The notes under the pieces were generated by a model. It was not told where the DNA came from. It ran no database searches and saw nothing but the letters and a program-made list of their open reading frames with translations. This document shows positions 1-64,000 of a DNA stretch of 64,000 nt, piece after piece. The translations under genes were made by a program, and so were the position numbers. How positions within the stretch are numbered: position 1 is the first letter of the stretch; each line of letters begins with the position of its first letter. Origin of the DNA: Hyphomicrobiales bacterium (GTDB lineage: Bacteria; Pseudomonadota; Alphaproteobacteria; Rhizobiales; Xanthobacteraceae); the NCBI GenBank assembly GCA_003169835.1, contig PNAI01000035.1, positions 1 through 64,000 on the forward strand, written 5' to 3'.

Positions 1-402
1 ATCCTGCCTGCGTCATTCACAATGCAGACACTCGTCTCCTTGACTGAAACGTCTAGTCCAGCAAAATGGGCCATGCTGCGCTTCTCCTTCTGATGCTTGA
101 GGCCGCGAATGCGGACCTCCTTTGACCGCCAGCCTGAAGCGCAGCACCCAAAATCTCCAGCTATCAAAAAGCCGGCCGGCCGATTACCCCATCTTTGGAG
201 CGCTTTGCGGACTCAAGTCGGACGTCTCGCCAAGTCCGAGATGTGCCGGAAGCAGAAGTGGGAAAAATCCTGTTGTTCCGCCGCATTACGTTATTGCGGC
301 TAGTGGGCGCTCAACCCGACAATCAATCAAGCGCCGGCAATGACTCGGAGAAGCTCGCTAGCGGGGTTCCCTAGGTAGTTGCCCGACAGTCAGGAGAGCA
401 CG
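1..402. other. Gene-free left edge
   Basis: I find no supported gene here. Two short overlapping plus-strand frames (97-303 and 122-343) have Arg/Ser/Lys-rich translations without a recognisable domain or a good ribosome binding site, as expected for chance frames in GC-rich DNA. The last bases hold the ribosome binding site (AGGAG, 392-396) of the DUF1330 gene. Confidence 0.5.
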
Positions 403-690
403 ATGCCCGCATACTGGATCGGTGAGCACGACATTGCTGACGCCGCGAAGTTTTCGGACTATCTGCGCGAGGCTATTCCGATCATCGAAAGATTCGGCGG
501 CCGCTATCTCACGCGTGCAGGGACGCACAAGGTGCTGGAAGGAGATTGGCGCCCCAATCGTGTGGCGGTGATCGCCTTTCCTGACATGGCTGCCTTGCAA
601 GCCTTCTACCGTTCGTCTGAATATCAACCACTCATTGCGCTTCGCAGAAGCGCCGCGACCGACGTCATCATCAGCATCGATGGAGTATGA
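403..690 (+). CDS. DUF1330 family protein
   Basis: This 95-residue protein has the size and layout of the DUF1330 (dimeric alpha/beta-barrel) family: an N-terminal strand with YWIGEHDI, a central GGRYLTRAG segment, then VIAFPDMAALQAFYRS and a C-terminal strand. The start is the ATG at 403, because AGGAG lies seven bases upstream; an in-frame TTG at 379 lacks such a site. The family has no settled biochemical role. The gene stands alone, convergent with the livF gene at 967-1704, and nothing in the context points to a function. Confidence 0.8.
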   Translation: MPAYWIGEHDIADAAKFSDYLREAIPIIERFGGRYLTRAGTHKVLEGDWRPNRVAVIAFPDMAALQAFYRSSEYQPLIALRRSAATDVIISIDGV

Positions 691-966
691 GACAATCGGG
701 CAAGTACGAGATCAACTCAGCGTACTGGATTCCAGGCAAGGCTTGGGTCTTGATCAATGACGTATGAATAGGCCTCGGCAGCACTGAGATCAGTAAGAAT
801 CGCCCGCGCACCCGAAGAGCGTACGCTCAAAAAATCCGACGTCAAATCATTGATACCCTGGCCTGCCGAAGGCATTTCGACGTTCCGACAATTGGGGTCT
901 GCTGATGGCTGGCGAGAATTTAGACATTCAAGGAATAGTCGAAAGCGCCACGGAAGAAGCACGGAG

Positions 967-1704
967 TTATACGGGTGAGTCCCGCGGCTCCCAGTGTTCC
1001 GCGCTCGCGCCGGCCAGTGCTCGGACCCGCTCTTCATCCTTTGCAAATTCGGCAGCGGCACCGGAATACACCACGCGCCCGTCGTCCAGGACGTAGGCGC
1101 GGTCCGCAATTTCGACGGCGGCGCGCACGTTCTGTTCGACAAGAAGCACGGAGATCCCCTCTCGCCGTGCCGACGTCACGACTTTGAATACCTCTTGGAC
1201 GACCAAGGGAGCTAGGCCTTGCGAGGGTTCATCGAGCAACAGCAGCTTTGGGTTCAAGAGTAGTGCACGGGCGATCGCCAGCATTTCCTGCTCGCCTCCC
1301 GAAAGTTGCCGACCTTTGTTGGTTTTGCGCTGAGCCAAGCCTGGGAAGAGTTCGTAAACGCGCGCGATTGTCCACGGCCCGGCACGCTCAAGCGGAACCT
1401 TGAGGTTTTCTTCAACGCTTAGATTGGGAAATATTCGCCGGCCTTCGGGTACATACCCAACTCCTGTAGATGCAATTCGATAAGGTGGCCAAGCGGTAGT
1501 CGCGCTGCCAAAAATACGCACCGTACCTTCGCGTGCAGGGGTCAGGCCAATAATGCTTCGTAGCGTGGTGGTTTTGCCCGCGCCGTTGCGTCCCAACAGG
1601 GCTACAATCTCGCCCTCGCGCACCTCCAAGCCGACACCGTGCAAAATGTGGCTCTTGCCGTAATAGGTGTGGAGGCCTTTAGCCTCGAGTGCCAGGTCGC
1701 TCAT
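967..1704 (-). CDS. livF: Branched-chain amino acid-type ABC transporter ATPase (LivF)
   Basis: This 245-residue protein is the second ATPase of a Liv/HAAT-type importer. It has Walker A GRNGAGKTT near residue 38, a Q-loop region, the signature LSGGEQEMLAIARAL and Walker B LLLLDEPSQGLAP followed by the switch region. It starts with ATGA overlapping the livG stop, so the two are translationally coupled, and it is the last gene of livHMGF. ATPases of this family energise uptake of branched-chain amino acids, but many alphaproteobacterial copies serve aromatic acids or amides, so the substrate is open. The anthranilate-type operon at 7.3 kb makes an aromatic substrate possible, but this is inference. 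Confidence 0.93.
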   Translation of the reverse strand: MSDLALEAKGLHTYYGKSHILHGVGLEVREGEIVALLGRNGAGKTTTLRSIIGLTPAREGTVRIFGSATTAWPPYRIASTGVGYVPEGRRIFPNLSVEENLKVPLERAGPWTIARVYELFPGLAQRKTNKGRQLSGGEQEMLAIARALLLNPKLLLLDEPSQGLAPLVVQEVFKVVTSARREGISVLLVEQNVRAAVEIADRAYVLDDGRVVYSGAAAEFAKDEERVRALAGASAEHWEPRDSPV

Positions 1705-2453
1705 GCCGCCGCCTTCCCCAAATAGGCCGCTTGGACGGCTTCATTGGCAGCGATCTGTTGCGGCGTACCTTCGGCCAGCATCGCGCCTTCTGACAGCACC
1801 ATGATGCGGTCTGCGAGATGAAAGACGACGCGCATATCGTGTTCGATCAGCACGATCGTTAGCTTCTGCTCGCGGTGCAATTTCCGGATCAACTGGGTGA
1901 TGTCGTACGTTTCCTGATCGCCCATGCCGGCGGTGGGCTCGTCCAGCAGAAGCAATCGCGGCTTCAGCGCCAAAGCCATCATGATTTCGGTGGCGCGTTG
2001 GTCACCATGCGCGAGTTCGCCGACCAGTCGGTCGGCTTTGCTGGCAAGTCCGCCCATATCCATAAGTTCGGAGACGCGGGCGCGAATTTTGGTATCGGTA
2101 TCTCTCGATAGCCATGGGCTCAGGCGATAGCCAGCGGCAACCTCGACTGGGATGCGCAGATTTTCGCGCACGGTGAGCTCAGGAAATACTTCTGTGATCT
2201 GAAAGGTGCGGGCAATGCCGCGCCATACCCGCCGCGCCGGCACAAGCAACGTGACGTCTTCCTCATCGAATACGATGCGACCCGTGGTCGGACGCAGGAA
2301 TCCGCTGATCATATTAAAAAACGTGGTCTTGCCGGCGCCGTTGGGGCCGATCACCGCGCACAGTTCGCCCGGCTCAACGATCATCGACACTTCGTTGACT
2401 GCGACCAGACTGCCAAATTGCTTGGAGACATTTTCGACGCGGAGCAGGCTCAC
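1701..2453 (-). CDS. livG: Branched-chain amino acid-type ABC transporter ATPase (LivG)
   Basis: The first ATPase subunit of the importer, 250 residues. Visible are Walker A GPNGAGKTTFFN, the family mark ARTFQITEVFPELTVREN after the Q-loop, signature LAHGDQRATEIMMALA and Walker B LLLLDEPTAGM, then a conserved IEHDM switch. The start is taken as the GTG at 2453, which overlaps the livM stop by two bases (GTGA) and gives the normal N-terminus SLLRVENVSKQFG. A longer in-frame ATG start at 2543 would add about 30 Arg/Pro-rich residues inside livM and is unlikely. It would pair with LivF as a heterodimer under the two permeases. Confidence 0.92.
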   Translation of the reverse strand: MSLLRVENVSKQFGSLVAVNEVSMIVEPGELCAVIGPNGAGKTTFFNMISGFLRPTTGRIVFDEEDVTLLVPARRVWRGIARTFQITEVFPELTVRENLRIPVEVAAGYRLSPWLSRDTDTKIRARVSELMDMGGLASKADRLVGELAHGDQRATEIMMALALKPRLLLLDEPTAGMGDQETYDITQLIRKLHREQKLTIVLIEHDMRVVFHLADRIMVLSEGAMLAEGTPQQIAANEAVQAAYLGKAAA

Positions 2454-3406
2454 GACGTCACCTTGCGGCGGATCACGCCTAGTACGCCGCGGGGGAAAAA
2501 CAGCACGACCAGGACGAAGAACAGGCCGACGAATGACATCCAATTCTCGGTCTGGCTCGACAAATAATCTTGCAACACCACAAAGATAGCAGCGCCGATT
2601 AGCGGGCCCCAGAACGAGCGCATGCCGCCCAGCACCGCCATGATCACAAAATCGCCGGATTGGCTCCAGTACAACGCGCGGGGGTCGATAAAGTTATTGA
2701 GCAGCGCATAAAGTGCGCCTGCAACGCTGACGAAGCAACACGAGATAACCCACGAGATCCAGATGTGCTGGTCGACCGGAATGCCAAGGAAGCGCGCGCG
2801 CTGCTCGTTCTCGCGGATAGCGATCAGCGTACGTCCGAATGGCGATCGGAGTAGCCAAGCCATTGCGCCAACAGAAAGAGCGAACACCACCAGGACAAAG
2901 TAATAAAACGCACGGGCGTTGTGCTGAATGTCGATGCTGGCAAAGCCGAAATCGAGCGGTAGGCGCGTCCAGCCGCTCAGCCCGTCGTCTCCGCCGGTCA
3001 CCGAGTTCCAGCGGAAAGCGATGAAGAAGAACACCTGGCCGAAAGCGATCGTAACCATGGCGAAATAGACACCGCGCAACCGAATGATCAGCGGGCCGAT
3101 GATTGCGGCAGCCAGCGTGCCGACCAACGTTCCGACCAGAATGCCGACAATGGTGCTCGGCATGAGATAGCGGATCGTCATACCGACGCCGTAGGCGCCA
3201 AGGCCGAAATAGGCCGCATGGCCGAATGAAAGCACGCCGGTGTAGCCGAGTAGGAAATTGAGCGACATCGCCGCAAGGCCAAGCACGACGGCGCGAGTGC
3301 CAAGTTCGGTATAGCCTCCGATCGCCGGCAGCCAAAAAGGCATCCCTAGCAACAGCAGCCAAACGAAAATGTTCGGCGCTTGCTTATTGAGTTCGCTGGC
3401 GCCCAC
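2450..3406 (-). CDS. livM: Branched-chain amino acid-type ABC transporter permease (LivM)
   Basis: This 318-residue polytopic membrane protein has the LivM layout: about eight to nine hydrophobic segments, the early LGLAAMSLNFLLGYTGVLSF motif and the cytoplasmic coupling region with IAIRENEQRARFLGI that contacts the ATPases. It starts at a GTG (3406) sharing one base with the livH TAG stop, and its own stop overlaps livG, so livHMGF is tightly coupled. With LivH it forms the translocation channel. Substrate cannot be read from the sequence. Confidence 0.92.
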   Translation of the reverse strand: MGASELNKQAPNIFVWLLLLGMPFWLPAIGGYTELGTRAVVLGLAAMSLNFLLGYTGVLSFGHAAYFGLGAYGVGMTIRYLMPSTIVGILVGTLVGTLAAAIIGPLIIRLRGVYFAMVTIAFGQVFFFIAFRWNSVTGGDDGLSGWTRLPLDFGFASIDIQHNARAFYYFVLVVFALSVGAMAWLLRSPFGRTLIAIRENEQRARFLGIPVDQHIWISWVISCCFVSVAGALYALLNNFIDPRALYWSQSGDFVIMAVLGGMRSFWGPLIGAAIFVVLQDYLSSQTENWMSFVGLFFVLVVLFFPRGVLGVIRRKVTS

Positions 3407-4272
3407 TAGAACCGCCCCTCCTCGCCCAGAAGACCCCGGGGGCGGACTAACAGCACTGCAGCCATCATGACGTAGATCACAGCTTCGGTCGCAGAGGGAA
3501 AGAACACTGTTGTAATGCCGGATGCGACGCCGATGAGCAATCCGCCCAGCAATGTGCCCGGTAGGCTGCCGAGACCTCCGACGATGATGGCTACGAAGCT
3601 CGGCATAATTAGCGACGCCCCGATAGTCGGCTGGAGCCCAAGCTGGCCGACAGCCAGGACGCCGGCAAGGCCGGCGAGATAGACGCCGAGCCCAAAATTC
3701 ATGTTACGCAATACACGCACATTCACGCCGAGCACGGAGACCGTTTCGAGGTCGAGCGTTCCCGCTCGAATGCGGATGCCGAGCCTGGTCCGACCGAGGA
3801 TCAAGAACAGCCCCATCACGGCGATCGCGACGACCAGCACCATGAATAACCTATACCCGGTCAGAAAGAAGTATTGATTGCTCAGCGGCGTCACCAGCCA
3901 GCCCGGAACTTGAAAGGGCAGGCTCTGCGCGCCCCAGATGAAGCGTGTGCCGTCTTCGAACATGAATGCGAGTCCGAAAGTCAGCAGCAGGCTGTACAGC
4001 GGATCGCGCCCGTAAACGCGGCGGATCAGCACACGCTCAACAAGGAGACCGAGAACTGCGGTCAAAAGTGGCGCGACCACAAGGCCACCCCAGAACCCGA
4101 TATAGGGCATGAGGGTGTAGGCGATGTAGCCGCCAATCGCCAAAAATCCGCCATGGGCAAAATTTATTACCCCCGATAGATTGAGAATTAGCGACAGGCC
4201 AAGCGCCATCAGCGCGTAGAATGCGCCGACGATGAGACCGTTGAAGATATTGAAGAGGACAAGCTGCGTCAT
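3406..4272 (-). CDS. livH: Branched-chain amino acid-type ABC transporter permease (LivH)
   Basis: LivH-type permease of about 288 residues with the family motif LILNLSGVINFAHGGF near the N-terminus and a GGLGSLPGTLLGG segment before the last membrane helices. I chose the ATG at 4272 because it gives the typical short N-terminus (MTQLVLFNIFNGL) ahead of the first helix. A TTG at 4299 would add nine residues and has AGGATGA just before it, so the start is uncertain. It follows the binding-protein gene after a 155-base gap that contains a strong hairpin. Confidence 0.88.
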   Translation of the reverse strand: MTQLVLFNIFNGLIVGAFYALMALGLSLILNLSGVINFAHGGFLAIGGYIAYTLMPYIGFWGGLVVAPLLTAVLGLLVERVLIRRVYGRDPLYSLLLTFGLAFMFEDGTRFIWGAQSLPFQVPGWLVTPLSNQYFFLTGYRLFMVLVVAIAVMGLFLILGRTRLGIRIRAGTLDLETVSVLGVNVRVLRNMNFGLGVYLAGLAGVLAVGQLGLQPTIGASLIMPSFVAIIVGGLGSLPGTLLGGLLIGVASGITTVFFPSATEAVIYVMMAAVLLVRPRGLLGEEGRF

Positions 4273-4387
4273 ACTGGAGACGATGCCATAACCACTCAAT
4301 CATCCTGCCGTTGCGCGACCGCACGGGCCAAAGAAATAACATTCACGAATTTCGGATGATTGTAAACTCAACACCGTGGCCGATATT

Positions 4388-4415
4388 CCGGGCGCCGCGA
4401 TAAAACGGCGCCCGG
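4388..4415 (-). promoter_or_regulatory. Intergenic hairpin between binding protein and permease genes
   Basis: A perfect 10-bp inverted repeat (CCGGGCGCCG / CGGCGCCCGG) with an eight-base loop lies between the binding-protein gene and livH. There is no U-run on the minus strand, so it is a poor intrinsic terminator. By analogy with other importer operons it probably stabilises or attenuates the message, so that binding protein is made in excess of permease. That role is inference. Confidence 0.5.
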
Positions 4416-4427
4416 CATTTCCGGTAG

Positions 4428-5690
4428 TCAAGCCGGCCATGTCATTTTGCACCCAGTATCTTCAAGCGAGCCGGCGGCATCGATGCCTTTGACGACCTCG
4501 GACACTTTGAAAAGATCCTCGGGCTCACTTCCTTTCGACTGCGCGCTCCCAACGTATAGATTTGGGATGAGCTGATTCTGAGACGCACGATAGAAAGCTC
4601 CATCAGGCATCAACGAAACCTCCGGCGGCAGTTTGAATCCCTGCATCGCCTTGGCCATTTTGGCCGGTTCGAGCGACTTCGCCTGTTGGGCGGCGAGTGC
4701 GCATGTCCAGATCGACGCATAGCCGAACCACGTGCGCGCAGTCGGAACATGTCCACCGCTCTTCTTGCGAACTTCGGCGACGAACTCGTTCACATGTGGG
4801 ACGTTCGGTTGATTCCAATACCATTCGAATACCCATGTTCCGATCCGCGCTTCGGGCGGCAGACCAAGCAGCACTTCTAGCTCCTGTTGTGCGCCGGCAA
4901 GATGAAACTTCTTGTCCAGTCCGAACTGGACCGCCTGCTTTAGCGCATTGACCGCATCGTCTCCCGCCTGCAGAAAAATTATGACCTCCGGATTCGCCGC
5001 TTGCGCCTTAATCAAGTAAGAAGAGAAGTCGGTGGTGCCGAGCGGCGTGAGATCACCGCCCAACTTGGTGCCGCCAAGTTTTGCCGCGGCTTTTTCCAAG
5101 CCTGCTTGCAGCGTATGGCCGAAAGCGTAGTCCGGCGTGAGGTAGTACCATTTTTTACCTGCACTCTTGATCAGGGTACCCGCCACCGCATTCGCTTCCA
5201 TCTGCGTGGTATTGCAGACTCGGAATACGTTCCAGTGACAATTCGCGCCAGTAACCGGATCTGTATGGCCGCCGGGTACGACGTGAAATACGCCTTTCTC
5301 ATAACTTACCCCCGCCATCGCTACAGCTAACGCCGAATTGATGTTGCCAACGAGGAAGTTAACTTTGTCGCGCTCGATTAGCTTGCCAGCCTTTTGCACG
5401 GCGGTTCCAGCGTCGCCGCTGGTCGAGTCCTCGACCAGCAACTCCACTTTGCGACTAAGAATACCGCCCTTGGCGTTGATCTGCTCGAGTGCAAGCTGGG
5501 CGCCAATCAACTCGTTTTTTCCGAGCGCGGCGTAGACGCCGGTGAGTGGATTATCGAGGCCGATTTTTACTTCGTCGGCGGCACGTGCAGTAATCACAAA
5601 TGGCGACGCAATTTGCGTTATACTCGCGGCTGCGGCTGCTTTGATGATTGAGCGTCGATCAAGCCCAAAAGTTGATCTGTCAGACTTCAT
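4428..5690 (-). CDS. Liv-type ABC transporter substrate-binding protein, Tat-exported
   Basis: A 420-residue periplasmic binding protein of the Leu/Ile/Val type (type I fold). The N-terminus holds a twin-arginine-like motif, LDRRSIIKAAAAAS, followed by a hydrophobic stretch and an ARAADE cleavage area, so export through Tat is likely. The mature part begins VKIGLDNPLTGVYAALG with the usual GAQLALEQINAKGG. The start at 5690 has GGGAGG nearby; an upstream in-frame start would add 17 residues ahead of the Tat motif. It heads the livHMGF operon and sets its specificity. Ligand unknown. Confidence 0.9.
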   Translation of the reverse strand: MKSDRSTFGLDRRSIIKAAAAASITQIASPFVITARAADEVKIGLDNPLTGVYAALGKNELIGAQLALEQINAKGGILSRKVELLVEDSTSGDAGTAVQKAGKLIERDKVNFLVGNINSALAVAMAGVSYEKGVFHVVPGGHTDPVTGANCHWNVFRVCNTTQMEANAVAGTLIKSAGKKWYYLTPDYAFGHTLQAGLEKAAAKLGGTKLGGDLTPLGTTDFSSYLIKAQAANPEVIIFLQAGDDAVNALKQAVQFGLDKKFHLAGAQQELEVLLGLPPEARIGTWVFEWYWNQPNVPHVNEFVAEVRKKSGGHVPTARTWFGYASIWTCALAAQQAKSLEPAKMAKAMQGFKLPPEVSLMPDGAFYRASQNQLIPNLYVGSAQSKGSEPEDLFKVSEVVKGIDAAGSLEDTGCKMTWPA

Positions 5691-6020
5691 GATAATCCTC
5701 CCGTGGATTGTTTTGTGAGCTGAATGCGCGAATGCGCGCATACGTTTTTTATTTCAATATAGCTAATTCGAGTCGTGTCTTTATCTTCTCTTTATTTCTC
5801 GAATTGCGCATTTGTGTTATACGGGCAAACCAAGTAATAGGAAGCCCCAATCCGAAGCGGCTGAAGCACTTTTTCTCGACTTCGACTTTAGTTGATAGAG
5901 TTGCGGGCTGTTTCTTTCAAAATCGACGGAACTGGTATTGCTAGCGGGCTTACATTAACAATTTTTAATGCTGGCGTCTATCGGCGGTAACTTAGCCTAG
6001 GTGCTAGATGGTATTTCTAC

Positions 6021-6088
6021 ACTGAATCCCTCCCTGGGATATTCGGTGCAAACTGCCCCGTGCCGGTTGGTGCGGGGCATTTTTTATT
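6021..6088 (+). ncRNA. Candidate small RNA with UCCCU hairpin loop and terminator
   Basis: Two hairpins follow one another. The first, at 6026-6040, is ATCCC-TCCCT-GGGAT, which exposes a UCCCU loop able to pair with Shine-Dalgarno sequences. The second is a strong intrinsic terminator at 6055-6088. No ORF ends just upstream, so the terminator needs another transcript, and a short RNA fits. Loops with CUCC/UCCC are typical of riboregulators in Rhizobiales. I could not define the 5' end or a convincing promoter. Confidence 0.4.
6055..6088 (+). terminator. Intrinsic terminator
   Basis: A 10-bp stem (GCCCCGTGCC / GGTGCGGGGC, two wobble pairs) with a GGTT loop is followed by ATTTTTTATT. The U-run is on the plus strand only, so it ends a rightward transcript. 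No protein gene precedes it. Confidence 0.75.
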
Positions 6089-6113
6089 CGCGCGACCCAT
6101 CGGCGATCAATAA

Positions 6114-6127
6114 TTGATCGTGATCAA
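6114..6127. promoter_or_regulatory. FNR/FixK-type binding site
   Basis: TTGATCGTGATCAA matches the TTGAT-N4-ATCAA consensus perfectly and is a full palindrome. It overlaps a second inverted repeat, GATCAATAATTGATC. FNR/FixK proteins bind such sites to switch on microaerobic genes. If it acts at the usual -41.5 position, a rightward transcript would begin near 6162, towards the weak ORFs at 6.3-6.6 kb. No recognised target gene is adjacent. Confidence 0.5.
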
Positions 6128-6312
6128 ATCTACGGATTTGGCGCAGATGAAATAAGCTCACCAGTTGTCGACAAAATAGCGATGTCCGCTTCCGATGAGG
6201 AGCCACCGCACTTGTCTTTCCAGGATTCTGGCTTGTGCTGCATAATCACTGCATATCTCTTATGGGTCGATACTGTTTAAAAAGGGATTTTGAGGGGGTC
6301 CGGTGAGCAACA

Positions 6313-6570
6313 TTGATTCAAAAAACTGTCTGCGCGGATTTAATAGTTGCGTGCTTGTCGCTAGTCTCGGCCTTTTTCAACAGCATCGGTCAAACGCGTC
6401 GCTTCGACGATGTCTGCATCATGTTTGCTGCTATCCTCGCCTTCACGGTAACACTTCACAGACTCTGTTCTCAGGTCCTGCTCGCTTGCGCGGACGGGTG
6501 GAGTAACAGAGCATCATGCTCACAACTTTTCTGGTCATCGTCGCCTGCATCGCCGCCGGGATGCTTGTGA
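6313..6570 (+). other. Weak hydrophobic ORF, possible small membrane protein
   Basis: A TTG-initiated frame of 85 residues with two hydrophobic stretches (around residues 5-25 and 34-50) and several cysteines. An overlapping frame from a GTG at 6303 has a better ribosome binding site (GAGGGGG), but its product is Arg/His-rich and not convincing. I recognise no family. It may be a decayed gene, two short genes or non-coding. It lies downstream of the FNR/FixK-type box. Confidence 0.2.
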
Positions 6571-6587
6571 GCCACGTCCATCCCTAA
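6516..6587 (+). CDS. Possible 23-residue single-helix peptide
   Basis: An ATG frame encodes a very short product: MLTTFLVIVACIAAGM followed by LVSHVHP and a stop. It would be one transmembrane helix with a short His-containing tail, similar in style to small subunits of respiratory enzymes. A GGTGGAG sequence lies about 11 bases upstream, slightly far. No family is recognised, and chance is a serious alternative for an ORF this short. Confidence 0.2.
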   Translation: MLTTFLVIVACIAAGMLVSHVHP

Positions 6588-6660
6588 TTCCGAGAGTAGG
6601 GGCGTTTTCATGCGAGCAGCCATGTAGCAAGAAAAGTAGATAAATCAATCTCATACCGGC

Positions 6661-6700
6661 CCTATCGGTCGCTATGCGAGGCTATGAGAAGCTATAAAAT
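6661..6700. repeat. Four phased 10-bp direct repeats beside the tRNA fragment
   Basis: Consecutive 10-mers read CCTATCGGTC, GCTATGCGAG, GCTATGAGAA and GCTATAAAAT. The core (C/G)CTAT recurs exactly every helical turn and stops four bases before the tRNA-Arg fragment. Placement on one face of the helix beside a presumed att core suggests binding sites for a recombinase or accessory factor. This is inference from spacing alone. Confidence 0.45.
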
Positions 6701-6703
6701 TTC

Positions 6704-6749
6704 TCTACGAATCTGGGGGTCGGAGGTTCGAATCCTTCCGGGCGCGCCA
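6704..6749 (+). tRNA. tRNA-Arg(ACG) 3' fragment, probable attachment-site scar
   Basis: The sequence matches the 3' part of a tRNA: anticodon loop CTACGAA (anticodon ACG at 6707-6709), variable region GGGTC, T-arm GGAGG-TTCGAAT-CCTTC, acceptor strand CGGGCGC, discriminator G and an encoded CCA at 6747-6749. The 5' half is missing: upstream bases cannot form the anticodon stem and no GCGCCCG acceptor strand is found. Similarity begins in the anticodon loop, a usual crossover point for tyrosine recombinases, so this is more likely a duplicated att core than a functional tRNA. Confidence 0.75.
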
Positions 6750-6803
6750 ACAAGCAATTGAATCATCAATAATGACGTTTGCTCAACGCCATTTGTCGGC
6801 GCG

Positions 6804-7025
6804 CTAGCCGCGTTGAGCCGGCTTGTTGCAACTCTTGCATTTGAACTCAGGTGCCGTCTCGCCGGGTTCCACCATCACCGAGGTGAACTCACCGCAGCGG
6901 CCACATTGCCGCACAATCTTCGTTGGCAACTTCACGATGGGTTTGGTGGCGGCTGCCATCGCCTTCTCGCCTTGGATCCGGAGCTCCTCTTTGGACATTG
7001 GTGGTGCTCGACGGCGCTCTTTCAT
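6804..7025 (-). CDS. Small zinc-ribbon protein, function unknown
   Basis: A 73-residue protein with a basic, Lys/Arg-rich first half and a C-terminal zinc ribbon: CGRC and CKSC pairs about 20 residues apart (near residues 41 and 63). The start at 7025 (MKERRRAPP) has AGAGG seven bases upstream; starts at 7043 and at the internal MSKEEL are alternatives. The two CxxC knuckles suggest one bound zinc and nucleic-acid or protein contact. It lies just right of the tRNA fragment and is divergent from the anthranilate-type operon. Confidence 0.55.
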   Translation of the reverse strand: MKERRRAPPMSKEELRIQGEKAMAAATKPIVKLPTKIVRQCGRCGEFTSVMVEPGETAPEFKCKSCNKPAQRG

Positions 7026-7219
7026 ATGGGAGCCTCTGTGCAAATCGGGTGATGTGCATCCGCGGTCTTAAGCCGGCACGCCTTTTTCCTGCCTCGAACT
7101 GCCATTCTGCGATCCTTATTGCGCACCGGTGCGGCGATCCTTGCCGTACGTGCAACCCTCGTGTCAATCCTGGCTGGAGCGTTCCAACCGTGCAGGCATT
7201 GTCGCGAAAACTGATATGC

Positions 7220-7249
7220 TTTAAGCTTAAATATTCATGCTTGAAATAT
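7220..7249. promoter_or_regulatory. Palindromic operator candidates upstream of the aromatic operon
   Basis: A perfect 12-bp palindrome, TTTAAGCTTAAA (7220-7231), abuts an imperfect one, ATATTCATGCTTGAAATAT (7231-7249). They lie 52-81 bases upstream of the monooxygenase start, where a MarR dimer would overlap the promoter. The operon's second gene encodes a MarR protein, so autoregulation released by an aryl-CoA ligand is plausible. The link is inferred. Confidence 0.45.
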
Positions 7250-7300
7250 AAGCCGAATGGTGTCATGCTCAAGTAATTTCGAGCGGGAAGGCGGCATCGC

Positions 7301-9592
7301 ATGAAGATTGCATGCCTCGGCGGCGGGCCGGCGGGTCTCTACTTTGCCATCAGCATGAAGCTGCGCGATCCCGCGCACGATGTCACCGTGTTTGAGCGCA
7401 ACAAGCCCGACGACACGTTCGGCTGGGGCGTGGTGTTCTCCGACGAAACGCTAGACAATCTCGCCGTCAACGACGCGGTCAGCGCCGAAGCCATCCGCAG
7501 CCACTTTGCCTATTGGGACGATATCGCCGTTCATTACCGCGGGCAGCGTATCGTTTCGACTGGGCATGGCTTCTGCGGTATCGGGCGAAAACAATTGCTC
7601 ATCCTGCTGCAGCAGCGCGCGCGAGAATTGGGCGTTGATCTGCGCTTCGAGACCGAACTCGCGAGCGCAGTGGATCTCGCCAAGACGTACGATCTCGTTG
7701 TCGGCGCAGATGGGTTGAATTCAAAGGTGCGCAACGAACTTTCCCAGCACTTCAGCCCGGAAATCGATCTTCGCAAATGCAAGTTTGTCTGGCTGGGTAC
7801 GAAACAGAAATTCGACGACGCGTTTACGTTTATTTTCGAGGAGACCGAGCGCGGATGGGTGTGGGCGCACGCCTATCAGTTCGATGCGGATACCGCGACC
7901 TTCATCATAGAATGCTCTGAGGCGACGTGGGCGAAGTTCGGCTTCGGCGAGATGACGCAGGAGCAATCGATCGCGACCTGCGAGCGTATCTTTGCAAAAT
8001 ATCTCGGCGGCCAGAAGCTGATGTCCAATGCGCGCCACATGCGCGGTTCGGCCTGGCTCAATTTCCCGCGGGTGCTCTGCAAGAAATGGTCGCACGACAA
8101 TATCGTGCTCATGGGGGATGCCGCGGCAACCGCGCATTTTTCCATCGGTTCGGGCACCAAGCTCGCGATGGAAAGCGCGATCTCGATGGCTGAGTATCTG
8201 CACAGCGAACCGACGATGCAGGCGGCCTTCGAAAAATACGAGGACGCGCGCCGGTTCGAGGTGTTGCGGCTGCAATCGGCGGCGCGCAATTCGCTGGAAT
8301 GGTTCGAGGAGATCGAGCGCTATCTGCATCTCGATCCGGTACAGTTCAATTATTCGCTGCTGACACGTTCGCAGCGCATCAGCCACGAAAACCTGCGGTT
8401 GCGCGACAAGGCCTGGGTTGAGAGTGCCGAATCCTGGTTCCAGCGTCACGCCGGAAACAATGCGGCGGTCACGCGGCGGCCGATGTTCGCTCCGCTTAAG
8501 TTGCGAGAGCTGACGCTCAAGAATCGCATCGTCGTGTCGCCGATGGCGCAGTACCGGGCGGTCGAGGGCTGTCCAACCGATTGGCATCTCGTTCATTATG
8601 CCGAGCGCGCCAAAGGCGGCGCCGGATTGGTCACCATTGAGATGACATGCGTGAGTCCGGAGGGCCGGATTTCACCCGGTTGTACGGGCATGTATTCGGT
8701 CCAGCACGAGGCGGCGTGGAAGCGGATTGTCGATTTCGTGCACGCCGAGACGGACGCGAAGATTTGCTGCCAACTTGGGCATTCCGGCGCCAAGGGCTCA
8801 ACGCAGCTTGGCTGGGAAGAGTCGGATGCGCCGCTGAAGGAAGGCAACTGGCCGGTGATGTCGGCTTCCGACATTTTGTGGTCGGAACGCAACCAGCGGC
8901 CAAAAGCGATGGATCGTGCCGACATGAAACTTGTGCGCGAGCAGTTCGTAAGCGCGGCCGAAGCGGCACAGCGCGCCGGGTTCGACATGATCGAGCTGCA
9001 CTGCGCGCATGGCTATCTGCTGTCGTCCTTCATCACGCCGTTGACCAACAATCGCCGCGATGAGTATGGCGGGACGCTGGAAAACCGCATGCGTTATCCG
9101 CTGGAAATCTTTCATGCGGTGCGCGCGGTGTGGTCCGCTGGTAAGCCGATTTCGGTTCGCATTTCCGCCAACGACTGGGTTGGCGACGGCGGTATCCAGC
9201 CAAGCGATGCGGTCGAGATTGCGCGCATGCTGCAAGCTGCCGGCGTCGATATCTGCGATGTGTCAGCCGGACAGACGTCGGCGCGGGCACGTCCGGTTTA
9301 CGGCCGCATGTTTCAAACGCCATTCTCGGACCGCATTCGAAATGAGACCGGCATGGCGACCATGGCGGTCGGGAATATCTACGAACCCGATCACGTCAAT
9401 TCGATCCTGATGGCGGGGCGTGCCGATCTCGTGTGCTTGGCGCGGCCGCATCTTGCCGATCCGTATTGGACGCTGCATGCGGCCGCCGTACTTGGTGATC
9501 GCGGTGAAAGGTGGCCCGCGCCTTATTGCGCCGGGCGCGATCAGCTTTATCGGCTTTCTGCGCGCGGCGAGACCGCGGCCATTCGAGTTTAA
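7301..9592 (+). CDS. abmA: Anthraniloyl-CoA monooxygenase/reductase-type fusion flavoprotein
   Basis: A 763-residue two-domain flavoprotein. Residues 1 to about 380 form a class A FAD monooxygenase (dinucleotide motif [11 protein letters not shown] at the N-terminus, [20 protein letters not shown] near 270). From about 395 an Old Yellow Enzyme domain follows ([43 protein letters not shown]). This architecture belongs to 2-aminobenzoyl-CoA monooxygenase/reductase, which hydroxylates and then reduces the ring of anthraniloyl-CoA; salicylyl-CoA 5-hydroxylases share the N-domain. The ligase, crotonase, acyl-CoA dehydrogenase and RidA genes that follow favour the anthranilate pathway. It is the first gene of the operon. 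Confidence 0.88.
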
Positions 9593-9595
9593 ACC

Positions 9596-10072
9596 ATGGT
9601 GAGCGCGCCGCTTTCATCCTCTCGTCAGAACGCCGACAGCAAGGCAAAGCTTCGCCTTTGGATCAGGCTTCTGCGCGCAAGCCGGTTGATCGAAGCCAAT
9701 GTGCGCGCGCGTTTGAAATCGCAGTTCAAGGCGACGCTGCCGCGCTTCGACGTGATGGCGGCGCTCTATCGCAAGCGCGACGGCATGCTGATGAGCGAGA
9801 TTTCCCGCTTTCTCATGGTGTCGAATGGCAACGTCACCGGCATTGTCGATCGGCTTGTATTGGATCGGCTGGTGGTGCGATCGCAGCGCAACGGCGATCG
9901 CCGTACGTCGTTTATCAGCCTTACCGGCAAGGGCCGGAGCATGTTCGAGGCGATGGCGCGCGCGCATCAGGGTTGGATCGATGAATTGCTGGACGATGTG
10001 ACGATCAAAGACGCGACCGAACTTTCGGTGAAACTGAAATCTTTCCGCAGCAATTGGGAGGGCGAGGCATGA
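9596..10072 (+). CDS. MarR family transcriptional regulator
   Basis: A 158-residue winged-helix protein. The MarR core is visible: [19 protein letters not shown], the recognition helix [14 protein letters not shown], the wing [14 protein letters not shown] and a C-terminal dimerisation helix. It starts three bases after the monooxygenase stop and its stop overlaps the next gene (ATGA), so it is co-transcribed with the catabolic genes. MarR members in aryl-CoA pathways often release DNA on binding the CoA thioester; here the palindromes at 7220-7249 are the likely operator. Confidence 0.88.
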
Positions 10073-10881
10073 GCAAGAAATTTGAGCGCAATCCCAAGCA
10101 TTTTAATTGGCGGTTGGAAAAAGATATTGCCGTCATCCAGCTCAACCGGCCGGAGCGAAAAAATCCGCTGACGTTCGATTCCTATGCCGAGCTGCGCGAC
10201 ACTTTTCGCGATCTGAGATACGCCGACGACGTTCATGCGGTGGTGTTCCTGCCCAATGGCGGGAATTTCTGCTCGGGCGGCGATGTGAACGATATCATCG
10301 GGCCGCTGGTTGCGATGGACATGAAGGAGCTGCTGGCGTTCACCCGTATGACCGGGGACTTGGTCAAGGCCATGCTTCATTGCGGCAAGCCAATCATTTC
10401 CGCGGTCGATGGGGTGGCGGTCGGCGCCGGCGCGATCATTGCCATGGCTTCCGATTTGCGCATCGCGACGCCTGAGGCGCAGACGGCTTTCTTGTTCACG
10501 CGCGTTGGTCTTGCCGGTTGCGACATGGGCGCTTGCGCGATGCTCCCGCGCATCATTGGGCAGGGACGGGCGGCTGAGCTCCTCTACACCGGCCGTGCAA
10601 TGACCGCGCAGGAGGGTGAACGCTGGGGATTTTTCAATAGACTGGTTGCGGCCGATGCGCTGGAAAAAGAGGCGCTGGATTTGGCGCGCCGGATTGCGGC
10701 GGGTCCGAATTTTGCCCACGGCATTACCAAGACCCAGCTCAATCAGGAATGGTCGATGAGTCTTGAGCAGGCGATTGAAGCGGAAGCGCAGGCGCAGGCG
10801 ATCTGTATGCAGACGAAGGATTTTGAGCGCGCCTACCGCGCGTTTGTCGCCAAGGAAAAACCGGTGTTCGAGGGCAATTGA
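10069..10881 (+). CDS. Crotonase-fold protein lacking both hydratase glutamates
   Basis: A 270-residue crotonase/enoyl-CoA hydratase-family protein with the oxyanion-hole motif FCSGGDV near residue 70 and [15 protein letters not shown]. Aligning by eye with enoyl-CoA hydratase, the two catalytic Glu positions are Ile and Phe, while an Asp occurs in GLAGCDMGA, as in dienoyl-CoA isomerase-like members. It is therefore probably an isomerase, hydrolase or ring-opening lyase acting on the dearomatised CoA ester rather than a simple hydratase. It is coupled to marR by ATGA and to the next gene by TGATG. Confidence 0.83.
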
Positions 10882-12029
10882 TGTCCGACAAGAGCTTCCT
10901 CGCCTGGCCGTTCTTCGAGGACCGTCATCGCGTCCTCGCGAAAGACGTTGAGCGTTGGAGTGCGGCCAATCTTCCTGTCGCACACGGCGATGTGGATGCG
11001 GCCTGCCGCGAACTTGTCATGAAGCTCGGACGCGATGGCTGGCTTGATCACAGCGCGATCGATCCGGCTTCTCCGGGCAATCTGGATGTGCGGACGCTTT
11101 GCCTGATCCGGGAAACGCTCGCCCGGTACGATGGGCTTGCTGATTTCGCTTTCGCCATGCAGGGGCTCGGTGCGGGCGCCATCAGTCTTTTCGGGACGGG
11201 AGAGCAACGCCTATGGCTCAGGCGCACTCGGGCGGGCAAGGCCATCGCGGCGTTCGCGTTGTCGGAGCCAAAGTCTGGCTCCGACGTCGCGAATATGGAA
11301 ATGACGGCAACGCGCGACGGCGATCGCTACATCCTTGATGGCGAGAAGACGTGGATATCGAATGGCGGCATTGCGGACTTCTATGTGGTTTTCGCGCGCA
11401 CCGGGGAAGCGCCGGGCGCCAAAGGAATTTCCGCTTTTCTGGTGCCCGCCGATTTGAAGGGATTCTCGATCGCCGAGCGCATCGATGTCATTGCGCCTCA
11501 TCCGTTGGCGCGGATCAAATTCAGCAATGCGCGAATTCCAGGATCCGCGATGATCGGGGCGCCGGGAGATGGCTTCAAGATCGCCATGTCGGTGCTCGAC
11601 GTCTTTCGCTCGACCGTGGGTGCGGCAGCGCTCGGTTTTGCCCGGCGGGCCTTAGATGAATCACTTGCGCGCGTACGCACGCGCGAATTGTTTGGTGCGC
11701 CAATGTCCGAATTGCAGATGGTGCAAGCGCAAATCGCCGAAATGGCGGTCGATGTCGATGCGGCGGCATTGCTCGTTTATCGCGCCGCCTGGACCAAGGA
11801 CATGGGCGTGCCGCGCGTCACGCGTGAGGCGGCGATGGCAAAGCTTTTTGCAACCGACCGGGCGCAGGACGTGATCGACAAAGCCGTTCAGCTTCACGGC
11901 GGCGACGGCGTGCGCCAAGGGCGCATCATGGAAAGGCTCTATCGCGAAATTCGGGCGCTGCGGATTTATGAGGGCGCGTCCGAGGTGCAAAAAGTCGTCA
12001 TTGCAAGACAGATGCTAGCGGGGGGATGA
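10881..12029 (+). CDS. Acyl-CoA dehydrogenase
   Basis: A 382-residue flavoprotein of the acyl-CoA dehydrogenase family: [14 protein letters not shown] in the middle domain, [19 protein letters not shown], then the C-terminal [10 protein letters not shown] and [19 protein letters not shown]. The Glu in YEGAS is at the catalytic-base position of medium-chain-type enzymes. The start at 10881 overlaps the preceding stop (TGATG), and the end overlaps the CoA-ligase start (ATGA). In the operon it would dehydrogenate an alicyclic or ring-opened CoA intermediate and pass electrons to ETF. Homologous genes are known in anthraniloyl-CoA clusters. Confidence 0.9.
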
Positions 12030-13654
12030 CCATGCTTGGGCGCAGCGCGCATCTCGATACATTCAGCCGTGACAAGCTTCCGCCCTTCGACCAGTGGCCG
12101 GAGTTTCCGCTTGATGGATTTGAATATCCAGAGAGTTTGAATGCCGCGGTTGAGTTGACAGATCGATTGGTCGCGCGCGGGTTCGGCGATCGTGTTGCGT
12201 TGATCGGAAACGGCCGCCAGCGCACCTACAAGGAACTCTCCGACTGGACCAATCGGATCGCGCGGGCGTTGGTGGAAGATTACGGCATCAAGCCGGGCAA
12301 CCGCGTCCTGATCCGCTCGGCCAACAATCCGGCGATGGTGGCCTGCTGGCTTGCCGCGACCAAGGCGGGCGCGGTTGTGGTCAACACCATGCCGATGCTT
12401 CGCTCCATTGAACTCAGCAAGATTGTCGATAAGGCGGAGATCAGCCTGGCACTCTGCGACACACGGCTGATGGACGAACTTGTAGCCTGTGCCAAGGACA
12501 GCCGGTTCCTCAAGAAAGTGATCGGTTTCGATGGCACCGCCAATCACGACGCAGAGCTTGATCGTGTTGCGCTGAGCAAGCCCGTGACCTTCAAGGCGGT
12601 CGAGACTGGGCGCGATGACGTGGCGCTCTTGGGATTCACCTCCGGCACCACGGGCGAGCCCAAGGCGACCATGCATTTCCATCGCGATCTGCTGATCATT
12701 GCCGATGGTTATGCCAAGGAAATCCTGCAGGTGATGCCCGAGGACATATTCGTCGGCTCGCCGCCGCTCGCATTCACTTTCGGCCTCGGCGGGCTTGCGA
12801 TTTTTCCATTGCGATTTGGGGCGACGGCGACGCTGCTGGAAAATGCTTCACCAGCGAATATGATCGAAATCATCGAGACCTATAAGGCGACCATCGTTTT
12901 TACCGCGCCCACGGCCTATCGGGTGATGCTTGCGGCGATGGACGGCGGGGCAAATTTGTCTTCGGTGAGGATGGCGGTATCGGCCGGTGAAACATTGCCA
13001 GCGCCGGTTTTCAGGGATTGGATCAAGAAAACGGGAAAACCGATTCTCGACGGCATCGGCGCGACCGAGATGCTGCATATTTTCATCTCCAATCGGCTGC
13101 AAGATGCTGCGCCGGCTTCGACGGGCCGTCCGGTCGCCGGGTATCAAGCCAAGATTGTCGATGACGACATGAAGGAGAAGCCGCGCGGTGAAGTCGGCCG
13201 TCTTGCGGTGCGCGGCCCGACCGGTTGCCGCTATCTCGCGGACGATCGGCAAAAGAAATACGTCAGCGGCGGCTGGAATCTGACGGGGGATGCATTCATT
13301 CAAGATGCCGATGGCTATTTCCATTTCGCGGCCCGCACGGACGATATGATTATTTCCTCCGGCTACAACATTGCCGGGCCGGAAGTTGAGGCGGCGCTGC
13401 TGTCGCATTCGGACGTGAAAGAATGCGCGGTCATCGGCGTGCCGGATGAAGAGCGCGGGCAGATCGTGGAAGCGCATGTGGTGTTGAAGGAGGGCGTCGC
13501 CGCCGACTCAAATACTACGCGCAAGCTGCAGGATCACGTCAAGGCAACGATCGCGCCGTTCAAATACCCCCGATCGGTGAAATTCGCCGACGCGTTGCCG
13601 AAAACGCAGACCGGCAAGATTCAACGCTTCCGGTTGAAGCAGAAAGCGCAATGA
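12026..13654 (+). CDS. Aryl-CoA ligase, probably 2-aminobenzoate/benzoate-CoA ligase
   Basis: A 542-residue adenylate-forming enzyme. Motifs in order: [15 protein letters not shown] (phosphate loop, near 205), [12 protein letters not shown] (A5-like), [22 protein letters not shown] (A7/A8 hinge), and the C-terminal catalytic lysine region [12 protein letters not shown]. The [11 protein letters not shown] segment is typical of benzoate- and aminobenzoate-CoA ligases, which make the aryl-CoA substrate of the monooxygenase. It overlaps the dehydrogenase gene by four bases. Anthranilate is the likely substrate from context; benzoate or salicylate cannot be excluded. Confidence 0.88.
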
Positions 13655-13682
13655 AGATGCATTTTGCAGCAAGGCAAAACAA

Positions 13683-14096
13683 ATGACGCATACGCCGCAT
13701 CAGTTTCTGCATCCGCGAAACTGGAAGACAACTAAGGGCTATGCCAACGGTGTCGCGGCCGAGGGGCGCATGGTTTTTCTGGCCGGTCAGATCGGATGGA
13801 ATGCCGAGCAGAAGTTCGAAAGCCTGGATTTCGTCGCGCAGACACGCCAAGCCTTGCGCAATATTGTCGCTATCGTGCAAGAGGCCGGCGGCAACGCGGA
13901 GCACGTCACGCGACTGACTTGGTTCGTCACCGACAAGAAGGAATATCTCTCGCGGCTTGCGGAAGTGGGCGAAGCCTATCGCAGCGTGATGGGAAAGCAT
14001 TTCCCGGCCATGACCATGGTCCAGGTGGCGGGGCTGATCGAAGATGACGCGAAGATTGAAATCGAGGCCTTGGCGGTTGTGCCGCATCGAGACTAG
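13683..14096 (+). CDS. RidA (YjgF/YER057c) family protein
   Basis: A 137-residue RidA-type trimeric protein, recognised from GRMVFLAGQIGWNAEQKF, QTRQALRNIVAIVQEAGG and the C-terminal FPAMTMVQVAGLIEDDAKIEIEALAV. Family members hydrolyse enamines or imines. That fits the pathway: the product of an anthraniloyl-CoA monooxygenase/reductase keeps its amino group next to a ring double bond and must lose ammonia. The usual active-site Arg of canonical RidA is not obvious here, so activity is uncertain. It follows the ligase by 28 bases. Confidence 0.83.
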   Translation: MTHTPHQFLHPRNWKTTKGYANGVAAEGRMVFLAGQIGWNAEQKFESLDFVAQTRQALRNIVAIVQEAGGNAEHVTRLTWFVTDKKEYLSRLAEVGEAYRSVMGKHFPAMTMVQVAGLIEDDAKIEIEALAVVPHRD

Positions 14097-14218
14097 AGCC
14101 GGCGCGGGCATTTACATACCGTTTCTCTACGCGCGAGTTTTCGCTTGGCATGGGCATCGTGCTAATGGGATGATGGCTGCGGGCTCTGGTCTGGAATTGA
14201 CGGCGCGAGCGAGGGTTT

Positions 14219-15295
14219 ATGGAATTTGGAATTCTGTTCACGTCGCATCCGAATACCGAGGCTGAACCGTATCCTCATCGCGATGTACATGCGCGGGTGA
14301 CGAAGCAGATTCTGCGCGCCGATGAGCTCGGTTTCGATTACGCCTGGCTAGCGGAGCATCATTTCAGCAACGAATACGGCATCATGCCCGATGTCTTTGT
14401 CTATGCGGGCTACCTCGCTGCGTTGACCAAGCGGATCAAGATCGGCACCGCGGTGGTGACGTTGCCGCTCGCCAATCCGCTGCGTGTCGCCGAGAACACC
14501 GCCTTTGTCGATGTCTTGAGCAACGGGCGGTTCCAGCTCGGCCTTGGCTCAGGCTATCGGCAATACGAATTCGAAGGGTTCGGCGCGGATTTTGAGGGGC
14601 GGCGCGACGTGCAGGAAGAAGCGTTGCCGGTGCTGATGGAGCTGTTCCACAAGAAACGCGTCACGCATCAGGGCAAGCGCTTCAAGTTCAAGGTCGATGG
14701 TGCGTATGAATTGTTTCCGCATCCGGTGCAGCAGCCGCATCCGCCCATCTTCCTTGCGGGCGCGACGGAACGTTCGATCGGGTTGGCCGGGCGCATGGGA
14801 TTTGGCCTCTTTCTTTCAAGCTGGACGCCGAATGCGGAATTGGCGCGCCAGACAAAAGTCTATCGCGCCGCGCTCGAAGAGACGCCGCCGGAGTTGCAGA
14901 AAAATCCGGCGCGCGGGCATGTCGACATCGCGCGCTGGGTCTATGTGGCGGAGACGGATGCCAAGGCCAAGCGCGAAAGCGAAGTCGGCATCATGCGTAA
15001 CCTCCATCATTTCTCCAGCGGTCATACGTCCGGCTACCTCGGTACGGTCTCGCAAGATGTGGGTTCCAACCAGCGCGATTATGATGCTCTCACGCGCGAT
15101 ATCATCTTGCATGGCTCACCCGGGACGGTGGTGGAGAAGATCGAGACGCTGCGCGCGATGACGGGTGTGGAGTCAATCATGCTGCATTATCCGCCGTGGT
15201 ACGGCACGGAGAAGGCGATCGCCTCGCTTGAAATGTTTGCCGGTGAAGTGATTCCGAAATTTAGATCGGATGCCAGGGTCAAGATACGCGCGTGA
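14219..15295 (+). CDS. LLM-class flavin-dependent oxidoreductase (bacterial luciferase-like)
   Basis: A 358-residue luciferase-like monooxygenase: MEFGILFTSHP at the N-terminus, DYAWLAEHHF near residue 45, KIGTAVVTLPLANPLRVAEN, NGRFQLGLGSGY and a C-terminal GSPGTVVEKIETL. Members use reduced FMN from a partner reductase and include luciferases, alkanesulfonate monooxygenases and type II Baeyer-Villiger enzymes. It lies 122 bases after ridA with the same orientation. A role in oxidising the non-aromatic ring ketone of the pathway is attractive but is only inference. No dedicated flavin reductase gene is adjacent. Confidence 0.85.
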   Translation: MEFGILFTSHPNTEAEPYPHRDVHARVTKQILRADELGFDYAWLAEHHFSNEYGIMPDVFVYAGYLAALTKRIKIGTAVVTLPLANPLRVAENTAFVDVLSNGRFQLGLGSGYRQYEFEGFGADFEGRRDVQEEALPVLMELFHKKRVTHQGKRFKFKVDGAYELFPHPVQQPHPPIFLAGATERSIGLAGRMGFGLFLSSWTPNAELARQTKVYRAALEETPPELQKNPARGHVDIARWVYVAETDAKAKRESEVGIMRNLHHFSSGHTSGYLGTVSQDVGSNQRDYDALTRDIILHGSPGTVVEKIETLRAMTGVESIMLHYPPWYGTEKAIASLEMFAGEVIPKFRSDARVKIRA

Positions 15296-15329
15296 CCGGC
15301 GAGCGCCAGCCAAGGCTAGGGGAAGATTG

Positions 15330-15728
15330 ATGCGTCCAATACCGTTGGGAGCAAAGGGGACCTTTTCGCTTTTGGTCAAACCTGAGAATCTCGCCAGCCA
15401 ATTCAAGGACGCAATGTTGCCGCCGGTGTTCGCGACGCCGTACATGGTGTTGCTCATGGAAAACGCAGCGCTCAATGCGATTCGGCCATATCTAGACAAG
15501 GGCGAAAGCGCAGTCGGGACCGCCGTCAATATCCGGCATCTGGCGGCAACGCCCGTCGGACATGGCGTGCGAGCCGAGGCGGAGGTGACTGAAGTCGACG
15601 GGAGACGAATCGAATTCAACGTGACCGCGAGTGACGATCTTGAAGTGATCGGAAGCGGTACGCACGAAAGAATGGTGATTGATCTTGCCCGGTTCGGCCA
15701 AAGTCTCGCCAAGAAGAACAAGCGTTAG
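15330..15728 (+). CDS. FlK-like acyl-CoA thioesterase (hotdog fold)
   Basis: A 132-residue thioesterase related to fluoroacetyl-CoA thioesterase FlK. The segment PPVFATPYMVLLMENAA and the later VNIRHLAATPVGHGV match that group. Thr36, Glu44 and His70 keep exactly the spacing of the FlK triad (Thr42, Glu50, His76). Related thioesterases often clear stalled CoA esters in aromatic pathways. The start at 15330 has AGGGGAAG at good distance; an upstream ATG at 15270 would add a basic tail overlapping the LLM gene. It closes the catabolic gene run. Confidence 0.82.
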   Translation: MRPIPLGAKGTFSLLVKPENLASQFKDAMLPPVFATPYMVLLMENAALNAIRPYLDKGESAVGTAVNIRHLAATPVGHGVRAEAEVTEVDGRRIEFNVTASDDLEVIGSGTHERMVIDLARFGQSLAKKNKR

Positions 15729-15862
15729 CTGCGAGGCGAAAGTTGAAATGTGGATTTGTGACTTTCAACTTGCCGATCATAGTCGATGGTTGCATTCTGG
15801 GTTTTCACAGAGCTGAGCTGTCTTTCTAAAAATTTTTCGGACAAAAGACTTGGGAGAGGATT

Positions 15863-16264
15863 ATGAGCAATCCAAATGTGGCCATGGTGCAGGGCCTGTA
15901 TGCCACCTTTGGCCGCGCGGACGTCGCTGCCATACTCGCTGTGCTTGATCCCAACGTCGATTGGACGGTGAACGGACGCAGCAGTGACTATCCGGTGTTT
16001 GGGAATTGGAAGACGCCGGCTGGGGTGCAGGATTTTTTCAAGCTCGTGGCGGAATACGAGAATTTCACTGAATTCTCGCCGCGGGATATCTACGCGGCCG
16101 ATGACAAGGTCTTTGTGCTCGGTCACTACGCTGGCAAAATCAACAAGACCGGCAAGTCCTATGCGAGCGATTGGATCCACATCTTCACCGTCCGCAACGG
16201 CAAAGTGCTGAGCTTCCGCGAATTCAACGACAGCCATCAATTTGTCGCAGCCTACCGCGGCTGA
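15863..16264 (+). CDS. NTF2-like/SnoaL-like protein
   Basis: A 133-residue cone-fold protein: NVAMVQGLYATFGRADVAAI at the start, LDPNVDWTVNG, then FKLVAEYENFTEFSPRDI and a C-terminal sheet ending in SFREFNDSHQFVAAY. This is the ketosteroid isomerase-related (SnoaL-like) family, whose members range from isomerases and cyclases to ligand binders. The ATG is preceded by GGGAGAGG. It has its own 134-base upstream gap and is convergent with the next gene, so it is probably a separate unit. Function unknown. Confidence 0.8.
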   Translation: MSNPNVAMVQGLYATFGRADVAAILAVLDPNVDWTVNGRSSDYPVFGNWKTPAGVQDFFKLVAEYENFTEFSPRDIYAADDKVFVLGHYAGKINKTGKSYASDWIHIFTVRNGKVLSFREFNDSHQFVAAYRG

Positions 16265-16360
16265 TTGAAGAGCCGTCGCGAAAATTTCCGGTCGCACGAA
16301 TTGCGCGGCTCGTCATCAAATGACAAGCACTAACGCGAGCCGACGCTCATCGTCGTGGTG

Positions 16361-16807
16361 TTACTTGAGCGCGACCTGGAGGCCGCTCAGATCGAGTTGC
16401 ACTTCCAGGCCAACCTGTCTGCCGCGCAGCACCAGAACGACGCCCTTCGTATTCTTCAATTTTGCAGTTTTTCTGCCGCTCACGACGGCGTAACCGGCCT
16501 CCGTCGCCCCGTAGGTTCCGGAAATATCCGACGCTTTGCTCAAGTTTTGCACCGTGCCGGAAAGCTCGGCCTTCGACGCGCCAAACGTTGCGCCGAGACT
16601 GACGCCGCCGATGTTTAGCGGGTAGCGTTTGCCCTGATAGACCAGCGTGCCGCTGCCGCCCGAAACGCCGACAATGAATCCGGCATTTACAAAAGTAATG
16701 TAAATTTCGGGCGGCTTTTGATCTTGCGCGTAGGACGGTGTGGCCAAAGGAATGAGCGCGATCAGCATGATCGCCGCGGCTCGAATCGCAGTGAAAAGAT
16801 GCGACAT
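16361..16807 (-). CDS. Small exported protein of unknown function
   Basis: A 148-residue protein with a clear Sec signal peptide (hydrophobic core AIMLIALIPLATPSYAQ, predicted cleavage after YAQ). The mature part is Gly- and beta-rich: VGVSGGSGTLVYQGKRYPLN, then VSLGATFGASKAELSGTVQN. I recognise the general look of periplasmic or outer-membrane-associated beta proteins but no specific family. The start at 16807 is supported by GGGAGG five bases upstream; longer frames to 16903 lack such a site. It stands alone between convergent and divergent neighbours. Confidence 0.7.
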   Translation of the reverse strand: MSHLFTAIRAAAIMLIALIPLATPSYAQDQKPPEIYITFVNAGFIVGVSGGSGTLVYQGKRYPLNIGGVSLGATFGASKAELSGTVQNLSKASDISGTYGATEAGYAVVSGRKTAKLKNTKGVVLVLRGRQVGLEVQLDLSGLQVALK

Positions 16808-17164
16808 GTCTACCTCCCGGTTATGTCCTGTTTCGCTTTTGGGCGACAAGAGGAGTGCCGCGCTGGCAAGACACCATTGCCTCCCCCGACCCGAAGCGGC
16901 CATTGAGAACCAGCTTCAAGACGGCAAAAGGATTTCACGACCTGGGGTGCCCCGCAAGCCGGATACGGTAACAATTTACTAACCATGACCGGTGCTGGTG
17001 AGGTTGGATCGAAACAAATTTCCAATTCTCCGGCGTTAGGTTGATCGCGCCGACGTGGCTAACAGATATCGAACTTGATTCTCGAAGCCCGTTGGCCGGG
17101 TGTTACGTTTTCAGTGGGCTGTCCCTGTAAGCACCGGACGGCGAATTTCCGCATGTGACGGTGT
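16808..17164. other. Divergent intergenic region with a weak CtrA-like box
   Basis: This 357-base gap separates the exported-protein gene and the GGDEF/EAL gene, so it should hold both promoters. GTAACAATTTACTAACC at 16968-16984 has the spacing of a CtrA box (TTAA-N7-TTAA) with one mismatch in each half. No ORF is convincing. Confidence 0.35.
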
Positions 17165-19510
17165 ATGGAAAGTTCAGAACAAATCGACGCAGTGCTTGCT
17201 TCCCGAAAGGACGAGGACCGATTGTCTATCGAGGCGGTGCAAGCAAGCCTCGGCCTCATGGGCGTGCTGCTGAATTCCGATGATGATGGCGGCTCCTATT
17301 TGGAACTGTTCAAGGCACTGCGCGACGTCTTTGCCTGCGATCAAGCGATGCTGCTGGAAAACCGTGGCGATAATCTTGAATGTATCGCGTCGGTGCCCGG
17401 GGATTTGATCGGCCGGCGTTGGGGCACAAGTAACTTTCAAGGTGTTCTGGGCGGTCAGATTTTGGCCGGCGATGGTTGTGACGAGATGCAAAAATTTCAA
17501 GTTGCGCTTTCCGATCTGATCTCGCCCGCGCAGCCAACTCTTTGCCTTCCGATTGGGATTCGCGGTCGCCCAGGTGTGCTAATGCTGCTGCGCGCGCAAG
17601 GCAGCGCCCAATTTGGTGACGGATGCGTGGCGATCGCACGGCAATGCGCGGTGGTTTCCTTGGCGGTGCTGGCGGCACGAAATGGCGGTAAACTCGAAGC
17701 CGAGATTTTGCAGTCGAAGGAACTGATTGATCGGCTGCGCGCAAGCGAGCGAAGCACGCAGAGGTCCATTGAGTTGCTCCAGGAAATCACAAATCACTTG
17801 CCTATCGGCGTAACGGTGCAAGACGAAGCCGGCCGTTTTGTTCTGGTCAATACGATGGCCGCGGCCAATCTGGCGACTCCAGCTAATGTGTTGATTGGTG
17901 CATCACCGGCCAATTTCCTGCCTGACGATGAGGCGGCACAGAGACGCCAATGGGAAATAGAGCTGGTTCAATCGGGCAAGTCGATCAACACGGAAGAAAA
18001 CATTAAAGACGCGACTGGAGAACGCACGTGGCTGACGTCACACAAGCCGGTGCGCGTTTTCGAGGAGACAGTCCTTCTTTCGAGCTCGCTGGATATTACC
18101 GAGCGTAAGCAATTCGAACGAGAGTTGACGCATCGCGCCCATTTCGATGAGTTGTCCGGCCTGCCTAACGCCAGCCTTGTTCAGAGACGCGTTGAACAGG
18201 TGCTCCAGCGCAATGAAAGCATCTCCCGGGTTGCGCTGGCATTCATCGATATCGACAATTTCAAGCACATCAATGATTACTACAGCCATGCCGTTGGCGA
18301 TGCGCTGATCGTGCAATTGGCTCGAAGAATCAGCAAGCGTCTTCGCGATAATGATATGCTTGGGCGGATCAGCGGCGACGAGTTCCTGCTGTTCATCAAT
18401 CCGGTCAAAAGCGACGATCAGCTTCATATTCTCATGGATCATATATTGCGGGATCTGAAACAGCCATTTCATGTCGACGCGTTTGAGATTTTCACATCGG
18501 CCTCGATCGGTGTCGCCATCTACCCGGAACACGGCGCGAGCTATGAGGCTCTGCGCCGCAGCGCTGACAGCGCGATGTATAGCGCCAAGCGTGATACAAA
18601 AGGATCAGCGGTCTATTTCGATGCCAACATGGGACTCGCGGTCACGGCGCGGATGGAGATCGAGCAGCGGCTGCGGTTGGCGATTCGCGATCGCCGATTC
18701 TGTTGTGCGTTTCAGCCGAAGGTGGATATCCAGACTCAAGATATCGTCGGATTTGAGACGCTGGTGCGTTGGCGCGACAGCAATGGAGAAATTCATCCAC
18801 CCGGCGACTTCATCGGTCTTGCGATCGAGCTTGGTTTGATCGATCCGATTACCAGCTTTGTGCTCGATGACGCGCTAAATTCGATCGAGCGCCTCGACGA
18901 AGCATTTGGACCGGAAACGACAATCAGCATCAATGTCGCCGCGAAACAGGCCGGAGATCTGCACTTTATGCGTCCGTTCATGGATACTTTGAAGGCCAGC
19001 CGGTATGCCGATCGCATCATGCTTGAGCTAACAGAGGAAGCGTTTGCTGCAAAGGGTCTATTCCAGACGCAAGTGCTTCCAGTGCTGCGCGAAATCGGAG
19101 TGCGCGTGTCGATCGACGATTTCGGTACGGGATATTCATCCTTGTCCGCACTTGCCGATATCACAGCTGATGAGGTCAAGGTCGATCGCTCATTCATTTC
19201 GAATATTCACGAGCGTCCACGCAATCAGAGTGTCTTGCGAGCGATTGAATCGCTTGCTCATGCGCTGGGAATGAGCATTATTGCCGAAGGCGTCGAGTCG
19301 TTTGAGGAACTTGCCTATTTGCAGGCGGCCACGCGAATTCGATACGCGCAGGGGTTTTATTTCTCCAAGCCGCTTTATCTCGATGAGGTCACGAGCACAA
19401 GAAGTGCCGATGCCAATCGGCGTGTTGTCGAATCTGCGCGCGAGCAACCTGAAGGACGCAGTTCTTCCTCACATCGAACGATGAGCGAACTGCGGTCGCG
19501 CCGAGGCTAG
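17165..19510 (+). CDS. GAF/PAS-GGDEF-EAL cyclic-di-GMP protein
   Basis: A 781-residue cytoplasmic signalling protein. An N-terminal GAF-like segment (about 25-180) and a PAS domain (about 210-320, LPIGVTVQDEAGRFVLVN) precede a GGDEF domain (about 325-490) and an EAL domain (about 500-750). The cyclase signature reads SGDEF near residue 403, a variant seen in active enzymes. The EAL motif reads ETLVRW near 528, keeping the metal-binding Glu, and DDFGTGYSSL and AEGVES are intact, so phosphodiesterase activity is likely. No transmembrane helix is seen. The 26-base gap to the convergent HerA gene leaves little room for a terminator. Confidence 0.9.
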   Translation: MESSEQIDAVLASRKDEDRLSIEAVQASLGLMGVLLNSDDDGGSYLELFKALRDVFACDQAMLLENRGDNLECIASVPGDLIGRRWGTSNFQGVLGGQILAGDGCDEMQKFQVALSDLISPAQPTLCLPIGIRGRPGVLMLLRAQGSAQFGDGCVAIARQCAVVSLAVLAARNGGKLEAEILQSKELIDRLRASERSTQRSIELLQEITNHLPIGVTVQDEAGRFVLVNTMAAANLATPANVLIGASPANFLPDDEAAQRRQWEIELVQSGKSINTEENIKDATGERTWLTSHKPVRVFEETVLLSSSLDITERKQFERELTHRAHFDELSGLPNASLVQRRVEQVLQRNESISRVALAFIDIDNFKHINDYYSHAVGDALIVQLARRISKRLRDNDMLGRISGDEFLLFINPVKSDDQLHILMDHILRDLKQPFHVDAFEIFTSASIGVAIYPEHGASYEALRRSADSAMYSAKRDTKGSAVYFDANMGLAVTARMEIEQRLRLAIRDRRFCCAFQPKVDIQTQDIVGFETLVRWRDSNGEIHPPGDFIGLAIELGLIDPITSFVLDDALNSIERLDEAFGPETTISINVAAKQAGDLHFMRPFMDTLKASRYADRIMLELTEEAFAAKGLFQTQVLPVLREIGVRVSIDDFGTGYSSLSALADITADEVKVDRSFISNIHERPRNQSVLRAIESLAHALGMSIIAEGVESFEELAYLQAATRIRYAQGFYFSKPLYLDEVTSTRSADANRRVVESAREQPEGRSSSSHRTMSELRSRRG

Positions 19511-19536
19511 ACCAAGCAAGCCAAGCAACCTTGCGG

Positions 19537-21390
19537 TCAGCGCGGCAGTTGTCCGGGTGCAACGTTTCTAAGAGCTGAATAGGGGTCCGTCTGTTCGCCC
19601 AGCGGCTTACGCAGCAGTCCAAGCCGATTTGATTCAGGCGCCGGAGCGGGCTGGAGCGGCGGTGCGCTCGTAGCCGCGATGGGTTTGATTTCACGCGCAC
19701 TGTCTTCGTTTGTTTTTCGCTGACTTAATGTCGCGCCTCGCCAGCGCTCGACCACCGCAGCAATAAAGTTGAGGTCCTGACCGCCGGATTGCTGCTCCGG
19801 CTTGTCGGAGAAGGCCTCGCTGCGTGGCAGACTCTGCGGTGGCAGTTCGGAAAAAGTCAGCCGCGTCGGCAATGGAATGCCGACGCCGAAAGCCAATGCT
19901 TCGCGGGTTCCAAGCGACGGTACGAAGGCGAAGAGATTTGCCGCGGCATCGGATACTGCGGATCGCAAGAGCCCCTGATCGCGTTCATTCGACATGCGCA
20001 TCGCGAAGAGCGTGCTGCACTGAGAAATGATTGTGGGATCGAGCTCGGCCGGGCGTTGTGTTACCAAGCCTAGATAGACACCGTATTTCCGGCCTTCCTT
20101 CGCAATGCGGGAGATCGCCCGTCTGGTCGGAGCAAATCCGACAGCGCGATCGGTGGAGGCGTATCTGTGAGCTTCTTCACACACAAACAATAGGGGTGAG
20201 GCGCCGTCGCTCCACAATCCGAATTCGAATGCGATGCGGCACAGGACGGAGACCACGGCATCAACCACCTCGACCGGAAAACCGGCGAGTTGCATGACCG
20301 TCATCGGCTTGCCGTCAGCCGGAAGCCTGAACAATTGGCTCAAGGCTTCGGCCATTGTGTCGCCGCCGACATTGGCGTTTTCGAACATGAAACCGTAGCG
20401 TGGGTCGTTACTCACGGTGTCAATGCGGGTAATGAGCTTGTGATAGTTCATCCGTGAAGAGCGGTTCTCGAGCTTTCCCATTCTCTCGTCGAGCAAAGAC
20501 ACCAGATCGGCCAGCCGATAGGGCACGGGCGTATCGACGGTGTACCCGATGCTCTTGGTATCGAGTTTCTTGATGGCGGGCCGCTCTGCCGAAGACCGGT
20601 ATTGCGTGTAGTTGGTCTTGGCAAGAGGAATGACATCAGTGAGGATTTCGATTTCTTCGTCGACACCCAGGCGACCGGCAAAGAAGACGTCGACGATCTC
20701 CTCAAAATTGAATAGCCAAAACGGCAGCTTAAGATTACTTGGGTTCATAACGTTGGCGCGCTCGCCGAAGCAGCGGCCATACTCGTTGTGCGCATCGAGC
20801 ATGAAGATCCGCAAGTCGGGCCGTACTTGGAGGAGCTGCTGCAAGATGAGGGCGACGGCACTGGATTTTCCGACGCCGGTCGTGCCGAGCACGGCAAAAT
20901 GCTTTGTCAGCATTTCGTCGACGTCGATGCACGCGCTGACCGTATTATCTTGATGCAGATGACCAATCTTGATCGTTTTGTGTCCTGCGCCGTCGAATAC
21001 GATGTGCAATTCCTGGTTTGTGAGCGGCAGAACGGTGTCCGCAATCGTTGGATACTCAGAGACGCCGCGGCAGAAACGCGGCGCGCCTGGTTGGCGTAGA
21101 TCAATTTCACCCATCAAATCGATACGGGCGATGGCGGTACAGCCGTCAACCTTGACTGCACTCGACGTCTGACTTGAGACGTCGGTAATAACGCCGACAA
21201 GGAGCGCCTTTGTGCTATGAATTTTTACGAACTTGCCGACCGTTATGCTGGCGCGGTGGGGGCCGCTGAGTGCATCAGATAAAATCCCGGCGATCACCTG
21301 CGAGCCGCTGATAGAATGCACGCGTCCAAGCATGCCGCCAGACGATTGTGCCGAATTGTGTTGGTCGTGAATCGTACTGTTCTCTGACAT
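19537..21390 (-). CDS. HerA-type ATPase (DUF87), orphan
   Basis: A 617-residue HerA/FtsK-superfamily ATPase. An N-terminal HAS-barrel-like domain (about 20-110) precedes Walker A GTTGVGKSS near residue 170, a Walker B-type LLFVCEEAHRYAS and a downstream CSTLFAMRMSNERDQ region with an arginine-finger candidate. HerA hexamers translocate DNA, and in archaea pair with NurA nuclease; bacterial copies also occur with Sir2, DUF4297 or other effectors in phage defence. No nuclease gene is beside it, so the partner is unknown. The Pro-rich tail (ATSAPPLQPAPAPES) is probably disordered. Start ATG at 21390; an in-frame GTG lies two codons upstream. Confidence 0.85.
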   Translation of the reverse strand: MSENSTIHDQHNSAQSSGGMLGRVHSISGSQVIAGILSDALSGPHRASITVGKFVKIHSTKALLVGVITDVSSQTSSAVKVDGCTAIARIDLMGEIDLRQPGAPRFCRGVSEYPTIADTVLPLTNQELHIVFDGAGHKTIKIGHLHQDNTVSACIDVDEMLTKHFAVLGTTGVGKSSAVALILQQLLQVRPDLRIFMLDAHNEYGRCFGERANVMNPSNLKLPFWLFNFEEIVDVFFAGRLGVDEEIEILTDVIPLAKTNYTQYRSSAERPAIKKLDTKSIGYTVDTPVPYRLADLVSLLDERMGKLENRSSRMNYHKLITRIDTVSNDPRYGFMFENANVGGDTMAEALSQLFRLPADGKPMTVMQLAGFPVEVVDAVVSVLCRIAFEFGLWSDGASPLLFVCEEAHRYASTDRAVGFAPTRRAISRIAKEGRKYGVYLGLVTQRPAELDPTIISQCSTLFAMRMSNERDQGLLRSAVSDAAANLFAFVPSLGTREALAFGVGIPLPTRLTFSELPPQSLPRSEAFSDKPEQQSGGQDLNFIAAVVERWRGATLSQRKTNEDSAREIKPIAATSAPPLQPAPAPESNRLGLLRKPLGEQTDPYSALRNVAPGQLPR

Positions 21391-21585
21391 CCCCACGGCC
21401 TACGTTTGCATGATGAGCGATAACCCTGAGAAATATGGCAGATCGCAATCTAAATTCGGTTAAACCGCTCACCGTGCCAATCCGCTTTTGGACAATCGAA
21501 CCAATTCGGCCGGCGCTGGTTTACGCCGGGTTAATCCAGCCCATTTTGTTTGTGGTTTTAGGCAGGCGTCGGCGGCTTGTGCCGT

Positions 21586-22611
21586 CTAGCGCAAATTCGG
21601 AACGATCTTTTTGATGGTTTCGATCATTGCCGGTGGAGTGGCATAAAGTTCCGCCACGAGTCGTTCCAAGTGCTGCGGCGCACGATAGGTCATATCGAGC
21701 TTCATCCCGGCAGCTTCTGCGAGCAGTTCCGGATTCTTGGCGGCCTCCGCGATCGCCTTGCGCATGAGGTCCACGCGATCCTTCGGCACATCGGGCGGGA
21801 AGAGATAAGGCCGGCCGAATTCGGTGCTGGAGAACACAAAGCGCATCATCTGGCGTTGCTCAGTGGTTTTCGCGTAATCGTAAATGGAGGGGGCGTCTGG
21901 AATTTCCGGCATGGCCGTTACCTCCGCGCGCAGGATGACGCGCAGTTTGCCCTCTCGAAACAACCGCTCATGGGTTCGAAATTGACCGAGCGAAGCACAG
22001 GCCCCCTGGACTTCGCCGCGCTCCATCGCAAGTACGATATCTTGCGCGCCGCGATACCCTTCGATGAGGCGAAATTTGGTGCCGAGCACGCGGTTAATCA
22101 CAGTCGGGATGATGCTGGTCGCGGAGCCGACGCCCACGCTCCCGACGATGAGTTCCTGCGTGAATAGGTCGGCGGGAGTCTTTATCGCGGATGTCGACGT
22201 TGCGACGCAGATCCGACCGGGAAACGAGGTTGCGCCGAGCCAGTTGAAGCGGCGCGGATCAGCCTCGATGTTCGGTAGGCCCATGATGGCTTGGCTCGGA
22301 AGATTGCGCGAGATCGAGCCCATGACGGTTCCGTCGCGTGCTGCCCGGACGTAGAGATAATTCGCGGAGCCAAGAGCTGCTGCCTGCGGCATGTTCTGGA
22401 CAATGATCGTAGGTTGGCCGGGCAGGTATTTCGGTAAATATCGGGCGAGCAAACGCGCGCCGATGTCGTAATCATTGCCGGCTTCGTAGCCGACAACCAT
22501 CTGGATTTGCTTGTTTTTGTAAAAATCCTGCGCGCCTTGCGCGTGCGTTTCGGACAAAGCTGCCAAAATAAAACCAAGCGATACTGCTACTCGTGACGCG
22601 ACCGATTTCAT
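21586..22611 (-). CDS. Bug-type (TctC family) periplasmic solute-binding protein
   Basis: A 341-residue exported binding protein with a Sec signal (LGFILAALSETHAQG) and Bug-family features: FYKNKQIQMVVGYEAGNDYDIGARLLARYL, where canonical Bug proteins have GGxxD, and PTIIVQNMP. Bug proteins capture carboxylates for tripartite TctAB-type transporters or act as sensors. No tctA/tctB genes are in the window. It is the last gene of a minus-strand unit with the lyase and LeuCD-like genes (six-base gap to the lyase), so a branched dicarboxylate is the likely ligand, by context only. Confidence 0.88.
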   Translation of the reverse strand: MKSVASRVAVSLGFILAALSETHAQGAQDFYKNKQIQMVVGYEAGNDYDIGARLLARYLPKYLPGQPTIIVQNMPQAAALGSANYLYVRAARDGTVMGSISRNLPSQAIMGLPNIEADPRRFNWLGATSFPGRICVATSTSAIKTPADLFTQELIVGSVGVGSATSIIPTVINRVLGTKFRLIEGYRGAQDIVLAMERGEVQGACASLGQFRTHERLFREGKLRVILRAEVTAMPEIPDAPSIYDYAKTTEQRQMMRFVFSSTEFGRPYLFPPDVPKDRVDLMRKAIAEAAKNPELLAEAAGMKLDMTYRAPQHLERLVAELYATPPAMIETIKKIVPNLR

Positions 22612-22617
22612 GGCGGC

Positions 22618-23517
22618 CTATTCGGCTGCGCGTTTTTGCACGAGCGCAGCAGCGGCCTGGTCGTAGTTCTCCTCGCGTGCCAAGAGCGGTTTTAATCCGA
22701 CGAGACCGTAGTAGTCGTCGAGTGGGATGAGATGTTCCTGGCAGGGCGCGAGCGAATTCTTGCTCTTGAGCAGCCGCAGCACGGTGCGCACGGAATTTGC
22801 CGCAGCGAACAGTGCGATCGATGGGAAAGTGGCGGCAACCACGCCGGCCGCTTCGAGTTCTTCCAGGCTGCGTGCCTTGGGGCCAGCGGCCTGCGAAAGT
22901 GTCGCCATGTGAGGGCCGGTAATTTCGCGCAGCGCGCGTTTGATTTCCGGAATCGTGTCGAGCCCCATGGGCTTGGCCATGTCGGCGCCGGCTTCCATGA
23001 ACAATTGGCAGCGTGCGATCGCTGAATCGACGCCCTCGACGCTAAAGGCATCGGTGCGAGCGGCGATAAACAGGTCAGGATCGCGCCGCGCGTCGAGCGC
23101 GGCGTTGAGTTTTGCTAGCATCTGCTCGACGGGCACGATCTGTTTGCCCGGCAGATAACCGCAACGGTTTGGAAAAACCTGGTCGCTGATGAAAAAGCCA
23201 GCGACGCCGGCCGCCTCAAAGGCGCGCACCATCTGTCGTACGTTGTTGACGCCGCCAAAACCGGTGTCGGCATCGGCATAGACGGGGATTTCGACGGCGG
23301 CGCAGATGCGTGCGTAGTGGTCGGCGAAATCGCGCATGTTGGATTGGCCCATGTCGGCCTGCGCCAGCATGCTGCCAACCGCGGCGTAGCCGCCGGCGAC
23401 GATGCCCTCAAAGCCCTCGGTTTCGATGATGCGGGCGGAAAGCGCGTCATAGGCGCCCGGCATTAGCACAAGACGCTTGCCGGCCATGATCGCTTTGAAT
23501 TTCTTTCTGACGTTCAT
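22618..23517 (-). CDS. Isocitrate lyase/PEP mutase-family lyase
   Basis: A 299-residue TIM-barrel lyase: LVLMPGAYDALSARIIE at the N-terminus, VYADADTGFGG with metal-binding Asp residues, and LFIAARTDAF. The active-site loop reads FPNRCGYLPGKQIV near residue 120. The Cys of lyases (KKCGH in isocitrate lyase) is kept, which argues against PEP mutase, but His is replaced by Tyr. Relatives include methylisocitrate lyase, 2,3-dimethylmalate lyase and oxaloacetate hydrolase. Beside a LeuCD-type hydro-lyase the best guess is cleavage of a methyl-substituted malate to pyruvate plus a short acid. Substrate unproven. Confidence 0.85.
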   Translation of the reverse strand: MNVRKKFKAIMAGKRLVLMPGAYDALSARIIETEGFEGIVAGGYAAVGSMLAQADMGQSNMRDFADHYARICAAVEIPVYADADTGFGGVNNVRQMVRAFEAAGVAGFFISDQVFPNRCGYLPGKQIVPVEQMLAKLNAALDARRDPDLFIAARTDAFSVEGVDSAIARCQLFMEAGADMAKPMGLDTIPEIKRALREITGPHMATLSQAAGPKARSLEELEAAGVVAATFPSIALFAAANSVRTVLRLLKSKNSLAPCQEHLIPLDDYYGLVGLKPLLAREENYDQAAAALVQKRAAE

Positions 23518-23529
23518 CTCGTGCTCCCG

Positions 23530-24162
23530 TTACGAAGTGCGGCTGTCAGTCGCCGTCTGCAACCAAGGCTGGTCGGCGGCCATGCGTTTTTCCCAATTCA
23601 AAATCTCGCTCGTATGTTTGAGCGTGAGGCCGATGTCGTCGAGGCCTTCGAGCAAGCGTGTACGGTCGGCGGCCGGAATATCGAAGGTGATGTCGGGTCC
23701 GCTCGGTCCGCTGATGCGCTGGGTTTGCAGATCGACCGTGAATGGTGCCGCGCCGTTCACCGTCATAATGCGCGCAATGAATGCGTCGGCGTCTTGAGGC
23801 TTAAGCACCACGGGAAGCAATCCGTTTTGTAGGCAGTTCTCGCGGTAGATGTCGGCAAAGCTCTTCGCCACGATGACGCGGATGTTGTTTGCCAGCATGC
23901 CCCATACGGCGGCCTCGCGCGAGGAACCGGCACCGAAATTTTGCCCCGTCACCAGGATGCCGGGATTGCGGAATTGCGACTGGTTGAGCACGAAGTCGGG
24001 ATTGTCGCTTCCGTCGTCACGCAGGCGGGCGCGCATGAACAATAGTTTCTTGTAATCCGGTTTGAGCGCGCGCATTGCCTGCACCGGCGCGATCTGATCG
24101 GTGTTGATGTCATCGTTGAGCATCGGAACGGCGATGCCGGTATGGGTCGAGAACGGTTGCAT
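23530..24162 (-). CDS. leuD: LeuD-like small subunit of a (di)methylmaleate/isopropylmalate-type hydro-lyase
   Basis: A 210-residue swivel-domain protein of the LeuD family: IAVPMLNDDINTDQIAPVQAM near the N-terminus and the substrate-binding loop NFGAGSSREAAVWGM. It begins one base inside the large-subunit stop (TGATG) and is followed by the lyase gene 12 bases on, so the three are co-transcribed. No leuA or leuB is near, and the linked lyase and Bug genes suggest a catabolic paralog rather than leucine biosynthesis. The symbol indicates homology only. Confidence 0.85.
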   Translation of the reverse strand: MQPFSTHTGIAVPMLNDDINTDQIAPVQAMRALKPDYKKLLFMRARLRDDGSDNPDFVLNQSQFRNPGILVTGQNFGAGSSREAAVWGMLANNIRVIVAKSFADIYRENCLQNGLLPVVLKPQDADAFIARIMTVNGAAPFTVDLQTQRISGPSGPDITFDIPAADRTRLLEGLDDIGLTLKHTSEILNWEKRMAADQPWLQTATDSRTS

Positions 24163-25571
24163 CAGGCTTGCCCCAACCGCAATTGCCGCACGTCGGCAAT
24201 GCGTCCGGCAATGGCTGTCGCGGCAGCGGTCTCAGGACTTGCAAGATGGGTGCGCACCTTTGGGCCCTGTCGATTTTCGAAGTTTCGGTTGGTGGTCGAG
24301 ACGCAGCGCTCGCCTGGATCGCCGCGATCGCCGTTGCCACCGGCGCACATGGAGCAACCGGACTCGCCCCAGAAGAAGCCCGCATCGCGGAAGACGCGAT
24401 CGAGGCCGGCGGCTTCCGCGTCGCGTTTCACCTTGGTTGAGCCGGGCACGACCATAGCAACGACGCCTTCTGCAACTTTACGCCCGCGCACCACATTGGC
24501 GGCGGCATGCAGATCCGGTAGGCGACTGTTGGTGCACGAGCCGATAAACACGCGATTGACCGGCATGCCGACAAGCGCGGTGCCGGGCTGCAAGCCCATG
24601 TAGGCAAGCGCGCTTTCAACTGCTCCGCGTCGGCTTTGATCGACGCTGGACGGATCGGGCACGCGGCCGGAGATGCCGAGCACCTGGCTCGGATCGGTGC
24701 CCCAGGTGATTTGCGGCTCAAGTGTGCTGCAATCGAGCACGTGTTCGCGGTCGAATTGCGCCTCCGCGTCGGTCTTGAGCGTGCGCCAATGCGTCGTTGC
24801 GCGGTCCCACATCGCGCCTTTCGGTGCGTAAGGCCGTCCCGCGATCCACGCAATGCTTGCGTCGTCCGGAGCCACGAAGCCGGAGCGGCCGCCCATTTCG
24901 ATATTGAGATTACACAGTGTCATGCGCTGCTCGATCGGCATGGCGCGCACGGCCGAGCCGGCATATTCCACCACGTGCCCGCGCGCGCCGGAAACGCCAA
25001 GCTCGGCAATGATGCGGAGCGCCACATCCTTTGCGCTGACGTGGGCTCCGAGCACGCCTTCAAGCCGGATCAGCATGCTTTTTGGTCGCTTGAGCGCCAT
25101 CACTTGCGTCGCGAGGATGTGCGCGAGTTCGGTCGTGCCGCAACCAAAGGCAAGCGCGCCAAGGCCGCCGACGGTGCTTGCATGACTATCCGGAACGGCG
25201 TGGGTTGCGCCCGGCAGCACCATGCCGAGTTCGGGCGCGACCACGTGCGAAATACCCTGCTCGGGATCATCGATGTCGAACAGCTTGATGTTGTTGCGGC
25301 GGCTGCCTTCGCGCATGGCCTTGATGAAGGCCGCGCCGGAGGGATTGGTGGAATCGTTGCGGCCGGGTTTGGTCGCAACGGTGTGGTCTTGCATCGAGAA
25401 GGTGAGGTCGGGTCTGCGCACCGGTCTGTGCTGGGTCTCCAACTGTTCGAAGGCGTGGGGAGCGTGCAACTCGTGCAGTGCGTGCCGGTCGATGTAGATT
25501 AGGTCGCGGCCGTCGATGCGCTGCGCGACCAGATGGGCGGCCCAAATTTTTTCGAACAAAGTGTGGGGCAT
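24162..25571 (-). CDS. leuC: LeuC-like large subunit of an aconitase-superfamily hydro-lyase
   Basis: A 469-residue aconitase-superfamily subunit. The three cysteines for a 4Fe-4S cluster are visible in GSCTNSRLPDL and SGCSMCAGGN. The N-terminus LFEKIWAAHLVAQR and VPDSHASTVGGLGALAFGCG follow the LeuC pattern. The start at 25571 matches the usual LeuC N-terminus; a longer frame to 25736 adds Arg/Pro-rich sequence and is unlikely. With the small subunit it would isomerise or hydrate a substituted maleate/malate. Dimethylmaleate hydratase and citraconate hydratase are paralogs of the same type; the lyase neighbour fits them better than isopropylmalate. Confidence 0.87.
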   Translation of the reverse strand: MPHTLFEKIWAAHLVAQRIDGRDLIYIDRHALHELHAPHAFEQLETQHRPVRRPDLTFSMQDHTVATKPGRNDSTNPSGAAFIKAMREGSRRNNIKLFDIDDPEQGISHVVAPELGMVLPGATHAVPDSHASTVGGLGALAFGCGTTELAHILATQVMALKRPKSMLIRLEGVLGAHVSAKDVALRIIAELGVSGARGHVVEYAGSAVRAMPIEQRMTLCNLNIEMGGRSGFVAPDDASIAWIAGRPYAPKGAMWDRATTHWRTLKTDAEAQFDREHVLDCSTLEPQITWGTDPSQVLGISGRVPDPSSVDQSRRGAVESALAYMGLQPGTALVGMPVNRVFIGSCTNSRLPDLHAAANVVRGRKVAEGVVAMVVPGSTKVKRDAEAAGLDRVFRDAGFFWGESGCSMCAGGNGDRGDPGERCVSTTNRNFENRQGPKVRTHLASPETAAATAIAGRIADVRQLRLGQA

Positions 25572-25668
25572 GGATCGTCGCCAATGGGATCGAGGATTGC
25601 TGCCGACTCTAGGGATCGGGCCAGTTGCAGGTATTTTGGGCGGCCCGGATGTCGAAGGCAAGCCGTGG

Positions 25669-26259
25669 CTAGTGCGACGCGGCGTAATGTGCGAGTGCCA
25701 CAAGGTCGGCATCTGAGAGCCCAGCGACAGCGCCACTCATGAGAGTGTCCGCCCCCTCGCGTTTGCTGTCGCGGAATTCGGTCAGAGCCTGAGTTAGATA
25801 ATCGACGCGCTGTTTAGCAATACGCGGAACCTGCTGATCTCCAGTCAAGGTTGGCTTGTGGCAAGATCCGCATTTCTTTTGCGCCGCGATTTCAGTACCG
25901 CGCTTGACCAATGCGGCATCGATCGGTTCGCCGCTCGGCTTGGGCGGAAGTTTTGAGAAATGCCCCGACAGCGCATCCAGGTCGCTTTCTTTCAAATCTT
26001 TCACGAATGGCGCCATTGCTTCAACTTTGCGTACGCCTTCGCGCATCAGGAACAGTTGGTTCAGCACGAAGAACGCCGGTTGCCCTGCAAGGGACGGAAT
26101 ATTCGGCAGTGGAGAGTTGCCGTCAGCGCCGTGACAACCGGCGCATTGCACAATGCGGTCCTGGACCGACATCGCTTGGCTCAAAGCCTGGCCGGCGCAC
26201 AAAATGACGGCCGCCAATCCGAAGATCAGCGGCCGCCATATATTCGAAACGACGATCAT
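25669..26259 (-). CDS. Diheme c-type cytochrome (cytochrome c4-like)
   Basis: A 196-residue exported cytochrome with a signal peptide (PLIFGLAAVILCAGQALSQA) and two heme sites, CAGCH near residue 39 and CGSCH near 132, each in a class I cytochrome c domain with a plausible distal Met (MREG, MSGA). It follows the PQQ dehydrogenase gene by 11 bases, so it is probably the direct electron acceptor of that enzyme, passing electrons to a terminal oxidase. The 98-base gap to leuC suggests the unit may end here. Confidence 0.9.
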   Translation of the reverse strand: MIVVSNIWRPLIFGLAAVILCAGQALSQAMSVQDRIVQCAGCHGADGNSPLPNIPSLAGQPAFFVLNQLFLMREGVRKVEAMAPFVKDLKESDLDALSGHFSKLPPKPSGEPIDAALVKRGTEIAAQKKCGSCHKPTLTGDQQVPRIAKQRVDYLTQALTEFRDSKREGADTLMSGAVAGLSDADLVALAHYAASH

Positions 26260-26270
26260 CGCGTCTCTAT

Positions 26271-27524
26271 CTAATTGTTTGCCACTTTCCCGTTGTATGT
26301 GATGCGATAGATCGCGCCGCTTGTTTCGTCTGAAACGAGCAAGGAGCCGTCCGCCATCGGAAGCACATAAGTTGGCCGGCCATAGAATTCGTTTGTCTTC
26401 TCGTTCAGTAAGCCGGTCAAGAAGGGCTCAATCCTGGCGGTTCCGCCCGAGACCCGCGCGATCACGACATCGTAGCCGTACTTCTTCTCCCGGTTCCACG
26501 AACCATGGCGGGCGATGAAGGCGACGTTTTGGTAGGAGTTCGGGAACATCTTGCCGGTGTAGAATTTAATTCCTAGCGCGGCGGCATGCGGACCGAGCAG
26601 GGCTGCGGGTAGGATCACGCCGGCGCAGGGGTTCGGGCGTTTGACGTCCGGATCTGGAATGCCCATGGCGTGGCAGTAAGGGAAACCGTAGCTGGCGCCT
26701 TCTTGGGCTTTTGTGACGCGGTTGAGCTCATCTTCCGGACCTGCGTTGCCCGCCCAGTCGCGGCCGTTGTCGGTGAACCACAACTCTTTCGTCACCGGAT
26801 GCCAGTCGAAGCCGACCGTATTGCGGATTCCGCGCGCGACGATTTCCATGCCGGTGCCGTCTGCATTGTAGCGCCGGATCTGGCCGTGAATGCCGGGATT
26901 GGTTTCGCAGATGTTGCAGTTCGATCCGACCTGCACGTACATTTTTCCGTCCGGTCCGAATGCCACGTACTTCCAATTATGGTGCACGGTATCAGGCAGA
27001 TTGTACGCGGCCGTAAGTTCGACCGGTGTACCCGGATTGTCGAGCTTGTCCTCGATGTTGTCGTAACGGAACACCTTGTTGATGGCGAACACGTAGAGCG
27101 CGCCATCCTTGAATGCGAGGCCGTTGGGTTGCGTCAGGCCTTGCACGAGGACTTTGGCCTCGCGCTTGCCGTCTTTTTCGGTGATGGCATAGACACGGCC
27201 GATCACGCGCGTGCCCATGAACATCGTGCCCTTGGTGCCCATCACCATGGAGCGCCCGCCAGGATGTCCGGACGACCAGACATCGGCCTTGAACCCAGGT
27301 GGAAGCTTGATCTTGTCGAGCGGCAGCTTGTCGACCGGTGTCACGGTCGGCGGCGTTGCGTGCGGCTTGAGACCCTCATCCTGTTTACTGGCAGCCGGAT
27401 TTGATTTGTCCATCGGACTAAATCCGGGCGGCGATTGAGCTCCGGCAGGCAATGCTGCAGCAATGAGAATAGCAATAGCACCTGCGATGAGCAGGCCGTG
27501 GCGGCACGACATCAAACTGGACAT
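26271..27524 (-). CDS. Sorbosone/glucose dehydrogenase-family PQQ enzyme
   Basis: A 417-residue exported beta-propeller protein (signal HGLLIAGAIAILIAAALPAGAQS). Family motifs: KLPPGFKADVWSSGHPGGRSM, NIEDKLDNPG, HHNWKYVAFGPDGKMYVQVG, FDWHPVTKELWFTDNGRDW and ARHGSWNREKKYGYDVV near the end. These mark the L-sorbosone/soluble aldose dehydrogenase group, which oxidises sugars or aldehydes in the periplasm with PQQ and calcium. The downstream diheme cytochrome and the nearby pqq genes fit. Start at 27524 has GGAGG; an ATG at 27536 is an alternative. The actual substrate is unknown. Confidence 0.86.
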   Translation of the reverse strand: MSSLMSCRHGLLIAGAIAILIAAALPAGAQSPPGFSPMDKSNPAASKQDEGLKPHATPPTVTPVDKLPLDKIKLPPGFKADVWSSGHPGGRSMVMGTKGTMFMGTRVIGRVYAITEKDGKREAKVLVQGLTQPNGLAFKDGALYVFAINKVFRYDNIEDKLDNPGTPVELTAAYNLPDTVHHNWKYVAFGPDGKMYVQVGSNCNICETNPGIHGQIRRYNADGTGMEIVARGIRNTVGFDWHPVTKELWFTDNGRDWAGNAGPEDELNRVTKAQEGASYGFPYCHAMGIPDPDVKRPNPCAGVILPAALLGPHAAALGIKFYTGKMFPNSYQNVAFIARHGSWNREKKYGYDVVIARVSGGTARIEPFLTGLLNEKTNEFYGRPTYVLPMADGSLLVSDETSGAIYRITYNGKVANN

Positions 27525-27650
27525 ATTATCCTCCATTGTCCGTTAGTTTTTTTCCGGTTGCACCGGGTACTCGTTCTTGGCGTGCAGTGTGGGACATTTC
27601 ACCCCCGACGCGCAATTGGGATTCGATGAGTTGGCGGTGAAATCAGCCAG

Positions 27651-28739
27651 TCACATGCGCCGGTAGTCGTATGGTGCGGTATCCCGTTCTGCAGCCAGCG
27701 TTTCGACCCGCGCATGATTTGGCGAAAGATGACAGACCGGATCGGTCGCTGCTGCATCGCCTGTAAGTGCATAGGCTTGGCAACGACAGCCGCCAAAATC
27801 CTCATCTCGCCGAGGGCAGCTCGCACACGGCTCCTGCATCCAAGCTGTGCCGCGAAAGGCGTTGAAGGCAGGCGAATTCTCCCAAATGTCGGTGAGTGAA
27901 TGTTCACGCACCGACCAAAATTCCAAACCGGGAATGGATTGCGCCGCGTGGCAGGGCAGTACCAAGCCGTCGGGCGCGACATTGAGCGAGCGATGGCCCC
28001 AGCCGCCGACGCATGGTTTCGGGAAGCGCGCGTAGTAATCGGGGATTACCGCGTCGATGACTATCTTGCCGTGGAGACGCCGGCGCAAATCTTCCACCAC
28101 ATTCGCCGCCTGCTGGACCTGTTCGCGCGTCGGCATGAGTGTCGCGCGGTTCTTCAGCGCCCAGCCATAATATTGCGCGTGCGCGATTTCGACGCGGCTT
28201 GCGCCAAGCGCGAGCGCAAGATCGACCAATTCGGAAATGCGTTCGATGTTGGCGCGGTGAATGACCGCGTTCACGGTAAGCGGCATCTTCAATCGCACCA
28301 CTTCTGCAGCGAGCGAACGTTTTTTGGCGTATGCCCCCTCGTAGCCCGCAATATGATCTGCCGATTTCTCTTCGCTGTCCTGAATGGAGATCTGCACGTG
28401 ATCAAGTCCGGCGTCGGCGAGCGCGGCAAGCGTCTTGTTGGTTATTCCTACGGCGGACGTAATCAAATTGGTGTAGAGCCCCGCATCGCGCGCTGCCGTC
28501 GTGATCTCGACGAGATCGCGCCGCGCCCCGGGCTCTCCGCCGGAGAGATGCACTTGCAGCACGCCAAGTGAAGCGGCTTCGCGAAACACGCGCGCCCATG
28601 TGGCGGTGTCGAGTTCGTGCGCGCGCGGTTCGAGCGCGAGGGGATTTGAGCAATAGGGACAACCGAGCGGGCAGCGGTGCGTGAGTTCGGCAAGAAGTCC
28701 GAGTGGCTTATGGAGATTGCCTGCGCCGTTTTGCGTCAC
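27651..28739 (-). CDS. pqqE: PQQ biosynthesis radical SAM enzyme PqqE
   Basis: A 362-residue radical SAM/SPASM protein. The SAM cluster site is CPLGCPYC (Cys23, Cys27, Cys30), followed by [14 protein letters not shown]. The C-terminal SPASM region holds [14 protein letters not shown] and the cluster [21 protein letters not shown]. PqqE joins the Glu and Tyr side chains of PqqA with PqqD as chaperone, the first committed step to PQQ. It starts with GTG one base after the pqqD stop, so pqqD and pqqE are coupled. It lies about 125 bases upstream of the PQQ dehydrogenase gene, same strand. Confidence 0.95.
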
Positions 28740-28740
28740 G

Positions 28741-29028
28741 TCAAATCTCCAGGAGCTTCTTGTCCGCGAGTGTGCGCAACAGCGCCGTTACATCGGCAAG
28801 AATACGCTCGCGCGGTGCGGAGTAAGTACTCGCGAGGTCGTCGACGATAGCCGCGATCGTCGCCTCGCCGGTGCAGCGTTTGACGATTTCGACCGCGATC
28901 GGGTCGGTTTTGAACACGCGCTCAGGCGCGAGTAGCACCCAGCCGCCTTGCGCCTCATTGTGCACAAGCCGCACGCCGCGTCCCAATAGCGGGCGCGTCT
29001 CGCTTGATATAATATCGTTTTCAGCCAC
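28741..29028 (-). CDS. pqqD: PQQ biosynthesis peptide chaperone PqqD
   Basis: A small PqqD/RRE-fold protein of about 95 residues: [27 protein letters not shown], then [20 protein letters not shown] and a C-terminal helix [13 protein letters not shown]. PqqD binds PqqA and delivers it to PqqE. I chose the GTG at 29028 (AGAGG about 10 bases upstream), which gives the usual length; an in-frame start at 29061 would add 11 basic residues. The gene is divergent from a Bug gene over a 97-base gap, so pqqDE is physically cut off from pqqABC. Confidence 0.9.
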
Positions 29029-29125
29029 GGAACGTGCACCTCTATGCCGCGTTTCACGCAATCGCGGAGCGTGTTATACGACACTTGAAGGCAAGAAATC
29101 CTGGGTTGAAAGAGCGGAGAGTGCA

Positions 29126-30100
29126 ATGAGTCTGCAGCAGACATGTTTGAGATTTTGGTGCGCGGCGGCGATCACAGTGTCCGTGAATTGTTCCGCGCAA
29201 GCGCAGGACTACCCCACCAAGCCTGTCACCTTCATCACCCCCGCTGCCGCCGGCAACAGCCCGGATGTGGTTACGCGCGTGGTGGCCGATCGCCTTACAC
29301 AGTTGTGGAAGCAGCAGATCGTGGTGCTCAATCGTCCGGGCGCCGGCGGGCTCATCGCTGCGCAGGCGGCGGCCGGTGTCGAGAAGGACGGCTACACCCT
29401 CTACATGACTCAGGCGTCCACCTTTACCGTTCTGCCAGTTACGCAGGAAGGCAAAATGCCAGTCGATCTGCAAAAGGCCTTCGTGCCGATCGGTATGGTC
29501 GGCGAGCAGCCGATTGGAATGGCGGTTAACAAAGACGTGCCCGCGAACTCCGTTGCGGAGTTGATCGCGCTCATCAACAAGACGCAGGGCGGGATGCTGT
29601 TCGGCGCGACCAATCGCGGCGGCCAGTCGCATTTGACGGGCGAATTGTTTCGCGAGCGCGCCAAAGTGAACCTGTCGTTCGTGCACGCGGCGGGCGCTGC
29701 GGCATCGCTCAATGACGTTATTGCCGGGCGTATTCCAATTGTGTTCGAGGGCCTCGCTGGACTTGCGCCCGGAACCGAGGGTGGCGGGATCAGGCTTCTC
29801 GGCATTGCGGCGCAGAAGCGCCTGCCCAATTTACCGAAGCTTCCAGCCATCAATGAAACCATCCCAGGCGTGGTGTCGAGCGGCTGGATCGTGCTGATGG
29901 CGCCGGCGGGAGCGCCTGAAAACATCATCCGGAAGGTCAACGAGGACCTGCGCAAGGTCGTGGCGATGCCAGACGTTATCGAGAAGCTCCAAGTGCTCGG
30001 TACTTACTCGCGCGACCTGACGCCCGCGCAAACTGGCGAATTCATGCGGAGCGAAGAGCAACTGTGGTGGCCGATCGTGCGGCAGATCAACAAGCAATAA
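29126..30100 (+). CDS. Bug-type solute-binding protein inserted in the pqq cluster
   Basis: A 324-residue Bug/TctC-family periplasmic protein with signal peptide (CAAAITVSVNCSAQAQD) and the family segments YPTKPVTFITPAAAGNSPDVVTR, VLNRPGAGGLIAAQAA and VHAAGAAASLNDVIAGRI. The start at 29126 has GCGGAGAG upstream; a frame reaching 28871 is an extension antisense to pqqD. It runs against the pqq genes and ends 15 bases from the pqqC stop. Ligand unknown. Insertion of a plus-strand binding-protein gene between pqqC and pqqD is unusual. Confidence 0.88.
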   Translation: MSLQQTCLRFWCAAAITVSVNCSAQAQDYPTKPVTFITPAAAGNSPDVVTRVVADRLTQLWKQQIVVLNRPGAGGLIAAQAAAGVEKDGYTLYMTQASTFTVLPVTQEGKMPVDLQKAFVPIGMVGEQPIGMAVNKDVPANSVAELIALINKTQGGMLFGATNRGGQSHLTGELFRERAKVNLSFVHAAGAAASLNDVIAGRIPIVFEGLAGLAPGTEGGGIRLLGIAAQKRLPNLPKLPAINETIPGVVSSGWIVLMAPAGAPENIIRKVNEDLRKVVAMPDVIEKLQVLGTYSRDLTPAQTGEFMRSEEQLWWPIVRQINKQ

Positions 30101-30115
30101 GCGCTGCGCGCTCGA

Positions 30116-30844
30116 TCAACCGGCCGGCACGAACGCGCCGGGCGGTATTTCGTTCGGCGCCACGTAGGCGTGGTAGAGCGCGTCACACATGGCCCATAGT
30201 ACGCTGCATTTGAATTCGAGTGCGGCCAGCACCTGCTGCTGCTGCTCGGGTGTGCGGGCAATAGTCTTGCAATAATTTAGCGCAAAATCGGCGTCGCGCG
30301 CGGCCTGCGGCGGGCGCTTGTCGAAATAGGCAAGCGTATCGCGGGTCACGAAGGGATAGCTCGCGAGCATGCCCTCGACCCGCTCGCTGATGATCTGAGG
30401 CGAAAACATTTCGGTCAGCGACGAAGCAATCGCTTCGAGCAAGGTTTTCTCGCGCACGAAACGCACATAGGCATCCACCGCAAAACGCGTCGCAGGCAAG
30501 AGGCCGTGCAACGAGCTGACATAGTCTCGGTCGAGCCCGAGCCCATCGGTCAGCCGCAGCCAGCGCGCGATGCCGCCGTCGTCCCCCTGTTCACCGTCGT
30601 GATCGACCAGACGCGAACGCCATTCGCGCCGGATCGCAGAATCGTCGCAGCGCGCGATCAGACTCGCGTCCTTGATTGGAATCATCGCCTGATAATAGTA
30701 ACGGTTGAGTGCCCAGGCTTGGACTTGGTTCTTGGTGCATTTTCCGCTGTGCAGGAGATGATGGAACGGGTGCAGCCGGTGATAACGGCGCGCGCCGATA
30801 TCGCGCAGCGCGGATTCGAGTTCTGTAGGGCTCAGCAGCTTCAC
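30116..30844 (-). CDS. pqqC: PQQ synthase PqqC
   Basis: A 242-residue heme-oxygenase-fold oxidase: HPFHHLLHSGKCTKNQVQAW, ALNRYYYQAMIPIKDASLI, then RLVDHDG and GLGLDRDYVSSL, all typical of PqqC. It carries out the final ring closure and eight-electron oxidation to PQQ. It starts with a GTG overlapping the pqqB stop (GTGA), confirming the order pqqABC. The stop is only 15 bases from the end of the opposing Bug gene. Confidence 0.95.
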   Translation of the reverse strand: MKLLSPTELESALRDIGARRYHRLHPFHHLLHSGKCTKNQVQAWALNRYYYQAMIPIKDASLIARCDDSAIRREWRSRLVDHDGEQGDDGGIARWLRLTDGLGLDRDYVSSLHGLLPATRFAVDAYVRFVREKTLLEAIASSLTEMFSPQIISERVEGMLASYPFVTRDTLAYFDKRPPQAARDADFALNYCKTIARTPEQQQQVLAALEFKCSVLWAMCDALYHAYVAPNEIPPGAFVPAG

Positions 30845-31743
30845 AGCTCGATCCTCATGCCATCCTCGGCGATCCCCCAGCCGGCCGTCTCTACTTTACG
30901 ACGTTGCGGCGAGCCGTCGATAAGGATGGGGTTGGTATTGTTGATGTGGATATAGATGCGGCGCGCTTTCACGTCCGCCAGCGCCGTAAGCGAGCCGTCT
31001 TCGCCGTCGATCGGCATGTGACCCATGCGGCGGCCGGACTTTGTGCCGGTTCCGGTCACGATCATTTCGTCGTCGGTGAACAGGGTGCCGTCAAAAAAAA
31101 CAATATCCGCGCGCTTGAGCCGTTCTGCCAGGGCCGGTGTCACTGCGGTCGCGCCTGGCACGTAGAGCAGTCGGCCGCCTCCGGCGGAAAGCTCGATGCC
31201 GACATTGGCGCCGTCTTCGCGGGCAAGGTCCGGTTTTTCATCTTCGAGATAGAGCGGCACCTTGCCGGGTACTGTGAACAGCTCGGCGCTGATGCCGCCG
31301 GGCAGTGTGAAGGGCTTGCCCGTGGCAATGGTCTGACGGATGACCACATCGGGAGCCAGCACGTTGAACATGGGATTGGCCGCGATCGCGGAGAGGGTCT
31401 CGGCAGTCGCGCAGAGTGTGAAGGGTTGCCGCTCGCGCAGCGTCAGAAGTCCGGCCGTTTGATCGACCTCCGCTCCCGATAGCACGATGGAAGCGATTGG
31501 GCTCTCGCGCAGTTCGCGCGGGTGCAGATCGGGCGTTGCCTGTAACTGTGCACGCAAGTCCGGTGAGGCGTTGAGGAGTACCCAATGGCGGCCATCGGCA
31601 CTTACGGCGAGGCTCGCCTGCGTGCGCGGCTTGACGCGAGGATCACCCGCCCAGGCGAGGCGGCATACCGGACAAAAGCAATTCCACTGCGGAAAACCGC
31701 CGCCCGCTGCTGCACCAAGAATGATAGCGGTTAGCCGCCCCAT
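30841..31743 (-). CDS. pqqB: PQQ biosynthesis protein PqqB
   Basis: A 300-residue metallo-beta-lactamase-fold protein: ILGAAAGGGFPQWNCFCPVC at the N-terminus carries the CxCxxC structural zinc site, followed by VLLNASPDLRAQL and HINNTNPIL near the end. PqqB is thought to be an iron-dependent hydroxylase acting on the cross-linked Glu-Tyr intermediate. It lies 31 bases downstream of pqqA and overlaps pqqC by four bases. Confidence 0.95.
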   Translation of the reverse strand: MGRLTAIILGAAAGGGFPQWNCFCPVCRLAWAGDPRVKPRTQASLAVSADGRHWVLLNASPDLRAQLQATPDLHPRELRESPIASIVLSGAEVDQTAGLLTLRERQPFTLCATAETLSAIAANPMFNVLAPDVVIRQTIATGKPFTLPGGISAELFTVPGKVPLYLEDEKPDLAREDGANVGIELSAGGGRLLYVPGATAVTPALAERLKRADIVFFDGTLFTDDEMIVTGTGTKSGRRMGHMPIDGEDGSLTALADVKARRIYIHINNTNPILIDGSPQRRKVETAGWGIAEDGMRIEL

Positions 31744-31774
31744 TCAGCGGGGCCAAAAGCAAATGCCAGAAAAA

Positions 31775-31852
31775 TCAGAACTCGGCCGGCAGATAGCCGT
31801 TGATTTCGAGGCCGATGCAGATCTCGACAAGTGTCGGTGTCGTCCAGGCCAT
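31775..31852 (-). CDS. pqqA: PQQ precursor peptide PqqA
   Basis: A 25-residue peptide beginning MAWTTPTLVEI, with the conserved Glu16 and Tyr20 (EINGY) that PqqE cross-links to form the PQQ skeleton. The spacing ExxxY and the N-terminal Trp match PqqA peptides. A ribosome binding site (GAGGAA) precedes the ATG at 31852. It is the first gene of pqqABC. The free tail after Tyr is short (LPAEF). Confidence 0.93.
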   Translation of the reverse strand: MAWTTPTLVEICIGLEINGYLPAEF

Positions 31853-32180
31853 GGTTCGTTTCCTCGTTATAAGCAGCGCAGAATGGCGGTCGCTGTAGAC
31901 TAAAATCCTAACCACCGTCTGTAGTCGTTAATTTATGACCAAGTCGGATGGGAAGCAAGAGCCGTCCGGTAGGGCCTGCGCGCCTGTTGAGGACGCCTTT
32001 GAATGCGGCATGCGGGTCGGCCGATATCTTGCCGGTACAACTTGAAAAGAGCAGGCTAACGCTTGGCGCGCGACTCAACTGCGCACATTTGTCGGCCGAT
32101 TTTGTAAGCGGAAGGACCCGTGTCGCGGTCAGGCGTGTTCAAAACATGATGTGATATCCGCTGCATCAAGGAGGCGAGCC
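31853..32180. other. Divergent promoter region between pqqA and membrane gene
   Basis: This 328-base gap should contain the promoters for pqqABC (leftward) and the first membrane paralog (rightward). I see no convincing ORF or strong operator. AAGGAGG just before 32181 is the ribosome binding site of the next gene. Confidence 0.4.
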
Positions 32181-32930
32181 ATGGCGAACACTTCCGTTTC
32201 CGCAAATCGTGGGGCTGCGGGCGACTTTCGTGTCGGCCGGGTCTTCGACCGCACATCGTCAGTGTACACGCAAAATTTTTTGATTTTCACCCTGGTCCCG
32301 CTGGTTGCGTACCTGCCGTCCCTGCTGTTGCCGGCGCGTGCAGATGGCATGGCCTACCAGAATGGCGGATGGATGATCGCGCTGGTGGCCATCATCCTGA
32401 CGGTTATGCTCGGTCTGCTCAGCCAAGCCATTTTGGTCTACGGCTCGTTTCAAGATATGCGGGGGAAGCAAGTCGATATCGGCGAATCTTTCAATGTCGG
32501 CATAGGCCGGCTCGTCCCGATTCTCGGTCTTACGATTTTGGAAGGCCTGTGCATCATGGTCGGGTTCATACTGCTGTTCGTTCCGGGCCTGATATTGATC
32601 ACCATGTGGTTTGTGGCCGTGCCGATATGCATCGTCGAGCGGCGCGGACCGTGGCAGAGTCTGGTGCGAAGCGGAGAGCTGACGAAGGGGCATCGCTGGA
32701 AGATCTTCGGCATCGTTCTTGTGCTGTATCTCGTTTCCGCAATCGTGGGCTATCTCCTTACGAGCGTCCTGACCGCGATTGGCGGCACAGTCCTCACAAT
32801 GATTGCGACGCTGTTATGGAATGGCGTTTGGGGGGCATTTTTCGCGATTTTTGTCGTCGTCACTTATTACGAACTTCGGGTCGCAAAAGAAGGCATCGAC
32901 ATCGAACAAATTGCAAGCGTGTTCGACTGA
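32181..32930 (+). CDS. Polytopic membrane protein, YciC/DUF975-like (copy 1)
   Basis: A 249-residue membrane protein with an N-terminal amphipathic segment (DFRVGRVFDRTSSVYTQN) and about six hydrophobic segments. It resembles the glycerophosphodiester phosphodiesterase membrane-domain/YciC-like family: VERRGPWQSLVRSGELTKGHRWK is the typical cytoplasmic loop. No catalytic domain is attached. The C-terminus DIEQIASVFD is shared with the next gene, so the two are tandem paralogs. Start at 32181 has a perfect AAGGAGG. Function unknown. Confidence 0.82.
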   Translation: MANTSVSANRGAAGDFRVGRVFDRTSSVYTQNFLIFTLVPLVAYLPSLLLPARADGMAYQNGGWMIALVAIILTVMLGLLSQAILVYGSFQDMRGKQVDIGESFNVGIGRLVPILGLTILEGLCIMVGFILLFVPGLILITMWFVAVPICIVERRGPWQSLVRSGELTKGHRWKIFGIVLVLYLVSAIVGYLLTSVLTAIGGTVLTMIATLLWNGVWGAFFAIFVVVTYYELRVAKEGIDIEQIASVFD

Positions 32931-32985
32931 ACTTTCGTGCCGATAGGAGTTCGAAGCTGCGTGTGGTTTGGGCGGTGGGGGAGCC

Positions 32986-33849
32986 GTGACTAGCCACAGC
33001 GCTTCCGACAGCCGTTGGATGGGAGGCGATTTCCGCGTCGGTCGAATTTTCGACCGCGCAGTGTCGGTATATACGCGAAATTTTCTGACATTTTCCGTGG
33101 TTACTCTGGTCACTTCCGCCGCGCCACTGTTGGTGCCGTATTACGCCGGCAGTTGGTCGAGTTTGCCAGTGCAGGATCGAGGTACGGTCGTCACGATACT
33201 GACGACGATCACGTCGGTGGTGCTCGGATTGCTCAGCCAGTCGATTCTTGTCTACGGTGCATTTCAAGTTCTGCGGGGCAGACCGGTCAATCTGCTCGAA
33301 TCCATGAAGGCCGGCTTACGCCGGTTCTTCCCAATTCTTGGTCTGATTATATTCGTCGCACTCGCGTTTTTCATGTTGTTTACCGGCATGATGCTCGCTG
33401 CTGGATATGCGGGTGCCGGACTCAGCCGACTTTCTCCGGGAGCGCTTCTTTTCATCCCCCCAACTGTGATCATCCTGGTCGGGTTCTTGCTGCTGCTCAT
33501 CGCGACCTTAATGCTGATCGCAAGATGGTTCGTCGTCATTCCGGTCTGCATGGTTGAACGATTTGGGCCATGGCGGAGCTTAAAGCGAAGCGCGGGATTG
33601 ACACAGGGTCGTCGCTGGAAAATCTCGGGCATCATACTCGTGCTGTTTGTTTGTTACGGGATTATCGCCAAGGTGATCGCGATTACGACGGTCGCGGTCG
33701 GAGGCAAGACGGTGGAACTCATCGCGTCGCTGCTGTGGAGCACAGTCTGGAGTGCGTTCTTCGCAATTCTGGTGGTCGTTACGTATTACGAGCTGCGGTC
33801 GGCGAAGGATGGCGCGGACATCGAGCAAATCGCGGGCGTGTTCGATTAA
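32986..33849 (+). CDS. Polytopic membrane protein, YciC/DUF975-like (copy 2)
   Basis: A 287-residue paralog of the preceding protein. It shares DFRVGRIFDRAVSVYTRNF at the N-terminus, VERFGPWRSLKRSAGLTQG in the loop and DIEQIAGVFD at the end, but has an extra hydrophobic insert (around residues 125-160, FMLFTGMMLAAGYAGAG). The GTG at 32986 is preceded by GGGGGAG and is preferred to a TTG at 32968. It is convergent with the RDD gene, nine bases away. The tandem arrangement indicates duplication followed by divergence. Confidence 0.8.
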   Translation: MTSHSASDSRWMGGDFRVGRIFDRAVSVYTRNFLTFSVVTLVTSAAPLLVPYYAGSWSSLPVQDRGTVVTILTTITSVVLGLLSQSILVYGAFQVLRGRPVNLLESMKAGLRRFFPILGLIIFVALAFFMLFTGMMLAAGYAGAGLSRLSPGALLFIPPTVIILVGFLLLLIATLMLIARWFVVIPVCMVERFGPWRSLKRSAGLTQGRRWKISGIILVLFVCYGIIAKVIAITTVAVGGKTVELIASLLWSTVWSAFFAILVVVTYYELRSAKDGADIEQIAGVFD

Positions 33850-33858
33850 TTGCCTTCG

Positions 33859-34779
33859 TCAATCGGAGTTGGGGTCAACGAGCGGCTTCGGCTTGGAAAA
33901 TTTGTCTTCGCGCGCCTTGCCGTAAAGCTGTTCGCGCTCGAGAAATGCGCGCTCAGCTGTGTAGAACTCACGCAGAAACATTGCGGTGTCGTTTGGCGGT
34001 ACCGGCGTCGCCCACTCGATCTTGCGACAAATTTTTTCGCAGACTTCGTTGAGCACGCGCGTTGAATCGGCTGAATCGGGCCGGCGTAAAAGCTCTTCTA
34101 GAACCTGGAGCTCAAATGCACCGTAAGCGCGCAGTTGCTGTTCGGTGAAAATGAACTTCGCAGTTTTTTCCACGAGGTCGCTCAACAGCGCGCGCTTGGG
34201 CAGAGAGATCAACATTGTCCCGGCGATCAGATCGCCGCCGCGCATGCGGTCGCGATTGATCAGCGGTAAGGCGGAGAAGAACAGCAGCCACAGGGCGATC
34301 GAGAGTTGCTCCCAGTCAACGAAGCCTTGCGCGGTCTTACCCCAGGTCATGAGGATGCCGAACGGGATGAAGGCCTCGACCTCGCGTGTGAGATTGCGCG
34401 CGATGACGGCGGATGGTTGCAGCGGTCCGCCGCTGCGATCGATCACACGTAGGCCGACCAGGCGTTTGCCAGGAGTCGCGCCGCGCCATGCCAACTCGAA
34501 ATAAACGAAATACATGTTGCGCACGATGAAGCCGATGAAGAGTGCGATCGAAACAGCGATGCGATTACCGCCGGTGTAACCGACGACGGAAAAGATCGGG
34601 ATGTAGATCGCGAGCGTCAAGAGCAACCAGATGAACAAATCGATCACGAACGCCGTGACCCGCGCCCCGTGATCCGCAAGGCTGACCGTTATCGGTACGC
34701 CTTCCGGCGTGACGATCTGGCGCCGCTCTTGGCGCCCGCCTTCGAGAAATTGCGAGGTACGCTCATGTACGAGGGTCAT
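33859..34779 (-). CDS. RDD family membrane protein
   Basis: A 306-residue protein with the RDD domain: GARVTAFVIDLFIWLLLTLAIY (first helix with the Arg-Asp pair), a middle helix region and the GATPGKRLVGLRVIDRSGG loop. The C-terminal 130 residues are soluble and charged (KFIFTEQQLRAYGAFELQVLEELL). It starts with ATGA overlapping the SpoIIM-like gene and ends the operon with DUF58 and MoxR genes. RDD proteins are sometimes transporters, but in this setting they are thought to act with the MoxR complex. Function unknown. Confidence 0.85.
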   Translation of the reverse strand: MTLVHERTSQFLEGGRQERRQIVTPEGVPITVSLADHGARVTAFVIDLFIWLLLTLAIYIPIFSVVGYTGGNRIAVSIALFIGFIVRNMYFVYFELAWRGATPGKRLVGLRVIDRSGGPLQPSAVIARNLTREVEAFIPFGILMTWGKTAQGFVDWEQLSIALWLLFFSALPLINRDRMRGGDLIAGTMLISLPKRALLSDLVEKTAKFIFTEQQLRAYGAFELQVLEELLRRPDSADSTRVLNEVCEKICRKIEWATPVPPNDTAMFLREFYTAERAFLEREQLYGKAREDKFSKPKPLVDPNSD

Positions 34780-35837
34780 CGCCGCTCGGTCCTTCCGCTC
34801 AGGCAGAAATAAGCGAGCCACAGAGCGCCAATGCCGAAACCAATTGCGAACCGCAACGGTGTAGATTGCACGAGCTGGCGGAAGCCGCCTTCCAGAATCG
34901 CGGCGACGAACAGCATGAGAATGCCGCCGACTGCCATCTGGGCGGCGAGACGCCCGTGCATGGCGAGATTCTCGACCCGTGAATAGAGTCCCGGAAACAA
35001 TATTTTTTCCGCAATGACCAGGCCGCCGGCGGCGAACATGATCAGGGCGCTCAATTCGGTGGCGCCGTGGATGGACAGCCAGCCGAGAAATTCGATCGTC
35101 AGGTCGCGATTGTAATGCAAGGCGATGAAGGCACCGAGGGTCAATCCTTGATAGATCGTCAGCATGATGGTGGGAATGCCGACTGCGAGGCCCAGGCCGA
35201 AGGTCATAATACCGATCAGCGAGTTGTGGCTGAACAGCACGTTGGCGAATACGCCGAAAGCTTCGACCGCACCCGGCCAGGGCGCGAAGATTTCCTTGTT
35301 CAAGAGATCCGCCCGCGTGCTTGCCGGCCCGCGCGCCCCGCTGAGTCCCGATGGCACGAACGCCGAGAACCAGGCTTCATCCTGCAATGTGAGCATCAGT
35401 CCGGCCAGCGTGCCGACCAACAAGGCCAGTGCTGCAATGAGAATATGCCAGCGTGCGGTGCGCACCGCGTGTGGTAAGTCGCGACGGAAGAATTCGCGCA
35501 AGCCGGTCAGCGCGCTGACGCGCGGCCCGTATACCGCCAGAAACGCGCGCAACGCGAGATTTTCAAGATAGAGCAACAGGTTTCGATCAAGCGCGATGGT
35601 GCGCGCCACCGAGAGCGACGATAGCGCGGCGCGATAAAGGATGGGCAGGCGCTGCAGTTCGTCGAGAGTGAGCGAGCGCACGCCTTGGCGTTCCACTACG
35701 GCAACCAGGCGTTCAAGCTCAAGCCAGCCTTCTTCGCGGCCTTTGCGGAATTGGCTGCTCTTGAGGACAAGCTCCGGTTTTCCTGCGATCGACGTGTGCG
35801 GAATTGGAAGATCGATTTGGGGCACGCTCGGCGTCAT
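34776..35837 (-). CDS. SpoIIM-type (stage II sporulation protein M family) membrane protein
   Basis: A 353-residue protein with a soluble N-terminal third (PELVLKSSQFRKGREEGWLELERLV) and about five to six hydrophobic segments. The family signature SIHGATELSALIMFAAGGLVIAEK is clear. Such proteins occur in non-sporulating bacteria beside MoxR ATPases and DUF58 proteins, where they are believed to be part of a membrane complex. It overlaps both neighbours by four bases (ATGA). The name reflects fold family only; no sporulation is implied. Confidence 0.86.
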   Translation of the reverse strand: MTPSVPQIDLPIPHTSIAGKPELVLKSSQFRKGREEGWLELERLVAVVERQGVRSLTLDELQRLPILYRAALSSLSVARTIALDRNLLLYLENLALRAFLAVYGPRVSALTGLREFFRRDLPHAVRTARWHILIAALALLVGTLAGLMLTLQDEAWFSAFVPSGLSGARGPASTRADLLNKEIFAPWPGAVEAFGVFANVLFSHNSLIGIMTFGLGLAVGIPTIMLTIYQGLTLGAFIALHYNRDLTIEFLGWLSIHGATELSALIMFAAGGLVIAEKILFPGLYSRVENLAMHGRLAAQMAVGGILMLFVAAILEGGFRQLVQSTPLRFAIGFGIGALWLAYFCLSGRTERR

Positions 35838-37143
35838 ATCAGGCCGCGTTGTTTGATCAGAAGGTAGCGATTGATGAGTGCGACCGGCAAACCGCTGCTG
35901 GGCACGTCAAGGCAATGCACGCCGAGCCGCTCAAGCCGCTCGAATACGATACTGCGTTCGCGCAAGAAATCGTGAGCGATGACGGCCTGCGCCACGTCGG
36001 CGAATTGCGTGGGCGGTGCATCGACCGCATGCCGGAGCACAGAGCCGCGCTGGGTGACAAAAACGACGACATGCTTGCCGACGATCCGTTGCATGCTCTC
36101 GATGAGAAGCTCTGCCGTGACGGTGTCGACGAAATCGGTGAACAGGATGACGAGGGTGCGACGTTTGAGGCGCACATTGAGTTCGGCCAATCCAAGTGTG
36201 AAATTGGTCTCCTGGTGATGGTAGTCGAGTTCGGCGGTGGCGCGCTGGATGCGCCCGAAACTCGACATTCCACGCAAGGGGCCGAGAAATTGCCGCACCA
36301 CCGCGTCGAAGCCATAGGTGCCGACCAGATCGCCGCCTTGCAGCGAGACCCAAGCCAGCACCAAAGCGGAATTGATCGCGTGATCGAGCCGCGTTAATCC
36401 GTCAACCGGCTCGAGCATAAGGTAGCCGGTATCGAATGCCATCACCACGTGGTGATTGCGTTCGGTGCGGAATTCCTTGCATACAAGTTTGTGATGGCGT
36501 GCCGAATGTTTCCAATCGATGTGCCGGCTGTCGAGCCCAGGCACGTATTCGCGGAGCGCATCGAATTCAGTGCCTTCGCCCTTTTGACGCTGAGACTTGA
36601 TACCAAAAATCGATTCTTGCGCGAAAAATTGTAGGGCCGCGCCATGCACGCCATGCACGTTTGGCAGCACGTCTATCGTGCGATCGACGCTGACGCGTTT
36701 GGTGAACTCGACCAGCGACAAAGGGCTGCGCCAGCGGATCCAAATCTGCTCGACTGTTATACGGCCGCGGCGCCGCGGTGCGATAGGCAGCGCGATTTGG
36801 GCATGTTGTCCGGCCGGAACTTCGCCTGAGACAATCTCGGGCGGTTCGATGTCGCCGCGCACGTCCGCAATCAGCTCGAAGCGAATTGGCCGACGATAAC
36901 GCTTGGCACCGATGGTGACCGAGATCGAGCCGCGTTCGCCGATGTAAAGCCGATCCGGGGTGGCGGCCCACATCTCGAGCAGGCGCGGCGAGAAGGCGAG
37001 CAGGGTGTCCATTCCGATGGTGACGAGCACCAACGCGGCGTAGTCGAGCGAGAGCATCCAAAGGCTTGAATCGTAGATCACTACGAGCAGCGAAAGCGGA
37101 ATCCCGCAGACAAATATCAGAACGGCTCTCGCAGTCGGCCGGA

Positions 37144-37147
<4 letters not shown>
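35834..37147 (-). CDS. DUF58 domain-containing protein
   Basis: A 437-residue protein with two N-terminal membrane helices and a C-terminal DUF58/vWA-like domain. The signature [20 protein letters not shown] is present, followed by [14 protein letters not shown], a MIDAS-like DxG segment. DUF58 proteins pair with MoxR ATPases as probable metal-dependent adaptors in maturation or stress complexes. Overlapping stops and starts (ATGA) with the MoxR and SpoIIM genes show co-translation. Confidence 0.88.
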
Positions 37148-38100
<953 letters not shown>

Positions 38101-39300
38101 CGATGATCTCCTGCTTCCACCGGTGTATGTCGCGCGCATAGCGGACGAGCTGTGTGAGATCTCCCCGCCGCGCTTCCGCCAATTCCGAAACTCGTTGTAC
38201 AATGACGCCGCAATCTACGCTGACGCTGCGCGCCGCGCCCACCCGCTGAAGCCAAGCTACCAGTTGCTCGCCTGCAAGAGCGCTCGGCGCATGCAATTGG
38301 CGGGCGACGTCACGAATGGTTTCCTGGACATAGCGTCGAATCATCACTTGCTGATGGCCGGTGAATTCGATGAGTCTTGCCACATTCTCCAATAATCCTT
38401 GCCGTCCGACTTTCAATGATGCGGGCGCCGATTGCGGCGCACCAAACCGAATCAGTGACGCCCAAAGCAGCAGCGCGATGGCGATTGCTGCTTGTGCGGT
38501 CGCGATGACGAACGGGAAACGGAACATCAGCATGAAGGGATTCGACGTCTTTACAGCGTAGCCATGGATGGTTTCGTCGAACACGACGACGCCATTGGTT
38601 CCACGCAGGCGGTTGATCAACGCCGTTGCGAGCGCCGCATTGCCGGCGCGCGCAAGTCCGTGATTGGCAATGACGTCTGGATCGGAGAGGATCCAAACTT
38701 TGCGGTTGCGATCGCTGATCTCGCCTAGCAGCATGCCGTCCGCGCTGCTGATGATCGGCACCAGCCGGTCACCGCGGATAAGTTGGGTCGGCTCGACGAC
38801 GTTGGGCGCAAGTCCGAGTTGATTTGTGGTCCATGTGACCGGCGTGTTTTGCCGTGCCACTTCGCCGAGCGGCGCGACGAGCCTGAGGGTCCATAGCGCA
38901 TCGGTGACGCCTCGTTCTTTCACCTCGCGCAGCCATTCGGATTTTTTTTCGTTTCGCACGCCAGACCATTTCGGCAATACGATCAGAATCGTATCGGCCT
39001 TCAAGAGCGTGCGAATGATCTCTTCATTTCCGGTGCGCGGCTCGGCGATCACCAGCACGCTGCCGCGCGTCAACTGGCCGAGAGAATTGGATTGGCTTTT
39101 AACGACCGGAATGTTTTGCCGCTGGAGCACTGCGGCAATGCCGGCGTGTCCGATGGCGGAGCGGGAATACGTGCTGGGGCCGACGCTCTCGGGATCGCCG
39201 AGCTGGCCGCCGCCCATAAAATAAAGCGAAGCGGCGAAAATGATTACGGCAGCCGCGACCCATCCGACAAGCACGCGCTGGGAAAAGACCGGCTGGCTGG

Positions 39301-39936
39301 TCATGCCGCTTTTCCCTTATGCAGCGAATGCGCAAGCGCGATAAAGCTCGCGCGGCACGCGTCGTAGTCGGTTTGGGTCGCGGGACGCTCGCCAAAATAG
39401 GTCCACTCGACGCGCGTGACGATGTCGTGCAGCGAAGTCCGGCCATCCTGCGGGAGCTTTGTGCTGTAGAGAATTTCACGGCTGGTCAGTGAATCGGCGA
39501 ATTGTTCGTTGAGCCGCTCGCGCATATTCGCCAAGCCCTGCAGCAACAGCGCGTGCATGGCGTCGACGAAGTGCCCGCTGGCGGCGAGTTCGTCCGCGGC
39601 CTCCAACGTCGCCTCCGGTGTGCGGAGCTTTGTCTCGTCTGGATTTGCATCGTCCTTGCTCCAGGCCGCGCCGCGCCCCAAGCCAAAGCCCGGTATCATG
39701 TCGCGAAATGCATAAAGCAGAATCCCAATGGCGATGATGATGATCGCCCAGAGGACTTCCGCCGGCAATTGCAGGCGAAATTGAAACGGTTCCGGCACGC
39801 GCGGAAAATCGGTCTGCAGATCGAGCCGACGGACTGTCTGTTCGGCGAGTTTTTGCACGTCGTCCGCCGCCCGCGCGATCTGCGGCCAAAGCGATGCCGC
39901 GCCGCCAAACAACGTGATCAATATGCGCCGCATCAT
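39301..39936 (-). CDS. DUF4129-containing membrane protein, first gene of the MoxR operon
   Basis: A protein of about 211 residues with a signal or anchor helix at the N-terminus, a second helix near residue 75 (VLWAIIIIAIGILLYAF) and a C-terminal DUF4129-like helical domain (LPQDGRTSLHDIVTRVEWTYFGERPATQTDYDACRASF). The ATG at 39936 has GAGAGG upstream; a TTG at 39948 is the alternative. It is co-translated with the DUF4350 gene through ATGA and heads the six-gene minus-strand operon. Confidence 0.78.
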   Translation of the reverse strand: MMRRILITLFGGAASLWPQIARAADDVQKLAEQTVRRLDLQTDFPRVPEPFQFRLQLPAEVLWAIIIIAIGILLYAFRDMIPGFGLGRGAAWSKDDANPDETKLRTPEATLEAADELAASGHFVDAMHALLLQGLANMRERLNEQFADSLTSREILYSTKLPQDGRTSLHDIVTRVEWTYFGERPATQTDYDACRASFIALAHSLHKGKAA

Positions 39937-40003
39937 TGGGCCTCTCAATGACCGCTCCTCAAGTCACATCATATCGATTCCACATGACCAGAGCACCGAC
40001 CAT

Positions 40004-40693
40004 TCAGGACATGCCGACGAGTGTAGGCAATTCATCCAGAGATTTTATTTCGCGATTGGGCTTTCCGGGCAGCCGTTCTCTGCGCTGGCCGTAGCGATTG
40101 CACCAAACCACCTGCATGCCGAAGGCTGACGCGGCGTATGCATCCCAAGCATTCGACGACTGGAAGGATATGGCGGAAGCGGGGAGTTTAAGTCGGTCGA
40201 GCGCCAATTGATAAACCCGCGGGTGCGGTTTGTAGACACCGGCATCCTCGACCGAGAGAACGGCATCGAACATCCCTTGAAGCTTTGCACCCTTGACCAC
40301 GGCATCGAGCATCTTCGGCGAGCCGTTGGACAGAATTGCGAGCTTCAATCCGGTCTTCTTGAGCCGATCGAGCACGCCAGCTACTTCAGGGAAGGTGTCC
40401 AAAGTCAGGTACAATTGCATGAGACGGTCGCGGAGTTTTTCGTTTGTGATGCCGAGAGTCTCCAACGTGAAATCGAGCGCATCCCCGGTGACTTGCCAAA
40501 AGTCCGCATGCTTGCCTTGGGTCGCGCGCAGCCAAGTGTATTGCAGCTGCTTGTCGCGCCAGAGCGCGGCGAGCTTGTCGATGTTGTCTCCCAGGACGTC
40601 CCGGCAGCCTCTGGCGGCCGACGCAAAGTCAAACAATGTGCCGTAGGCGTCGAATACGCACGCCTTGATGCCAGGTAAGGGAAGGGCGGTCAT
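40004..40693 (-). CDS. Haloacid dehalogenase, type II ((S)-2-haloacid dehalogenase family)
   Basis: A 229-residue HAD-superfamily hydrolase. The nucleophile motif is VFDAYGTLFD (Asp15), with LAILSNGSPKML as motif II and YKPHPRVYQLAL (Lys) as motif III. SFQSSNAWDAYAASAFGM matches the type II dehalogenase SSNxWD loop, so hydrolysis of L-2-haloacids such as chloroacetate or 2-chloropropionate is expected. The ATG at 40693 follows GAGGAA; frames reaching further upstream are extensions. It is a single gene, divergent from the acyl-CoA ligase cluster. Confidence 0.9.
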   Translation of the reverse strand: MTALPLPGIKACVFDAYGTLFDFASAARGCRDVLGDNIDKLAALWRDKQLQYTWLRATQGKHADFWQVTGDALDFTLETLGITNEKLRDRLMQLYLTLDTFPEVAGVLDRLKKTGLKLAILSNGSPKMLDAVVKGAKLQGMFDAVLSVEDAGVYKPHPRVYQLALDRLKLPASAISFQSSNAWDAYAASAFGMQVVWCNRYGQRRERLPGKPNREIKSLDELPTLVGMS

Positions 40694-40898
40694 GATCGTT
40701 TCCTCGCTCAAGGTGGCAACCAATTGAGATAAGCTTGTATTGAAGACTTTAATCGAGCCTTGACCGGACTGGGCGGGTGATTTCTTATCGAATTTAGACC
40801 TGCGGTCGTAGCTGCAGGGGGCGCGGGGGGTGCCGCGTCCAAGCAGACGCCTAAGAAAGCGCCTAAGAAAACGCGCGTTGAATACGGGAGGAAGTGCC

Positions 40899-42875
40899 GT
40901 GGCGAATGAAGTCACCGCGCCTGCGGATACGTTTCCCAGGCTCCTGGTCCGCAACGCACGGCAGTTTGCCGATCGGCCGGCGATTCGGCACAAGGACCTT
41001 GGCATCTGGCAGACGTTGACCTGGGCGCAGGTGTTCGAGGACGTGCGGGCCTACGCGGTGGGGCTCAACCGGCTGGGCGTCAAACGCGGCGACACGATCG
41101 CTATTGTCGGAGCCAATCGGCCAAAACTTTATATGTCGGTGATGGCGGCGCAGGTGCTCGGCGCCGTGCCGGTGCCGGTCTATGCCGACGCGGTGGCCGA
41201 CGAGCTTGCCCATGTACTGGTGCATGCCGAGGTGCGGTTTGCCGCGGTCGAAGACCAGGAGCAGGTCGACAAAATCCTCTCGGTCGCGGAGCGCCTGCCG
41301 AAACTTGAGCAGATGTTCTACGACGAAAAAAAGGGCCTGCGCGATTACGATCACGGCAAGCTGCATCCGATCGACGAGTTGATTGCGCAGGGCCGCGCTG
41401 TGCTGGCGCAGGATGCTTCCGTGAGCAAGTGGCTCGATGGCGAGATTGCGGCCGGCAAGGGCTTGGACACGTCCATCATTCTCTACACCTCCGGTACCAC
41501 CGGCCCTTCGAAGGGCGTCGTGCTGACGGCCAAGGGCTGCATCGACGCTGCGACCGACACGGTCGCCTTCGATCATCTCGATTCGCACGACGAAGCGCTC
41601 GCGTATCTGCCGCTGGCGTGGGTCGGCGATCACTATCTCAATTATGCGCAAGGTCTGGCCGCGGGATTTTGCATGGCGTGTCCGGAAAATGCCGAGACGG
41701 CGATGCAAGATCTCAAGGAAATCGGGCCGACGTTCTATTTCGCGCCGCCACGCGTGTTCGAGCAGATGCTGACCCGCGTGATGATCCGGATGGGGGATGC
41801 CGGTTTTCCCAAGCGGCAGCTGTTTCATTATTTCATTGGAGTTGCGCGCCGCTATGGCGAAACCATTCTCAACCATCAGCCGACGCCGCTTGTGGGCCGC
41901 CTTCTCTATGCTGTCGGCAAGGTGCTGATCTATGGTCCGCTCATGAATGTGCTCGGCCTCTCGCGGGTGCGCGTGGCCTATACCGCGGGTGAGGCGATCG
42001 GGCCCGATCTGTTCGCGTTCTACCGTTCGCTCGGGATGAACTTGAAGCAGCTCTACGGTCAGACTGAAGCTTTCCTTTATGTCACTGCGCAGCCGGACGG
42101 GCAGATTTATGCCGACACTGTCGGTCCTGCGGCTCCCAACGTCGATATCCGCATTGCCGAAAGCGGCGAAGTGCAGTTCAAATCGCCCGGGATGTTCGTC
42201 GGCTATTTCAAGGACGAGGCCAAAACCAAGGAGGCGATGACTGCCGACGGCTACGTGAAGACCGGCGACGCCGGGTTTTTCGATGACAAGACCGGGCACC
42301 TGAAGATCATCGACCGCGCAAAGGATGTCGGCCGTCTCAATGACGGCACGCTTTTTCCACCGAAATACATCGAGAACAAATTGAAATTCTATCCCAACAT
42401 CCGCGAGGCGGTGGCTTACGGCGACAAACGCGATTTCGTGACGGTGTTGATCAACATCGATCTCACGGCGGTCGGCAGCTGGGCGGAGCGAAAGAACGTG
42501 GTCTATGGCTCCTATCAGGAGCTCGCCGGACATGCGCTGGTCTACGATATGATTGCGCGGCACGTCGAAGAGATGAATCGTGCGCTGAGCGAAGATAAAG
42601 TAACGGCGGGTGCGCAAATCAAGCGCTTCCTCATTCTGCATAAGGAGCTCGACGCGGACGACGGAGAACTTACGCGCACGCAGAAGGTTCGCCGTGGATT
42701 TGTCGCCGAACGCTACGCGCCGCTGGTCAAGGCGCTGTACGATGGCTCGCGCGAGGCCGATATTTCGACGGAAGTGACATTCGAGGATGGGCGCAAGGGC
42801 ATCATGTCCGCGCGCGTCGAGATCAGAGATGTGAAGACCGTTCCCGTCGCAACGGCCCTGGAGAAGGTAGCATGA
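40899..42875 (+). CDS. AMP-binding acyl-CoA ligase of the transporter cluster
   Basis: A 658-residue adenylate-forming enzyme of the long-chain acyl-CoA synthetase type: IILYTSGTTGPSKGVVLT (phosphate loop), LYGQTEAFLYVT (A5), DGYVKTGDAGFFDDKTGHLKIIDRAKD (A7-A8) and a C-terminal LTRTQKVRRGFVAERYAPL. The start is the GTG at 40899 after GGGAGG; an ATG-initiated extension from 40830 is Arg-rich and not supported. It overlaps livG by four bases (ATGA), so it heads the transporter operon and probably activates the imported acid. Substrate unknown. Confidence 0.88.
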   Translation: MANEVTAPADTFPRLLVRNARQFADRPAIRHKDLGIWQTLTWAQVFEDVRAYAVGLNRLGVKRGDTIAIVGANRPKLYMSVMAAQVLGAVPVPVYADAVADELAHVLVHAEVRFAAVEDQEQVDKILSVAERLPKLEQMFYDEKKGLRDYDHGKLHPIDELIAQGRAVLAQDASVSKWLDGEIAAGKGLDTSIILYTSGTTGPSKGVVLTAKGCIDAATDTVAFDHLDSHDEALAYLPLAWVGDHYLNYAQGLAAGFCMACPENAETAMQDLKEIGPTFYFAPPRVFEQMLTRVMIRMGDAGFPKRQLFHYFIGVARRYGETILNHQPTPLVGRLLYAVGKVLIYGPLMNVLGLSRVRVAYTAGEAIGPDLFAFYRSLGMNLKQLYGQTEAFLYVTAQPDGQIYADTVGPAAPNVDIRIAESGEVQFKSPGMFVGYFKDEAKTKEAMTADGYVKTGDAGFFDDKTGHLKIIDRAKDVGRLNDGTLFPPKYIENKLKFYPNIREAVAYGDKRDFVTVLINIDLTAVGSWAERKNVVYGSYQELAGHALVYDMIARHVEEMNRALSEDKVTAGAQIKRFLILHKELDADDGELTRTQKVRRGFVAERYAPLVKALYDGSREADISTEVTFEDGRKGIMSARVEIRDVKTVPVATALEKVA

Positions 42876-43672
42876 GGGCGCCGGCGGGGAGCACCGTTGC
42901 CGCTGGCGAGGTGTTGTTGTCGGTGGAAAATGTGTCGCTCTCGTTCGGCGGCGTCAAAGCGATCCAGGACGTATCCTTCGATATCCGCAAGAGCGAAGTG
43001 CGCGCCATCATCGGCCCCAATGGCGCTGGCAAGACCTCGATGCTCAACGTCGTCAACGGCTTTTATCAGCCGCAGCATGGCCGCATCACGTTCAAGGGCA
43101 CGACACGCACCAATATGCGTCCCTACGATGCAGCCCATGGCGGGATCGCCCGCACCTTCCAGAATGTCGCGTTGTTCCGCGGCATGAGTGCGCTCGACAA
43201 CATCATGGCCGGCCGCACGCTGAAGATGCACCGAAATTTCTTTTGGCAAATTCTACGCATTGGACCGGCGCTTGCGGAAGAGGATGAACACCGTCATCGG
43301 GTCGAGGAAATCATCGACTTCCTCGAAATTCAGGCGATCCGCAAGGTTCCGGTCGGGCGTTTGCCTTATGGCCTGCAGAAACGGGTTGAACTTGGCCGGG
43401 CGCTCGCCATGGAGCCGGATCTGCTGCTGCTAGATGAGCCGATGGCCGGCATGAATCTCGAAGAGAAGGAGGACATGTCGCGTTTCATTGTCGATGTGAA
43501 CGAACAATACGGTACGACCATCGCGCTGATCGAGCACGACATGGGCGTGGTGATGGATTTGTCCGATCGTGTCGTGGTGCTCGATCATGGCGCCAAAATC
43601 GCCGACGCCACGCCTGACGACGTCAAGCGCGACCAGAACGTGATCGATGCTTATCTCGGCGTGGCACATTGA
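42872..43672 (+). CDS. livG: Liv-type ABC transporter ATPase (LivG), second cluster
   Basis: A 266-residue ATPase with Walker A GPNGAGKTSMLN near residue 50, ARTFQNVALFRGMSALDNIM, signature LPYGLQKRVELGRAL and Walker B LLLLDEPMAGM, then IEHDM. It has the LivG insertion after the Q-loop. Coupled to the ligase by ATGA; livH follows after six bases. The cargo of this cluster is unknown; the flanking ligases suggest a carboxylic acid. Confidence 0.93.
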   Translation: MRAPAGSTVAAGEVLLSVENVSLSFGGVKAIQDVSFDIRKSEVRAIIGPNGAGKTSMLNVVNGFYQPQHGRITFKGTTRTNMRPYDAAHGGIARTFQNVALFRGMSALDNIMAGRTLKMHRNFFWQILRIGPALAEEDEHRHRVEEIIDFLEIQAIRKVPVGRLPYGLQKRVELGRALAMEPDLLLLDEPMAGMNLEEKEDMSRFIVDVNEQYGTTIALIEHDMGVVMDLSDRVVVLDHGAKIADATPDDVKRDQNVIDAYLGVAH

Positions 43673-43678
43673 GGAAAC

Positions 43679-44599
43679 ATGCTCGGTCCAATTCTTGAGA
43701 CGTTGATCGGCGGTCTGTTGACGGGCGTGCTCTATGCGCTCGTCGCGCTCGGTTTCGTGCTGATCTTCAAGGCGTCGGGCGTATTCAATTTTGCACAAGG
43801 CGCGATGGTGCTTTTCGCCGCACTTTCAGTTGCGCGGCTTTCGGAAAAATTTCCGCTGCCGATCGCCATCGTGCTGGCAATCGGCGTCATGATCGTGCTC
43901 GCCTATGCCATCGAATTCCTGGTGCTGCGCCGGCTGGTAAACCAGGAAGGCATCGTCCTGTTCATGTCGACGCTGGGGGTGGCTTATTTTCTCGAAGGAT
44001 TTGGGCAGACGCTCTGGGGCAGCGATATTTATAAAATCGATCTCGGTATTTCGAAGAACCCGATATTTCTTTTTGAATCGGTGTTTCCGGGCGGGATTCT
44101 GATTGATCCTGAGGAAGTTGCGGCCGCCGTCATCTGCGCCATTCTCGTTACCGTGCTTGCCGTGTTCTTTCAGGTGACGCGTGTCGGCCGCGCGTTGCGC
44201 GCGGTCGCCGACGATCACCAGGCTGCGCAGTCGGTCGGTATTCCGCTCAATTACATCTGGCTGGTCGTGTGGGCGACTTCTGGCATTGTCGCGATTGCCG
44301 CCGGCATGATCTGGGGCTCCAAGCTCGGCGTGCAGTTTTCGATCTCGCTGGTGGCGCTCAAGGCGCTGCCGGTGCTGATCCTCGGTGGCCTTACTTCGAT
44401 ACCGGGCGCGATCGTTGGCGGATTGATCATTGGCGCGGGCGAAAAGCTGGCCGAGATCCTCCTTGGACCTCTGCTGATCCGCTGGTTTGATCTTGCCGGC
44501 GGCGGAATCGAGAACTGGTTTGCTTATGTGCTGGCGCTCTTGTTTTTGCTGGTGCGGCCGCAAGGGCTGTTTGGCGAACGCATCATCGAGCGGATTTGA
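43679..44599 (+). CDS. livH: Liv-type ABC transporter permease (LivH), second cluster
   Basis: A 306-residue polytopic permease with the N-terminal pattern LLTGVLYALVALGFVLIFKASGVFNFAQGA, a central TRVGRALRAVADDHQAAQSVGI coupling loop and LGGLTSIPGAIVGGLIIG near the end. GAGGAAAC precedes the ATG. It pairs with the LivM-type permease 13 bases downstream. Confidence 0.93.
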   Translation: MLGPILETLIGGLLTGVLYALVALGFVLIFKASGVFNFAQGAMVLFAALSVARLSEKFPLPIAIVLAIGVMIVLAYAIEFLVLRRLVNQEGIVLFMSTLGVAYFLEGFGQTLWGSDIYKIDLGISKNPIFLFESVFPGGILIDPEEVAAAVICAILVTVLAVFFQVTRVGRALRAVADDHQAAQSVGIPLNYIWLVVWATSGIVAIAAGMIWGSKLGVQFSISLVALKALPVLILGGLTSIPGAIVGGLIIGAGEKLAEILLGPLLIRWFDLAGGGIENWFAYVLALLFLLVRPQGLFGERIIERI

Positions 44600-44611
44600 G
44601 GAGAGCTAGAA

Positions 44612-45676
44612 GTGTTTTACCGGGAAGCCGGCCAGTTCAAGACCACCTACGGGTCCGACGAGGCGATTTTTCCGATCGTCCAGGATCGCTGGTTTGTTAT
44701 TGCCGCCATTGCATTTGCAGTCCTGGTCGTACCGCTGTTCGCTGGTCAGTATCTTTATACCGAGGTCTTGATTCCGGTTCTCATTCTCTCGCTCGCCGCG
44801 ATCGGGCTGAACATCCTCACTGGTTATTGCGGACAGCTTTCGCTGGGCACTGGCGGCTTCATGGCGGTCGGTGCGTATGCCGCCTACAATCTCGCGCTGC
44901 GCGTGCCGGAGGTAAATCTGATCCTGGTATTTCTGTTCGGCGGACTGATGTCGATGCTGGTCGGCATCTTGTTTGGCGTACCGTCGTTGCGGATCAAAGG
45001 ATTTTATCTTGCCGTTGCGACGCTCGCTTCGCAGTTTTTTCTCGAATGGGCGTTTGCGCGCATCAAATGGTTCACCAATTATGCTCCTTCCGGTTCGGTT
45101 GCGGTTGGGCCGATCGAGCTATTCGGAATTCCCATCAACTCGCCGGAACGGAAATATCTTTTCGTGTTCATTCTCGTTGCTGTGCTGGCGCTCACGGCCA
45201 AGAACCTGGTGCGCAGCCGCGTCGGGCGCATGTGGATGGCGATGCGAGATATGGACATCGCTGCTGAGATCATCGGCATCCGGCCTCTGCACGCCAAGCT
45301 CTCGGCCTTCGCGGTGTCGTCATTCTACGTCGGCGTGGCTGGCGCGTTGTGGGGCTTTTTTCGGCTTGGCTCCTGGGAGCCGTTGGCGTTCGACGTCAAC
45401 CGATCGTTCCAGATTCTATTCATGGTCATCATCGGCGGCTTGAGTTCGATTCTCGGGTCATTTCTCGGCGCGGCATTTATCGTGTTGGTGCCGATCTTTC
45501 TCAACCAGCTCCCGGGCTGGCTTGGGGTGGGTCTTTCTACCGCAACGATTTCCCACCTGGAGTTCATGATTTTCGGGGCCATGATCGTATTCTTCCTGAT
45601 TGTCGAGCCGCGCGGCCTGGCCCGCCTATGGGCAATTGCCAAGGAAAAGCTCCGATTGTGGCCGTTCCCGTATTGA
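44612..45676 (+). CDS. livM: Liv-type ABC transporter permease (LivM), second cluster
   Basis: A 354-residue permease with LSLAAIGLNILTGYCGQLSLG, a coupling loop around RSRVGRMWMAMRDMDIAAEIIGI, and GGLSSILGSFLGAAFIVLVP before the last helices. The GTG start is preceded by GAGGAG. It has a longer N-terminus (about 45 residues before the first helix) than the LivM of the first cluster. The binding-protein gene follows after 115 bases. Confidence 0.92.
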   Translation: MFYREAGQFKTTYGSDEAIFPIVQDRWFVIAAIAFAVLVVPLFAGQYLYTEVLIPVLILSLAAIGLNILTGYCGQLSLGTGGFMAVGAYAAYNLALRVPEVNLILVFLFGGLMSMLVGILFGVPSLRIKGFYLAVATLASQFFLEWAFARIKWFTNYAPSGSVAVGPIELFGIPINSPERKYLFVFILVAVLALTAKNLVRSRVGRMWMAMRDMDIAAEIIGIRPLHAKLSAFAVSSFYVGVAGALWGFFRLGSWEPLAFDVNRSFQILFMVIIGGLSSILGSFLGAAFIVLVPIFLNQLPGWLGVGLSTATISHLEFMIFGAMIVFFLIVEPRGLARLWAIAKEKLRLWPFPY

Positions 45677-45791
45677 GGGTGAATCAAAACGGGAGCACAA
45701 TGCGTGCAAGGACTGGGCGCGGGACCTGCGACCCAGAACAAAAGAACCGCCGGTGAGGCTTCACAACGCTGGCGCGTCTAGGGAGATTGCA

Positions 45792-47108
45792 ATGACGAGG
45801 ACAAATTTCGGAGCGGTGCTCGTAGCGTTGCTCGGCGGGATAGCATTCGCGGCACCTGCCGCGGCGCAGAACGAGCAATTCATTCCGCATCTTGTATATC
45901 GGACCGGTGCCTATGCGCCGAACGGTATTCCGTTCGCCAACGGCGTTGCGGATTACTACAGGCTCGTCAACGAACGCGACGGGGGCATCAACGGCGTAAA
46001 GATCGTCTATGAAGAATGTGACACCGGTTACGCCACCGACCGCGGCGTCGAATGCTACGAGCGGCTGAAGGGCAAAGGCCCGACGGGAGCTGCTTATTTC
46101 ATTCCGCTCTCGACCGGCATCACGTTCGCACTCACCGAGAAAGCGCCGGTGGACAAAATTCCGATCATCTCGATGGGATACGGCCGCTCTGAATCGCGTG
46201 ACGGATCCGTGTTCCAATGGAACTTCCCGCTGCTTGGGACCTATTGGACGGCGGCGGATATCCTTATCCAGCACATTGCCAAAATTGAAGGCGGGATGGA
46301 CAAACTCAAGGGCAAGAAGATCGCGCTGGTCTATCACGACTCGCCTTACGGCAAGGAGCCGATCGCGCTGTTGACGAAACGCGCTCAGTTAAACGGTTTT
46401 GAGACCATGTTCCTGCCGGTGACGCATCCGGGCGTGGAACAGAAAGCCACGTGGCTGCAAATCCGGCAGAACAAGCCCGACTATGTGCTGCTCTGGGGCT
46501 GGGGCGTGATGAACTCAACCGCGATCAAGGAAGCGGTGGCGGTAGGTTACCCGCGCGAAAAAATGTACGGCGTGTGGTGGTCTGGCGCGGAGCCCGATGT
46601 GCGACCGGCCGAAGACGGCGCCAAGGGTTACAACGCCGTGATGCTGCAGCACGGAGCCGGCCAGTTCAAATTGCACGAGGATCTTAAGAAGTTCGTTTAC
46701 GACAAGAACAACGGCACAGCCAAATGGGATGAGACCGGGGAAATCCTCTACGTCCGCGGTGCCATCAACGGCATGCTCGGCATCGAGGCGATCCGCACCG
46801 CGCAGAAGCGTTTCGGCAACAAGCCGATGACCGGCGAGCAAGTACGCTGGGGCATCGAGAACCTCGATCTTTCGGCTGACCGTCTCAAGCAACTTGGCTT
46901 CGAAGGCGTTCTCAAGCCGATCAAAGTGAGCTGTGCCGACCATGAGGGAGCGCGCACGGGCCGTATTCAGACATGGGACGGCAAGAACTGGAAGGTCTCC
47001 TCGGACTGGTACACGGCCGATGAGGCGGTGGTGGCGCCAATGGTCAAGGAGACCGCGGCCAAATACGCGGCCGACAAGAAGATCGCACCCGGGTGTCTGA
47101 CCAATTGA
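45792..47108 (+). CDS. Liv-type ABC transporter substrate-binding protein, second cluster
   Basis: A 438-residue periplasmic binding protein with a Sec signal (GAVLVALLGGIAFAAPAAAQ). The mature start QFIPHLVYRTGAYAPNGIPF and GGINGVKIVYEECDTGYATD are typical of binding proteins found in clusters with acyl-CoA ligases. A pair of Cys (EECDTGY and VECYER) may form a disulfide, and another lies near the C-terminus (APGCLTN). The ATG at 45792 follows GGGAGATTGCA; an in-frame extension to 45600 is not supported. It overlaps livF through TGATG. Confidence 0.9.
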   Translation: MTRTNFGAVLVALLGGIAFAAPAAAQNEQFIPHLVYRTGAYAPNGIPFANGVADYYRLVNERDGGINGVKIVYEECDTGYATDRGVECYERLKGKGPTGAAYFIPLSTGITFALTEKAPVDKIPIISMGYGRSESRDGSVFQWNFPLLGTYWTAADILIQHIAKIEGGMDKLKGKKIALVYHDSPYGKEPIALLTKRAQLNGFETMFLPVTHPGVEQKATWLQIRQNKPDYVLLWGWGVMNSTAIKEAVAVGYPREKMYGVWWSGAEPDVRPAEDGAKGYNAVMLQHGAGQFKLHEDLKKFVYDKNNGTAKWDETGEILYVRGAINGMLGIEAIRTAQKRFGNKPMTGEQVRWGIENLDLSADRLKQLGFEGVLKPIKVSCADHEGARTGRIQTWDGKNWKVSSDWYTADEAVVAPMVKETAAKYAADKKIAPGCLTN

Positions 47109-48022
47109 TGTCTAATCCGGCCAATACGGATGGCAAAGCAAAGGAGGCGGCGGCAACGCCGCCTCCTTCTGATATTTCGGCCGCGGATGGCGGCGTGCGC
47201 GCAAGCCATTCGCTTGATGCCGCGAATATTCTCTCGGTCAACAACATCGAGGTCGTCTACAATCACGTCATTCTGGTGCTCAAGGGCGTCTCGCTCGATG
47301 TGCCACGCGGGCGCATCGTGGCGTTGCTCGGGGCCAACGGCGCCGGCAAGACCACGACGCTCAAGGCGATTTCAAATCTTCTGCAATCGGAGCGTGGCGA
47401 GGTGACAAAGGGCGCGATCATGTTCGATGGCGCCGAAGTGCATTCGCTCTCTCCCAACGAACTGGTGCGGCGTGGTTGCATTCAAGTCATGGAAGGTCGG
47501 CGCTGCTTCGCCCATCTGACGATCGAGGAAAATCTACTGACAGGTGCATTCACACGGCGCGACGGTGCGGCAGCCATCCGGCGCGATCTCGATCTCGTCT
47601 ATGGCTATTTTCCGCGGCTCAAAGAGCGGCGCAGCGCGACGGCGGGTTATACATCGGGCGGCGAACAGCAAATGTGCGCGGTTGGCCGCGCGCTGATGTC
47701 GCGACCCAAGATGATCCTGCTCGATGAACCGTCGATGGGGCTTGCTCCGCAGATCGTCGAAGAGATTTTCGACATCGTGAAGAATCTCAATGAGAAGGAA
47801 GGCGTGTCGTTCCTGCTCGCCGAGCAGAACACCCACATGGCGCTTAAATATGCCGGCTACGGCTACATTCTGGAGAACGGCCGGGTGGTGATGGACGGCA
47901 AGGCCTCCGCGCTGGCCGAGAATGAGGATGTGAAGGAATTCTACCTCGGCATCGCCGAGGGCAAACGCAAGTCTTTCCGCAACGTCAAACACTACAAGCG
48001 GCGCAAGCGCTGGCTGGCGTGA
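47108..48022 (+). CDS. livF: Liv-type ABC transporter ATPase (LivF), second cluster
   Basis: A 304-residue ATPase, longer than usual because of an Ala/Pro-rich N-terminal tail of about 40 residues and a basic C-terminal tail (RNVKHYKRRKRWLA). Walker A is GANGAGKTTTLK, the signature reads YTSGGEQQMCAVGRALM and Walker B MILLDEPSMGLAP. It starts within the binding-protein stop (TGATG). An upstream in-frame ATG at 47093 is possible but lies inside that gene. Confidence 0.9.
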   Translation: MSNPANTDGKAKEAAATPPPSDISAADGGVRASHSLDAANILSVNNIEVVYNHVILVLKGVSLDVPRGRIVALLGANGAGKTTTLKAISNLLQSERGEVTKGAIMFDGAEVHSLSPNELVRRGCIQVMEGRRCFAHLTIEENLLTGAFTRRDGAAAIRRDLDLVYGYFPRLKERRSATAGYTSGGEQQMCAVGRALMSRPKMILLDEPSMGLAPQIVEEIFDIVKNLNEKEGVSFLLAEQNTHMALKYAGYGYILENGRVVMDGKASALAENEDVKEFYLGIAEGKRKSFRNVKHYKRRKRWLA

Positions 48023-48043
48023 CGGTTTTCGTCGGTCCGATTG

Positions 48044-49276
48044 ATGATTGAACATTATGACGCCATCGAGACTCGCGATCCAGGCGCGCGCAAACGCGAA
48101 CAATTCGCACGCCTGCCCGCAACAATCGCGCGCGCAATGACAGCGCCGGGCTGGGCGAAGCAGCTCGCCGGAATTGATCCTAAAATAGTCACCAGCCGTG
48201 CGGCGTTGGCGAAACTGCCGGTGTTGCGCAAATCCGAACTTTCGACGCTGCAGAAAGCAAATCCGCCATTCGGCGGATTCAATGTCACCGGTGCTGGCGG
48301 CGTGAAGCGGCTTTTGCTGTCGCCGGGGCCGATCTTCGAGCCGGAGGGCGCGGGCGCGGATTGGTGGGGTGCGGCGCGTGCGCTGTACGCTGCCGGTTTT
48401 CGCGCGGGCGACATTGTGCTCAACACATTCGCCTATCACCTGACGCCCGGCGGATTCATCATGGAGTCGGGGGCGAATGCGATCGGCTGCGCGGTCATTC
48501 CCGCCGGTCCTGGCAATACCGAGCAGCAGCTCGATGCGATCGCGCATCTCAAGCCGACTTGCTATCTCGGCACGCCGGATTTTCTGAAAATTCTTCTTGA
48601 TGCGGCCACCAAAGCCGGCAGAGACGTTTCGTCGCTCGAGCGCGGGCTGGTGTCAGGCGCGGCGCTGCCGGCGTCATTGCGTCAGGAACTGGGCGGCCGT
48701 GGCGTGGCAGTACTGCAATGCTACGCCACCGCAGACGTCGGCGTCATCGCCTACGAGAGCGTGGCGCGCGAAGGGATGATCATCAACGAGCATCTGCTTG
48801 TTGAGATCGTACGCCCGGGTACCGGCGATCCGGTGGCGGAGGGCGAGGTCGGCGAGGTCGTGGTGACTTCGTTCAATCGCGACTATCCGATGATCCGGCT
48901 TGCGACAGGAGATCTTTCTTCGGTGCTGACGGGCGTTTCGCCGTGCGGGCGCACGAATATGCGTATCAAAGGGTGGATGGGGCGCGCCGATCAGACCACC
49001 AAAGTGAAAGGCATGTTCGTGCATCCGGGCGAGATTGCGGAAGTGACGCGTCGTCATCCGGCGCTCGGCCGCGTGCGGCTCACGGTGACGCGCGCGGACG
49101 AGCAGGATGTCATGACGCTGTCGGCGGAATGCTCTGCGCCGGCGGCTGGGCTGGCCGAGGCCGTCGGCGTGACGCTTCAGGCGGTGACCAAACTGCGCGG
49201 TGCGATCAAACTGGTCGCGCCAGGTTCGCTGCCGAACGACGGCAAGGTGATCGCGGACGAACGTCCCGCCGGGTAG
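48044..49276 (+). CDS. Phenylacetate-CoA ligase-like protein lacking the usual phosphate loop
   Basis: A 410-residue protein of the PaaK branch of adenylate-forming enzymes. The N-terminus EHYDAIETRDPGARKREQ, the middle LQCYATADVGVIAYE and the C-terminal GRADQTTKVKGMFVHPGEI match that family. Where PaaK has the SSGTTGxPT loop, this protein reads SPGPIFEPEGAGADWWG, so ATP binding by the usual motif is missing. It may be a divergent ligase or have a regulatory role. It is the last gene of the transporter cluster, 21 bases after livF. Start at ATG 48044. Confidence 0.82.
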   Translation: MIEHYDAIETRDPGARKREQFARLPATIARAMTAPGWAKQLAGIDPKIVTSRAALAKLPVLRKSELSTLQKANPPFGGFNVTGAGGVKRLLLSPGPIFEPEGAGADWWGAARALYAAGFRAGDIVLNTFAYHLTPGGFIMESGANAIGCAVIPAGPGNTEQQLDAIAHLKPTCYLGTPDFLKILLDAATKAGRDVSSLERGLVSGAALPASLRQELGGRGVAVLQCYATADVGVIAYESVAREGMIINEHLLVEIVRPGTGDPVAEGEVGEVVVTSFNRDYPMIRLATGDLSSVLTGVSPCGRTNMRIKGWMGRADQTTKVKGMFVHPGEIAEVTRRHPALGRVRLTVTRADEQDVMTLSAECSAPAAGLAEAVGVTLQAVTKLRGAIKLVAPGSLPNDGKVIADERPAG

Positions 49277-49440
49277 GCACGTTTGCCGTCGTCTGGTCTT
49301 GTTGCACGCGCCAAGATCGCGCCTGCCGCCCCCCAATAATTCGCCTCAGTAATACTTTGTTTACGATGCGTTGACGTTTTGGTGCTCAGATTCCACGTCA
49401 ACGGCTGGAAAATCGTTTTTGAAATACTAGGTAGATTGCG

Positions 49441-50229
49441 ATGAATCCCGCACGCATAATTGTTCTTGTGATCGCGTTGGCCGCTGGTGGGCTTGCCGCC
49501 ATGTTGGCGAGCCGCTCCGATCCGCCCCCGCCGCAGGTGGTCGCGCCGCCGCCTGTGGTTCAGCTCGAAACGACCGAGGTGCTTATTGCGAAAGACGACG
49601 TCGGGGTTGGTCAAACGCTGACGGCGCAAAACATGTCGTGGCAGACTTGGCCTGCGGCGAATGCCGGCGCGCAATTCATCCAGAAGAAAAATAAACCGGA
49701 TGCCGTCAGTGAGATGGCCGGTTCCATCGTTCGCATTGGATTTGCCAGCGGGGAGCCGATCCGGGAGGCAAAGGTCATCAAGGCTGGCTCCTCCGGCTAC
49801 ATCGCGGCGCTGCTTCCGTCCGGCATGCGGGCGATTGCCATGGAAATCTCACCTGAGGCCGGCGCGGGAGGATTCATCCTTCCGAACGACCATGTGGACG
49901 TCATTCTGACGCGTATCGAGAAACTCAGTCAGGAGGAGTTCTTCACGGCTGAGACCATTCTTGCGGACGTGCAGGTGCTTGCGATCGATCAGACGGTCGA
50001 AGAGAAGAATGGCCAGCGCGTTATCGTCGGCAAGATCGCGACGCTTGCACTCAGTCCGCGACAAACCGAAACGCTCGCGCTTGCGCGCCGCATGGGATCG
50101 CTTTCGCTTGCCCTGCGTGGGCTTCGCGATATCAACCAGCCCAGCGCCAATAACTCGGACAATTCGGTGGCCAATCGCCAAAGCATCAACATCGTGCGCT
50201 TTGGTCGCGGCACGTCGACCTTCAAATAA
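49441..50229 (+). CDS. cpaB: Flp pilus assembly protein CpaB (orphan)
   Basis: A 262-residue protein with one N-terminal helix (IIVLVIALAAGGLAAML), a Pro-rich linker and a SAF domain (VLIAKDDVGVGQTLTAQNMSWQTW) followed by RAIAMEISPEAGAGGFILPNDHVDVILTR. This is the layout of CpaB/RcpC, a periplasmic partner of the CpaC secretin in tight-adherence pili. No other cpa/tad gene is in the window, so it is either detached from its cluster or an extra copy. The ATG follows GGTAGATTGCG, a weak site. Confidence 0.88.
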   Translation: MNPARIIVLVIALAAGGLAAMLASRSDPPPPQVVAPPPVVQLETTEVLIAKDDVGVGQTLTAQNMSWQTWPAANAGAQFIQKKNKPDAVSEMAGSIVRIGFASGEPIREAKVIKAGSSGYIAALLPSGMRAIAMEISPEAGAGGFILPNDHVDVILTRIEKLSQEEFFTAETILADVQVLAIDQTVEEKNGQRVIVGKIATLALSPRQTETLALARRMGSLSLALRGLRDINQPSANNSDNSVANRQSINIVRFGRGTSTFK

Positions 50230-50256
50230 TTCTAGATTGCGTGCGTTGCATCGACG

Positions 50257-50275
50257 GCCCGGAAATTCTCCGGGC
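50257..50275 (+). terminator. Weak hairpin after cpaB
   Basis: GCCCGGA-AATTC-TCCGGGC forms a perfect 7-bp stem between the convergent cpaB and membrane-protein genes. No U-run follows on either strand, so termination is uncertain. Confidence 0.35.
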
Positions 50276-50311
50276 TGTGGCTAGCTGTATCTTGCGCCGG
50301 CGTTGGGAACT

Positions 50312-50614
50312 TCAGGATGCTGTGCGGCGCGGCCGAAAGCCCAAGTACAGTACGACCACGATTGCAACGCCGACGAGCATTCCGCTTGCGAAATTCGGAA
50401 TTGAAAGGACTTCGGTTTCCAGCGTCTGCCCCAGCGTGAGCAGGTTGGCGATGCCTCCCTGCAAGTAGAGTATGACGATGGCTCCTGCTGCGAGTGCGAG
50501 TGCGATGTTGCGGAACAACGACGAAGCAAGCAATGCACTCAACATGATTGCGGCGACTGCAACGCCCACCACGAACTCATGGCTTTGCAGCAATGACATG
50601 TTCAAGTTCAACAC
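50312..50614 (-). CDS. Small membrane protein of unknown function
   Basis: A 100-residue protein with three hydrophobic segments (VVGVAVAAIMLSALLAS, IALALAAGAIVILYLQG and GMLVGVAIVVVLYLGF) and a short basic C-terminus (RPRRTAS). No family is recognised. The GTG at 50614 has GGGAG at good distance; an ATG six codons in is the alternative. It is convergent with cpaB and divergent from the hydrolase gene. A link to pilus assembly is only suggested by proximity. Confidence 0.6.
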   Translation of the reverse strand: MLNLNMSLLQSHEFVVGVAVAAIMLSALLASSLFRNIALALAAGAIVILYLQGGIANLLTLGQTLETEVLSIPNFASGMLVGVAIVVVLYLGFRPRRTAS

Positions 50615-50925
50615 GTCCCATCTCCCATGTTATTTACAGTCCCGGGATGGCCTCCACGCCAGCTAGAATGCGCTTTCTCGGGGGGGCATTGCAACAGGGC
50701 AGCGCGTGGCCGGGGCAAAATTTTGCGATTGCCGCAATTGATATTCGCAGCAGGTTGTCGCGTGGAGAAACGCCAACGTCCGGCGGCGGAATGTTCACAA
50801 TTGACCGCGGCAAGCCGTTGAATCCCCTAAATTGATCGATTAACGCTTTTGATTGTGGCATATGTTCAAGCCGCGATTAATCGTTGGGCGCGAAGGGGCC
50901 ACGGCGAAAGGTGGGGGGATTGGGA
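50615..50925. other. Divergent intergenic region
   Basis: A 311-base gap between the small membrane protein and the alpha/beta hydrolase. I see no ORF with support, no strong palindrome and no perfect CtrA box. Promoters for both neighbours are expected here. GGGGGG near 50915 is the likely ribosome binding region of the hydrolase. Confidence 0.4.
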
Positions 50926-51816
50926 ATGACCGAGAGCAAAGTCGCTTTTGCTTCCGACGGTTTTAAGCTCGCGGGCGTTGTGCGCGTGCCGGATAGCGTT
51001 GGTCCCAGTGAACGGCGGCCGGCGTTCATCGTGATGCATGGCTTCGGCAGCAACACGAATTCGAACAACGTGCTCGAACCCTGCACGATGTTTGAAAAGC
51101 TTGGCTACATCACATTGCGTTTCGACATGCGCGGCTGCGGCGCCAGTGAAGGCGAGCGCGGGCGCATATTGTGCCTCGATCAAGTCGCCGATGCGCGCAA
51201 TGCGCTCACGTTTCTCGCGCAGCAAAAAAATGTCGATGCGGATCGAATCGGTCTGATCGGGTCGAGCTTCGGTGCGGCGGTTGCGGTCTATGCCGGAGGC
51301 GTGGACAAGCGCGTTGCCGCGGTGATTTCGTCGGGCGGCTGGGGCGATGGGGTGCGCAAGTTTCGCGGCCAACATTCGACGCCAGAGGCGTGGGCCAAGT
51401 TCACCACCATGCTGGAAGAGGGCAAGCGTCATCGTGAAAGGACCGGCAAGTCGTTGATGGTGCCGAGGTATGACATTGTGCCGATCCCGCCGCATCTGCG
51501 CGGCGATCTTGCCGCCGGTTCGATCGAGATTTTTCCGGCCGAGACCGCGCAAAGCATGTACGATTTCCGCGCCGACGATGTGGTCGGCAAGATCGCACCG
51601 CGGCCGCTGCTGCTGCTCCATAGCTCAACCGATTCGGTGACGCCGACCGAACAATCGATCGAGATGTTCAAGCGCGCGGGCACGCCCACCGATCTGCATT
51701 TGTTTGCCGATACCGACCATTTCATGTTTGCGGAAAGCAATACGCGCGTGCGCAGCGTCATTTACGATTGGCTGGAAAAATATTTTCCGGCCAAGGGGAG
51801 GGCGCAGGCGGCGTAA
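50926..51816 (+). CDS. Alpha/beta hydrolase (serine hydrolase)
   Basis: A 296-residue alpha/beta hydrolase. The oxyanion region is VMHGFGSNTNSNN, the nucleophile elbow GLIGSSFGAA (Ser near residue 121), the acid probably Asp in LLLHSSTDSVTP and the base His in DTDHFMFAE. The LRFDMRGCGASEGERG segment is usual for esterase and peptidase members. A start at 50884 would add 14 basic residues and is less likely. The Ldh2-type gene follows six bases after the stop, so the two probably form an operon. Confidence 0.86.
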   Translation: MTESKVAFASDGFKLAGVVRVPDSVGPSERRPAFIVMHGFGSNTNSNNVLEPCTMFEKLGYITLRFDMRGCGASEGERGRILCLDQVADARNALTFLAQQKNVDADRIGLIGSSFGAAVAVYAGGVDKRVAAVISSGGWGDGVRKFRGQHSTPEAWAKFTTMLEEGKRHRERTGKSLMVPRYDIVPIPPHLRGDLAAGSIEIFPAETAQSMYDFRADDVVGKIAPRPLLLLHSSTDSVTPTEQSIEMFKRAGTPTDLHLFADTDHFMFAESNTRVRSVIYDWLEKYFPAKGRAQAA

Positions 51817-51821
51817 GGCGA

Positions 51822-52892
51822 ATGTCCGATTCACGCCGTATCCCGGCAGCCGCGATGCTCACGTTCACGCGCGAGGTTTTTTCTGCTTGCGGGCTTCCGG
51901 GTGCCGACGCGGCGACGGTCGCGGGTGCGATGATCGAGGCCGATCTCGTGGGTGCCGATGCGCACGGCATCTTTCGACTCTCGCAGTATGTGCGCAATCT
52001 GCAGACTGGCCGCGTCAATCCGAAGGCAAAGATTAAGATCGTCAATCGTAGCCCGGCAACCGCGCTCATCGACGGCGACAACGGCTTGGGCCATCTGGTG
52101 ATGACGCGTGCGGCCAATTTGGCGGTCGAACTCGCGCGGGAATCCGGCGTCGGCTGGGTGGGTGCGCGGCGCTCGAATCATGCGGGGGCCGCCGGTGTCT
52201 ATGCCACGATCCCGCTCGCGCAAGGCATGGTCGGAATTTATGCCGCGGTGTCGAGCGCCAATCACATGGCGCCTTGGGGTGGCTCCGAGCCGCTGATGGG
52301 AACCAATCCAATCGCGGTGGCCATTCCGGCTGGCAAGGAAGCCCCGGTCGTGCTCGACATCGCCACGTCGGTTGCTTCGTTCGGTGCCATCCGCACCTAT
52401 GCGCTCGGCGGAAAGCCGATGCCGGAAGGCTGGGTGGTCGATCGAAAAACCGGCGAGCCGATCACGGACGCAAAACGCGTCGCCGAAGGCGTGCTGCTGC
52501 CGATCGGCGGCTACAAGGGAAGCGGACTGGCGCTGATGATCGGGCTGCTCGCAGGAGTGCTGAACGGCGCCGCATTTGGCCGCGAGGTGATTGATTTCAC
52601 CGCACCGGGAACGGAGGAATGCAACACCGGGCAGTTCATGATCGTGCTCGATGTTGCGCGATTCCTGCCGCCGGAAATATTCGCCGCCGAAATGGACCGG
52701 CACCTGCAGGATTTGCGGTCGTCCGCACGTTTGCCCGATTTCGATGTTATCCGGCATCCCGGCGAGGAGCGCCGGCGGCGCAAGGAAGACCGCAGCGCAA
52801 ATGGCGTGTTGCTGGCAGCTCAGCTGATCAAGCAGCTCGACGAGATGGCGGCAAATCTGAAGGTTAAAGCGCTCAGCGCGCGCGTGAGCTGA
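51822..52892 (+). CDS. Ldh2/malate-lactate dehydrogenase-type NAD(P)-dependent oxidoreductase
   Basis: A 356-residue protein of the type 2 malate/L-lactate dehydrogenase family (not Rossmann). Family marks: DLVGADAHGIFRLSQYV, GWVGARRSNHAGAAGVYA, PWGGSEPLMGTNPIAVAIPAG and IGGYKGSGLALMIGLLAGV. Members reduce or oxidise 2-oxo/2-hydroxy acids such as sulfolactate, ureidoglycolate or 2,3-diketo-gulonate. The ATG at 51822 is preferred over a frame reaching into the hydrolase. Its 3' end overlaps the opposing coiled-coil gene by 20 bases. Confidence 0.87.
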   Translation: MSDSRRIPAAAMLTFTREVFSACGLPGADAATVAGAMIEADLVGADAHGIFRLSQYVRNLQTGRVNPKAKIKIVNRSPATALIDGDNGLGHLVMTRAANLAVELARESGVGWVGARRSNHAGAAGVYATIPLAQGMVGIYAAVSSANHMAPWGGSEPLMGTNPIAVAIPAGKEAPVVLDIATSVASFGAIRTYALGGKPMPEGWVVDRKTGEPITDAKRVAEGVLLPIGGYKGSGLALMIGLLAGVLNGAAFGREVIDFTAPGTEECNTGQFMIVLDVARFLPPEIFAAEMDRHLQDLRSSARLPDFDVIRHPGEERRRRKEDRSANGVLLAAQLIKQLDEMAANLKVKALSARVS

Positions 52893-53829
52893 TGCTCTGC
52901 GAAGATCCGGTGGGTGCGCTCGCGGACGGCTTGCGCGTCGCGCGCAATTGCAATTCGCGGATACGTTCGCCGAGCGTGCGCGTGTGCTGAGCCACCGTGC
53001 CGGCGGTTGTGCCGCCGTTGCTCGGGCGTGCAGCCGCCAGGGCTCCGGGATTTTCCGCGGTGGCGGCCAGCAGAGATTCTATCGGCGAGAACGGGCCTTC
53101 GAGCGTCATGGTCAGCTGCGCGATCTGGGCTGCGATTTCGTTGATGCGGTCGCGCAGCATCGAGTTCTCCGCGCGCTCTTGCTCCGAAGCCGCGGCGATT
53201 TCGCGTTTCGCGGCGGCGAGCTGTGCGCGCAGGTCGGCTGCGGTCTTTTGCGCCGAGTCTATCTGAGTGCGCAGCTCGCCGATTTGATCCTTGTGGGTCT
53301 CGAGCTGCGTGCGCAACGTGATGATCTCGAAGCGTTGGCTATCGGCAGCGAGCGCGTGTTCGTTGAGATCGCCGCTGAGTTTGACCAAACCGGCTTCCCT
53401 ATCGGCAACCACGCGTTCGGTATCGTTCAGCAAGACGGTCTTGGAAGAGAGCGCGGACGAGGTCTCGTTCAAGCGATCCTGCAGAGCCGCTTCGCTCGCC
53501 TGCAGCGTTTCAATCTGCGCTGCTTTGTCGTGCATCTCGATCTTGAGGAGATTGACGGCGTCGGCCTTCTTGCCGAGTTCGGCGAGTTGGCCCGCGCTGT
53601 CGGCCTTGAGCTGCTCAATCATCAGTTCAAGTCGGCGCGTAGACATGGCGAATTCCGCGCGCAATTGGTCCTTGTCGGCCTGCAACTCCGCCATCGAAAG
53701 GGGCGCCGCGGCCTCCAGCCGCTTCTTGGTGAGGCGGACGGCCCGGTTGTGGAACAGCGGAATGACCACAAGACCGCAAAGGCTCGCGGCCAGAAATCCG
53801 ATGCCGAAAATCATGATCGGTTCGATCAT
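52873..53829 (-). CDS. Membrane-anchored coiled-coil protein, likely CtrA-regulated
   Basis: A 318-residue protein with one N-terminal helix (IMIFGIGFLAASLCGLVVIPLF) and then a long coiled coil from about residue 35 to 245, rich in Glu, Lys, Gln, Ala and Leu heptads (for example LRTQLETHKDQIGELRTQID). The C-terminal 70 residues are Ser/Pro/Ala/Thr-rich and probably disordered. No family is recognised. A perfect TTAA-N7-TTAA box lies 74-90 bases upstream, suggesting expression under the CtrA cell-cycle/motility regulator. A role in polar or envelope organisation is speculation. Confidence 0.75.
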   Translation of the reverse strand: MIEPIMIFGIGFLAASLCGLVVIPLFHNRAVRLTKKRLEAAAPLSMAELQADKDQLRAEFAMSTRRLELMIEQLKADSAGQLAELGKKADAVNLLKIEMHDKAAQIETLQASEAALQDRLNETSSALSSKTVLLNDTERVVADREAGLVKLSGDLNEHALAADSQRFEIITLRTQLETHKDQIGELRTQIDSAQKTAADLRAQLAAAKREIAAASEQERAENSMLRDRINEIAAQIAQLTMTLEGPFSPIESLLAATAENPGALAAARPSNGGTTAGTVAQHTRTLGERIRELQLRATRKPSASAPTGSSQSISSRAR

Positions 53830-53902
53830 GGCGGGATGTCTCCAAACTCAAAACGCGACTGGACCGGCGGCACCATGCCATGGCGCAGCGCCGGCTGCTA
53901 GA

Positions 53903-53919
53903 TTAACCGATTATTAACC
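53903..53919. promoter_or_regulatory. CtrA binding site upstream of the coiled-coil gene
   Basis: TTAACCGATTATTAACC has two TTAA half-sites separated by seven bases, each followed by CC, a perfect CtrA box. It is 74-90 bases from the start of the minus-strand coiled-coil gene; the plus-strand side faces only the 3' end of the EipA gene. ctrA itself is in this window at 63 kb. Confidence 0.7.
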
Positions 53920-53997
53920 AAGATTGCGGCGATCCAGTGCCGTTTTTGTTAATGGGCGACATCTGGTGGAGAGCATAATTATTGGACCCGTAGCGGT

Positions 53998-54588
53998 TCA
54001 GAGGGGGTTCCAGGTCGAACCTTGCGTGAACTTGAGATAGCCGATGTTGGCGCCAAGCCGAAAGCCCACGCCCGAACGAATGGGCACCAGGACAATGTTA
54101 TTGGAGGTGAGAGCGGTCATTCCGAAGCCGCCGATAAAGTAAGCCGAACCGTCAATTCCGCCAAAACGGTCATAGATCGCGTCGGTCCCCGGCAAATTAT
54201 AGACCAGCATCATGGTGCGAGCGCCTTCGCCACCGAAGTCAAATCCGATCGAGGGGCCCTGCCAGTACACCTTCCGATCGCCGGCGTTTTTCGTATAGAG
54301 CATGCCTTCGCCGTAACGCAGGCCGGCGAAGAAAGCGCCGCCGCCTTCCTCGCCCAGAATGTAACCGTTCGGCACGCCCCACTGGCTCACTGCTCGTTCG
54401 ATGATCTGGGCGAGCCCCTTTGACACCGTGCCGAAAAAGCGGTGGCCGGAGTCAACCAGCTCGTTCGACGAATAGCTGTTTTGGGACGAGGGCGGGGGGG
54501 CGTCGGGGTTTGATTGCGCTGCCACTGGAAGTGCGCCGAGGCCTGCGAGCAGAGTGAGAATGGCAACCAAACGAATTGCAGCGCGCAT
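53998..54588 (-). CDS. EipA family protein (DUF1134)
   Basis: A 196-residue exported protein (signal IRLVAILTLLAGLGALPVAAQ). The mature part contains the DUF1134 features SGHRFFGTVSKGLAQIIERAV, GVPNGYILGEEGGGAF, LRYGEGMLYTKNAGDRKVYWQGPSIGFDFGG and GGFGMTALTSNNIVLVPIRSGVG. DUF1134 proteins such as Brucella EipA are periplasmic, needed for envelope integrity and, in some species, CtrA-controlled. The start at 54588 has GGAG seven bases upstream (54600 is the alternative). Confidence 0.88.
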   Translation of the reverse strand: MRAAIRLVAILTLLAGLGALPVAAQSNPDAPPPSSQNSYSSNELVDSGHRFFGTVSKGLAQIIERAVSQWGVPNGYILGEEGGGAFFAGLRYGEGMLYTKNAGDRKVYWQGPSIGFDFGGEGARTMMLVYNLPGTDAIYDRFGGIDGSAYFIGGFGMTALTSNNIVLVPIRSGVGFRLGANIGYLKFTQGSTWNPL

Positions 54589-54692
54589 GATGTGCTCCAT
54601 CGCTAGGGCAACAGCCCATTTAACCCGTTGCTCACGCGACCAGCTTAACGTTGCAGATGAATTTTCGAATCATATCCGCGCAGGCAGGCAAT

Positions 54693-55196
54693 ATGATGGC
54701 AGCGCCGGAGAAACGGAAGACATGCATCCGACCGGCCATGCTGTCGATGGTTCTCGTGCTGGCAGGCTGCTGGGCAGGGATATTCCAACTTCATGCCGCC
54801 ACGACCGAACGTGTCGTCACCGACTACCACACGGGATTGGCCATCAGCGGTTTTGATCCGGTGGGATATTTCACGAATTCCAAGGCGATGGTGGGCCGGG
54901 CCGATATTGAGACGCGTTATGCAGGGGCAACCTGGCGCTTTATCAACGAGGGCAATCGCGCGGCGTTCATCGACCATCCTGAGGTCTATCTTCCGGTCTT
55001 CGGCGGTTACGATCCGACGGGAGTGGCGCGCGGCGTCGCGGTCGCCGGTCATCCCGAAGTGTGGCTGATTGCGGGCGAGCGGCTCTATTTGTTTCACAAT
55101 GCACAGACCCGGGAAGCATTCCTGGCCGAACCGGAGAGGTTCTTGGAATTGGCCAAGAAGACATGGCCTGTGGTGGAAAGCACACTGGTTCAGTAA
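54693..55196 (+). CDS. YHS domain-containing protein
   Basis: A protein of about 167 residues with a short N-terminal cytoplasmic stretch, a hydrophobic helix (AMLSMVLVLAGCWAGIF) and one YHS-like domain: TGLAISGFDPVGYFT, TRYAGATWRFINEGNRAAFIDHPEVYLPVFGGYDP. YHS domains bind metals, often copper. The Cys in LAGCWAG might suggest a lipoprotein, but the lipobox is not classical. The start is weakly supported (54693 or 54696). It is tail-to-tail with cysQ, with no gap. Confidence 0.75.
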   Translation: MMAAPEKRKTCIRPAMLSMVLVLAGCWAGIFQLHAATTERVVTDYHTGLAISGFDPVGYFTNSKAMVGRADIETRYAGATWRFINEGNRAAFIDHPEVYLPVFGGYDPTGVARGVAVAGHPEVWLIAGERLYLFHNAQTREAFLAEPERFLELAKKTWPVVESTLVQ

Positions 55197-56021
55197 TCAG
55201 CGCGCAATCGCTGCGGTGCGATTGCCCCAGGCGATAAAGGCGGGAATGAGAAATCCGGGCCGTCCGTAAACAAGTGCTCCGCCGTCTGGCATGGTCACCG
55301 CGCCGCCGGCGCAGGCAAGTACGGCGTGGCCGGCTGCTATGTCCCATTCGGATGTTGGCGTTAGGCGCGGATAGATGTCAGCTGCACCTTCGGCAAGCTG
55401 GCAGAATTTCAGCGACGATCCACAACTGATCCGTTCCGAAGGTTTTAGTCGCTCGATATAGGCCTCGGTCGCCGGATCGAGATGCGAGCGACTCACCAGG
55501 GCGACGAGGGCGTGTTCGGGCCGCGCGCGGGTATGGATGGGCGCCCGTTCCCGTGCGGCTTTCGGTTCTGAACCAGGGGCGAGCACGAATCGTTCGGCGC
55601 CGACACCGAGCATCCCCCGCCAGACGATCCCGCGGGCTGGCGCTGCCACCACACCGACAATCGGCTGGCCATCGCTCACGAGCGCAATATTGACCGTGAA
55701 TTCATCGCGGCCGGCGAGCAGTTCGCGTGTCCCATCAAGGGGATCTACCAAGATGAATTGGCGCCCGAGGCTGGCGGGCACGACCGCCGCAGTTGCCTCC
55801 TCCGACACCACCGGCACGCCGGGCAGCAGATGGGCTAACCCCTCGAAGATCACGTCTTGCGAGGCCTCGTCGGCGATGGTGACAGGGGAGTGGTCGGGTT
55901 TGCTGCGTTGCTCCAGTGCGGACGCTGCAATGGCGACTATGGCCGCAGCTGCGCGCGAGGCAATTGCGGTCAGCTCATCGAGCAGCCCGGCGTCGGCTGC
56001 CACTTTAGAGACCTCAGTCAC
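55197..56021 (-). CDS. cysQ: 3'(2'),5'-bisphosphate nucleotidase CysQ (inositol monophosphatase family)
   Basis: A 274-residue lithium-sensitive phosphatase-family enzyme. Metal-binding motifs are visible: SEEAT near 73, VDPLDGTRE near 92 and the C-terminal SEWDIAAGHAVLACAGG. CysQ removes the 3'-phosphate from PAP made during sulfate assimilation; related IMPase members hydrolyse inositol phosphates, so substrate assignment is by family. It shares no promoter with its right-hand neighbour chpT, which is divergent across 138 bases. Confidence 0.88.
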   Translation of the reverse strand: MTEVSKVAADAGLLDELTAIASRAAAAIVAIAASALEQRSKPDHSPVTIADEASQDVIFEGLAHLLPGVPVVSEEATAAVVPASLGRQFILVDPLDGTRELLAGRDEFTVNIALVSDGQPIVGVVAAPARGIVWRGMLGVGAERFVLAPGSEPKAARERAPIHTRARPEHALVALVSRSHLDPATEAYIERLKPSERISCGSSLKFCQLAEGAADIYPRLTPTSEWDIAAGHAVLACAGGAVTMPDGGALVYGRPGFLIPAFIAWGNRTAAIAR

Positions 56022-56159
56022 CCGATCCTCGCATTCTGTGCCTTGACCTCCAGCGGCTGCGGTGTATCACACCGCTGTCTCACGCTCGACGCCCGAATCG
56101 CCTGAGCCGTCCAAGTGCTGTCAATGTGCCGTTCACCGCAAGCCTGGGGAGACTAATCC

Positions 56160-56801
56160 ATGTCCGGTCCAATCGTTCTCGAGCCCCTCGATCTTGCCGC
56201 GCTGCTTTGCTCGCGGGTTTGTCATGATCTCATCAGCCCGGTCGGCGCGATCATGAATGGTCTTGAGGTCATGGAGGACGATAACGACGAGGAGACTAAG
56301 ACTTTCGCGCTCGATCTCATCAAGAAAAGCGCGCGGACGGCCTCGGCAAAGCTGCAATTCTGCCGAATCGCTTTCGGTGCTGCGGGCTCGGCCGGCGCGC
56401 AAATCGATACCGGAGATGCCGAAAAGGTCGCGCGCGGCATGCTCGAGGACGACAAGACCAAGATCGCATGGAACCTGCCGCGCGTCTTGCTGCCGAAGAA
56501 CCGTGTCAAACTCCTCCTCAACATGCTTCTGATGGCAGGCCATGCGATTCCGCGTGGCGGGCTGGTGACCATCGATCCGGTGGGCGAGGGCGAGAGCATG
56601 AGCTTCCGGATGACGTGCAGTGGCCTCAATGCGCGCGTGCCACAGGCCGTTCCGGGCCTGCTCACAGGCGAGCCCGCCAATGGCCATGCGGTGGATGCCC
56701 ACGCGATCCAACCGTTCTATGCGGGAATGCTTGCCCGGAATTGCGGGCTTGCCGTTGGTTTCGCGATTGAGGGCGAAGCCGTCGTGGTGACCGCACAATA
56801 A
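56160..56801 (+). CDS. chpT: Histidine phosphotransferase ChpT
   Basis: A 213-residue homolog of Caulobacter ChpT. The phosphorylated His is His22 in VCHDLISPVGAIMNGLEVM, which resembles a histidine-kinase dimerisation helix; the C-terminal half is a degenerate ATPase fold that does not bind ATP. ChpT takes phosphate from CckA and passes it to CtrA and CpdR. GGGGAG precedes the ATG. It lies upstream of cheA and about 6.6 kb from ctrA. Confidence 0.88.
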   Translation: MSGPIVLEPLDLAALLCSRVCHDLISPVGAIMNGLEVMEDDNDEETKTFALDLIKKSARTASAKLQFCRIAFGAAGSAGAQIDTGDAEKVARGMLEDDKTKIAWNLPRVLLPKNRVKLLLNMLLMAGHAIPRGGLVTIDPVGEGESMSFRMTCSGLNARVPQAVPGLLTGEPANGHAVDAHAIQPFYAGMLARNCGLAVGFAIEGEAVVVTAQ

Positions 56802-56824
56802 GTGGCAAACGGGTCGCGAAGTTC

Positions 56825-56840
56825 CTAACAAGCGGTTAAC
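56825..56840. promoter_or_regulatory. CtrA-like box upstream of cheA
   Basis: CTAACAAGCGGTTAAC fits TTAA-N7-TTAA with one mismatch (CTAA-CAAGCGG-TTAA). It lies 115-130 bases before the cheA ATG in a 153-base gap after chpT. CtrA control of the chemotaxis operon is plausible because ctrA is at the other end of the cluster. Confidence 0.5.
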
Positions 56841-56954
56841 GGCGCGCGCTTCTTATTGGAAGTGCAACTAAAATTAAACGCTTCCCCAACACACTAGCGG
56901 TGCCCAATAGCCGCCGGCCATGTGGCCCGCGGCTATCGGCGAAGGCCGTTAGCC

Positions 56955-59603
56955 ATGGACGATCTGCTGCAAGAATTTCTCACTGAAACAAATGAAAGTC
57001 TCGACGTCGTCGATGTCGAGCTGGTGCGGTTCGAGCAGGAACCGAACAACGCGAAAATCCTCGATAACATTTTTCGCCTCGTGCACACGATCAAGGGGAC
57101 CTGCGGTTTCCTTGGGCTGCCGCGACTGGCGGCGTTGGCGCATGCCGCTGAAACCCTGATGGGCAAGTTCCGCGATGGCATGCCCGTGACCGAGGAAGCG
57201 GTCACCATGGTGCTGTCCACGATCGACCGGGTGAAGGAAATTCTCCGCGAGCTAGAATGGCACGAGCGCGAGCCGGAAGGTAACGATAACGATTTGATTG
57301 CTTCGCTAGAACGCATGTCGGTTGACAGCGCGAAGGCTCGTTCCGTCGCAACGCCCGCAACCAAATCTACGGGCACGCTGGTCGATCAGGTGTTGGAGCG
57401 GCCGCTGCGCCCCGGCGAAGTGTCGCTCGACGAACTTGAGCGCGCCTTCCGCTCAACGCCCGGACCGGCCCCGATAAATCCCGCCGCCGTCACGAAAGTT
57501 GCGCGCGAGAAGACCGTCATCGAAAAGGATGATGACAAGGCTGATAGCAAGGTCGCGAGCCATTCAATTCGCGTCAACATCGATACGCTTGAAAATCTGA
57601 TGACCATGGTGTCGGAGCTGGTGCTCACTCGCAACCAGCTGCTCGACATTGTGCGCCGACAGGAGGAGTCCGATTTCAAGGTGCCGCTGCAGCGGCTCTC
57701 CAGCGTCACCGCCGAACTGCAGGAAGGCGTGATGAAGACGCGTATGCAGCCGATCGGCAACGCGTGGCAAAAGCTTCCCCGCATCGTGCGCGATCTGGCC
57801 ACTGAACTCGGCAAGGATATCGAGCTCGAAATGCACGGCGCCGATACCGAGCTCGATCGTCAGGTGTTGGAGCGGATCAAAGATCCGCTGGCCCACATGG
57901 TGCGTAATTCCGCCGATCACGGTTTGGAATCACCGGCCGACCGAATCTCCGCCGGCAAGCAAACGAAGGGAACGATCCGGCTCACCGCCTATCACGAGGG
58001 TGGGCACATCGTCATTGGGATTGCCGACGATGGCCGTGGGCTCAATACCGAGCGGATCAAGGCGAAGGCGATCGCTGCGGGATTGGCCTCTGAAGCCGAG
58101 ATTGAAAAAATGTCGGAGGCGAGAATCCATGAATTCATCTTTGCACCGGGCTTTTCTACCGCTGACAAGATTACGAGCGTGTCGGGCCGCGGTGTCGGTA
58201 TGGACGTGGTGCGGACCAATATCGACCAGATCGGCGGCAGCATCGACGTCAAGTCGGTTATTGGCGAGGGCTCTAACTTCACTATAAAAATTCCGCTCAC
58301 GCTTGCCATCATCTCGGCGCTCATCGTGCAAGTCGGCAATCAGCGCTTCGCTATCCCACAGCTCGCGGTCGAGGAGCTTGTGCGCGTGCATGCCAAATCC
58401 GAATACCGCATCGAACGAATCAAGGACGCCGCTGTGCTGCGGCTGCGCAACAAACTTCTCCCGCTCGTCAATCTTAAGACCTTACTTAAAATGGAAGATG
58501 GGCAGCCCGTGCCCGAGAAGGGCTTTATCGTCGTTGCCCGGGTCGGTGCGCAGACATTCGGAATTATCGTCGACAGCGTGTTCCACACCGAGGAAATTGT
58601 AGTCAAGCCGATGGCCACCAAGCTCCGCCATATCGGGATGTTTTCCGGCAATACCATCCTGGGCGACGGCTCCGTGATCATGATCATCGATCCCAACGGC
58701 GCCGCGCAGGCGATCGGCGCCGCGGTGATAGCGAGCGAGATTGCGCGCTGGGGCGATGAATCGACTGGCGAGGACCAAGAAGAGTCGAGCAACATGACTT
58801 CGTTGCTCTTGTTCCGTGCGGGCTCGCCGGAGCTCAAGGCCGTGCCGTTGTCGCTCGTCACCAGACTCGAAGAGATCGATTGTCGCAGGATCGAGCTCTC
58901 AAATGGACGCCAGATGGTGCAGTACCGCGGTCAGCTCATGCCGCTGGTCAGCATTAGCGATGAGGTCCGCATCAAGAGCAAAGACGCGACGCAGCCGCTG
59001 CTCGTGTTCTCCGATTCGATTCATTCCATGGGACTGGTCGTCGATGAGATCGTCGATATTGTGGAAGATCGGCTCAACATCGAAGTTTCGAGCGAGCGCC
59101 CCGGCGTGATCGGCTCGGCGGTGATCAAAGGCCAGGCGACCGAAATCATCGATATTGGGTATTTTCTGCCGCTTGCCTTTGAAGATTGGTTCCGTCGCAA
59201 AGAGCACCAGCTTGAGCGCTCGACGCGCACGCTGCTGTTCGTCGATGACTCGGCGTTTTTCCGCAACATGCTCACGCCGGTGCTTAAGGCGGCTGGATAC
59301 GAAGTCACTCCCGTGGCGGGCGCGCGTGAGGCGATGTCGCTGCTCAAGAGCGGCAGGCGTTTCGATGTGCTCGTCACCGATCTCGACATGCCTGGGATGG
59401 ATGGGTTCGCACTCGCCGAAGAGGTGCGCAAGGAGGCGCGCCTGGCCGACATGCCAATCATTGCGCTGTCCGCGTACGGTTCGCCGGAGTCGATCGAGCG
59501 CGGCCGCAAAGTCGGCTTCCATGATTTTGTCGCAAAGTTTGACCGCCAGAGCCTGATCGCGGCGCTCAAAGAGCAAGTCGCCGACCTCAACCAGGCAGCG
59601 TGA
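56955..59603 (+). CDS. cheA: Chemotaxis histidine kinase CheA with C-terminal receiver
   Basis: An 882-residue hybrid CheA. The order is HPt (phosphorylated His44 in RLVHTIKGTCGFLG), a linker, the dimerisation domain (about 200-270, ENLMTMVSELVLTRNQLLD), the ATPase (HMVRNSADHGLESP as N-box, GIADDGRGLN, GRGVGMDVVR), a CheW-like P5 domain, a second CheW-like segment (SSNMTSLLLFRAGSPELKAV), and a receiver at about 765-882 (LLFVDDSAFFRNML, phospho-Asp in VLVTDLDMPGMDGF). A fused receiver may act as phosphate sink. The ATG at 56955 gives the normal HPt start. Confidence 0.93.
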   Translation: MDDLLQEFLTETNESLDVVDVELVRFEQEPNNAKILDNIFRLVHTIKGTCGFLGLPRLAALAHAAETLMGKFRDGMPVTEEAVTMVLSTIDRVKEILRELEWHEREPEGNDNDLIASLERMSVDSAKARSVATPATKSTGTLVDQVLERPLRPGEVSLDELERAFRSTPGPAPINPAAVTKVAREKTVIEKDDDKADSKVASHSIRVNIDTLENLMTMVSELVLTRNQLLDIVRRQEESDFKVPLQRLSSVTAELQEGVMKTRMQPIGNAWQKLPRIVRDLATELGKDIELEMHGADTELDRQVLERIKDPLAHMVRNSADHGLESPADRISAGKQTKGTIRLTAYHEGGHIVIGIADDGRGLNTERIKAKAIAAGLASEAEIEKMSEARIHEFIFAPGFSTADKITSVSGRGVGMDVVRTNIDQIGGSIDVKSVIGEGSNFTIKIPLTLAIISALIVQVGNQRFAIPQLAVEELVRVHAKSEYRIERIKDAAVLRLRNKLLPLVNLKTLLKMEDGQPVPEKGFIVVARVGAQTFGIIVDSVFHTEEIVVKPMATKLRHIGMFSGNTILGDGSVIMIIDPNGAAQAIGAAVIASEIARWGDESTGEDQEESSNMTSLLLFRAGSPELKAVPLSLVTRLEEIDCRRIELSNGRQMVQYRGQLMPLVSISDEVRIKSKDATQPLLVFSDSIHSMGLVVDEIVDIVEDRLNIEVSSERPGVIGSAVIKGQATEIIDIGYFLPLAFEDWFRRKEHQLERSTRTLLFVDDSAFFRNMLTPVLKAAGYEVTPVAGAREAMSLLKSGRRFDVLVTDLDMPGMDGFALAEEVRKEARLADMPIIALSAYGSPESIERGRKVGFHDFVAKFDRQSLIAALKEQVADLNQAA

Positions 59604-59610
59604 GAGAGTC

Positions 59611-60081
59611 ATGGCCACGATAAAAGACAACGCCGATTCGAAGCTTATCGAATACGTCACCGTGACGCTGGACGAGCAGCTTTTCGGCCTGCCGATTTCG
59701 CGCGTGCAGGATGTGTTCGTACCGGATCGTTTGACGTGTGTGCCGCTCTCGCAGCCCGAGATCGCCGGCGTGCTCAATCTGCGCGGGCGGATTGTCACCG
59801 CCATCGATATGCGTTGCCGGCTCGGGTTGCCGGCGCGCGAGGGCAAGAATCCGGTCATCGCGGTCGGCATAGAGCTAAAGGGCGAATCCTATGGCCTTTT
59901 GGTGGATGCGGTCGGCGAGGTGATGAAGCTCGCGAAAGATGGCTGCGAGGCCAAACCGGCCAATCTTGATGCTCGTCTTGCCGCAGTGGCGGCCGGCGTC
60001 TATCGCCTCGACGGGCAGTTGCTGGTCGTGCTCGACATCGATCGCGTGTTTGACATGTCTTCTGGTGCCATTGCCGCTTAA
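59611..60081 (+). CDS. cheW: Chemotaxis coupling protein CheW
   Basis: A 156-residue SH3-like coupling protein: VTLDEQLFGLPISRVQDVF, GVLNLRGRIVTAIDMRCRLGLP and YGLLVDAVGEVMKL. CheW links receptors to CheA. It starts seven bases after cheA, in the same operon. Confidence 0.93.
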   Translation: MATIKDNADSKLIEYVTVTLDEQLFGLPISRVQDVFVPDRLTCVPLSQPEIAGVLNLRGRIVTAIDMRCRLGLPAREGKNPVIAVGIELKGESYGLLVDAVGEVMKLAKDGCEAKPANLDARLAAVAAGVYRLDGQLLVVLDIDRVFDMSSGAIAA

Positions 60082-60147
60082 GACGCACGACGAAGAAAAG
60101 ATTTATGCGGGCAGGATTGCTCCGCGGGTGAAGGAAGTGAGGCTGTG

Positions 60148-60513
60148 ATGAAAACATGTTTGGTCGTTGATGACTCGAGCGTCATCCGCAAGGTCGCCCG
60201 TCGTATTCTCGAAGGGCTGAATTTCCAGATCGTCGAGGCCGAGGACGGCGAACAGGCGCTCGGTGTGTGCCAACAGGCGCTGCCTGATGGTGTGCTGCTC
60301 GATTGGAACATGCCAAAAATGGACGGCTATGAATTTCTCAAGGCGCTGCGCCGTATGCCGGGTGGTGATCGTCCGAAGGTAGTTTTCTGCACCACTGAAA
60401 ATGATGTCGCCCATATCGCGCGCGCGCTGCATGCAGGAGCCAACGAGTACATCATGAAGCCGTTCGACAAAGAAATCGTCGAGGCAAAGTTTCAAGAGGT
60501 CGGGCTGATCTGA
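60148..60513 (+). CDS. cheY: Chemotaxis response regulator CheY
   Basis: A 121-residue single-domain receiver: CLVVDDSSVIRKVARRILE with the acidic pair Asp8/Asp9, phospho-acceptor Asp52 in GVLLDWNMPKMDGYEFLK, a Thr in FCTTEN and the Lys in YIMKPFD. CheY-P binds the flagellar motor switch or, for extra copies, competes for phosphate. ATG at 60148; a GTG one codon earlier is possible. Confidence 0.92.
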   Translation: MKTCLVVDDSSVIRKVARRILEGLNFQIVEAEDGEQALGVCQQALPDGVLLDWNMPKMDGYEFLKALRRMPGGDRPKVVFCTTENDVAHIARALHAGANEYIMKPFDKEIVEAKFQEVGLI

Positions 60514-60570
60514 CCGAAACGACCGGTCTTTCGTATGCATTCGTAGAACCAACCCGAGTAGCGCGTGACG

Positions 60571-61761
60571 ATGAGTGTAACCGCACCTGTTATATCTGAA
60601 GCTTCCGTTGCGGCGCTGGCACCAATCCGCGTCATGGTGGTGGACGATGCCGTCATCGTGCGCAGTTTGATCACGCGTTGGGTGGCGGAAGCGCCTGATC
60701 TTGAAATTGTTGCTGCTGTGCGCAATGGCCGCGAGGCCGTCAATGCAATGGAGAAGTTCAATCCTGATGTCGTCGTGCTCGACATCGATATGCCTGAACT
60801 CGACGGCATTTCAACCTTGCCTCTGCTGCTTGAGAAGAAGCGCAATCTTGTCGTCATCATGGCCTCGACTCTCACCCGTCACAACGCGGAAATCACCCTA
60901 AGGGCGCTCTCGCTCGGTGCCGCCGATTATATCCCCAAGCCTGAAACCGAAGGCGGAATCATGACGACAGCGAGCTTCCAGCGCGAGTTGCTTGAGAAGA
61001 TCCGCGGATTGGGCGGTCGGCAGTCGCGCGACGTGCTACCGCAGGCGCATGCGCCGGATCTCGCGCCAACATCCCCTGTCAATGCTGCCGACGGAGCGCC
61101 TAAGCTCGGCAAGATGCGAAACGCGGTCAACGGCAGCGAGCATGCCGCCGCAACGCTCCGTCCATTCTCGCACGCGACCCCGCGTGTGCTGCTGATAGGT
61201 GCTTCGACCGGCGGGCCGCAGGCGCTGCTGGAAGTTTTGCCCAAGCTGCGGCCGGTTACCGAAAGCGCACCGGTGTTGATCACGCAACACATGCCGCCGA
61301 CGTTCACCATCATACTCGCAGAGCATCTTGCGCGGGCGTGCGGGCGGCCGGTGCATGAGGCGGTCAACGGCGAACCGGTTCTGACCGGCGCGATCTATCT
61401 TGCGCCTGGCGGACGGCACATGCGGGTTGCGCGCCGGGCCGGTGCAGCGGTGATCGTGCTCGACGACGGGCCGCCAATCAATTTCTGCAAACCGGCGGTC
61501 GATCCGATGTTCTCGTCGGCTGCCGAGGTCTGGGGCGCTTGGAGCCTGGCGCTGGTGATGACCGGCATGGGCAGCGACGGCACTCGCGGTGCGGCCGACG
61601 TCGTGGCTGCCGGCGGCAACGTGATTGCGCAGGACGAGGCGACGAGCGTGATCTGGGGTATGCCCGGTTCGGTCTTCGAAGCCGGTTTGTGCTCGGCGGT
61701 TTTGCCGCTCGACCAGCTTGCACTAGCGACAGTGCGGCTGTTTCAAGGGGGCCAGCCATGA
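60571..61761 (+). CDS. cheB: Protein-glutamate methylesterase CheB
   Basis: A 396-residue protein with an N-terminal receiver ([15 protein letters not shown], phospho-Asp in [14 protein letters not shown]), a linker of about 60 residues rich in Ala/Pro/Asn, and a methylesterase domain with the Ser-His-Asp triad in [24 protein letters not shown] and [12 protein letters not shown]. It demethylates chemoreceptors after phosphorylation by CheA. The ATG at 60571 is preceded by GTGACG, where a GTG start at 60565 is possible. The end overlaps cheR (ATGA). Confidence 0.92.
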
Positions 61762-62642
61762 CCGACTACGACTATCTGCGCAATCTTCTCAAGACGCGCT
61801 CCGGTCTCATGCTGGGCGCCGACAAGCATTACCTGGTCGAAAGCCGGCTGTTGCCAGTCGTGCGCAAGGCCGGCCTCAACGACCTCGCGGGGCTGGTGCT
61901 GAAACTCAAGAGCACGAATGCCGAGTCTCTTATCGTCGAAGTCGTCGAGGCGATGACGACCAATGAGACGTTTTTCTTTCGCGACAGGATTCCGTTCGAT
62001 CATTTCCGCGAAACAATCATGCCTGCGCTGATTGCCGCGCGCGCGCGCGAGCGCGAGCGGCGCATCCGAATCTGGTGCGCGGCAGCTTCCACAGGCCAGG
62101 AGCCCTATACGCTTGCCATTTGCCTCAAGGAGATGGGCAGGATGCTTGCGGGCTGGCACGTCGAGATCGTTGCCACCGATATCTCGATGGAGGCTTTGGA
62201 GAAAGCGAAGAGCGGCATCTACAGCCAGTTCGAGGTGCAGCGCGGCCTGCCGATCATGATGTTGGTCAAATATTTCACCCAGGTCGGTGAATTGTGGCAA
62301 CTCACGCCGGAACTGCGGGGCATGGTGCAGTTCAAGCCGTTCAATCTGTTGAGCGACCTTGCGCGGCTGGGGACATTCGACGTGGTGTTCTGCCGCAATG
62401 TGCTGATCTATTTCGATCAGCAAACCAAGACGGACGTTCTCGATCGCATGGCGCGGGTGATCGCGCCGGATGGGTTCCTCGCGCTCGGCGCGGCGGAAAC
62501 CGTGGTGGGACTGACCGAGTCGTTCAAGCCATTCACGGACAAGCGCGGGATCTATGTGCCGAATCCGAAGGGGGGCAAGACCAGCGGCAATGTGATCAAT
62601 CTTGCCACGACACGCGCGGTCATGGCGGCCAGCGGGCGCTGA
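61758..62642 (+). CDS. cheR: Chemotaxis methyltransferase CheR
   Basis: A 294-residue SAM-dependent methyltransferase: helical N-domain ([26 protein letters not shown]), [16 protein letters not shown], the SAM site [35 protein letters not shown] and [14 protein letters not shown]. It methylates receptor glutamates, opposing CheB. Co-translated with cheB. It is the last gene before the bidirectional terminator. Confidence 0.93.
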
Positions 62643-62683
62643 TCTGCGCAGCTTCGCCCCGCGGAGACACGGCTACAGATAAC

Positions 62684-62713
62684 AAAAACCCCGCCTTTCG
62701 GCGGGGTTTTTTT
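62684..62713. terminator. Bidirectional intrinsic terminator between cheR and ctrA
   Basis: AAAAACCCCGCC-TTTC-GGCGGGGTTTTTTT forms a strong GC-rich stem with A-run and T-run flanks, so it can terminate the che operon and the convergent ctrA transcript. Confidence 0.92.
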
Positions 62714-62736
62714 AATTCGTCGCTGCGGGTTGGGCG

Positions 62737-63438
62737 TTAAGCGGGAATGCGCTCTTCGTCATTGGCCGGCTCGCGCAGCACGTAGCCGCGGCCCCACACC
62801 GTTTCGATGTAGTTTTTGCCGTTGGAGGCGTTTGCCAGTTTCTTGCGCAGTTTGCAGATGAACACGTCGATGATTTTCAGCTCCGGTTCGTCCATGCCGC
62901 CGTAGAGATGATTGAGAAACATCTCCTTGGTCAGTGTGGTGCCTTTGCGGAGCGAAAGCAGTTCGAGCATCTGGTATTCTTTGCCGGTCAGGTGCACGCG
63001 CGCGCCAGCCACTTCGACGGTCTTCTGGTCGAGATTGACGGTGAGATCGCCGGTATTGATCACCGACTGCGCATGGCCCTTGGAGCGGCGCACAATCGCG
63101 TGGATGCGCGCGACCAGCTCGTCCTTGTGGAATGGTTTGGTCATGTAGTCGTCGGCGCCGAAACCGAGGCCTTTGACCTTGTCCTCGATGCCGGCGAGGC
63201 CGGAGAGGATCAGGATCGGCGTCTTGACCTTGGAGACGCGGAGGGAGCGGAGCACCTCGAAGCCGGACATGTCCGGGAGGTTCAGGTCCAACAGGATAAT
63301 GTCGTAGTCGTAGAGCTTGCCCAGATCGACTCCCTCTTCACCGAGATCCGTCGTGTAGACGTTGAAGCTCTCGGATTTGAGCATGAGTTCGATTGACTGG
63401 GCGGTAGCGCCATCGTCCTCGATCAGCAAGACGCGCAT
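62737..63438 (-). CDS. ctrA: Cell-cycle response regulator CtrA
   Basis: A 233-residue OmpR-type regulator nearly identical in pattern to Caulobacter Ctr[21 protein letters not shown], phospho-acceptor Asp51 in [22 protein letters not shown] and the winged helix with [20 protein letters not shown] and [14 protein letters not shown]. CtrA controls motility, chemotaxis, pili and, in some species, division and replication by binding TTAA-N7-TTAA. Phosphate arrives through CckA and ChpT (56.2 kb). It is divergent from fliI. Confidence 0.96.
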
Positions 63439-63804
63439 GCCAGGCCTCGTTTTCGCCGCTGCGGGCTTAATGTTGCGATGCCGCAGAGGCGGCGGGTTAA
63501 AACGCCATGAGACAAACTGATTCGAAACGTTAACTCGGGATGGTTAACAAAACATGATTCCAGGATGCAAGTATCCCGTAGGCAGTTTTGCCCGAATCGG
63601 CTTAAGATATTGCCGGAGGGTGATTTTTTGGCCACGGCAATGCTCATGTTCCACTTTAAGTATTTTCCACAACCGACTCGCGAGACTCGCCCCTCGTCTT
63701 GACCGGGCGATGCTTGCCTTAATCCCGAGGACGGTGACGCAATGATTAACGATGCGGGTAAATACACCGTTAAGAGCCCGCTCTGATCGTTAGGAACATG
63801 GCCG
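63439..63804. other. Divergent ctrA-fliI promoter region
   Basis: This 366-base gap is AT-richer than its flanks and contains many TTAA sites, including GTTAAC twice near 63530-63550. I find no perfect TTAA-N7-TTAA pair; TAAATACACCGTTAA at 63759-63773 is the closest to fliI. No ORF is supported. Confidence 0.4.
63540..63547 (-). promoter_or_regulatory. CtrA half-site upstream of ctrA
   Basis: ATGGTTAA, read on the minus strand as TTAACCAT, is the half-site described for CtrA at its own promoter in other alphaproteobacteria. It lies about 100 bases before the ctrA start, so autoregulation is plausible. Confidence 0.4.
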
Positions 63805-64000
63805 ATGAAGGCGCTGGCGGAACAAATCAATGAACTGGACGGGGTCGAGGTCTACGGCCGTGTCGTGGGCGTGCGCGGGCTCATGGTGGAAATTGCCGGT
63901 CCAATCGACGCCATGTCGGTGGGGGCGCGGGTGATGATTGAAACGCCCACGGTGCCTATCGCTTGTGAGGTGGTCGGATTTACCGGAAGCAATGCGCTGC
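63805..64000 (+). CDS. fliI: Flagellum-specific ATP synthase FliI, N-terminal part (cut by window end)
   Basis: The visible 65 residues show the beta-barrel N-domain of the FliI/F1-ATPase family: GRVVGVRGLMVEIAGPIDAM, then VGARVMIETPTVPIACEVVGF. FliI powers flagellar type III export. The ATG at 63805 is chosen over an upstream ATG at 63798 because the latter stops after 11 codons; AGGA lies about 10 bases before. The Walker A and catalytic domains are beyond the window. Confidence 0.85.
   Translation, partial: MKALAEQINELDGVEVYGRVVGVRGLMVEIAGPIDAMSVGARVMIETPTVPIACEVVGFTGSNAL

Follow-up and report, generated by a model that had tools for sequence, protein, structure and literature searches.

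What does a LeuCD-type hydro-lyase do when its genes run directly into those for a predicted carbon–carbon lyase and a solute-binding protein? We examined this question at positions 21,586–25,571 (minus strand) of a 64,000-nucleotide stretch of DNA from a soil bacterium of the Hyphomicrobiales (Alphaproteobacteria), the whole of which we call the window. A preliminary description, drawn up from the letters of the DNA, had placed four such genes here, and all four are present, with families assigned by Pfam and NCBIfam. In our reading, to which we give a probability of roughly 60%, the operon serves aerobic catabolism: a hydro-lyase and a C–C lyase act on an imported branched di- or tricarboxylate. 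The gene families, the operon, the conservation of the LeuC–LeuD–lyase trio and its separation from leucine biosynthesis are all read from sequence.

A compact four-gene unit

The first gene of the unit encodes a LeuC-type [4Fe-4S] hydro-lyase large subunit of a paralogue clade (24,162–25,571, minus strand; Pfam Aconitase, 497 bits; NCBIfam PRK12466, 670 bits), whose ATG start at 25,571 agrees with its homologues. It is followed by a LeuD-type small subunit with a replaced substrate-recognition loop (23,530–24,162, minus strand; Pfam Aconitase_C, GSSRE kept), by a protein of the isocitrate lyase (ICL)/PEP-mutase superfamily, a predicted lyase with an altered metal/substrate site (22,618–23,517, minus strand; Pfam PEP_mutase, 149 bits), and by a Bug/TctC-type predicted periplasmic binding protein (21,586–22,611, minus strand). 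The last scores 26.7 bits against TctC, just below the Pfam cut-off of 27, and its weak PDB matches are TTT binding proteins (E 1.6e-5 to 0.005). Because the LeuC and LeuD genes overlap as TGATG, and only 12 nt separate LeuD from the lyase and 6 nt the lyase from the Bug gene, a single transcript is likely. A promoter and terminator scan of the four-gene unit returned no promoter above chance, and we found no regulatory gene next to the unit in the window. dN/dS values of about 0.08–0.17 against the nearest relatives indicate purifying selection. As first described, leuA and leuB are missing from the unit; the genome has leuA on another contig of the same assembly and a citramalate-synthase-like gene outside the unit, and three leuB-like genes in the assembly score under the leuB cut-off.

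The LeuC–LeuD–lyase trio is conserved across loci compared

LeuC, LeuD and the lyase occur in this order at about 21 Xanthobacteraceae and Beijerinckiaceae loci. These loci had been fetched via LeuC, so we repeated the test starting from the lyase. Among 297 genomes of the family, 21 held a match, and a paralogous-type LeuD and/or LeuC lay beside the lyase in all 17 of the other genomes with a lyase 78–87% identical and a fetched locus, with about 1.3 kb between lyase and LeuC/LeuD in two of them. None of the lyases at ≤48% identity, their loci fetched in the same way, had the LeuCD paralogue beside it. Co-location in 17 of 17 genomes indicates that the arrangement is not due to chance, and by these comparisons the trio is a conserved module. 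Its lyase type is rare: 8 of 397 genomes gave a match in an order-wide sample at a looser cut-off, and in the phylum sample the sole lyase match besides the window was a 40% relative.

The conserved unit excludes its immediate neighbours, a diheme cytochrome c (25,669–26,259, minus strand; Cytochrom_C, no match in the relatives' loci) and a glucose/sorbosone-dehydrogenase-like protein (26,271–27,536, minus strand; GSDH). Neither of these genes, nor the PQQ genes, is conserved with the trio in the relatives' loci, and we rejected a role tied to any of them, since none travels with the trio. A salicylyl-CoA 5-hydroxylase gene lies 12 kb from the unit; a link to these salicylyl-CoA/gentisate genes, which we did not observe next to the trio in the relatives' loci, is a lead only.

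Importer genes accompany some of the loci. In one relative (G007), TctB, TctA and TctC-type genes lie beside the trio (TctA and TctB checked by Pfam), and two others (G442 and G468) share this layout of trio plus full TctB–TctA–TctC; in G195, the trio is adjoined by TctA, a Bug-type protein and an MmgE/PrpD enzyme. In G028, TctCBA and a LysR-type gene adjoin a lyase of the same type that has no LeuCD paralogue, so this lyase type can occur without LeuCD. A Bug orthologue stands beside the trio in Rhodoplanes (L042), at L162 and G470 and in several Beijerinckiaceae. The window's Bug gene has no adjacent TctAB membrane partner, and the assembly holds six TctA genes. Many soil relatives carry the trio with no Bug gene nearby, which marks the binding protein as accessory.

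Related arrangements recur on plasmids of cultured strains, of which we read four loci hand-picked from LeuC matches, a sample that speaks to recurrence and not to a rate. A Roseomonas haemaphysalidis plasmid encodes, in series, GntR, Bug, LeuC (57% identity), LeuD (44%), lyase (48%), a second Bug protein, HMG-CoA lyase and a CoA transferase; plasmids of Mesorhizobium sp. B2-1-1 and Azospirillum brasilense carry LeuCD, an ICL/PEP-mutase protein and an ABC importer; and a Bradyrhizobium plasmid has a citrate-lyase-family gene beside LeuC, with no lyase of the ICL/PEP-mutase superfamily annotated there. No LeuC of ≥60% identity came out of the plasmid search.

Separation from leucine biosynthesis

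The simplest account of the pair would make it the organism's own leucine-biosynthetic enzyme, set beside the lyase by accident. Both subunits pass the leucine family cut-offs (LeuC, NCBIfam leuC TIGR00170, 561.8 against 560.25; LeuD, NCBIfam leuD TIGR00171, 154.9 against 116.25), and family searches of the assembly found the window's LeuC to be its sole LeuC and sole aconitase-family protein. The preliminary description had named sole possession of leuCD as one result that would refute a catabolic role. That holds for the assembly as it stands, but the assembly is a draft in 60 contigs, 82.6% complete, and the same family searches found neither aconitase nor rplS, the gene next to the leucine-type leuC in each of the three relatives whose loci we studied in detail (L121, L122 and L124). 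Incompleteness of the draft, from which aconitase and rplS are missing as well, is thus the best explanation for the single LeuC. Moreover, the ten relatives that are well sequenced, were searched whole and carry the paralogue at 78–84% identity all (10/10) encode one or more additional LeuC proteins, about 47–52% identical.

Phylogeny against the leucine-type LeuC, part of a check proposed at the outset, separates the two types. In a tree of 105 rows, the window's LeuC falls inside a 25-row clade with support 100, whereas the rplS-linked leucine LeuC proteins of relatives form a separate 19-row clade with support 99.

The pockets also differ in sequence. The window pair shares with 3-isopropylmalate dehydratase its subunit architecture, the Fe-S cysteines of LeuC, the GSSRE motif of LeuD and scores above the family cut-offs; it departs in its clade and in the DSHT, WREPGCSMCLAMN and recognition-loop regions. 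In LeuC, CGDSHTSTHG is replaced by VPDSHASTVG and WREPGCSMCLAMN by WGESGCSMCAGGN; in LeuD, GCGSSREHAPW becomes GAGSSREAAVW, and the substrate-recognition loop IIPKQFLKTIKRTGLG becomes IAPVQAMRALKPDY, one residue shorter than the leucine type. The replaced loop holds an invariant Arg, in an alignment uncertain by one residue, and belongs to the region by which IPMI and homoaconitase select their substrates (PMC7308503). This Arg could accommodate an additional carboxylate in place of a methyl group. Given the LeuC copies of the relatives, the tree and the altered pockets, we reject leucine biosynthesis as the role of the window's LeuCD; that these are leucine genes lying next to a lyase by chance is very improbable.

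A probable lyase with an altered active site

The third gene tells a similar story of a retained core within a changed pocket. Numbered as in E. coli PrpB, the lyase retains D58, D85, D87, C123 and R158, and has S, M and T at the positions of MICL Glu115, Glu188 and Asn210, respectively. Nearly all members of its clade carry the same set of changes (E115 to S/T/G, KRCGH to NRCGY, FPEA to KPMG with loss of E188, and N210 to T), whereas lyases at 43–46% identity that lack LeuCD retain the classical residues. The altered E115 and E188 positions are common to the clade and the G195 and G028 lyases, and the Roseomonas lyase is intermediate, with E115 retained, CGY present and E188 changed to Q.

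The predicted structure (AlphaFold, pLDDT 93.5) matches ICL/PEP-mutase superfamily members at Z 28–37, and the protein belongs to that superfamily by fold and by its Asp/Cys/Arg core. Its closest solved fold is PrpB (Z 36.8), with dimethylmalate lyase (3fa3) at Z 35.0. Fold and catalytic Cys/Arg/Asp core are therefore what it shares with PrpB and 2,3-dimethylmalate lyase; what sets it apart are the substituted E115, KRCGH, FPEA and N210 positions and a score of 200.2 bits against the PrpB equivalog TIGR02317, whose cut-off is 354.4. In LeuCD and lyase alike, the sequences indicate catalytic cores retained and pockets rebuilt.

Loss of two superfamily-conserved glutamates and of Asn210 means that the lyase's chemistry could differ, and the homologue may be a hydrolase, a decarboxylase or another PEP-mutase-superfamily activity acting on the LeuCD product rather than a C–C lyase. 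A related Roseomonas protein is annotated as oxaloacetate decarboxylase, in line with such a role. QM/MM work on isocitrate lyase, however, places the catalytic core at Asp108, Cys191 and Arg228 and finds Glu182, the E115 equivalent, unfavourable as a proton acceptor (PMC7609661). With the Glu182 route disfavoured and the core Asp/Cys/Arg retained, C–C cleavage is still plausible; R158, the general-acid Cys and the three Asp residues of the metal site are all in place, and we consider a different activity distinctly unlikely.

A proposed pathway and candidate substrates

We infer two reactions, their order, an uptake step and a catabolic role. In the periplasm, the Bug protein would bind the acid and deliver it to TctAB membrane components whose genes lie elsewhere. 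Hydration or isomerisation by the [4Fe-4S] hydro-lyase that the LeuCD paralogue forms would follow (R-maleate or 2-R-malate to 3-R-malate, or a methyl-substituted analogue). Finally, the ICL/PEP-mutase-superfamily lyase would break the C2–C3 bond of the resulting hydroxy-acid; one product would be a small 2-oxoacid, either glyoxylate or pyruvate, and the other a carboxylic acid feeding into central metabolism. The logic is that of aconitase with isocitrate lyase, or of dimethylmaleate hydratase with dimethylmalate lyase. A catabolic hydro-lyase and lyase unit, apart from leucine biosynthesis and tied to carboxylate uptake, had been the core of the preliminary description, and as a prediction it gains support from the LeuC clade, the further LeuC copies of relatives and the TctABC-bearing loci.

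The substrates named there, dimethylmaleate/dimethylmalate and citraconate/methylmalate, fit the enzymes poorly. Under such a scheme LeuCD would hydrate an alkylmaleate and the lyase would release pyruvate and propionate (or acetate), and the gene pairing does equal that of dimethylmaleate hydratase and dimethylmalate lyase; among solved folds, moreover, PrpB, dimethylmalate lyase and petal death protein come nearest to the modelled lyase. The salicylyl-CoA 5-hydroxylase gene at 12 kb could point the same way, as the gentisate route is said to be able to give maleates, and the titles of studies by Hopper in 1971 and Liu in 2015 reportedly point to aerobic alkylmaleate hydration and cleavage. 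Yet both enzymes deviate from the defining residues: LeuD scores 61.6 bits against the LeuD/DmdB family TIGR02087 (cut-off 108.95), LeuC 307.6 against hacA_fam TIGR01343 (cut-off 385.7), the lyase lacks E115, E188 and N210 and falls well short of the PrpB cut-off, and the salicylyl-CoA gene does not accompany the trio in relatives. We rejected identity with DmdAB or PrpB, whose family cut-offs lie above these scores, and hence claim that the module works like those systems, not that it is one of them; an alkylmaleate substrate we regard as unlikely. We judge in the same way a tricarboxylate substrate (aconitate-, methylaconitate- or homoaconitate-like), for which the invariant Arg of the LeuD loop would bind the extra carboxylate and the lyase would free a dicarboxylate. 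The position of that Arg in the specificity-setting region of IPMI and homoaconitase (PMC7308503) and the linkage to TTT-type transporters favour it, but the loop alignment shifts by up to one residue and TTT systems take up many compounds. Our preferred reading, import followed by hydro-lyase and C–C lyase action, spans both di- and tricarboxylates.

Known systems resemble parts of the module. DmdAB with 2,3-dimethylmalate lyase, which act in anaerobic nicotinate fermentation and whose lyase yields pyruvate and propionate, likewise pair a two-subunit aconitase-family hydro-lyase with an ICL/PEP-mutase-superfamily lyase; the window unit differs in falling below the LeuD/DmdB and hacA_fam cut-offs, in its lyase motifs, in its transporter linkage and in its presumed aerobic hosts. 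HbzIJ, the maleate hydratase of the hydrolytic gentisate route, is by description a LeuCD-type enzyme that an aerobe has turned to catabolic use, and we know of no ICL/PEP-mutase lyase gene tied to it. The itaconate/methylsuccinate cluster of Cupriavidus necator also serves aerobic catabolism of branched C5-dicarboxylates, with a TTT binding protein nearby, but proceeds via CoA esters and (S)-citramalyl-CoA lyase, and no LeuCD is described there (PMC12290011). In the mostly open-access literature on dimethylmalate lyase, maleate hydratase, LeuCD/citraconate and 3-isopropylmalate dehydratase together with TTT and isocitrate lyase, we found no paper on a LeuCD–lyase–importer module. More tentatively, at somewhat short of even odds, the module may break down, aerobically and independently of CoA, a branched di- or tricarboxylate that is new to LeuCD-type enzymes, with a lyase metal site rewired to do without both glutamates and with LeuCD and lyase having changed substrate together.

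Implications for annotation

The module is real and conserved, and its LeuCD is probably mis-annotated as a leucine enzyme. Knowledge of the module's substrate would put this annotation right, assign a role to the LeuCD–lyase–importer arrangement that recurs in Alphaproteobacteria and afford a view of an isocitrate-lyase-type enzyme working with two conserved active-site glutamates missing. Because cultured strains exist among the relatives, the module can be tested directly. Because the paralogue passes the leuC and leuD family cut-offs, annotation as a leucine enzyme is to be expected, and the LeuCD genes on the cousin plasmids are indeed labelled as leucine biosynthesis although they lie beside lyases and importers.

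Relatives and plasmid loci

In one relative (genome G028), the altered lyase, which is of the unit's ICL/PEP-mutase type with changed E115 and E188 positions, is adjoined by TctCBA importer genes, LysR-type and ornithine-cyclodeaminase-family genes and an NMT1-like protein (fetched locus L167:1630-8655); the LeuCD paralogue was not found beside it at this locus. Plasmids from Roseomonas, Mesorhizobium and Azospirillum (loci L172, L173 and L175) carry LeuCD adjoined by ICL/PEP-mutase proteins and importers, and several of these LeuCD genes bear leucine-biosynthesis labels. An ORF that looks, by eye, like a transposase of the IS110 type separates leuD from the lyase gene in another relative (genome G470, L162:7680-8759).

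Other genes of the window

Two genes adjoining pqqE (25669-27536), one for a diheme cytochrome c and the other for a GSDH-like protein, possibly encode a PQQ-dependent dehydrogenase pair. The PQQ genes themselves (27651-31743) comprise pqqB, pqqC, a pqqD-like ORF assigned by eye (28741-29061) and pqqE; a Bug gene on the plus strand lies between pqqC and the pqqD-like ORF. An aromatic-CoA cluster (7301-13654), 12 kb from the LeuCD-lyase unit, encodes a bifunctional salicylyl-CoA 5-hydroxylase (PRK08255 match, 1290 bits), together with acyl-CoA dehydrogenase and benzoate-CoA-ligase-like genes. RDD, SpoIIM, DUF58, MoxR-type ATPase and DUF4350 genes form a further cluster at 33859-39304.
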